A DNA stretch of 35,628 nt from Candidatus Magasanikbacteria bacterium CG_4_10_14_0_2_um_filter_33_14 (GTDB lineage Bacteria; Patescibacteriota; Patescibacteriia; Magasanikbacterales; UBA922): positions 428 to 36,055 of the forward strand of contig PFPL01000048.1 of assembly GCA_002793035.1 (NCBI GenBank), given 5' to 3'. Within the stretch, counting starts at the first letter, position 1. Each line of letters begins with the position of its first letter. This document shows positions 1 to 35,628 of this stretch, one piece after another. Below the pieces are notes generated by a model, which did not search any database, was not told where the DNA came from, and saw nothing but the letters and a program-made list of their open reading frames with translations. The translations under genes and the position numbers were made by a program.

Positions 1-3000
1 TCTCTTGGTAGTGATAATTATGCTATCTTATCTAACAAAGTAGATGATTATGGAACTATTGATACTTTTAACATTAGTTCAAGTGGTATAATCAATATCA
101 CACCTTTAGACAGCTACATTTATGATTCTTATGATGGAGATTCTGCTCAAATTACTAATGTGGGTACGGGTATTTATGCAATTGGTTATCAAGGTGCTGG
201 AGGTGTTTTAAATTTATCAACTAAAAATATTTCTTCAGCAGGTGTGATTAGTAGTTCATTTATAGCCAATGATACTCTGAATGGTGGAGGTGTTAAAGAT
301 CCTAAAATTATACAAGTTCGTGATGATATATATGTTTATTCGTATAGTTCTTCAAATTATAGTGGTTATGGGCCTACGACTTATTTTTCTTCTGCTAGAA
401 TAAGTAACAATGGTACTTTGCTTGAATCAAAAATTGATTCATTTAATTTAGCTGTGTATTCTTTAAATTATATTTCTGAACCTCAGTATGGTTTGTTAAA
501 AATTTCTGATGGTGTATTCGCCATAATTTATGGTTCTGGTGCGTACCAATCTCCTGGTATTTTGGCTACTTATTCTGTGGATACTAATGGTATCATAACT
601 TTGGTTGATAGTTATTCTTTAGGAACTTATAAAATGACGCCTAATTTAACCAAAGTAAATGGTAGTTCCAATATATTTGCATTATCATATCAAAGTAGTA
701 ATAATGTAAATGTTTCTACTATAACTATTGATGATAATGGTGACATTGGTATTACTTTTATAGATACTTATTCTTATTATTATAATGGTATACCAACAGG
801 ATATACTTCTCATTATCATGAGAAACTTCTGTATGTTCGTGATAATATTTATGTTTTATCTTTTGATAGATCTGAGACATTTTATTATTATCGTTACAGT
901 GGATTAAATTTAATAAGTATTGAAATAGAAAGTAATGGAAACATTGTTAATGCTAATAATGGCGCTAACGCTGTTGTTTCTTTAATTAGTGATTATAATC
1001 TTACGAATAGTAGCAACTATTATGTAAATCATGCTGTTTCTATAGAAAAAATATCTGGCAGTCAGATTGCTGTTGCTTATACCAATTTTACAGGCACTTC
1101 ATATTTGGTTACTTACACTGTAAATTCTAATGGTACATTTAGTTCACATGGTGGTATAACTTTGGCCACTGATAGTGGTAGAAATTTTTCTGATATAGAG
1201 TATTTGGCCGAAAAAACTTTTGTAATTTCTTACACTAAATCTAGCCAGTGTATATTGGATAGTTATGATTTTAGTTTAGATGGAGTAATTGATTCAAATA
1301 CAGTTGATACTTATACTTATGATAATTATGGTAGTGGTGGATCAAATGTTATTAAAATTAGTGGTGATATTTATGCTATTTTGCATGAGACAGAAGACAG
1401 CGCCCCTGCTTTAACGACACTTAATGTTTCTTCAACACCTTTGTATTCTACCGATAATCCAAGTATAGAATCTTCGGTGACAGAAGATTTTAGTGTAGAC
1501 TCTTGGGATGGTTTTACAGAAACAACAAACAAAGATGGTGGAGAAATATATTATCAGATTTCAGACAATGGTACGGATTGGTATTATTGGAATAATACTA
1601 GTTGGGTAGAAGCAACTACTTCTAGCCAATCAAATATTGCAACAGTTGTAAGTACAAATATATCAACTTTTACAACTAGTACCAATGGTATCTCTGTTAA
1701 AGCCTTGTTATCAAGTGATGGAAGTCAAAAAGTTGCTTTGGACAATATTGATATACCTTTTACGCGTACTATTACAGGATATGCTAGTAATTTACCAACA
1801 ATTTCTGCGACATCAAGTGGATTTTTGTATGTACCCTCTGTATATTCATGGAGAGGTTTTTCCCATACTGTATCTACAACAAGTCCTGGAGATGTATATT
1901 ATCAATTATCAAATGATGATGGGGTCACTTGGCAGTATTGGGATGGTAGTGCTTGGGTAGAAGCAATAGATGCTGATAATTATAATACAGTATCAGAAGT
2001 AGATACAAATATAGAAGAGTTTGATGCTACAAGTAAAAAAATATCTTTTAGAGCATTTTTAAAATCTGATACTATCCAGCAGGTTGAATTGGATGATGTC
2101 ACTGTTACTTTCAATATTGAGCCTGCTGATGAATATACAACAAATCTGTGGCATTTTGATGATACGGGTACTTCAGCTTTTGTGGATTCTATTGGGAATT
2201 ATCATATAAGTAAATATAGTAGTGCCACACAAGATGAAATTGGAAAATTTGATTCTGCTGGTAAAAGTGTTTACTATTTATCAAATGCTTCTAACCTTCC
2301 TACATTACCAAGTAATTTTACTGTAGAGATGTGGGTAAAAGTAGGTAGTACATATAGTAGAGGTTATAATTTTTTGAATGGTTTTTATGTTTCTAATCAA
2401 CCTGCCAATACGGGGGGCTATTCATTGACGAGTTATAATGGTTCTTTGGCCTTTACTTTAAATAAAAACGGCCCATCAGTAAGTGCAAGTAGTGTTTTGT
2501 CTCAAAATACTTGGACACATGTTGCTGTTACCTATGATGGCAGTTATATTCGTCTTTATGTAAATGGTGTTTATAAAGCTGCAACATATTTTGTAGGGAC
2601 TATATATAACAATTATGGTAGAATTTATATTGGTGAAGCATGTAGCACTTCTTATCCTTGTTATATAGATGAAATGAGAATCTCTAATATTGCTCGTTGG
2701 ACAAGTACAAGTGGATTTATTGTACCTACTACAGCTTATGCCGGTGAGGCTACTTATGAGACATCTAATCCATCAGTGACAGTAGTTTCAAGTACTAGTT
2801 ATACCGCTAGTAGTTTGGGAAGTATTGTAGAAACTGCCAGTAAAGATGGTGGAGAAATATATTATCAGCTTTCAGATGATGCTGGTAGTACTTGGAAATA
2901 TTGGAATGGCTCTTCTTGGGCAACTGCTGGGAGTACTGATTATAATACAGCTATTGATATAAGTAATAATTTGTCTGTATTTTCTACAAGTACAGGGCAG

Positions 3001-3453
3001 ATAGCTATAAAAGCCTTCTTATCTAGTGATGGCACTCAAAATGTTAGACTAGATGATATAAAATTTTTGTTTGAAACAGCTACTGGTGTTGAGGGTGGAA
3101 GTGGTGCAGGTTCTGGTGGTGGTTTTGCTACTTCGACTTACTTTGTTTCTTCCGCTTTTGATATGGGTGACAATTCTCCAGTACAATTTCTTGATTGGGA
3201 CCAAGATCTTAGCTCATGTAATGATTGTGCTATCAAGATACAAGTAAGTACTGCTCCTGATAGTAGTGGTAGTCCTGGTACTTGGACAGATTGGTATGGA
3301 TTGTACAGTGTTGACCAATATTTCACAGATTATTTCGGTAGTATTATCCCACGTTATTTGAATGGTCGTCGTTGGGTGCGTTATCGTGTAGAGCTTTTGG
3401 GTGATGGTACTAGTACTCCTATTTTGAATGAAATTAGATTGAATTATAAATAA
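1..3453 (+). CDS. Large secreted/surface protein, 5'-truncated by the window edge; beta-rich repeats, LamG/concanavalin-like domain and three copies of an Asp-Gly-Gly-(E/D)-(I/V)-Tyr-Tyr-Gln module
   Basis: Frame 1 is open from base 1 through the 160..3453 ORF. The LamG-like segment runs from NLWHFDDTGTSAFVDSIGNY to YIDEMRISNIARWT. Repeats: DGGEIYYQISDNGTDWYYWNNTSW, PGDVYYQLSNDDGVTWQYWDGSAW, DGGEIYYQLSDDAGSTWKYWNGSSW. Confidence 0.85.
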   Translation, partial: SLGSDNYAILSNKVDDYGTIDTFNISSSGIINITPLDSYIYDSYDGDSAQITNVGTGIYAIGYQGAGGVLNLSTKNISSAGVISSSFIANDTLNGGGVKDPKIIQVRDDIYVYSYSSSNYSGYGPTTYFSSARISNNGTLLESKIDSFNLAVYSLNYISEPQYGLLKISDGVFAIIYGSGAYQSPGILATYSVDTNGIITLVDSYSLGTYKMTPNLTKVNGSSNIFALSYQSSNNVNVSTITIDDNGDIGITFIDTYSYYYNGIPTGYTSHYHEKLLYVRDNIYVLSFDRSETFYYYRYSGLNLISIEIESNGNIVNANNGANAVVSLISDYNLTNSSNYYVNHAVSIEKISGSQIAVAYTNFTGTSYLVTYTVNSNGTFSSHGGITLATDSGRNFSDIEYLAEKTFVISYTKSSQCILDSYDFSLDGVIDSNTVDTYTYDNYGSGGSNVIKISGDIYAILHETEDSAPALTTLNVSSTPLYSTDNPSIESSVTEDFSVDSWDGFTETTNKDGGEIYYQISDNGTDWYYWNNTSWVEATTSSQSNIATVVSTNISTFTTSTNGISVKALLSSDGSQKVALDNIDIPFTRTITGYASNLPTISATSSGFLYVPSVYSWRGFSHTVSTTSPGDVYYQLSNDDGVTWQYWDGSAWVEAIDADNYNTVSEVDTNIEEFDATSKKISFRAFLKSDTIQQVELDDVTVTFNIEPADEYTTNLWHFDDTGTSAFVDSIGNYHISKYSSATQDEIGKFDSAGKSVYYLSNASNLPTLPSNFTVEMWVKVGSTYSRGYNFLNGFYVSNQPANTGGYSLTSYNGSLAFTLNKNGPSVSASSVLSQNTWTHVAVTYDGSYIRLYVNGVYKAATYFVGTIYNNYGRIYIGEACSTSYPCYIDEMRISNIARWTSTSGFIVPTTAYAGEATYETSNPSVTVVSSTSYTASSLGSIVETASKDGGEIYYQLSDDAGSTWKYWNGSSWATAGSTDYNTAIDISNNLSVFSTSTGQIAIKAFLSSDGTQNVRLDDIKFLFETATGVEGGSGAGSGGGFATSTYFVSSAFDMGDNSPVQFLDWDQDLSSCNDCAIKIQVSTAPDSSGSPGTWTDWYGLYSVDQYFTDYFGSIIPRYLNGRRWVRYRVELLGDGTSTPILNEIRLNYK

Positions 3454-3467
3454 ACATATTAGTTTAT

Positions 3468-3482
3468 TCCGCCCAAGGCGGA
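3468..3482. repeat. GC-rich mini-hairpin TCCGCC-CAA-GGCGGA
   Basis: 6-bp perfect inverted repeat with 3-nt loop in AT-rich intergenic DNA, 15 nt after the stop of the surface protein gene. Confidence 0.6.
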
Positions 3483-3520
3483 CAAGAAAGTTGAAAGTTT
3501 GTAAAGTTATAAAGTTTTTT

Positions 3521-4036
3521 ATGAATAAAAAGGGCTTCACAATTATGGAAACGCTGATCTATGTAGCGATAGTAGCTTTAGTTTCTACTGGTCTTGCCAA
3601 ATTTTCTACGTCTATTACAGCCACTAGAAATAAAAGCTATGTGGTTCAAGAAGTTCACGCTAATATGCGAGATGCAATCACTCTGATTAGCAAAAAAATC
3701 CAAGAAGCCAATGCTATAAATGTTGCTAACTCTACTTTTGATAGTGACCCTGGTGTGTTATCTCTCTCTATGGCTAGTAGTACAATAAATCCAACAATTA
3801 TTTCACTAAGTCAAGATGATGGTATTTTGCAGATTACAGAGGGCACTTCTGACCCAATTTATATTACAACAAATGAAGTGCAGGTGAAAAACTTACAATT
3901 TAGTGATATATCTGTTGCTGATGTTAGCAAAACGGTAGAGTTTGCTTTGACTATAGATTACAATAGTGGTACGGATAGTAGTAGAGATTTTACTTTTACA
4001 CAAAGTGAAAGTAGTTTGGCTAGTATTAGAAATTAG
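3521..4036 (+). CDS. Type IV prepilin-like protein with N-terminal methylation motif
   Basis: MNKKGFTIMETLIYVAIVALVSTGLAKFSTS is a class III signal/prepilin N-terminus (G|FTxxE followed by a hydrophobic helix). ATG at 3521 preferred over the upstream TTG at 3491. Confidence 0.85.
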   Translation: MNKKGFTIMETLIYVAIVALVSTGLAKFSTSITATRNKSYVVQEVHANMRDAITLISKKIQEANAINVANSTFDSDPGVLSLSMASSTINPTIISLSQDDGILQITEGTSDPIYITTNEVQVKNLQFSDISVADVSKTVEFALTIDYNSGTDSSRDFTFTQSESSLASIRN

Positions 4037-4058
4037 GTGAATTAAGAATTTAAAAAGT

Positions 4059-4451
4059 ATGTTTTTGAAAATAAAAAACAACAAGAGAGGAATAATGGCT
4101 ATCATGATGGTACTTATTATTGGTGCCACGGCTTTGATTTTGGCTCTTAGTTCTGTGAAACTTGTAGTCAATGATTCTCAAATGAGTTTTACAAACAAAA
4201 AAGGTGGTGAAGCTTTTAGTGTTGCCGAAGGTTGTTTGGAAGAAAGTCTTAGACAAATAAGAATTAATACTTCGTACACAGGTGAAACTTTGAATTTGAG
4301 TACGGGATCGTGTATAATAGACGTAGCAATCGATGGTGATGATAGAATTGTAACAATTACTGGTGTAGTAGATGAATATACACAAAGACTTCAGGCGAAT
4401 ATAACATTGAGTGGAAATGTAATTACATTAAATAGTCGTCGAGAAATATAA
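4059..4451 (+). CDS. PilX-like minor pilus assembly protein
   Basis: Short basic N-terminus, one TM helix (IMAIMMVLIIGATALILALSSVKL), then SFTNKKGGEAFSVAEGCLEESLRQI as in PilX N-terminal proteins; located in a prepilin cluster. Confidence 0.6.
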   Translation: MFLKIKNNKRGIMAIMMVLIIGATALILALSSVKLVVNDSQMSFTNKKGGEAFSVAEGCLEESLRQIRINTSYTGETLNLSTGSCIIDVAIDGDDRIVTITGVVDEYTQRLQANITLSGNVITLNSRREI

Positions 4452-4469
4452 TTTTATAATTTTTTTCAC

Positions 4470-6221
4470 ATGTCTAAAAAGGAGAATTTTGTAGGCTTAG
4501 ATATCGCTGATCATACTATAGAGATTTTGGAAATTACAGGTTCTGGTAAGAAACCTACTTTGAGTTTGAAAAATAGATTAGAAGTAGAATCAGGTATTAT
4601 AGAGTGGGGGAGAATAAAAGATCCAAAAAGATTGGCAGATTTGTTTGCAAAACTTTTTTCTATTTCAGCTCAAAAACAAATTAGTAAGGAAAATGTTTTG
4701 GTAAGTTTGCCAGATTCTTTGGTTTATGTTCATATTTTTCATTTGCCACCTCATAGCAAGAGAGAAAGAGAAAAATTATTATTGAAAGAATTGCAAAGTA
4801 TTGTTCCAGAAAAGTTGGATAATATATTGTATAGTTATCAAATTTTTTCAGAAGAAAAAGATGTGGTAAAAGGTATGCTTGTAGCTATGCCGAAGGATGC
4901 GGCTGTAGAATGGTTCGATTTTTTCAAAAAAAATAAAATAAATGTAGAATTTTTGGACATAGAGCCTGTTGCTTTACGTCGTGCTGTTTTTTATAATCAA
5001 AAAAATGAAAAAATATGTTTGGTAGATATTGGGGCACAGTCTACTTCTGTTAATATTTTGAACAAGGAAAGGTTTTATTTTTCTTACAATACTCATATTG
5101 CAGGTGACTATTTTACAAGAGAGATTTCCAATAAATTAAATTTAAATTTGGCAGAGGCAGAAAAAGAAAAAATTAAAAATGGTTTAAATGGTAGTGACAA
5201 AGAAATAAATACTATAGTACAGGGAGCTATAGACAGGTTGATAGTAGATATAAAAAATATAATAGAAGTAAATGACGATAAAGAACATAAATTAGTTAAG
5301 ATTGTTTTGGTGGGTGGTGCTAGTCAGACTGCTGGTTTGGTAGAATATTTACAATCTCATTTTGAAATTCCTGTCTCACTTTTTACTTTGGAAAAGTCTT
5401 TCAAAACAAATGACGTTGAGTATATAGAAGCTTTTGGTTTGGCACTTCGTTCTTTTGATAAAAAAGAATATAGTGATGAACCAGTCATTACAGAAAAACA
5501 AATAGGACAAAAGAATGGAGCCTATAAACTGCTGAAAAAAGATGAATCTGACTATATTAGAAATCTTGATGAACATTTCGATGTAGTGGGTGTTTCTCCA
5601 GAGGTAAATTTTGATAGATATAATCCGGACACAAAGAAAGTGAGTCGTACTATTTGGTTATTGGCATTTTTGTTTATATCTATTTTGTTATTGTTAGGTG
5701 CTTTCTTTTTTCGGGAGAATAATAGAAAATCACGTCAGATTGAAAGTTTGAAAAGTAGTCAAAATTTTACAGATGTGGTACAATATAGACTACAAGATTT
5801 GAGTATTCAGGTACCTGTGGCTGTTTCGGCTACAGAGTATAATAAAAACAGAGTAAGAGCTAAGATCTTTTCAGATATTATACTCAAGATTGATTTGCTA
5901 GATAATCAAAACAATGAAAATTCAATATCGCAAGCTTCAAAAGCAAGGGCTCTAAAACAAGTTTCTTCTTCTGAAGAATTATATCCGTTTCACGTAGAAA
6001 AGATTGATAACAAAGACGAATTGATTTATAAGTGGCTTATTTTTTCTAATCTAGATATTAAGAACATGACGATAGAAAAAATAAATACTTTGAATACAAA
6101 TAGAATTCCTTATTTATTTGAAAGTCTCAACATTGTATCAGTCGAGGTTACCAGTAATCCTAATGTATATATGATGAATGTGGACGTGAAGGTGTCTAGT
6201 AATCAAGATTTAAATATTTAA
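4470..6221 (+). CDS. pilM: Type IV pilus assembly protein: PilM-like actin-fold ATPase domain plus TM helix and PilN/GspL-like C-terminal region
   Basis: NFVGLDIADHTIEILEI N-terminus, VCLVDIGAQST-like and IVLVGGASQTAGLVEYL phosphate/adenosine-type motifs. TM helix TIWLLAFLFISILLLLGAFFF followed by about 170 aa. Confidence 0.75.
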   Translation: MSKKENFVGLDIADHTIEILEITGSGKKPTLSLKNRLEVESGIIEWGRIKDPKRLADLFAKLFSISAQKQISKENVLVSLPDSLVYVHIFHLPPHSKREREKLLLKELQSIVPEKLDNILYSYQIFSEEKDVVKGMLVAMPKDAAVEWFDFFKKNKINVEFLDIEPVALRRAVFYNQKNEKICLVDIGAQSTSVNILNKERFYFSYNTHIAGDYFTREISNKLNLNLAEAEKEKIKNGLNGSDKEINTIVQGAIDRLIVDIKNIIEVNDDKEHKLVKIVLVGGASQTAGLVEYLQSHFEIPVSLFTLEKSFKTNDVEYIEAFGLALRSFDKKEYSDEPVITEKQIGQKNGAYKLLKKDESDYIRNLDEHFDVVGVSPEVNFDRYNPDTKKVSRTIWLLAFLFISILLLLGAFFFRENNRKSRQIESLKSSQNFTDVVQYRLQDLSIQVPVAVSATEYNKNRVRAKIFSDIILKIDLLDNQNNENSISQASKARALKQVSSSEELYPFHVEKIDNKDELIYKWLIFSNLDIKNMTIEKINTLNTNRIPYLFESLNIVSVEVTSNPNVYMMNVDVKVSSNQDLNI

Positions 6222-6237
6222 TTTATAAAAAAAGCAT

Positions 6238-6723
6238 ATGGCAAAGAAAGGTTTTACTTTGATAGAGTTACTTATAGTGATTTCTATCATTGCAATTTTA
6301 GCATCAGTTGTTTTTGTGGCACTTGATCCACTAAAGCGTTTTCAAGATGCTAGGGACTCAAGTCGTTGGGCAGATATTTCTGCTGTAGTCTCAGCAATAA
6401 AAGTTTATCAGGTAGATAATTCTGGAAACTATCCTTCTGCTATCACTAGTATGACTAGCGGAACAGTGTATATGATAGGTACTGGGACTACTGGATGTGA
6501 TGATAATGCTTGTGATGTTACAATTGGTGGAGATACAAATTGTGTAGATTTGGCTGATCTTGTTACTGGGGGATATTTAGGTGAAGTCCCTGTTAGTCCA
6601 AACGGTGTTTCTACATGGTCTGATGATACTACAGGTTATGTTTTGACTAGGTATGCTACAGGTATCGTCAAGGTTCAAGCCTGTGAGTCTGAAAATAGTG
6701 AAAGTATTTCAATTTCTAAGTAG
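6238..6723 (+). CDS. Type II secretion/type IV pseudopilin (PulG-like major prepilin)
   Basis: MAKKGFTLIELLIVISIIAILASVVFVALDPLKRFQDARDSSRWADISAVVSAIKVYQVDNSGNYP is a canonical prepilin N-terminus. Confidence 0.9.
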   Translation: MAKKGFTLIELLIVISIIAILASVVFVALDPLKRFQDARDSSRWADISAVVSAIKVYQVDNSGNYPSAITSMTSGTVYMIGTGTTGCDDNACDVTIGGDTNCVDLADLVTGGYLGEVPVSPNGVSTWSDDTTGYVLTRYATGIVKVQACESENSESISISK

Positions 6724-6793
6724 TTTTTATACTGTGGTAAATATTTATTAAGACAAATATCGCCATATGCCTGTCTTCTTTAAAATTTTTATC

Positions 6794-6826
6794 CATAAAA
6801 AGCTAGTTTTATCTAGCTTTTTTATG
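6794..6826 (+). terminator. Rho-independent terminator-like hairpin
   Basis: CATAAAAAGCTAG / CTAGCTTTTTTATG stem followed by T-rich sequence after the prepilin gene. Confidence 0.7.
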
Positions 6827-6837
6827 TTTTGTTTTTT

Positions 6838-7998
6838 ATGAAAGATAACTTAAATAATAAAAAAATATTTGATACTTTTATTGTGATTTTTTTTATTGTA
6901 TCTACTATCCTTTTTTTGTTATTTTCTTGGTTATTATTGGAAAGAAATACAAATATTTTTTCTCAAAAGTATAATAATTATTTTGGACAAGTAAGTTTGA
7001 ATTATAGTGTACAAATTTCCAAAGAATTGAAAAAAGAGTTTGACGATGTTTTTGTTAGAATGGAACATTTTTTAGATCATTTGACAGTAAATGATGATTC
7101 TGTTTTTCAATGTCAATCACTTTATGAAGGTAATGATAACTTTTTAGGTTGGTATGTGTATAACTCAGAAGGTTCAATAGTTTGTGATAGCTCTAATTTA
7201 AACAATAATTTACAGCAATTAGAAATATATGATAATGATTTTCTGACTAAAAGTCAAAAAGATTTTTGGTTTTCACCTTCTTTTGATGAAAATAATAGAA
7301 CTTTATTAAAAATTTACAAAAGTTTATATGATGTAAATGGGTCAAAAATTGCTAGTTTAGTTTTGATAATGGATTTGGAAAATTTTTCTAAGAATTATTT
7401 TGTAGAAGATGGATTATGGTATGGAACTAGTTTTAATATTGTTTCTAATAAAGGTCAAATAGTTTGGTCAGGGGACAAAGATCTTATTAATCAGAATATT
7501 GAAGGAAAATATATTCGAAACATTTTTTCTAATTTTAGTGATGCTTTAAATGTCTTGCAAAAAGCACGTACTGGTAAAATTGGTTTTGAAATTTTTGATT
7601 ATTTAGCGCAAAAACAGATTGCTTCTTATTTCAAAGTACCTATAAGTGATGGATATTATTGGTCAATCATAGCTTATACACCTGCTAAATTTGTACAATC
7701 AGAAATTTTAGTAGATTATACTCAGAATGGTTATATTTTCTTTTATGTTGTCGCTTTTTTATTGGTTGTTTTTCTTTTGGTGTTATATTTTTTCTTTAGA
7801 AGAAATCTTCAATTACAAATAGAAAATAATCAAACAAAAAGGGAAATGATAGAAGAAGCAAAAAAATTTAAAATGTCTGAAATAAAATTAAATAAAACTG
7901 TAGAAGAACTTGAAAAAGTAAATTCTACTATGGTAGATAGAGAATTAAAAATGATAGAATTAAAAAATAGTTTAAAAAACAAAGGAAAGAAAAAATAG
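6838..7998 (+). CDS. Membrane protein with extracellular Cache-like sensor region, two TM helices and short C-terminal coiled coil; no output domain
   Basis: N-terminal TM (FIVIFFIVSTILFLLFSWLLL), about 260-aa extracellular region, second TM (GYIFFYVVAFLLVVFLLVLYFFF), Lys/Glu-rich coiled coil to the end. ATG at 6838 preferred over TTG at 6829. Confidence 0.6.
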   Translation: MKDNLNNKKIFDTFIVIFFIVSTILFLLFSWLLLERNTNIFSQKYNNYFGQVSLNYSVQISKELKKEFDDVFVRMEHFLDHLTVNDDSVFQCQSLYEGNDNFLGWYVYNSEGSIVCDSSNLNNNLQQLEIYDNDFLTKSQKDFWFSPSFDENNRTLLKIYKSLYDVNGSKIASLVLIMDLENFSKNYFVEDGLWYGTSFNIVSNKGQIVWSGDKDLINQNIEGKYIRNIFSNFSDALNVLQKARTGKIGFEIFDYLAQKQIASYFKVPISDGYYWSIIAYTPAKFVQSEILVDYTQNGYIFFYVVAFLLVVFLLVLYFFFRRNLQLQIENNQTKREMIEEAKKFKMSEIKLNKTVEELEKVNSTMVDRELKMIELKNSLKNKGKKK

Positions 7999-8007
7999 TT
8001 TTATATT

Positions 8008-10809
8008 ATGAAATTTTTATCTCGTTACAAATTACTTGTTTATTCTCTGTTGGCTATTTTTATATGTTCTGGTTTGGCTACAATTTTGGTTTATACCTTT
8101 ATCAAAGGTAACTTGTATAAGACGGAAATAAATAGTTATAAAGATGCCGTTTTTGTTAAATCCGAAGAAATTAGAGTTACTTTAAATAGTGCAAACTATG
8201 TTGTTGAATCATTGTCTGAAGATTTATTTTTAAAAAATTATCTTTTAAATTCGGAAAAAGATTTACAGAATACTGGTATTTTAAAAAATTTATCTTTGCA
8301 TAATATTGCAGGTGTTTTTTCAGCTATTTATTTAATGGATATAGAAGGTAACACTTTAGTATCTACGGATGCTTCTTTTGTTGGTAAAAACTATGCTTTT
8401 AGAGATTATTTTGTAGATGCCAAAGAAAAGGGAAGGGGTTTCGATGTTGTTGTTGGTGTGACCAGTCAAGAATTGGGATATTATTTTGCTTCGCGTATTG
8501 ATGATAGTGAAGGAAAACCTCTTGGTGTTGTTGTAACAAAATTGAAACCTGAAATAATAGGAGACAAAATGGATTTTTTGAAAAAGGATCAAAATACAGT
8601 TGTGATGTTAGCTGACAGATATAGTGTAATTGTATACTCAAATAAATTAGAAAAATTATATAATAGTTTTTTTGTCTTGAATGATACACAAAAAGATAAT
8701 ATTGTTGATTCTAAAAGATTTTTAGATAAAAATATATTAGGAATGACTAGTTTTCTTTTTAGTGATTTTGTCAAAAGTAACTCGGCTGATGTTAATTTAT
8801 TGTCTCAACATGGAAGTAATTTTTATTATAAAAAAATCGGGGATTATAATTTGTTCTTATTTATAGAGGAATCTATAGAAAATCAGTTAGCAACAGTTTT
8901 GAATATTTCTTATAAATCTGTTTTGATTATATCTTTTTTTGCTTTATTAGCATCTCTCATCATTTTTTTACTTATTAGAAATTATTTAAAACCTATTGAT
9001 CTTTTGTATAATGCGGCCCTAACTGTTAGTAGGGGACACTATGATTATAGTATTGACTATACTAGTCATTTTGTGGAAATGCAAGAATTATTATTGGCTT
9101 TTAATATGATGGCTGGTAGTGTTAAAAAATCACATGAAGATGTTGAAAATAAAGTTAAAGAACAAACTCAAAAGATAATTGAAAAGCAGGTGTTTTTGGA
9201 AGAACAGAAAAAAGCTTTGATGAATGTATTGGAAGATGTTCAGGAAGAAAAAGAAAAGAGTGATGTATTAACCAAAGAATTAGAAAAATTTAAATTTGCA
9301 GTTGACAATGCTTCTGATCATATTGTTATTACTGATCCTGAAGGAGTTTTGTTGTTTGCTAATAAAGCCGTAAATAAAATTACAGGTTATCAAGAAAAAG
9401 AAGTCATAGGTACAAAAGCTGGTAAAATATGGGGAGGTTTGATGGATAATAATTTTTATAAAAAACTTTGGAAGACTATCAAAAAAGATAAAAAAGTTTT
9501 TTCTGGAGAAATTTTTAATAAAAGAAAAAACGGTGAGGAGTATCCTGCTGAAGTAAGTATTACCCCTTTGTTAGATGATAAAAAACAAGTAAAATTTTTT
9601 TTGGGTATCGAAAGAGATATTACTAATCGTAAAAACGATGAAAAAAGGTTACGTTTAGTTTTAGATAACTTGAAAGAACAAGATTATAAATTAGCGGAGG
9701 AAAAAGCTAAGTATGAAGCTTTATTGGCAAGTATTAGTAGTGGAATTATTGTAACAGATGAAAAAGGTGAAATAATTTTGGTTAATAAAGCTACTGAAGA
9801 CATGTTGGGAAAAAGTTCAGAAGAAATGAAAAAGAAACAAATTTATAAAATTTTACCTGCTTTTGATAGTAAAGGTAAAATTATTGATAAAAAAATGCGT
9901 CCAATTTATAAAGCATTGTCTACTGGTGAAAGACAAACTTCTCTTTTGGGAGAAAATTATTATTACAAACATGGTGATGATACTTTATTTCCTGTTGGGG
10001 TTATGGTTAGTCCTTTCATTTGGATGGAGAAAACTATTGGTAGTATTATAGTTTTTAGAGACATATCTTATGAACAAAGTATTGATAAAGCTAAGACAGA
10101 GTTTGTTTCTTTAGCTTCTCATCAACTTCGTACGCCTTTGTCGACTATCAATTGGTATGTAGAAATGCTTTTAGATGAAGATGCTGGTGTTTTGAATGAT
10201 GAACAAAAAGCTTATTTACAGGAAGTTGAAACAGGAAATAAACGTATGGTTGATTTAGTGAACTCACTTTTAAATGTCTCTCGTATAGAATTAGGTACAT
10301 TTGCTGTTGATCCTGAAAAAATTGATATTAGAGACATTGCTGATAGTGTTTTAAAAGAATTAAAACCTCAAATAATAGAAAAGAAAATGAAAGTTAATAA
10401 AAGATATAGTATAGATATTAAGAAAATTAATCTAGATCCTAAGCTTATTCGTATGGTAATTCAAAATTTACTTACCAATGCTATAAAATATACTCCAGAA
10501 AAAGGAAATATAAAAATCAATATTAAAAAAGATAAGAAAGAAATCTTAGTTAGTGTTGAGGATAATGGTTATGGTATCCCTAAAAAACAACAAGACAGTA
10601 TCTTTACCAAGATGTTTAGAGCTGATAATGTCAAACTTAGAGATACTACAGGTACCGGGTTGGGTTTGTATTTAGTTAAGTCTATTATTGAGCAATCTAC
10701 TGGTGGTAAAGTTTGGTTTGTTTCAAAAGAAAATAAGGGTACTACTTTTTATTTTACAATACCTCTTAAGGGTATGGTCAAAAAAGAAGGAAGTAAAGCC
10801 TTGACATAA
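8008..10809 (+). CDS. Membrane-bound sensor histidine kinase (extracellular sensor, HAMP-like linker, two PAS domains, HisKA, HATPase_c)
   Basis: Phosphoacceptor motif FVSLASHQLRTPLSTINWYVEML, N-box LIRMVIQNLLTNAIKYTPEKG, G boxes VEDNGYGIP and GTGLGLYLVKSIIE. PAS motifs HIVITDPEGVLLFANKAVNKITGY and GIIVTDEKGEIILVNKATEDMLG. Confidence 0.95.
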   Translation: MKFLSRYKLLVYSLLAIFICSGLATILVYTFIKGNLYKTEINSYKDAVFVKSEEIRVTLNSANYVVESLSEDLFLKNYLLNSEKDLQNTGILKNLSLHNIAGVFSAIYLMDIEGNTLVSTDASFVGKNYAFRDYFVDAKEKGRGFDVVVGVTSQELGYYFASRIDDSEGKPLGVVVTKLKPEIIGDKMDFLKKDQNTVVMLADRYSVIVYSNKLEKLYNSFFVLNDTQKDNIVDSKRFLDKNILGMTSFLFSDFVKSNSADVNLLSQHGSNFYYKKIGDYNLFLFIEESIENQLATVLNISYKSVLIISFFALLASLIIFLLIRNYLKPIDLLYNAALTVSRGHYDYSIDYTSHFVEMQELLLAFNMMAGSVKKSHEDVENKVKEQTQKIIEKQVFLEEQKKALMNVLEDVQEEKEKSDVLTKELEKFKFAVDNASDHIVITDPEGVLLFANKAVNKITGYQEKEVIGTKAGKIWGGLMDNNFYKKLWKTIKKDKKVFSGEIFNKRKNGEEYPAEVSITPLLDDKKQVKFFLGIERDITNRKNDEKRLRLVLDNLKEQDYKLAEEKAKYEALLASISSGIIVTDEKGEIILVNKATEDMLGKSSEEMKKKQIYKILPAFDSKGKIIDKKMRPIYKALSTGERQTSLLGENYYYKHGDDTLFPVGVMVSPFIWMEKTIGSIIVFRDISYEQSIDKAKTEFVSLASHQLRTPLSTINWYVEMLLDEDAGVLNDEQKAYLQEVETGNKRMVDLVNSLLNVSRIELGTFAVDPEKIDIRDIADSVLKELKPQIIEKKMKVNKRYSIDIKKINLDPKLIRMVIQNLLTNAIKYTPEKGNIKINIKKDKKEILVSVEDNGYGIPKKQQDSIFTKMFRADNVKLRDTTGTGLGLYLVKSIIEQSTGGKVWFVSKENKGTTFYFTIPLKGMVKKEGSKALT

Positions 10810-10833
10810 AAGGTCTAATTAAAATTTGTCTTT

Positions 10834-10864
10834 AAAAACAAAGCATTTGAAATGCTTTGTTTTT
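10834..10864 (+). terminator. Rho-independent terminator
   Basis: AAAAACAAAGCATT-tgaa-ATGCTTTGTTTTTT 25 bp after the histidine kinase stop. Confidence 0.8.
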
Positions 10865-10895
10865 TATTTATCAACTTTTTACTTATGAGGAAATA

Positions 10896-10904
10896 TGCTA
10901 TAAT
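10896..10904 (+). promoter_or_regulatory. Extended -10 promoter element TGcTATAAT upstream of the DUF4012 gene
   Basis: TATGCTATAAT 31 bp before the ATG at 10935, just after a terminator. No convincing -35. Confidence 0.5.
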
Positions 10905-10934
10905 TATATTGATAAATAGTTTGTTTTTTGCTAA

Positions 10935-13544
10935 ATGTCCAATAAAAAAAATATAAAGAAAAAAATAAGAAAACCGCCACGAAAATGTACAATTTGTGCC
11001 AAAATAGGGCATAATACACGTACTTGTCCAACGGTTCAAAAAATAGAAAAAACTTCATCTAAATTAGAAAAAAAAGATGGAGCATCTTTTGTTATTATCA
11101 AAGTTGGACATGAAGCAGATAAATCTCCTTTCGTATTAGATATCTCTACAAAAAATAGGGATAATAATTTGGAAAAGGTCGATGTATACAAGGATGATAA
11201 AAAATATATAAATGAACATAGAAATGTAGTTAGTTTTGCTGATATCATAACAAAAACTAATAATAAAAAAGTAAGTGAATTTACAAAATTAGATGACTCT
11301 AGTCTACAAACAAATAAGTTTACAAAAAAAGAAAAGACTAAACAACAAAAGGATTTTATCGCTACTAAGTTCAAAGTAAATAAAAATAATAGACTTCTAC
11401 CAAAAATTAATTTATTTAAAATTTTTGTAAAAAACCTTAAAAGATTGTTTAATTTTATTGGTAAAGTATTTACTTCATTTTTTTCAAATATAGCATTAAT
11501 TTTTTCTAAATTTTTCAATAGCTTTAGTTTAAAAAGGTTTACACTTAGTTTCGTTGTTTTGACAATACTCATTACTATTCCTTTGCCTGCTTTAGGCTAT
11601 TATAAAAAAATAAAATCTGATACCGCTGATATCTTACAAAAGAGTACTGATGCTTTTCTGGCATTACAATCTTCTACCGTTTCTGCTTTTAGCAATAATC
11701 TTGTTCAAGCTGAGAGTGATTTGAATTCAGCTTTGAATTCTTTTGGTAATGCTGAAGAAGTTATTGATAGAGAATACAAAGCTATGGTTTATGTAGCCAA
11801 ACTTTTACCTATTATTGGTGACAAAGTGAAAAGCCGACAAAAATTATTGTTAGCTGGTCATGAATTAGCTTTGGGTAATACTTACTTGGTAAAAGGAATC
11901 GATGAAGCTACTCAAGAAATGAGTGATAAAAATATGGTAGAACGTTTGACTATATTACAACAACATTTACGTGGTGCTCTAGATTCTTATGAGACCGCTT
12001 TGGTAGAAATAGATGAAGTAGATATCAAGTCTGTACCTGTTGATTATCAGCAGTCTTTTAGTGATTTTAAAATGTTGTTTGCCGGGTTTGTGGAAGATAT
12101 GAAAGATTTGGATAAAGTAATACAAAGTGTACAGCTTGTTATGGGTGGAGATGGTTTCAAACGTTATTTAATTGTGTTTCAAAATAATTTTGAAATGAGA
12201 CCTACTGGTGGTTTTATTGGTAGTTATGCTGTAGTTGATGTACAAAGTGGGAAAATATTGAATATTGAAGTACCTCCAAAAGGTAGTTATGATTTTCAAG
12301 GTCAACTTGATGTATATGAAAAACCACCATTACCTTTACAGTTGATAAATAAACGTTGGGAATTTCAAGATTCCAATTGGTTTCCTGATTTTGAGACTTC
12401 TGCAAAAAAAATGTCATGGTTTTTTGAACATGGTAAGAAAGTAAGTGTAGATGGTGTAATTGCCATTAATTCTTCTGTATTGTCTAGATTATTGAAAGTA
12501 GTTGGTCCTATTGAAAATGATAATTATGCTCTTTTGCTTGAGTCAGAAAATGCTTTGGAGAATTTGGAAAAGGAAATAAGAAATTATGATAACTATGAAG
12601 AAAATAATCCAAAAGAAGTATTATCACAAGTATTGGATCAGATTTTAGAAAGTTTACAAAATATTAATCCTAATAAATTGGTTTCTTTGGTAAAAGAAAT
12701 GCACGAAGCTTTGTCACAAAAAGAAATACAATTATATTTCAATGATTCGTATGTTCAAAATGCTGTGAAAGAATATGGTTGGACTGGTGAAATTTTAGCT
12801 ACCAAAGACAATCAAGATTATTTGATGGTGGTAAATGCGAATATTGGTGGTGAAAAGAGTGATTTTAATATCAGACAAACTATAGAACACCAAGCTGTCG
12901 TGTCTGAAGATGGAAGTGTGATAGATACTGTGGTTGTTACTAGGAAACATCTGGGTCAAAGTGGTGAAAAATATTTTGATGATCCAAATATAAATTATTT
13001 ACGTGTTTATGTACCAGAAGGTTCGGAATTATTGGATGCTGGAGGTTTTGTTTATCCAGATGAAGCTTCTTTTCAAGTTCCACCAAAGTGGTATGAAGAT
13101 GATGTTGATTTGGAAAATATTGAAAAAGAAGAATCAATTCATCTTACAACAGGAACTAGAGTTAATAAAGAATTTGATAAAACATCATTTGGTAATTGGA
13201 TTGTGACTAAGTCAGGAGAAGAGTCAAAAGTTTATTTTGTTTACAAATTACCATTTTCTGTTTTTGAAAAAACAATAGAACACGTAAATAAAAGTAAATT
13301 TAATTTTAACAGTATTTTAGGTATTGAAGATAAAACAAAAAGTCTTTCTAGATATAGTGTACTTTTGCAGAAACAGTCTGGTATGGATAGCAAAGTTTTT
13401 AATACTATAATTTATCCAGATGTTTGGTCGCCTATTTGGAAAGAGGGTAGTGAAGATTGGCAATTGTCTAGTAATGGTGCTTCTATCGAAGAAAATTTTG
13501 ATAATGACAAAATATTTGGTATAGTAATGGAAGAGAAAAATTAA
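10935..13544 (+). CDS. DUF4012 family membrane protein with N-terminal CCHC zinc-knuckle-like motif
   Basis: Motifs recognised as DUF4012-like: YLIVFQNNFEMRPTGGFIGSYAVVDVQSGKI, SVDGVIAINSSVLSRLLKVVGPI, KEIQLYFNDSYVQNAVKEYGWTGE. TM at FTLSFVVLTILITIPLPALGYY. N-terminal CTICAKIGHNTRTC. Confidence 0.85.
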   Translation: MSNKKNIKKKIRKPPRKCTICAKIGHNTRTCPTVQKIEKTSSKLEKKDGASFVIIKVGHEADKSPFVLDISTKNRDNNLEKVDVYKDDKKYINEHRNVVSFADIITKTNNKKVSEFTKLDDSSLQTNKFTKKEKTKQQKDFIATKFKVNKNNRLLPKINLFKIFVKNLKRLFNFIGKVFTSFFSNIALIFSKFFNSFSLKRFTLSFVVLTILITIPLPALGYYKKIKSDTADILQKSTDAFLALQSSTVSAFSNNLVQAESDLNSALNSFGNAEEVIDREYKAMVYVAKLLPIIGDKVKSRQKLLLAGHELALGNTYLVKGIDEATQEMSDKNMVERLTILQQHLRGALDSYETALVEIDEVDIKSVPVDYQQSFSDFKMLFAGFVEDMKDLDKVIQSVQLVMGGDGFKRYLIVFQNNFEMRPTGGFIGSYAVVDVQSGKILNIEVPPKGSYDFQGQLDVYEKPPLPLQLINKRWEFQDSNWFPDFETSAKKMSWFFEHGKKVSVDGVIAINSSVLSRLLKVVGPIENDNYALLLESENALENLEKEIRNYDNYEENNPKEVLSQVLDQILESLQNINPNKLVSLVKEMHEALSQKEIQLYFNDSYVQNAVKEYGWTGEILATKDNQDYLMVVNANIGGEKSDFNIRQTIEHQAVVSEDGSVIDTVVVTRKHLGQSGEKYFDDPNINYLRVYVPEGSELLDAGGFVYPDEASFQVPPKWYEDDVDLENIEKEESIHLTTGTRVNKEFDKTSFGNWIVTKSGEESKVYFVYKLPFSVFEKTIEHVNKSKFNFNSILGIEDKTKSLSRYSVLLQKQSGMDSKVFNTIIYPDVWSPIWKEGSEDWQLSSNGASIEENFDNDKIFGIVMEEKN

Positions 13545-13572
13545 ATTATCTATTTTTAAAAATATTTTTTGT

Positions 13573-15663
13573 ATGCCTGCTCAAGAAAAAAAACTTAACA
13601 AAAAGACGGCGAAAAGTAAAAGAAAGAAAACTAAATCTAAGAAAAATACTTCTCATAAAAAAAAGGAAGAAGTTTTGATAGAAAAAGAAGAAAAACTGGA
13701 AAAAGAAATTGAAAAAAATATTGAGCTTTTAGAAAAAGAAAGTAAGGATGTTGTCTCTGAAGAACAGAAAATTGTAACAATCGTGGAAAAAGAAAATGAT
13801 ATAGAAAAAGAAGAAGAACATGTTTTTGTTAAAAAAGATTTGCCAGAGGAAGAACATAGCGTTGACACCCAAAACAATGATGTTGTTTCTAGTAATGAAA
13901 TAAGTCAAAAATTAACTGAAATTTATGAAGATGATGCTGGTGACATGCCTGATATGCATCAATTTCAAAAAAGTAAGAGAAGTGGCTTTTTGCGTGCTTT
14001 CTTTATTTTGATTTTTTCTTTTATCTTTTTTGCAGCTGTGGCTTGGATTGGCTTTTTTGTGATTCAACCAGGTAACAAATTTTCAGAAGAAGATGTTATT
14101 TTGACCATGTCTGGTAATGAGGATTTTGTTTCTGGAGAGGAAAATGTTTATAGGATTAGGTACAAAAATTCTCAAAATGTAGCTTTGCATAATGTGAATA
14201 TTGAAGTTAGGTATCCAAAAGGTTTCGTTTTTTCTTCTAGTACTAGAGATACCATAGATGATAATCACGATAGTTGGAATTTGGGAGAATTAGTTGCAAA
14301 CAGTAGTGGATATATCGATGTTGTTGGTAAGGTGTATGGCAATTTAAATGATGAACAATCTTTTCGTATTTTTTTGAATTATACCCCAGATAATTTTAGT
14401 TCTCTTTTTCAAAAAGTAACTAGTCTGAGTATCAAGAATAGTGAAAATTTGGTAAATATTGATGTGGTTTTACCAGAACAAATTGTTGCTGGTTTAGATA
14501 CTCCTGTAAAAATAGTGGTTTCACCAAATAGTGATGTGGTGCTTGAAAATGTAACAGTTAAGTGTGAGTCTGAATCTTTTTCATTTAAGTCGAGCGATCC
14601 AAAAATAGTTGATGGTAAAAAATGTGAATGGTTTTTCCCAAAGTTAGAAGCTTCTCAAGAAATTAATATTTCAGGATTTTTTTCAGAAGTAAAAGAAAGT
14701 AGTTCTTTCAAAGTTTCAGTTAGTAACTGGGACAATATAGATATGACGGGGAATAGTTATGTTTTGGCTGATATTGAAAAAGAAATAACTCTTTCTAATA
14801 TTGATACAGTTTATAATTTGGTAATCAATGGTAGTGCCAGCTCTTTTGATATGCAACCAGGAGATACTATTAATGCTACTGTTCTTTTAAAGAACAATGG
14901 AGAATCAGTATTGAAAAATGCTAAATTAAAACTTATTTTAGATGCTCCTGCATATAAAGATAGAAGTATTTTGGATTGGAGTGCTCTGGATATGATTGAT
15001 TTAGATGGTGATATCGTGGGACAAAAGATTTCAGATAGTGTGAGAAGGGGAACTATTACTTGGGATAAACGTTATATTGAAGGTCTCTCTGAAATTTCAC
15101 CTGGAGATGAAGTTAGAATAGATATTAGTCTTCCTATAAAGGATTCATCGGGTATAAATTTGGCAGATTATGTCGCACATGTTATAAATGCATCTAGTCA
15201 GCTTAGTTATGAAATAAATGGAAAAGAGGAAACTTTGGGTAGTAATAAACTTGATATTAAACTTATTTCTGATTTGAAAATGGCTACTGAAGATAATATA
15301 GACAAGGATGTTGAAGGAAATACAGTTCATAAAATAACATGGCTCTTAACTAATTCTTATCATGATTTGAAAAATATCGAGATCAGTGCTGATTTATATG
15401 GTGATATTTCTTTAGAAGAAGAAAATATTGTAGTACCTGCTGGGACCATTACTTATGATAAAGAACAAAAAAAATTGAACTGGCAGATAGAGCAAATGCC
15501 TACAAGTGTGGATATTTTGGCAGCTCAATTTGAAATAACTATTTTGGCGGATAATCCAAGTCAAAATAATCTTACTTCAAAACCCGTAGTTAAAGCTTTT
15601 GATGATACTTTACAAGAAAAAATACAGGTATTTGGTAAAGATATTTTATTAAATAATAACTAA
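13573..15663 (+). CDS. Membrane-anchored protein with Lys/Glu-rich cytoplasmic N-terminus and extracellular DUF11/Ig-like domains
   Basis: Highly charged first ~135 aa, TM FLRAFFILIFSFIFFAAVAWIGFFVI. DUF11-like pattern YRIRYKNSQNVALHNVNIEVRYPKGFVF and NATVLLKNNGESVLKNAKLKLILD. Confidence 0.6.
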   Translation: MPAQEKKLNKKTAKSKRKKTKSKKNTSHKKKEEVLIEKEEKLEKEIEKNIELLEKESKDVVSEEQKIVTIVEKENDIEKEEEHVFVKKDLPEEEHSVDTQNNDVVSSNEISQKLTEIYEDDAGDMPDMHQFQKSKRSGFLRAFFILIFSFIFFAAVAWIGFFVIQPGNKFSEEDVILTMSGNEDFVSGEENVYRIRYKNSQNVALHNVNIEVRYPKGFVFSSSTRDTIDDNHDSWNLGELVANSSGYIDVVGKVYGNLNDEQSFRIFLNYTPDNFSSLFQKVTSLSIKNSENLVNIDVVLPEQIVAGLDTPVKIVVSPNSDVVLENVTVKCESESFSFKSSDPKIVDGKKCEWFFPKLEASQEINISGFFSEVKESSSFKVSVSNWDNIDMTGNSYVLADIEKEITLSNIDTVYNLVINGSASSFDMQPGDTINATVLLKNNGESVLKNAKLKLILDAPAYKDRSILDWSALDMIDLDGDIVGQKISDSVRRGTITWDKRYIEGLSEISPGDEVRIDISLPIKDSSGINLADYVAHVINASSQLSYEINGKEETLGSNKLDIKLISDLKMATEDNIDKDVEGNTVHKITWLLTNSYHDLKNIEISADLYGDISLEEENIVVPAGTITYDKEQKKLNWQIEQMPTSVDILAAQFEITILADNPSQNNLTSKPVVKAFDDTLQEKIQVFGKDILLNNN

Positions 15664-15668
15664 ATTAT

Positions 15669-16049
15669 ATGAGTTTAGGAAAAGTTCTCGTGGTAGAAGA
15701 TGAAAGATCTTTGTCAGAAGCATTAGTTAGAAAATTTACACATGAAGGGTTTGACGTGATGGTAGAGAATAATGGTGAAGATGGACTTTCTACTGCTTTA
15801 CGTGAAAAACCTGATATTATCTTATTAGATTTGAAAATGCCGAAATTAGATGGTATGACTGCTTTACAGCATTTACGTAAAGATACATTATATGGTAAAG
15901 ATGCTAAAGTTATTATACTGACCAATTCTTATGATGTAGACAAAATAGGTGAAGCTACTAATTTGGGCGTATTTGATTATTTTATTAAGTCTGATTCTCC
16001 TATTAGTGAAATTGTAACCAAAGTAAAAGACAGACTTGGTTTGAAATAA
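15669..16049 (+). CDS. Single-domain response regulator (CheY-like receiver)
   Basis: KVLVVEDERSLSEAL, phosphoacceptor DIILLDLKMPKLDGM, VIILTNS and conserved K in DYFIKSD. Confidence 0.93.
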   Translation: MSLGKVLVVEDERSLSEALVRKFTHEGFDVMVENNGEDGLSTALREKPDIILLDLKMPKLDGMTALQHLRKDTLYGKDAKVIILTNSYDVDKIGEATNLGVFDYFIKSDSPISEIVTKVKDRLGLK

Positions 16050-16060
16050 TTTTTAAAATT

Positions 16061-16094
16061 AAAAAATAGACTTTTTTTATAAGTCTATTTTTTT
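16061..16094 (+). terminator. Rho-independent terminator
   Basis: AAAAAATAGACTT-ttttat-AAGTCTATTTTTTT just after the response regulator stop; near-symmetric, so possibly bidirectional. Confidence 0.8.
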
Positions 16095-16107
16095 GTGCCT
16101 TCTACAG

Positions 16108-16124
16108 TCCCGACTTAGTCGAGA
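16108..16124. repeat. GC-rich mini-hairpin TCCCGAC-TTA-GTCGAGA
   Basis: 7-bp inverted repeat with one mismatch; near-identical to the hairpin at 16438..16453. Confidence 0.6.
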
Positions 16125-16157
16125 TAACAAATGGTTTTTTCCACCTGTATTTATTTG

Positions 16158-16229
16158 TGCTCCTGGAGGGAATCGAACCCCCGTCAACGGTTCCGAAGAC
16201 CATTGTGTTATCCGTTACACCACAGGAGC
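16158..16229 (-). tRNA. tRNA-Arg (anticodon TCG)
   Basis: Reverse complement GCTCCTGTGGTGTAACGGATAACACAATGGTCTTCGGAACCGTTGACGGGGGTTCGATTCCCTCCAGGAGCA folds as a cloverleaf: 7-bp acceptor, GGTTCGATTCC T-arm, anticodon loop CTTCGGA. 3' CCA not encoded. Confidence 0.92.
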
Positions 16230-16237
16230 TAAAAATA

Positions 16238-16308
16238 AAATTCCAAATTTCAATTTCCAAATTCTAATTATTTTTTTTGAATTTGTTACTTGTAATTTGG
16301 AATTTTTA
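16238..16308. repeat. Imperfect inverted repeat of AAATTCCAAATTTC-type low-complexity sequence
   Basis: Left arm AAATTCCAAATTTCAATTTCCAAATTC versus right arm GTTACTTGTAATTTGGAATTTTTA, filling the spacer between two tRNA genes. Confidence 0.6.
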
Positions 16309-16313
16309 TTAAG

Positions 16314-16386
16314 TGCCCCCAGCAGGATTCGAACCTGCGACCGTTTGCTTAAGAGGCAACTGCTCTACCGACTGAGCTATAAGGGC
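16314..16386 (-). tRNA. tRNA-Lys (anticodon CTT)
   Basis: Reverse complement GCCCTTATAGCTCAGTCGGTAGAGCAGTTGCCTCTTAAGCAAACGGTCGCAGGTTCGAATCCTGCTGGGGGCA; anticodon loop CTCTTAA. 3' CCA not encoded. Confidence 0.9.
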
Positions 16387-16412
16387 TTATTTAATTTTAT
16401 TTATAAAGATCT

Positions 16413-16476
16413 AGGCCCTGCGACCTTTTGTTTAAGATCCCGACGTGTCGGGACTACCTGACTGAGCTATAAGGGC
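16413..16476 (-). pseudogene. Degenerate tRNA-Lys copy interrupted by a TCCCGAC/GTCGGGA hairpin and lacking a T-arm
   Basis: Reverse complement GCCCTTATAGCTCAGTCAGGTAG-TCCCGACACGTCGGGA-TCTTAAACAAAAGGTCGCAGGGCC aligns to the adjacent tRNA-Lys on both sides of the hairpin. Confidence 0.75.
16438..16453. repeat. GC-rich mini-hairpin TCCCGAC-GT-GTCGGGA
   Basis: Perfect 7-bp inverted repeat with 2-nt spacer inside the tRNA-Lys relic. Confidence 0.75.
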
Positions 16477-16553
16477 GTGTGATAAAATTTTCAATTTACT
16501 AATTTTCAAATAATTCAGAAATAATCTAACTTTACAATTTTTTAATTTTTAAA

Positions 16554-17315
16554 TTAGCCAATAGGGTCGTTATTTTTTCTTTCTAGAATTTGTACTTTTG
16601 GACCTTTCCATTTTTTTATTTGCAAAGCTTTGTCTGCTGCATCTGTTTGTCCTTCTTGTTTACTAGTACCTTTACCTTCAGCAACTTTTTCTTTATCAAG
16701 ATACACTGCAATAGTAAATTCTTTTTCATGATCAGGACCTTCTTCATTGACAACTCGGTAGGTAGGAGTAATACCAACTATTTCTTGAGCAGCTTCCTGG
16801 AAACGTGACTTGGAATCCATCCAAAGACCTAATTCTAGAACTTCTGGTAATTTTGTAATTACAAATCTAGTGATAAATTGATTAGCCATGTCCCAACCTT
16901 TGTCAAAATAAATCGCACCAATTAGAGCTTCTAGAGCATTGGCTAGTATATAATCACGAGCTTTTATATTGTTATCTTTTGATTCTCCTTTACTTAAAAA
17001 CAAATAATCTTCCAGATTGATGTCACGAGCTACACGGGCACACATTGTACCGTTTACAAGTGCTGCACGCCAGTTTGTTAGTTCACCTTCTGGATTCAAG
17101 TAATTGTTGAACAAATATTCTGTAACAGATAATTCAAGTACAGCATCACCTAAGAATTCTAGTCTTTCGTTGTGAGCAAGAGGGAATTCACGATTTTCAT
17201 TTAGAAAAGAACGGTGAACAAGAGCTTGTACTAAAATATCTTTGTTATCAAACTCAATACCTATGGTATCTTCTATTTTTTGAAAATTTTTTTCTTTGTA
17301 ATCAGGTATTGGCAT
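16554..17315 (-). CDS. rnc: Ribonuclease III
   Basis: RNase III signature HNERLEFLGDAVLELSVTEYLF, second catalytic region ANALEALIGAIYFDKGW, C-terminal dsRBD (FQEAAQEIVGITPTYRVVNEEGPDHEKEFTIAVYL...GTSKQEGQTDAADKAL). Confidence 0.97.
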   Translation of the reverse strand: MPIPDYKEKNFQKIEDTIGIEFDNKDILVQALVHRSFLNENREFPLAHNERLEFLGDAVLELSVTEYLFNNYLNPEGELTNWRAALVNGTMCARVARDINLEDYLFLSKGESKDNNIKARDYILANALEALIGAIYFDKGWDMANQFITRFVITKLPEVLELGLWMDSKSRFQEAAQEIVGITPTYRVVNEEGPDHEKEFTIAVYLDKEKVAEGKGTSKQEGQTDAADKALQIKKWKGPKVQILERKNNDPIG

Positions 17316-17321
17316 AAGATT

Positions 17322-17738
17322 TTAGATATCTTTATACATGGCTCCTAAGATGCCGTTGATAAATTTACCAGAGTTTGGACCACCATAAGTTTTGGCTAAT
17401 TCGATAGCTTCGTTTATTGCGACTTTTGGTGGAATATCTTCTTTTTGATATTCTAATTCATAGACACCTAGGCGAAGAATATTTTTATCGACTAGACTCA
17501 TTTGATCTAGTGGCCAGTGTGGTGCAAATTTTTCAATTAGACCATCTATCTCTGGTTGCTTTTCAATTATATCATTTACTGTGTTTTCGATAAAGTCCTG
17601 TGTCTCTTCTAGTCCCATACCAAACTCAGCCATATTTTGGTCGATAATAGCTGGTATTGCACTAGTAGGGTTTTCACGGAAATCCCATTGGTACAAAACC
17701 TGCATAATAATGGCTCTAGCTAAATGGCGTTTGGACAT
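17322..17738 (-). CDS. nusB: Transcription antitermination factor NusB
   Basis: [18 protein letters not shown]-terminus, [15 protein letters not shown]...[33 protein letters not shown]. Confidence 0.96.
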
Positions 17739-17756
17739 AGTTTGATCTAAAAGTTA

Positions 17757-17972
17757 TTAAGCTGTTTTTTTACTTCTGACAGAACGTTTTAGTCTTTTTT
17801 CTACATCTATGACTTGTTTACCTTTGTAAGTACCACATTTTGCACAAGCATGGTGTGGAAGTACAGGAGTATCACATTTTTCACATTTTTTACCAGTAGT
17901 TGGTTTCAAAGCGTGGTGTGAGCGACGGTCGTCACGTGATCTAGGAGTTCTCTTTTTTGCAGGAAGACCCAT
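17757..17972 (-). CDS. rpmF: 50S ribosomal protein L32
   Basis: MGLPAKKRTPRSRDDRRSHHALKPTTGKKCEKCDTPVLPHHACAKCGTYKGKQVID. Start trimmed to the ATG at 17972; two CxxC zinc ribbons. Confidence 0.93.
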   Translation of the reverse strand: MGLPAKKRTPRSRDDRRSHHALKPTTGKKCEKCDTPVLPHHACAKCGTYKGKQVIDVEKRLKRSVRSKKTA

Positions 17973-18033
17973 AAAATTTATATTAAAATGAATAATTATT
18001 ATTTTGACTATATATAAGTATAAGTCGTGGCTT

Positions 18034-18062
18034 AGTATAGCAATATTTATCAAAAAAATCAA
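18034..18062 (-). promoter_or_regulatory. Sigma70-like promoter for rpmF-nusB-rnc
   Basis: On the minus strand: TTGATT, 17-bp spacer, TATACT with extended -10 TGc; 62 bp upstream of the L32 ATG. Confidence 0.65.
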
Positions 18063-18195
18063 GAGTACTCATGTTTATAGCTTTTTGACTTGCATATTTG
18101 GCTAATTTTAGCTAGAATATAAATAGTAGTTGTATTTTTAAGATTGTAATCAAATAAATACGATTTTTGAGTTTTGTCGTTTTGTAATTCAAATG

Positions 18196-18276
18196 GCTCA
18201 CAAGGCTTACAAAGCTTACGAGGCTTATTTTTATTTTAGCTTTGTGAGCTTTGTAAGCATGGTAGGCCTTGTTAGC
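18196..18276. repeat. 9-bp tandem repeat (GGCTTACAA-type) arranged as a long inverted repeat
   Basis: Left arm GGCTCACAA-GGCTTACAA-AGCTTACGA-GGCTTA; right arm GCTTTGTGAGCTTTGTAAGCATGGTAGGCCTTGTTAGC is its imperfect reverse complement. Confidence 0.85.
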
Positions 18277-18285
18277 TTTTTATAT

Positions 18286-18894
18286 ATGAAAATTATCAAA
18301 CAAGAAAATTTAAATATTGCTGAAATTGTAGATTTTTTGAAAAATGGCGCTACAATTGTCTATCCAACTGAGACTTGTTATGGGCTTGGTTGTGATGCTA
18401 CAAATAAGGAAGCTGTAAACAAAATTTTTGCTATTAAAAAAAGACAAAAAAATAAATCTCTTTTGGTAGTTGTCCCAGAAGTTGCGATGATTTTTCCATA
18501 TATTGATTGGAATCCTACTTTACAAATTTTGTCTAAAAAATATTGGCCAGGGGCTTTGACCGTAGTGGTAAATGTAAAAAAAATAAATGGGTTTCCTCCA
18601 GGTGTCGTAAATGAAGATGGTACTATGGCTTTTCGGGTAACCGAGCATCCTTTGGCTACTGAAATTTCTAAAAAATTGGATAGTCCATTGGTTTCGACAT
18701 CTGCTAATATCGCGAGTTTAGAAAGTCCTTATGATATAGTTTCAGTTCTTCAGATGTTTGAACATGAAGATGTACAGCCAGATATTATTATTGATGGAGG
18801 AAATTTACCACACAGAAGTCCTTCTACAATTGTAAAAATTGTTGGTGAAAATGTTGAAGTTTTGAGACAGGGAGAGGTGGTATTGGAATTATGA
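18286..18894 (+). CDS. Sua5/YciO/YrdC family threonylcarbamoyl-AMP synthase
   Basis: ATIVYPTETCYGLGCDATN, KKRQKNKSLLVVV, KYWPGALTVVV, RVTEHPLATEISKKLDSPLVSTSANIAS. Upstream ORF residues MAHKAYKAYEAY are a translated repeat, so start set to the ATG at 18286. Confidence 0.92.
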   Translation: MKIIKQENLNIAEIVDFLKNGATIVYPTETCYGLGCDATNKEAVNKIFAIKKRQKNKSLLVVVPEVAMIFPYIDWNPTLQILSKKYWPGALTVVVNVKKINGFPPGVVNEDGTMAFRVTEHPLATEISKKLDSPLVSTSANIASLESPYDIVSVLQMFEHEDVQPDIIIDGGNLPHRSPSTIVKIVGENVEVLRQGEVVLEL

Positions 18895-20117
18895 CAGAAA
18901 CAAGGGAACAAAAATTAAGAAAAAATGAAAGAAAGATTTTTTGGATTAGAGTATTTGCAGGTGTTGGAGCTATCAATGTTGTTGTAACACTTTTTTATTT
19001 ACATAGAGGTATTACTTTATCACAGATTTTTTATTTGGCTATTATTTATTCTTTTGTTACCTTATTATTCGAAGTGCCATCTAGTTACATGGCTGATAAA
19101 TGGGGGCGAAAGAAAACGTTGTTGGCGGGTATTGTATTATTGTTATTTAGTTGGCTTACTCTTTTGTTTGCTCATAGTTTTTTTGTATTTATTATTAGCA
19201 CAAGTTTGTTCGCAGTTTATCAGGCTTGTTTTAGTGGTACTGTAGAAGCTTTGCTTTATGATTCTAGATTAGAACTTGGTCAAACAGAAGGTTCTGTATC
19301 AAGTTTGGGTAAGTTTCATTCTGGACAGAGGTTGACTAAAATTTTTTTACCTATATTGGCTGCTTTTTTAGTACAAGATTTGCTAGAATGGCAGTTTCAA
19401 ATTTTGATTTATATTGATTTGCTTAGTGTAACTATTGCTATGTTTTTGACTATGAGATTGACAGAAGCTAATCACTTTATGGATGTAGAACAAAGTGAAA
19501 AAGGAATTTTGAAAGATGCTTGGGGTATTATTATTCATAATAGATTATTGTTGAGAACCATTTTGAATAAAACGCTTTTATTTATTGCCAGTTTTATTTC
19601 TTGGAGGTTGTATCAAAAGTTTTTTGTAGATTTGGGAGTAACTGTTTTGATGATTGGTGTTTCTATTTCTGTATTACAAATTACAACTTTTATGTTTTTA
19701 CAAAATGTCCACTATTTTAGTTCCAAATTTAGTTTGGTTAAAATAATTAATGTGATTAATATATTATTTTTTTCAGCTACATTGTTATTTATTATTTTAA
19801 TGAATGTTTCTAGTTTTAAGTTTGCTTACTTACTTTTGTTTATATATCAATCTTTTCTTTTCTTTGAGATTATTAGAGCCCCATTTTTTTCAGAAATATA
19901 TAACAAAGCCAGTTTTTCTTTCAATCGTTCTACTACTTTGTCTTTGGTAAGTCTACTTAAAAGTATCTTGGATATTCCACTTTTGTTTTTGGCTGCGATT
20001 ATGGTAAAATTTGATATAACTTTCCCTTTTTATATTTCTTTTGGTTTAGCGTTGGTAGTAATTTTATTTTTACGTTTGCCAAAAGAAATTGATACTATGA
20101 ATGGAAATATTATCTAA
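18891..20117 (+). CDS. MFS transporter
   Basis: About 12 hydrophobic helices; MFS loop motif FEVPSSYMADKWGRKKTLLAG. ATGA overlap with the yrdC stop. Confidence 0.85.
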   Translation: MTETREQKLRKNERKIFWIRVFAGVGAINVVVTLFYLHRGITLSQIFYLAIIYSFVTLLFEVPSSYMADKWGRKKTLLAGIVLLLFSWLTLLFAHSFFVFIISTSLFAVYQACFSGTVEALLYDSRLELGQTEGSVSSLGKFHSGQRLTKIFLPILAAFLVQDLLEWQFQILIYIDLLSVTIAMFLTMRLTEANHFMDVEQSEKGILKDAWGIIIHNRLLLRTILNKTLLFIASFISWRLYQKFFVDLGVTVLMIGVSISVLQITTFMFLQNVHYFSSKFSLVKIINVINILFFSATLLFIILMNVSSFKFAYLLLFIYQSFLFFEIIRAPFFSEIYNKASFSFNRSTTLSLVSLLKSILDIPLLFLAAIMVKFDITFPFYISFGLALVVILFLRLPKEIDTMNGNII

Positions 20118-20127
20118 ATTAATTTTT

Positions 20128-21288
20128 ATGAATCAAAAACATCAATCTTTATATTTGATACTTGTTATTGGAAGTTTTTTATTTGTTTTATTTTTTATTT
20201 TTATTTTTTGGCAAAAAACAAATTTTTTGCAAGATGATTTAGTTTTTTCAGAAGAAAATAGTAGTTTCATTTTACAAAAAAATATTATAGATATACGTCC
20301 AAAATTTTTGATAGGACAAAAACCAGAGAAGAGAACTGTCAAAGGTCTTTATTTGACAGCCTATTCTGCCGGTAGTCCAAAAACAATGGATAATATTATT
20401 TCTCTTATAGATAGTACCGAACTTAATGCTGTAGTAATAGATGTTAAAGATTATAGTGGCAAAGTTTTGTATGATAGTGATATTGATTTGGTAAATGAGT
20501 TTGGTTTGGAAAGTAATAGATTGGGTGATGTCAAAGAAATGATAAAAAAATTGCATGAACATGATATTTATGTAATTGCTAGACAAACAGTTTTTCAAGA
20601 TCCTATTTTGGCAGAGAAAAAAACAGAGTTGGCCTTGAAATCAAAAAATGGTGGACTATGGCGTGACAACAAAGGTCTTGCTTGGGTAGATGCCAATAAT
20701 AAGGATGTTTGGAATTATGATTTGGATATTGCCAAAGAAGTAATTGCTTTTGGATTTGATGAAGTAAATTTTGATTATGTGCGTTTCCCGACAGATGGAC
20801 CAATGAGTTTGCTGGTATATACCAATGGTGACAAAGAAAAGTATGATGTGATGCATGAGTTTTTTCAATTTTTGAATGAAAATCTAGGGGAATCATCTGC
20901 TTATCTTTCTCTTGATTTTTTTGGATTTGTGATGGAGCGTGATGATGGTATGTCGATTGGTCAGAGACTGGAAGATGCTGTCGACGAAGTGGATTATATT
21001 TGTCCGATGATGTATCCTTCTCATTATCCTGCTGGTCATCTTGGTTTAGCAAATCCTGCAGAATATCCTGGCATTGTGATTGAAAATGGTATGAAAAAAG
21101 GGTTACCATATTTCGAAGAAACAAAAGCACAAGTTCGTCCGTGGATTCAAGATTTCAATATTGGAGCCATTTATGATGCGACTAAAATTCGTGCACAAAT
21201 AGATATGGTAGAAAAATATACAGATGCTGGCTGGCTTTTGTGGAATGCGGCGAATCGTTATTCGAGTGCTGGATTAAAAATTAATTAA
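20128..21288 (+). CDS. Membrane-anchored putative glycoside hydrolase (DUF4015-like)
   Basis: N-terminal TM; VKGLYLTAYSAG, LNAVVIDVKDYSGKVLYDSD, IYVIARQTVFQDPILAEKKTELALK, GFDEVNFDYVRFPTDG, VDYICPMMYPSHYPAGHLG. Confidence 0.8.
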   Translation: MNQKHQSLYLILVIGSFLFVLFFIFIFWQKTNFLQDDLVFSEENSSFILQKNIIDIRPKFLIGQKPEKRTVKGLYLTAYSAGSPKTMDNIISLIDSTELNAVVIDVKDYSGKVLYDSDIDLVNEFGLESNRLGDVKEMIKKLHEHDIYVIARQTVFQDPILAEKKTELALKSKNGGLWRDNKGLAWVDANNKDVWNYDLDIAKEVIAFGFDEVNFDYVRFPTDGPMSLLVYTNGDKEKYDVMHEFFQFLNENLGESSAYLSLDFFGFVMERDDGMSIGQRLEDAVDEVDYICPMMYPSHYPAGHLGLANPAEYPGIVIENGMKKGLPYFEETKAQVRPWIQDFNIGAIYDATKIRAQIDMVEKYTDAGWLLWNAANRYSSAGLKIN

Positions 21289-21300
21289 GTTATTTAAAGA

Positions 21301-21323
21301 TTACATTCGTAATTCGAATGTAA
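21301..21323. repeat. Inverted repeat TTACATTCG-taatt-CGAATGTAA just upstream of rsmA
   Basis: 9-bp perfect inverted repeat with 5-nt loop; ends 10 nt before the rsmA ATG at 21334. Confidence 0.7.
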
Positions 21324-21333
21324 ATATATTATT

Positions 21334-22164
21334 ATGGAACATTCTAACGTCTACAAACCATCATACCTCATAGAACTTTGCAAAAAGTATAATCTCTCTC
21401 CTAGTAAAAAATATGGGCAGAATTATCTGATGACAAAAATTTATATTGATAAGATGCTCGAAGCAGGAGAAATAAATAAAGACGATTTAGTTGTAGAAGT
21501 AGGACCTGGTTTTGGTGTACTTACTTTCGCTTTGGCTGAAAAAGCTGAGAAAGTTGTTTCTTTTGAAATAGAACAAAAATTGAAAGAATATTGGGAAGAA
21601 AATAGCCCTGAAAATTTGGAAATTGTCTGGGGTGATGTATTAAAAAAATTTTCAATTTTCAATTTTCAATTTTCAAAATATAAAGTTATCGCAAATTTAC
21701 CTTATCAAATAACGTCTGGGATTTTGCGGATGTTTTTGGAATTGGAAAATAAACCAGAAAAGATTGTCGTCATGGTTCAAAAGGAAGTGGCGCAGAGGAT
21801 TACAGCTAAAAAAGGGGATATGAGTGTCTTGGCTATCTCTGTCCAATATTATGGGCAACCAAAAACTGTCGCCAAGGTTACCAAAGGAAATTTTTGGCCA
21901 TCACCAAAAGTGGATTCAGCTGTATTGCTTATAGATAATATTAAATCACCCAATAATGATTTTTCTGATGAATATTTTTTTGAAGTGGTGAAAGCTGGTT
22001 TTGCTCAAAAAAGAAAACAACTTTGGCGCAATTTGTCACAAGGTTTGAAGTTGGATGGTGAAAAGGTAAAGATTGTTTTAGAAGATGTATGTGGCAATGA
22101 CAAAATTCGGGCTGAGGAACTTGATGTTTTAGATTGGGTAAAGGTAGTGGAAAGTATAGTTTAG
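21334..22164 (+). CDS. rsmA: 16S rRNA (adenine(1518)-N(6)/adenine(1519)-N(6))-dimethyltransferase
   Basis: KKYGQNYLMTKIYIDKML, VVEVGPGFGVLTFALAEKAEKVVSFEIE, IANLPYQITSGILRMFLE, VMVQKEVAQRITAKKGDMSVLAISVQYYGQP, FWPSPKVDSAVLLI. Confidence 0.95.
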   Translation: MEHSNVYKPSYLIELCKKYNLSPSKKYGQNYLMTKIYIDKMLEAGEINKDDLVVEVGPGFGVLTFALAEKAEKVVSFEIEQKLKEYWEENSPENLEIVWGDVLKKFSIFNFQFSKYKVIANLPYQITSGILRMFLELENKPEKIVVMVQKEVAQRITAKKGDMSVLAISVQYYGQPKTVAKVTKGNFWPSPKVDSAVLLIDNIKSPNNDFSDEYFFEVVKAGFAQKRKQLWRNLSQGLKLDGEKVKIVLEDVCGNDKIRAEELDVLDWVKVVESIV

Positions 22165-22183
22165 AAAATTGGTGGTAAATAAT

Positions 22184-22299
22184 GACAAATTTCAAAATCC
22201 AAATTTCAAACCAAATTCAAATGGTTAAATGATTAAAATTTTGACATTGTGGGTTAGTGATTTATTTGTAATTTGGATTTTGTGATTTGGCTTTTTGTC
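22184..22299. repeat. Imperfect inverted repeat of AAATTTCAAAATCCAAATTTC-type sequence
   Basis: Left arm GACAAATTTCAAAATCCAAATTTC; right arm TAATTTGGATTTTGTGATTTGGCTTTTTGTC. Same vocabulary as 16238..16308. Confidence 0.6.
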
Positions 22300-22368
22300 T
22301 TTTTTTGATTTATATTCACTCAAGTGGGTTTAACCTCACTTATAAGCTAGCGTGTGGATTGTTTCTTG

Positions 22369-22397
22369 TTGTGGATTTTTTATTTTTTTGCTATAAT
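22369..22397 (+). promoter_or_regulatory. Sigma70-like promoter for the TSP3-like/giant protein gene pair
   Basis: TTGTGG, 17-bp spacer, TATAAT with extended -10 TGc; 26 bp before the ATG at 22424. Confidence 0.6.
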
Positions 22398-22423
22398 AGA
22401 GACAAGATTTTATTCCGTTTCAC

Positions 22424-23104
22424 ATGGAAGAACCAATACAAGAAAAAAAATTGTCTGGGAGTCAGAAGACTGGCTTTGTTTTGTTATTTATATTTGCACT
22501 TTTAACTGTTGGCTTGAGTTTTTTGCAAATTAGAAATAATATTTATAATCCATTTGCGTTGCAGATTTCTCAATCAGATTTTGATACTCTTCAATCATTG
22601 CAATATGATGAAAATACAAAATTGCAACAAATAGATACTGATCAAGATGGTCTTACTGATTATGAAGAAATAACTTTTTATAATACTAGTCGTTATTTAC
22701 CTGATACTGATTCTGATGGTCTTACTGATTATGAAGAAATAAAAAAAGGTTCAGATCCTCTTTGTCCAGAAGGTGAAACTTGTTTGGCAGATGTGTCTGC
22801 TACCGCAACGAGTACTCAAACAGGAGTATCACCTTTGATGGCTGATATATTGAGTCCAGATGAAATTTTAATAAATGGTCAACAACAATTGGATACAAGT
22901 ACTGTTGAGACTAATACTAGTACAGAGATTGGAGCTGTAATAACTGATCCAAATGTTTTGAGAGAGATGTTGGTTGATACAGGCAAGGTGACTATGGAAG
23001 ACTTACAAAATATTGATGATGATACTTTGTTGCAATTGGCCAAAGAAATATTTTCGACACAATTTCAAGATCAAACAACTAATAATTCCAACAATTCTCA
23101 ATAA
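22424..23104 (+). CDS. Membrane-anchored protein with two thrombospondin type 3-like Ca-binding repeats
   Basis: TM helix FVLLFIFALLTVGLSFL; DTDQDGLTDYEEITFYNTSRYLPDTDSDGLTDYEEIKKGSDPLCPEGETC. Confidence 0.75.
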   Translation: MEEPIQEKKLSGSQKTGFVLLFIFALLTVGLSFLQIRNNIYNPFALQISQSDFDTLQSLQYDENTKLQQIDTDQDGLTDYEEITFYNTSRYLPDTDSDGLTDYEEIKKGSDPLCPEGETCLADVSATATSTQTGVSPLMADILSPDEILINGQQQLDTSTVETNTSTEIGAVITDPNVLREMLVDTGKVTMEDLQNIDDDTLLQLAKEIFSTQFQDQTTNNSNNSQ

Positions 23105-23109
23105 ATCTT

Positions 23110-26100
23110 ATGTTTAAAAACTTCAAGACCAAATTAAAATTATATACGGTCATGGCCATTTTTTTCTTTGTTCAGATATTTGGTGTGTTTTTTATCGTCA
23201 AACCTGCTTATGCTCAGATGGATGGCGCTATTACATCAGCTTTTGTTTCAAAATGGACTTATGACAAAATTGAAAGTAATTTGACAGCCGCGGCACTTGG
23301 ATCTCTTGTCAGCGGTGTGTCTTATTTTATGCGTAAGCTTGCTTATGATGGTGCCAAATATATTGCTTCAGGTGGCAAGGGTCAAGAAGCTTTGGCTTTC
23401 AAAGATGGTTTTGGTAGTTATTTGAAAGATACGGGGGGAGCTGCTCTTGGTTCTGCTATTGAGAATTTGGGTAAGCCTTTTGGGTTGAATCTATGTTCAC
23501 CTCCAGATATTAGAGTAAAAGCTAGTTTACAAGTTGGTTTGGACAAAATTTATAACGCTGCAAACAAAACTGATGGTACAGCACCTGCTCCAGATTGTAC
23601 TTGGACAGAGTTCAAAAACAATTGGCAAGATATAGGTGAACTTTATAATAAAGATTCTATTTCAGAACGTTTTGCTGTGTCTGTCAAATCTACTCAAAGT
23701 GATTTGGGAATTACTTTGAATTCTATGTCTAAATTAGATAAGTTACTTACTACAAAACAACAAGCTGCTATTTTGGATAGACAAGAAGGTAATGGTTTCA
23801 AATCTGTAGGTGATTTAATTGCTGGAAATATAAAAACCCCAGCTTCTTTGGTTCAATATGAAGCAACTAATTTGACTGCCAAAGAACAGGCAAAATTTAG
23901 TTCTGAACAAGTAGCAGGACTTTATGGTGCTAGTGCTTGGCAAATTATTCCTACATCACTTTCAATTTTTGCAAATACTCTGGTTTCTAGTTTGTTGGAT
24001 AGAGTTTTGAACAAAGGTATAATCAATAATCAAACAGGGGATGCCCTAAATGTAGATGCTATGGCTTATAGTGTCTCTAGCAATAGACAAGCGGCTGAAA
24101 AAGCTTTTTCTTTCCTAATAACAGGTATTCCTCAGCGTAATTTGAATAGTTACGACGTAGTAACAAGATTTACAGCCTGTCCAGAAACTCCAGGATTGGA
24201 TAATTGTATTATGGACAGTGATTTGGGTTCAGCTTTGGGACGTGAATATTCTGATACACCCTTGACTATCAAGCAAGCTATTGATATTGGACTTTTACAT
24301 GGTGACTACAAACTTATTCCTCCTAGTAATATTGTTGATAACACTGACACAGATTGCTATTTGGGAGCTTATTGTTATTCTAATATTCAAAAAATGCGTA
24401 AGGCTCGTATTTTGCCGTTAGGTTTTGAGATAGCGGCTTCCAAATCTAATCCGGACAGTCCTTATACTTTAGCAGAAGTTGTAGCTGGATATAATCAGTG
24501 TAATACAACTCTTACCCCAGATGCACAGAATCCTTTTTGTCATTTGATAGATCCAAACTGGGTTTTGAGAGTACCAGAAGCTCGTTGTGAAGCACAAGTA
24601 TATGGTCCACTACTTTCTAGTGATAATTCTAATCAAAGAATTTCAGAGTGTGCTGATTTTTCTAGTTGTATTGCTTATGATAACAATGGACAATGTATAA
24701 ATTTTGGTTATTGTACTAAAGAAAAAAATGCTTGGGATATTCCAGGAGTTAGTTGTCCAAGTGAATACAATACTTGTAAGACTTATGCGAGTACGAATGG
24801 TAATATAGCTTCTTATCTTTCTCGTACAGTTGATTATGGTACTTGTAATATTGATTCAGTAGGCTGTACTGCTTATAGTGCTGATAAGCTAAATGGTAAT
24901 TGGAAAAATGATAATACTGTAGATTTGGCTTTACAAAAAGCTGGACGTGAACAAGTACTTTATTTTAATGATAATATAAATAATTTGAAATGTCCTGCTT
25001 CTGAAAATGGTTGTAGTCTTTTTATTTATCCTGCTACCAATCAAGATGTTTATTTGAAAAAAGCACCAGATTATCTTGGTTGTTATGATATGGATTTGAC
25101 AACTACTGAGATTGAATGGGCAAAGAGTATCGCTGATTTGAATACTTTGAAATCAAGATCACAAGTCGAATGTGCTGATTTTGCTCCTGTTTGTATTCAA
25201 GATGAAGTAGGTTGTGAAGCTTATACACCAAAAGATGGTGGTGTGACTCTTACAGGTGTTGTTGGTAACAATTTTTGTCCAAGTCAGTGTGTGGGTTATG
25301 ATACTTTCAAACAAGAAGAAACAAAATTTGAAAAAGCAGAATTCCCACTTTATTTGAGACCTGCCGACGGACAATCTTGTGCTCCTCAATATGCTGGTTG
25401 TGATGAATTCACCAATTTGAGTACTGTTTCTGGTGAAAATTTGGAATATTATAGTGATTTGAAATATTGTCAACCAAAAGATGGTAACGATGCAAAATTG
25501 TATTATGCTTGGGTTGGTTCTGATAGTCAGGGTTATGTGTTGAAACAATATACACTAGCTCCTGTGGATCAAGCAGAATCTAATTTTATTGATAGTTTAG
25601 CTCCTCTTGGACTTTTGGCTGATGCTTCTCTTGATAGTCAGATAGAAGGTTCTCCACGTTATGCAGATACTAGTGTTGATACTCTAAATAGTAATTATGA
25701 AATATGTAATGCTGAGAGTTATGATATATTGATACACAATCCTTATGCACCAGGAGCGGCTAGTACTGATTGTCGTGAATTCCATGATGCTGATGCTAAT
25801 ATTTACTATCGTCTTTTGAAAGAAACAATTACTGTTTCAGATTCTTGTCAGCCATTACGTAAGACAAATAGTGATTCTTATAAGAGTAGAGAATTGACAG
25901 CAAAAGGTCAAAGTGTTTGTGAAAATAGAAATGGTAAATGGGAAAATAGTTCTTGTATGGTCTGTATGAATGGTGGAGAATATTCTACAGATAACAAAGG
26001 TGTTGGATATTGTAAATATTGGTCAATCCCTGAAGAAGCCCAAAGTTGTCCTGCTGTCGTAAATGGTTGTCGTCTATATATTGGTAATACTGGTAATAAT

Positions 26101-29100
26101 TTACACGAAATTTATAGTACAAGTTTTGAGCCAAGTGGAGACGGAGCTACTGCTCTTGTAGACGCTAGACGTGGTTGGGGTGCTGGTGAAAGTGATAATA
26201 CTATTTCTGTTGAACCAGAAGCCACTCAACTTGGTTTGTATTCTTTGAAAATAAAAAATGGTAGTACTTATCTAAATCTAGGTTCAAAATTACAAAAAGG
26301 TAATTGGTATCAAGTTTCTTTTTGGGCTAGAGGAGACAACAGTAAAGTAAATATTTTCTTTGGTCAAAACAATTCAGCTGCTTTGGGTAGCTTTACTACA
26401 GATCCTTTGAATGGCAATGCTATCCCGGTTACTGTTGGTTATGATTGGCAAGAATACAATTTGGGTCCAGTGATGTATGAAGGTGAAAATAGTAGTGTCA
26501 ATTCTATCTTGACTTTTACTTCAGGTGCTACAGGTGAATATTTTGTAGACAATGTTAGAGTGGTAAGTATGAGTGATAGTCCAAATGATTATGTTCCTTT
26601 GGTCAAGGATTCTTGGAAGACTTCCGAAGGTTATGACGTATCTACATCCTGTGATTCTACTCCGACAGATGCTTATCCTGGAGAATACCTAGGTTGTAAA
26701 GAATATGGTACCAGAGATAATCAAACTGTAAATATTACAGGTTTCCAAAATCTTTGTCGTGCTGAAGCTGTTGGTTGTACTGGACTTGTGGATACAAACA
26801 ATATTCGCCCTGATACTTATGTTGGTGTAAAAGACGTTGCTTATAATTTGCGCTGTGTACAAGGATATAATAATACTAGTGATATTTGTAAAGTTACTAT
26901 TTTGGATCAAGAATATTCTTGTAGTGTTGTCAAAGGAGAAAGAAATTGTCATATAGAAGTTCCTATTCCTTTTGATAACGATTCTTCAATTGGTAATTTT
27001 GTTGCTAGTGCAGATGTACTTCCTTTGGACAGAGCTTATTTCGATGCTTCTACGGTTGTAGTTCCTATTTCAGAAAGTAATACTCTCAATAATTTGGTTT
27101 ATTTGACTGTTAATAGTAATTCTCTTTGTACACAACAATATCTTGGTTGTCAAAAAGTTGCGGTACAAACTCAAGTTTTGCCTGACACTACAAAAGCTGC
27201 TTCTTATGATTTTAGTGAAACTTATGTTTTGAATAATCCAAACAATTACGCAAATACACTTTGTACCCAAGAACAAAAGAGTTGTAAATCATTTACCAAT
27301 GGTAACAATGTTAGCTTCTTCAAGGACCCCGCTACAAGTAGAGGTGCTCTCTGTGTGTACAAATCTGCTACTCAAGTAAGTGGTAGCAATGCTAGTGGTT
27401 GGTTTTTAGATGGAGTAGGCAAGTGTAGTAGTGGGGTGGATTATTGTCGTCAAGATAGTGATTGTGGTACAGGAAATATTTGTCAAAATATTGGTAACCA
27501 ACCTTGTTATAATAATTATTTGTTGACTTCTGGTGAATATGGAGTTTATTCCAATGGTTCTGAAAGTTATGATGGTTTGGTAGCTAGTTGTGAACCAAAT
27601 TACAATGGTTGTACTGAGTTGGTAGACCCTATTGATGAAAAGAGTTATTATGTCGTAAATGATGAAAAACTTTATGCCAAAGCTAGTGAATGTAATGGTA
27701 AAGTAAGTGAAAGAGATGGTTGTGTCTTGTTTGATATGACAGAAAATCCAAGTAAATTTTATGATAGTGCTGTTACTTATAACAGTAGTAAAAATAAGGA
27801 TTACCAGTTGGTAGAAATTGAAACTGTAGATGCAACAGTAGGTGACAGTAATACTCTACTAAAAGTAGATAGAAACAGACAGTGTGGAGAGTGGTTGGCT
27901 TGTCGTACTAGTAAAGTAGAAGTAGATGAAAATGGTGTAGCTCAAAAACTTTGTTTGGATTATCAGGCTTGTAACAAGCTTGGTGCAAATGGTGACTGTG
28001 CTTCAGATGGTTGGGTCTTAGACAAAAGTAATGCACTTCTGACAGAAAAGAAATATATTTCACGTAAAGATTTTTCAGATTATGATTATTCTGGATATTC
28101 ATTGTTCAACAAATACAATCCTAGTGATTATGTCTATCTACAATTCCCAAATCATACCGATGCTTATTTAGCTTATCAAGTGTCTGATTCTTTGTTTGTT
28201 GGGGATTATAGAAACAATGGTTGTTTTGGTTTGAAACCTGACGGTACTTTGGCCAAAAATGACGGTGATGTTTGTGGTGCTGATAGTGGTGGTCGTTGTT
28301 ATTCTCAAAAATGTCTTTATCCTACTAATGGTAAATATAATAGTAGTGTAGAGGTAGTAGCAAACAATAATAAAGAGACTATATCTAGAAATGTAGAAAA
28401 AATGCTTTCTTTCTTGGAACCTGGTACTTGTAAATCTTTTCCAGAAATAGATTCTCCTTATGATACTTCTCTAGCTATTTCTGGAAATCCTGCTGATAGC
28501 AACAATACAAATATCAAGAAAAATGATAATCTTTTGAATGGTCCTGTACGTTTTGAATACCAGAGTATCAAAAATGATTTTGCCAAAGCTAATATTTGTC
28601 AGTTTGATGCTGAAGGTAAGGAAGATTGTTCTTGTGATTATATAAAAGTAGAGTATAAGAATGGTACGAAAGATTACTGGCCACGCAATGCTAATCTGGA
28701 TATTCCTATTGGTATTTGTAGTGGTACTGGTGACAAAGACGGTGAACCTTGTGAAAAAGATAGTGATTGTAGTATAGGTGGTACCAACAATTATGGTACC
28801 TGTAACCAACAAAAGAGTAACAATACATATATTGGTCTCAAAGGTCTTTGTCTTGAGTATGATCTTAGTAGACCAGTGGGTACTGTAGAAAAGAATAATA
28901 ATATCTATCAACAATTTGCTTGTCTTACTTGGTTGCCAATTCAAGTTTCTGCTACAGCCTATGATCTTTACAATTCAGATGTACAAGCAGGATATTATCC
29001 AGAGCGAGGTTATGATTCAGAATATGGTGGGTTAGCTTATTGTGCAGAGTCTACTAATTATGATCTTGGTTATTATGATGATGAAACTTTTGGAAAAATG

Positions 29101-32001
29101 TTGTTTAAATATGATCTTTTGGGACCTAATGGAAATACTAGAGAAGAAAAAACCGTAAATCAAATTGATTGTGACCCAAGAATTCAGGAGGATTGTCAAG
29201 GTTATCAGGCTTGTGGAGATGGTGCTTATGATGCTAACGGTGATATAATTTGGTGTAATGAAGGAGCAACAAATTTGAATGGTTTTGATAATTTGTATTT
29301 AGACACAGGTGCTACTAAACATTGGTTTAATGATATGTTTCTTTTAAATGAAAAAGTTTACACAGGTATGAATAATGGTGACGTTTATCCTCTTTATAAA
29401 AAAGAGTGGGGAAGGAATGATTGTACTAATAATTATGAGGATGCATTTATTATGAAATTTTTAAGGAGTACAGAAGGATTTTATAAAGGTATGCAAGCTT
29501 GGGCTTGGTTAGATATTGGACCAAATTCTCGTATTTTACGTTTTGATGCTGATGGTAATTGTTTCAAAAATCAGGGATATGATAATGTATTTGGTTTTGA
29601 TAAAGCATCTTCTGGGGATGATACTGCCGTAGTATATTCTTTTGCACCACTGCTCTTTAGTTCTAATAATGCTGTAAACGATTCAGGAACTATCATGCAT
29701 CCTCCATTTCCTTCTGGTTTGAGCTATGATGCTGTTAGCAGTGCTAATGATGATCCTAATTATGTTATGACCGTCAATAGTACTAATTATGTTAATGCGG
29801 AAAGTACGGCTTTTTCTTCTAGACAGTCTCTTAAGTTACTTAATTCATCTAAAGATGGAGAAAATAAATTATATATAGACTTGGATGTAGAGTCTAAGTT
29901 GAGTGAAAATGATTTATCAAGTGTATATTTTGTACCCGTAAGTTATCCGGATGGTGCTGAAGGTCCTGATCCTGGTATTTTAACTAAAAATTTCTATATA
30001 AACTTCACTTATTTAAAAAATAGTGGCAAAGATTTTGGCATGGTAAACGTTCCGTCTATAAAAGATGATAAATTTTTATCTGTTACTGATAAATATTCAG
30101 GTAGTACAAAAAATTTCTTTTATAAACTTACTAGAAAAAATGATGAGTTTAACTGTCAGGATAATGGACTTTTGTCTAAATGTAATTATGAAAATGGAAA
30201 TGTAACAGAAGAAAGTAAAATATATACTAGGTATGTTGCTTTATACTATAATAGTAGCCTATTTGGTCTAGGACATAAATTTGACTTTGATACAACAGAG
30301 CACCTACCAAATAATATCGATAATGATCCTTTTTCAGCTGATTGTGTGGGTAAAAGTGACAATAATTGGTTAGCAATAGGTATGGACTTCAACGAAGATG
30401 GTGAATTTTTGGGATATATTTCTCGTTACTGTAATGGAACTGGTGGAGACACGGGAATAAGATTTGTAACAATTGCTGATTTAAATAATCGTTGTACACA
30501 ACTAGTTTCTGTGGTAAATGATAAGTCAAAATGGTATTCATATGAAGGATATAATAAGGCTTGGACAAATAGGGTTTGGGCTGGGGCTAAGGATTTACCT
30601 AGTTTTATTCAAGTTAATTTAGCTGCAGATAAATCTACAAACTTGGCTCCTTTTGGATCTCTAAATTTAAAGGATAATGATATTCGTAGCATGGTCGATG
30701 GAAATTACCAGGTAGATCTGTCAAAAAATGTTAGATATTATGGTTTTTCTGATAACAATATTGGTATTCCTTATAGTGCTACCGGTGCTAGTCTATTTGA
30801 CAAGGAATATAGAGCTAATCAAGTAGGTGATACAAGTATAACAACTGTCCAATCTTCGGATAATCATATTTTTACTACTAACTCTTATTTTGATGACCCT
30901 ATTTCAAATAATAAACGTTTGTCTGCTGCAAGGACAATACATGGTTTATTTGTGAAATATTATTCTTTCTGGGATCTTTTCAAAGATTCAAAGTTATCAG
31001 ATTCTGATGATTTGAAGTTAGATGTATCTGATAGTTCTTTTGGTCTTAAACCACCTCAAATATATTCTATAAATTATACAACTTGTCAAAATAATTCTTT
31101 GAGTGATAATTGTGTTGCTTCAACTAACGGAATGACTGTCAACGATAGAAACTATAATATTACAAATGTATCTACAGATATTAGGTCAAATGAAGATAAA
31201 AATGGAGACAATGTTATTGATCCAATAATTGCCAAAGGTAGTTACACTGCTGACATGAGATTCTTTGGCTTTGCTGATGACAATAGAATGCCTATCAAAC
31301 GTGTGATGGTAAAGTGGGGAGATAATATTATAACTGGTCAAGGTAGTGTCGGTTTCTATAAGAACAGAAAACCATACTGTGCTCCAGATGGTGATGTTGG
31401 TCGTTGCTCTTTAAATAGTACTTGGAGTGAGGGAGATTCACAGTTAACTTGTCGTGTAGACGAAGATTGTAAGGGATTGGGGGAAAATTATAAGTGTGAT
31501 ATTGATGGAGTTGCTGTACAAGGTAACTTCGGTGATGATGAAAGAGCTTGTAAGAGTGACTACTTCGAATTTACACACAACTATTATTGTGATGTAGAAA
31601 ATAGTAATGATGCTTATACTCTTGATGAAATAAAAAATAATGCTTTGGTAAAGAGTATAATTGGAAATGGAGAAGGAACTGGGAATAGTTATTTTGAAGT
31701 TCGTTTATTTGGTCCAAGCTCTGATTCTAAGAGTGTTGCTAATGCACAAGCTGCTTATGCTGCTTTGAAGAGTCTTGGTGAAGAAAATCTACAAGATGAT
31801 GACAAAGTATGTGTCTTCAAACCAGCCGTCCAAGTCTTGGATAACTGGGGTTGGTGTAATGGTAGTTGTAATAATAATGATGGTAATGGTTGTTATAATG
31901 AATATCAACAAAGTGCTCAGTCTTTTGTTTCAGATCAATGTAAATCAAGTTCATTTAAGGATTGGGATTATTATAAAGGTTCTATAGTTATTATTCCTTA
32001 A
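23110..32001 (+). CDS. Giant (2963 aa) secreted Cys-rich surface protein with recurrent CX6C motifs
   Basis: Single uninterrupted ORF; N-terminal signal/TM LYTVMAIFFFVQIFGVFFIVKPAYAQ. Recurrent CX6C motifs and CxxDSDC-type motifs; CBM/jelly-roll-like stretch around GLYSLKIKNGSTYLNLGSKLQKGNWYQVSFWARGD. Confidence 0.9.
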   Translation: MFKNFKTKLKLYTVMAIFFFVQIFGVFFIVKPAYAQMDGAITSAFVSKWTYDKIESNLTAAALGSLVSGVSYFMRKLAYDGAKYIASGGKGQEALAFKDGFGSYLKDTGGAALGSAIENLGKPFGLNLCSPPDIRVKASLQVGLDKIYNAANKTDGTAPAPDCTWTEFKNNWQDIGELYNKDSISERFAVSVKSTQSDLGITLNSMSKLDKLLTTKQQAAILDRQEGNGFKSVGDLIAGNIKTPASLVQYEATNLTAKEQAKFSSEQVAGLYGASAWQIIPTSLSIFANTLVSSLLDRVLNKGIINNQTGDALNVDAMAYSVSSNRQAAEKAFSFLITGIPQRNLNSYDVVTRFTACPETPGLDNCIMDSDLGSALGREYSDTPLTIKQAIDIGLLHGDYKLIPPSNIVDNTDTDCYLGAYCYSNIQKMRKARILPLGFEIAASKSNPDSPYTLAEVVAGYNQCNTTLTPDAQNPFCHLIDPNWVLRVPEARCEAQVYGPLLSSDNSNQRISECADFSSCIAYDNNGQCINFGYCTKEKNAWDIPGVSCPSEYNTCKTYASTNGNIASYLSRTVDYGTCNIDSVGCTAYSADKLNGNWKNDNTVDLALQKAGREQVLYFNDNINNLKCPASENGCSLFIYPATNQDVYLKKAPDYLGCYDMDLTTTEIEWAKSIADLNTLKSRSQVECADFAPVCIQDEVGCEAYTPKDGGVTLTGVVGNNFCPSQCVGYDTFKQEETKFEKAEFPLYLRPADGQSCAPQYAGCDEFTNLSTVSGENLEYYSDLKYCQPKDGNDAKLYYAWVGSDSQGYVLKQYTLAPVDQAESNFIDSLAPLGLLADASLDSQIEGSPRYADTSVDTLNSNYEICNAESYDILIHNPYAPGAASTDCREFHDADANIYYRLLKETITVSDSCQPLRKTNSDSYKSRELTAKGQSVCENRNGKWENSSCMVCMNGGEYSTDNKGVGYCKYWSIPEEAQSCPAVVNGCRLYIGNTGNNLHEIYSTSFEPSGDGATALVDARRGWGAGESDNTISVEPEATQLGLYSLKIKNGSTYLNLGSKLQKGNWYQVSFWARGDNSKVNIFFGQNNSAALGSFTTDPLNGNAIPVTVGYDWQEYNLGPVMYEGENSSVNSILTFTSGATGEYFVDNVRVVSMSDSPNDYVPLVKDSWKTSEGYDVSTSCDSTPTDAYPGEYLGCKEYGTRDNQTVNITGFQNLCRAEAVGCTGLVDTNNIRPDTYVGVKDVAYNLRCVQGYNNTSDICKVTILDQEYSCSVVKGERNCHIEVPIPFDNDSSIGNFVASADVLPLDRAYFDASTVVVPISESNTLNNLVYLTVNSNSLCTQQYLGCQKVAVQTQVLPDTTKAASYDFSETYVLNNPNNYANTLCTQEQKSCKSFTNGNNVSFFKDPATSRGALCVYKSATQVSGSNASGWFLDGVGKCSSGVDYCRQDSDCGTGNICQNIGNQPCYNNYLLTSGEYGVYSNGSESYDGLVASCEPNYNGCTELVDPIDEKSYYVVNDEKLYAKASECNGKVSERDGCVLFDMTENPSKFYDSAVTYNSSKNKDYQLVEIETVDATVGDSNTLLKVDRNRQCGEWLACRTSKVEVDENGVAQKLCLDYQACNKLGANGDCASDGWVLDKSNALLTEKKYISRKDFSDYDYSGYSLFNKYNPSDYVYLQFPNHTDAYLAYQVSDSLFVGDYRNNGCFGLKPDGTLAKNDGDVCGADSGGRCYSQKCLYPTNGKYNSSVEVVANNNKETISRNVEKMLSFLEPGTCKSFPEIDSPYDTSLAISGNPADSNNTNIKKNDNLLNGPVRFEYQSIKNDFAKANICQFDAEGKEDCSCDYIKVEYKNGTKDYWPRNANLDIPIGICSGTGDKDGEPCEKDSDCSIGGTNNYGTCNQQKSNNTYIGLKGLCLEYDLSRPVGTVEKNNNIYQQFACLTWLPIQVSATAYDLYNSDVQAGYYPERGYDSEYGGLAYCAESTNYDLGYYDDETFGKMLFKYDLLGPNGNTREEKTVNQIDCDPRIQEDCQGYQACGDGAYDANGDIIWCNEGATNLNGFDNLYLDTGATKHWFNDMFLLNEKVYTGMNNGDVYPLYKKEWGRNDCTNNYEDAFIMKFLRSTEGFYKGMQAWAWLDIGPNSRILRFDADGNCFKNQGYDNVFGFDKASSGDDTAVVYSFAPLLFSSNNAVNDSGTIMHPPFPSGLSYDAVSSANDDPNYVMTVNSTNYVNAESTAFSSRQSLKLLNSSKDGENKLYIDLDVESKLSENDLSSVYFVPVSYPDGAEGPDPGILTKNFYINFTYLKNSGKDFGMVNVPSIKDDKFLSVTDKYSGSTKNFFYKLTRKNDEFNCQDNGLLSKCNYENGNVTEESKIYTRYVALYYNSSLFGLGHKFDFDTTEHLPNNIDNDPFSADCVGKSDNNWLAIGMDFNEDGEFLGYISRYCNGTGGDTGIRFVTIADLNNRCTQLVSVVNDKSKWYSYEGYNKAWTNRVWAGAKDLPSFIQVNLAADKSTNLAPFGSLNLKDNDIRSMVDGNYQVDLSKNVRYYGFSDNNIGIPYSATGASLFDKEYRANQVGDTSITTVQSSDNHIFTTNSYFDDPISNNKRLSAARTIHGLFVKYYSFWDLFKDSKLSDSDDLKLDVSDSSFGLKPPQIYSINYTTCQNNSLSDNCVASTNGMTVNDRNYNITNVSTDIRSNEDKNGDNVIDPIIAKGSYTADMRFFGFADDNRMPIKRVMVKWGDNIITGQGSVGFYKNRKPYCAPDGDVGRCSLNSTWSEGDSQLTCRVDEDCKGLGENYKCDIDGVAVQGNFGDDERACKSDYFEFTHNYYCDVENSNDAYTLDEIKNNALVKSIIGNGEGTGNSYFEVRLFGPSSDSKSVANAQAAYAALKSLGEENLQDDDKVCVFKPAVQVLDNWGWCNGSCNNNDGNGCYNEYQQSAQSFVSDQCKSSSFKDWDYYKGSIVIIP

Positions 32002-32016
32002 TAATAGTTTAAAAAA

Positions 32017-32054
32017 ACAAAAAACATGGTTTAAATAATAACCATGTTTTTTGT
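32017..32054 (+). terminator. Rho-independent terminator
   Basis: ACAAAAAACATGGTT-taaataat-AACCATGTTTTTTGT just after the giant ORF stop at 32001. Confidence 0.85.
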
Positions 32055-32106
32055 ATCAAAAAAATCCTTTTTTGAGGATTAAGAAAATTTATTAGATTAT
32101 TGTGTT

Positions 32107-32136
32107 GGCACCATGTTTCCGGAGAAACATGGTGCC
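32107..32136 (-). terminator. Strong hairpin at the 3' end of the GC-rich lipoprotein gene, terminator-like without a clear T-tract
   Basis: GGCACCATGTTTC-CGGA-GAAACATGGTGCC: 13-bp perfect stem, 4-nt loop, 10 bp beyond the stop codon of the minus-strand ORF. Confidence 0.6.
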
Positions 32137-32146
32137 TTCACAGTCG

Positions 32147-32674
32147 TCAGTTGGCCGAGGGGGGAGTTCTGGAGTAGTAGTACTCCTGCTCCAGAATTGC
32201 TCCATCGTACCAACGCTGGTAGAGCCGACCCTCTTCGGTCAGGCCAACTTCCAGACGTGTACCTTCATCTGCTGCCACGATCGGGAGACCGTAGACATCA
32301 GTGAATACTCCGCCATGGATTTCGGCACCTGGACCTTCGATCCGAACCTCGCAGACGCGAGGTGGAACCTGGCTGTAGCTGACCGTGGCCAGCTCACCAG
32401 ACGCGTTGTACCAGTCACCATTGATCACTGCGAAGGGCTCGCAGTAGTCTGTGGTGATGATGGTATCGGTCTCAGTGCTGTCGTTGACCAGCACGTCGTT
32501 GGTGCAGTACGGGTTGTCTGGCTTACCATCACAGAGTGTGTCGGACGTGTTGTCGGTATCACTCTGGTTGATGGTGTCGGTGGAGTCGATCGGCTGGGAG
32601 CCGGTCGACGATTCACAGGCCCCGAAGAGCCCGACGAGAGAGACCACCAGGAAGGTGGTCAGGGTCTGCCACAT
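32147..32674 (-). CDS. Predicted lipoprotein in a GC-rich island
   Basis: MWQTLTTFLVVSLVGLFGACESSTG: lipoprotein signal peptide with lipobox LFGAC. Start at 32674 preceded by GCAAGGAGGTCTTATG (strong SD). Low-complexity S/T/D/N linker and a ~100-aa C-terminal region. Confidence 0.8.
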   Translation of the reverse strand: MWQTLTTFLVVSLVGLFGACESSTGSQPIDSTDTINQSDTDNTSDTLCDGKPDNPYCTNDVLVNDSTETDTIITTDYCEPFAVINGDWYNASGELATVSYSQVPPRVCEVRIEGPGAEIHGGVFTDVYGLPIVAADEGTRLEVGLTEEGRLYQRWYDGAILEQEYYYSRTPPSAN

Positions 32675-32963
32675 AAGACCTCCTTGCGTGGCGGGTGACT
32701 TCTGTGCTCTATTTTTGGCTAAATAAAGCAAATAAGTTACCCGTCATTAGGAAGAATTTGTGTGGCTATCCCTGTCACATATTGTCTGACGACTTGTAAA
32801 AAACAGGTATTTATTTGGTATTTTCTATCCTGTACATGGGTAGTGTTACATGATAAGAAAAATATTAGCAAATAAATATTTAACTATTCATTTATATTAG
32901 ACCATATTTTAGCCAATTTGTCAAGGGGGAGGTGTGTATATTATATTTATTTAGTATGTATTA

Positions 32964-33057
32964 AAACACTAATCTTAACACTAATAATCACTAATTTATT
33001 TTAAAAATAGGCTTGATATAAAAAAGATTTGTGTGAATTTGTGTTAAAATTAGTGCT
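32964..33057. repeat. CACTAAT-type imperfect inverted repeat
   Basis: Left AACACTAATCTTAACACTAATAATCACTAATTT; right GTGTGAATTTGTGTTAAAATTAGTG, approximately its reverse complement. Confidence 0.55.
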
Positions 33058-33101
33058 TCTTGATTTTCCTTTAGTATTTTGCTAAACTAAGTAAGTAATT
33101 A

Positions 33102-33143
33102 AAGCCTTGTAGGCATTGTAAGCCTCGTAGGCCTCGTAAGCTT
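33102..33143. repeat. 9-bp tandem repeat (GCCTTGTAG/GCCTCGTAA units), four-plus copies
   Basis: GCCTTGTAG-GCATTGTAA-GCCTCGTAG-GCCTCGTAA-GCTT; same 9-mer family (reverse complement) as 18196..18276. Confidence 0.85.
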
Positions 33144-33151
33144 TTATAAAT

Positions 33152-34918
33152 ATGTCATACAGAACAAAAAATTGTGGGGAACTAAATAAAGCAAATGTGG
33201 GGGAGACCGTGACTTTGGCCGGTTGGGTACATCGTCGTCGTGATTTGGGTGGATTAGTGTTTATTGATTTGCGTGATAGGTATGGTCTTACACAAGTTAT
33301 TTTCAATCCTGAAATAATGGCAGATTTTTCTTTGGCTGAAAAACTCAAATATGAATATGTGATTTCAGTGACTGGTCGTATTGAAGTCAGGAATGAAAAA
33401 AATGTGAACAAAGATATGAGTACTGGTGAAATTGAAATGGTAGCGACAGATATTCGTATTCTTAGTGAAGCCAAACCAATGCCTTTTGAAATTTTTGAAA
33501 CCAACAAAGGTGAAGATGACGAAGAACTTCGTCTCAAATATCGCTTCTTGGAAATTCGTCGTGAAAAACTAAAACAGAATTTAATTTTTAGAACAAAAAT
33601 GGTGAAGTACATGCGTGACTTCATGGAGTCTCGTGATTTCCTCGATATCGCTACACCAATTCTTACCGTTAGTTCACCAGAAGGTGCTCGTGATTTTCTG
33701 GTACCATCTCGTATTCATCCAGGCAAATTTTATGCATTGCCACAAGCACCACAACAATACAAACAATTGTTGATGGTCGGAGGAATGGACAGATATTACC
33801 AAGTAGCGCCATGTATGCGTGATGAAGATCCTCGTGCTGACCGTAGTCCAGGAGAATTTTACCAGCTTGATTGTGAAGTGAGTTTCATGGAGAAAGAAGA
33901 ATTCTTCCAACTGATGGAGCCTTTGTTCATTGAGCTTACAGAAAATCTTACAACCAAAAAAGTTTTGAGTAAACCTTTTCCACGTATTCCATTTCGTGAA
34001 GCTATCGAAAAATATGGTTCAGACAGACCAGATTTGCGCTGTGATTTGGAAATAAAAAATATTAGTGACTGGGCCAAGAAAACAAGTTTTCAAGTTTTCA
34101 CTAGTGCGGAATTTGTGCGTGCACTTGTCGTACCAAAAGGTGAAGTCTTTTCTCGCAAAGAAATTGATGAAGAATATACTGATGTGGCTAAACGTGCTCA
34201 TGCCAAGGGTCTAGCTTGGACCAAATATGTTGATGGTAAGTTTGATGGTGGAGTAGCTAAATTTTTTGACGAAGCACAATTGGCTGAACTAAAAACTATT
34301 TTGAAAATAGAAGAAAATTGTATAGTATTTTTTGGTGCTGATGATTGGGAGATTTCGGCCAAAGCACTTGGTGCAGTGCGTACTCTGGTAGCTGATAAAT
34401 TGAATTTGCTAGATCCAAATATTATTGCTTGGGCTTGGATAGTAGACTTTCCAATGTACGAAAAAAATCCAGATACTGGCAAAATTGATTTTGGGCACAA
34501 TCCATTTTCTTTACCACAAGGTGGTATGGATGCTCTTTTGAATTCTGATCCATTAGATATCATCGCTGAGCAATACGACATCATTGCCAATGGTCTTGAG
34601 CTTTCTTCTGGCGGTGTTCGTAACACTTATCCTGATGTTATGTACAAAGCTTTTGAAATTGCTGGTTATGGTCCTGAAGTAGTTGATCAAAAATTTGGCC
34701 ACATGATCCAAGCCTTTTCTTATGGTGTACCTCCTCATTGCGGTTTTGCTCCTGGGATCGAGCGCATGACAATGTTGCTCTTGGGTGAAAAAAATATTCG
34801 TACTGTAGTGCCATTCCCAAAGAATCAGCGTGCTGAAGAACCTATGGTAGGTAGTCCATCAGAAGCTACTCCTGAGCAATTGAAAGAACTTAGTATAGAA
34901 GTAAAAAAGCCAGAATAA
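33152..34918 (+). CDS. aspS: Aspartyl-tRNA synthetase
   Basis: GWVHRRRDLGGLVFIDLRDRYGLTQVIF, RYRFLEIRR, LPQAPQQYKQLLMVGGMDRYYQVAPCMRDEDPRADRSPGEFYQLD, PPHCGFAPGIERMTMLLLGEKNIRTVVPFPKNQ. Confidence 0.97.
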   Translation: MSYRTKNCGELNKANVGETVTLAGWVHRRRDLGGLVFIDLRDRYGLTQVIFNPEIMADFSLAEKLKYEYVISVTGRIEVRNEKNVNKDMSTGEIEMVATDIRILSEAKPMPFEIFETNKGEDDEELRLKYRFLEIRREKLKQNLIFRTKMVKYMRDFMESRDFLDIATPILTVSSPEGARDFLVPSRIHPGKFYALPQAPQQYKQLLMVGGMDRYYQVAPCMRDEDPRADRSPGEFYQLDCEVSFMEKEEFFQLMEPLFIELTENLTTKKVLSKPFPRIPFREAIEKYGSDRPDLRCDLEIKNISDWAKKTSFQVFTSAEFVRALVVPKGEVFSRKEIDEEYTDVAKRAHAKGLAWTKYVDGKFDGGVAKFFDEAQLAELKTILKIEENCIVFFGADDWEISAKALGAVRTLVADKLNLLDPNIIAWAWIVDFPMYEKNPDTGKIDFGHNPFSLPQGGMDALLNSDPLDIIAEQYDIIANGLELSSGGVRNTYPDVMYKAFEIAGYGPEVVDQKFGHMIQAFSYGVPPHCGFAPGIERMTMLLLGEKNIRTVVPFPKNQRAEEPMVGSPSEATPEQLKELSIEVKKPE

Positions 34919-34953
34919 GTTTTTATAAAAAATTTAGACTCTTTTGAACATAG

Positions 34954-35628
34954 ATGAAAAATGATTTACAAATACAATTCAAAGAATTTTCAGGTCCACT
35001 AGATTTGTTACTTTCTTTGATTGACGAGAAAAAAATGGAGATAAGTACCGTCTCCATTTCTTCTGTTACAGAACCTTTCTTAAATTATTTGGATACTTTG
35101 GAATCCATACAAGCTGAGGAATTGGCTGATTTTTTGGTAGTTGCTGCCAAGTTGCTTTTGATGAAGTCTAGAGCTCTTTTGCCACAGTTGATGACAGAAG
35201 ATGATTCAGATTTGAATCTCGATGCCCAACTTCGTCTATATCGTCGTTTTGTGGATGCTAGTAAAAATTTGCATAATTTGTGGCTCGATGATAAATCTCT
35301 TTCTTATCCACATATAGAAGAAATAAAAAAAGCGACAGAAGTAATACAACCAATAAATTTTTCTCTAGAAACATTGTCCCAATCTATGGTACAATTACTA
35401 AAGAGATTAGAACCTCCAAAAGCTTTGCCACGTACTACTATTGATAGGACTGTAACTATAAAAGAAAAAATAGACAAAATGCGTGAGATGTTGAAGAAAC
35501 ATAAGAGTGTTAATTTTAAGGATATCATTGTAGATTCTAGTTCTCGTAGTGAAGTTATCGTAACATTTTTGGCAATCCTGGAATTGGTTAAACAAAATAA
35601 TGTATTACTCAAACAAAGTAAAAGTTTT
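34954..35628 (+). CDS. scpA: Segregation and condensation protein A, truncated by the window end
   Basis: MKNDLQIQFKEFSGPLDLLLSLIDEKKMEISTVSISSVTEPFLNYLDTLESIQAEELADFLVVAAKLLLMKSRALLP read from ATG at 34954. Open to the window end, so absent from the ORF track. Confidence 0.9.
   Translation, partial: MKNDLQIQFKEFSGPLDLLLSLIDEKKMEISTVSISSVTEPFLNYLDTLESIQAEELADFLVVAAKLLLMKSRALLPQLMTEDDSDLNLDAQLRLYRRFVDASKNLHNLWLDDKSLSYPHIEEIKKATEVIQPINFSLETLSQSMVQLLKRLEPPKALPRTTIDRTVTIKEKIDKMREMLKKHKSVNFKDIIVDSSSRSEVIVTFLAILELVKQNNVLLKQSKSF

Follow-up and report, generated by a model that had tools for sequence, protein, structure and literature searches.

The window, by which we mean the whole 35,628-nucleotide stretch of DNA analysed here, carries a gene for a giant secreted, cysteine-rich protein, with ksgA and a TSP3-type repeat gene before it and aspS and scpA after it (table 1). 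The protein ends in ...YYKGSIVIIP. It begins with the export signal expected of a disulfide-stabilised extracellular repeat, and an AxA-type site follows a hydrophobic stretch in 92 of the 93 related giants examined. The N-terminal domain was modelled as mostly helical at low confidence (pLDDT 69). Further along the chain, the jelly-roll domain matched Pfam family PF02018 with an E-value of 3e-5, slightly below the Pfam cut-off, and its Foldseek matches were to CBM16/CBM22.

Table 1. Features of the giant gene and its upstream neighbours (positions in the window; residue numbers refer to the giant; T4SS, type IV secretion system).
Feature	Positions	Strand	Remarks
ksgA (rsmA)	21334..22164	+	TIGR00755; conserved flank of T4SS-linked block
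TSP3-type (calcium-binding-like) repeat gene, 226 aa	22424..23104	+	5 bp before giant; PF18884, E 8e-9
Giant secreted Cys-rich protein, 2963 aa, 104 Cys	23110..32001	+	single copy in 1.10-Mb genome
Sec-type signal peptide, residues 1-35	23110..23214	+	cleavage motif AYA before Q36; hydrophobic peak at residues ~17-25
N-terminal domain, residues 36-405	23215..24324	+	homologous to small virB6-adjacent proteins of other Patescibacteria classes
Putative Cys-staple region, residues 514-1538	24649..27723	+	ten CX6C copies and variants; motif search, profiles, model
CX6C copy 1, CPSEYNTC, residue 549	24754..24777	+
CX6C copy 2, CNIDSVGC, residue 579	24844..24867	+
CX6C copy 3, CPASENGC, residue 628	24991..25014	+
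CX6C copy 4, CIQDEVGC, residue 695	25192..25215	+
CX6C copy 5, CAPQYAGC, residue 757	25378..25401	+
CX6C copy 6, CPAVVNGC, residue 980	26047..26070	+
Jelly-roll, CBM_4_9-like domain, residues ~1000-1165	26107..26604	+	between copies 6 and 7; Pfam PF02018 and Foldseek
CX6C copy 7, CRAEAVGC, residue 1216	26755..26778	+
CX6C copy 8, CTQQYLGC, residue 1340	27127..27150	+
CX6C copy 9, CTQEQKSC, residue 1385	27262..27285	+
CX6C copy 10, CEPNYNGC, residue 1494	27589..27612	+
CX9C variant, CNGKVSERDGC, residues 1528-1538	27691..27723	+
Second conserved Cys-rich stretch, residues 1592-1978	27883..29043	+	Cys columns mostly conserved
C-terminal conserved Cys domain, residues 2645-2963	31042..31998	+	VQVLDNWGWC motif; ABY1 only in phylum sample

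A contig scan with the single giant protein as query returned no relatives, while the same scan with an alignment as query returned 195. Relatives in named records belong mostly to Candidatus Magasanikbacteria, followed by Uhrbacteria and Falkowbacteria, which we take to be members of class ABY1 of the Patescibacteria. ABY1 are tiny bacteria that probably depend on a host. A profile of residues 405-1000 found a match in 155 of 167 good ABY1 genomes (172 of 192 overall), and the 12 good genomes without one may reflect broken assemblies of this 9-kb gene. Across 287 genomes sampled from the phylum, the profile matched 22, all of them ABY1, and none of the approximately 265 that represent other Patescibacteria classes; the C-terminal domain was likewise confined to ABY1 within this sample. 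ABY1 giants are 2000-3818 aa long and contain 68-152 Cys each. A 26,141-aa open frame in one genome proved to be a masked run of N. A phage origin was also rejected, as no relative was found in viral contigs.

A sequence-only reading of this DNA had listed ten CX6C sites and the variant CNGKVSERDGC, most copies having Gly before the second Cys and a hydrophobic or aromatic residue three positions after it. We found all ten sites and the variant in the 2963-aa ORF, and the finer pattern also held over 68 orthologues, with Gly before the second Cys in 75% of copies and Y, F, L or V at position +3 in 93%. The giant contains 12 CX6C, against 3.6 ± 1.9 expected from 2000 composition shuffles (maximum 10), and CX5C is likewise enriched (10 occurrences). 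The two CX6C beyond the listed ten lie at residues 688 and 1439. To score the motif we used a profile trained on the orthologues minus the query, with both Cys positions left unscored. The ten listed sites scored +8.2 to +22.4, the other two CX6C -35.7 and -10.4, and the mean over all positions was -17.7. Because a Cys-blind profile separates the ten from the other two, the list is correct. With the same profile, 40 further ABY1 giants yielded 6-10 high-scoring copies each (mean 8.3), and their shuffled versions (one shuffle each) yielded none. The copies follow the approximate consensus C-x-[AE]-E-x-[VA]-G-C-x-[AE]-[YF]. No Cys of the ten sites varies across all 21 Magasanikbacteria orthologues (29-51% overall identity), and these Cys are present in 99-103 of 103 ABY1 proteins. 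Two further variants, C723-x3-C727 and C1181-x14-C1196, were absent from the earlier list.

We then compared 61-column profile windows around the motifs with one another. Non-overlapping windows matched in register, among them 1216/1385, 757/980, 695/757 and 579/980 at 86-93% probability, bearing out the repeat by self-alignment. The median probability was 54% for motif pairs and 0.4% for control Cys windows, with overlapping windows inflating the top of both distributions. Aligned lengths were mostly 12-35 columns, and the spacing between copies ranged from 30 to 236 residues. In an AlphaFold2 model of residues 420-1600 (65 sequences, pLDDT 87.6, pTM 0.65), the secondary-structure string gave the same predicted local form at all ten sites rather than unrelated folds: a three-residue helix between the Cys, a strand starting from the second Cys and usually a second strand. 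On this model, the CX6C unit is a recurring staple of approximately 15-35 aa plus a strand or hairpin within a longer beta-rich chain, not a self-contained domain. The original proposal of a repeated small domain of unnamed family thus stands as to a repeated Cys element without a named family, but ‘small domain’ was too strong given the short aligned lengths and the wide and uneven spacing. Pfam and NCBIfam gave no match above curated cut-offs on the motif region, and fold and sequence searches of the PDB and of viral models returned no family for the staple. Named Cys-repeat and EGF- or TNFR-like domains were ruled out, as the motif region has no Pfam, NCBIfam or PDB match. Low-TM Foldseek matches to toxin binding components, CBMs and phage tail proteins were attributed to the jelly-roll, and the PknH sensor domain, matched marginally in the PDB (E 7e-4), was set aside since the matched stretch lies outside the motifs and the Cys are not aligned.

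We infer that the CX6C pairs are bonded as disulfides. Disulfides in the giant are favoured indirectly by the signal peptide, by genes for DsbA-like and DsbB proteins and by the joint loss of neighbouring Cys. In the ABY1 alignment, variable Cys outside the invariant motifs vanish as neighbouring pairs (129/163, 416/422, 464/477, 520/529, 1249/1260, 1271/1280, 1830/1840 and 2781/2787); part of this co-loss is due to insertions and deletions. The genome of the window encodes three DsbA-like proteins and one DsbB, and no VKOR was found in it. Four sampled congeners also have DsbB and lack VKOR, while VKOR is present in about half of the related genomes sampled and several other genera use it instead. 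It is hardly credible that the CX6C and CX5C pairs serve as ligands of a metal or an iron-sulfur cluster: invariant Cys would suit ligands too, but the protein is exported, its genome encodes oxidative folding genes, neighbouring Cys are lost pairwise (129/163, 416/422, 464/477, 520/529 and 1271/1280) and no conserved His or ligand set was seen near the motifs.

Across ABY1, the gene order is ksgA, TSP3 protein, giant, virB6, x, prgI, virB4. The TSP3 gene lies upstream of the giant in 65 of 71 named loci with enough flank and in 39 of 40 further ABY1 genomes, picked among the class matches for long contigs; ksgA is upstream in 63 of the 71 named loci. T4SS genes follow the giant in 20 of the 31 named loci whose flank reaches 8 kb or more, and VirB6 is encoded downstream in 21 of the 40 further genomes. 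VirB4 was identified in relatives through P-loop_TraG (E 4e-26) and CagE_TrbE_VirB, and PrgI is above the Pfam cut-off in the window's own genome. One protein matches the TrbL/VirB6 Pfam family at 28.6 bits, which exceeds the cut-off, and two match it marginally; the remaining VirB6 proteins have no Pfam match and were assigned through similarity. In the genome of the window, virB6 and prgI lie on another contig, so the giant is separable from them. The family therefore sits in the VirB6/PrgI/VirB4 cluster in outgroups (see below) and in about half or more of the ABY1 loci with sufficient flank, but not in the window. ksgA is often near the replication origin, and the conserved order may partly be that of an origin-proximal block, an observation that counts against a T4SS reading.

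We next looked at the N-terminal domain outside ABY1. A first profile, covering residues 36-420 of the giant family, matched proteins of 364 and 538 aa in two non-ABY1 genomes (loci L180 and L181), where the domain gene precedes virB6 directly or across one ORF. Comparison of the domain with these two proteins by hhalign gave E-values of 2e-9 and 5e-6. Extending the profile with both sequences brought the count to 13 non-ABY1 genomes from several families; L180 and L181 score high by construction because they are included in the extended profile. Among the 11 new loci, the domain was re-detected in 10, always before virB6 (nine adjacent, and one, L298, with one ORF between). At the remaining locus, L300, it was not re-detected, but an ORF of 1144 aa without a match is found one ORF ahead of virB6. 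Wherever the contig is long enough, including at L180 and L181, prgI and virB4 come next. The outgroup proteins are 280-1112 aa long (280-580 aa at most loci) and contain 4-20 Cys. Homology to the pre-virB6 protein of other Patescibacteria classes, as expected of a T4SS component, was therefore found. Judged from these sequences, the N-terminal domain is the ancestral part of the giant, and elsewhere in the phylum it is a small secreted protein encoded directly before virB6. Its low-confidence model (pLDDT 69) resembled no known T4SS subunit in fold comparison, which likewise counts against a T4SS reading.

These loci also bear on the main rival to a T4SS role, namely that the giant is a stand-alone adhesin or surface protein independent of the T4SS, and that its linkage to the T4SS is only that of a conserved gene block near the origin (the rpmH-rnpA-ksgA region). 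The CBM-like jelly-roll fits such a protein, and VirB6 is not directly downstream in the window or in about half of ABY1 loci. Moreover, ksgA is reported among the genes near virB4 in a 2025 survey of the Patescibacteria T4SS, where this is read as origin proximity (PMC12102498). We nevertheless consider a stand-alone protein unlikely. The domain without its giant extension still lies directly before virB6, separated by operon-like gaps of 8-82 bp at L291, L292, L295 and L299, in families distant from ABY1.

N-terminal homology and gene order thus tie the giant, at the level of sequence, to the T4SS, and it may be an outer part that touches the host cell. Our preferred reading, to which we give a probability of roughly 60%, is that the giant is exported through Sec and belongs to the Patescibacteria T4SS as a component that was enlarged in ABY1 and plausibly makes the contact with the host. 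Docking at the VirB6/VirB4 translocon is probably the task of the N-terminal domain, which in ABY1 would extend into 2000-3800 residues of beta-rich chain held by tens of disulfides as staples. The CX6C element, in which Cys, a short helix turn, Gly-Cys and a strand follow one another, would be the commonest staple, with the carbohydrate-binding-like jelly roll inserted among the copies. Such a rigid arm most likely projects from the surface of the monoderm cell and makes contact with the host cell on behalf of the T4SS. We infer that the giant belongs physically to the T4SS machine, is surface-exposed and disulfide-paired, and takes part in host contact or adhesion.

The T4SS is reported to be essential in Saccharibacteria, where the only Patescibacterium to be genetically tested belongs, and its role there is described as ‘completely unknown’ (PMC11665869). 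The 2025 survey reports a dataset without a detected PrgB-type adhesin (PMC12102498), which leaves that role vacant for the giant. We therefore propose the giant as the host-contact arm. More tentatively, and at somewhat less than even odds, the exterior of the ABY1 T4SS may be formed by this single, approximately 3,000-residue, disulfide-armoured protein of CX6C staples, a repeat not described before, which would reach and recognise the host instead of a PrgB-type adhesin.

Two further alternatives fare worse than the stand-alone protein. A structural envelope or S-layer-like protein, whose disulfides would cross-link and strengthen the thin envelope of a monoderm cell, would explain the large size, the near-universal single-copy conservation in ABY1, the very high Cys content (68-152 per protein) and the beta-rich fold. 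However, this is a single gene adjoining T4SS genes, its ancestral N-terminal-domain proteins are small (280-580 aa at most outgroup loci) and Pfam and NCBIfam scans gave no S-layer family match, making this explanation very unlikely. A large effector sent by the T4SS into host cells, as the adjoining T4SS genes in many relatives might suggest, is most improbable for a protein with a cleavable Sec signal, extreme predicted disulfide content, near-universal conservation in ABY1 and no catalytic domain found.

As a T4SS component, the giant would be a candidate outer part now named for nearly all ABY1 genomes, with an ancestral domain that is encoded next to virB6 in several further lineages of Patescibacteria. 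It offers a sequence handle for localisation, interaction and structural work on the T4SS, and the CX6C staple would be a new kind of bacterial repeat architecture held by disulfides. In VirB operons the gene order is virB5-virB6. VirB5 accordingly shares with the giant its position before virB6, export and a predicted helical N-terminal domain. A VirB5 identity was considered from gene position, but the low-confidence model had no VirB5/TraC-like fold match in the PDB and no relevant profile match was seen. The short Cys-rich repeat Myxo_Cys_RPT (TIGR04201) matches weakly at residues 1445-1460 (16.7 bits against a cut-off of 25), away from the ten CX6C sites.

Neither the accessible part of the survey (PMC12102498) nor the literature searched, outside subscription journals and preprints, was found to mention the giant. 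With the MPF_FATA-like T4SS locus of Patescibacteria (CPR) described in that part of the survey, the family shares the neighbours VirB6, PrgI and VirB4, its N-terminal domain corresponding to the gene before virB6. No such gene is described there, and only ABY1 has the giant Cys-rich form. PrgB and other polymer adhesin domain proteins of Gram-positive conjugation would match it in role, as secreted contact proteins of a monoderm T4SS. Unlike PrgB, the giant is Cys-rich, is encoded directly before virB6 and has no polymer adhesin domain by Pfam scan, in which only the CBM_4_9-like domain was seen. CagY of the Helicobacter pylori Cag T4SS is a T4SS protein enlarged by long repeats with regularly spaced Cys, and its repeat region has been proposed to form the sheath of an external filament (PMC2581425). 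The repeats of CagY are alpha-helical and its C-terminus is VirB10-like, whereas the giant, in which no VirB10 similarity was found, appears to be built from beta-rich CX6C staples.

Searches for the oxidative folding genes VKOR and DsbB in sampled Magasanikbacteria relatives found DsbB but not VKOR in the genus of the window, whereas several other genera carry VKOR and lack DsbB. Across these relatives the two genes look complementary.

On the contig of the giant Cys-rich protein, a PilM-like gene and the pilin-like protein that follows it, recognized by its N_methyl motif, place type IV pilus genes near the giant. In the gene row at window 8008-16049, the sensor histidine kinase has dCache, PAS and HisKA domains. 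Between the giant and aspS (window 32002-33151, approx. 1.1 kb), the ORFs are weak and overlap one another, and none makes a convincing gene. An open frame of 26,141 aa at L229, a locus in another genome (G120:C8), was rejected: the sequence there is a stretch of masked N that had been taken for an open frame.

Outside ABY1, the N-terminal-domain protein of locus L298 has a weak CBM_6-like match and is followed by a 1054-aa ORF and then virB6. It is possibly an independent enlargement in a lineage other than ABY1.

Gene rows in the window and the L298 protein
Feature	Position	Details
PilM-like gene, then type IV pilin-like protein	window 4470-6723	
Large sensor histidine kinase, DUF4012 protein, DUF11-like protein, response regulator	window 8008-16049	consecutive genes
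N-terminal-domain protein, non-ABY1	L298:7755-11090	1112 aa, 20 Cys
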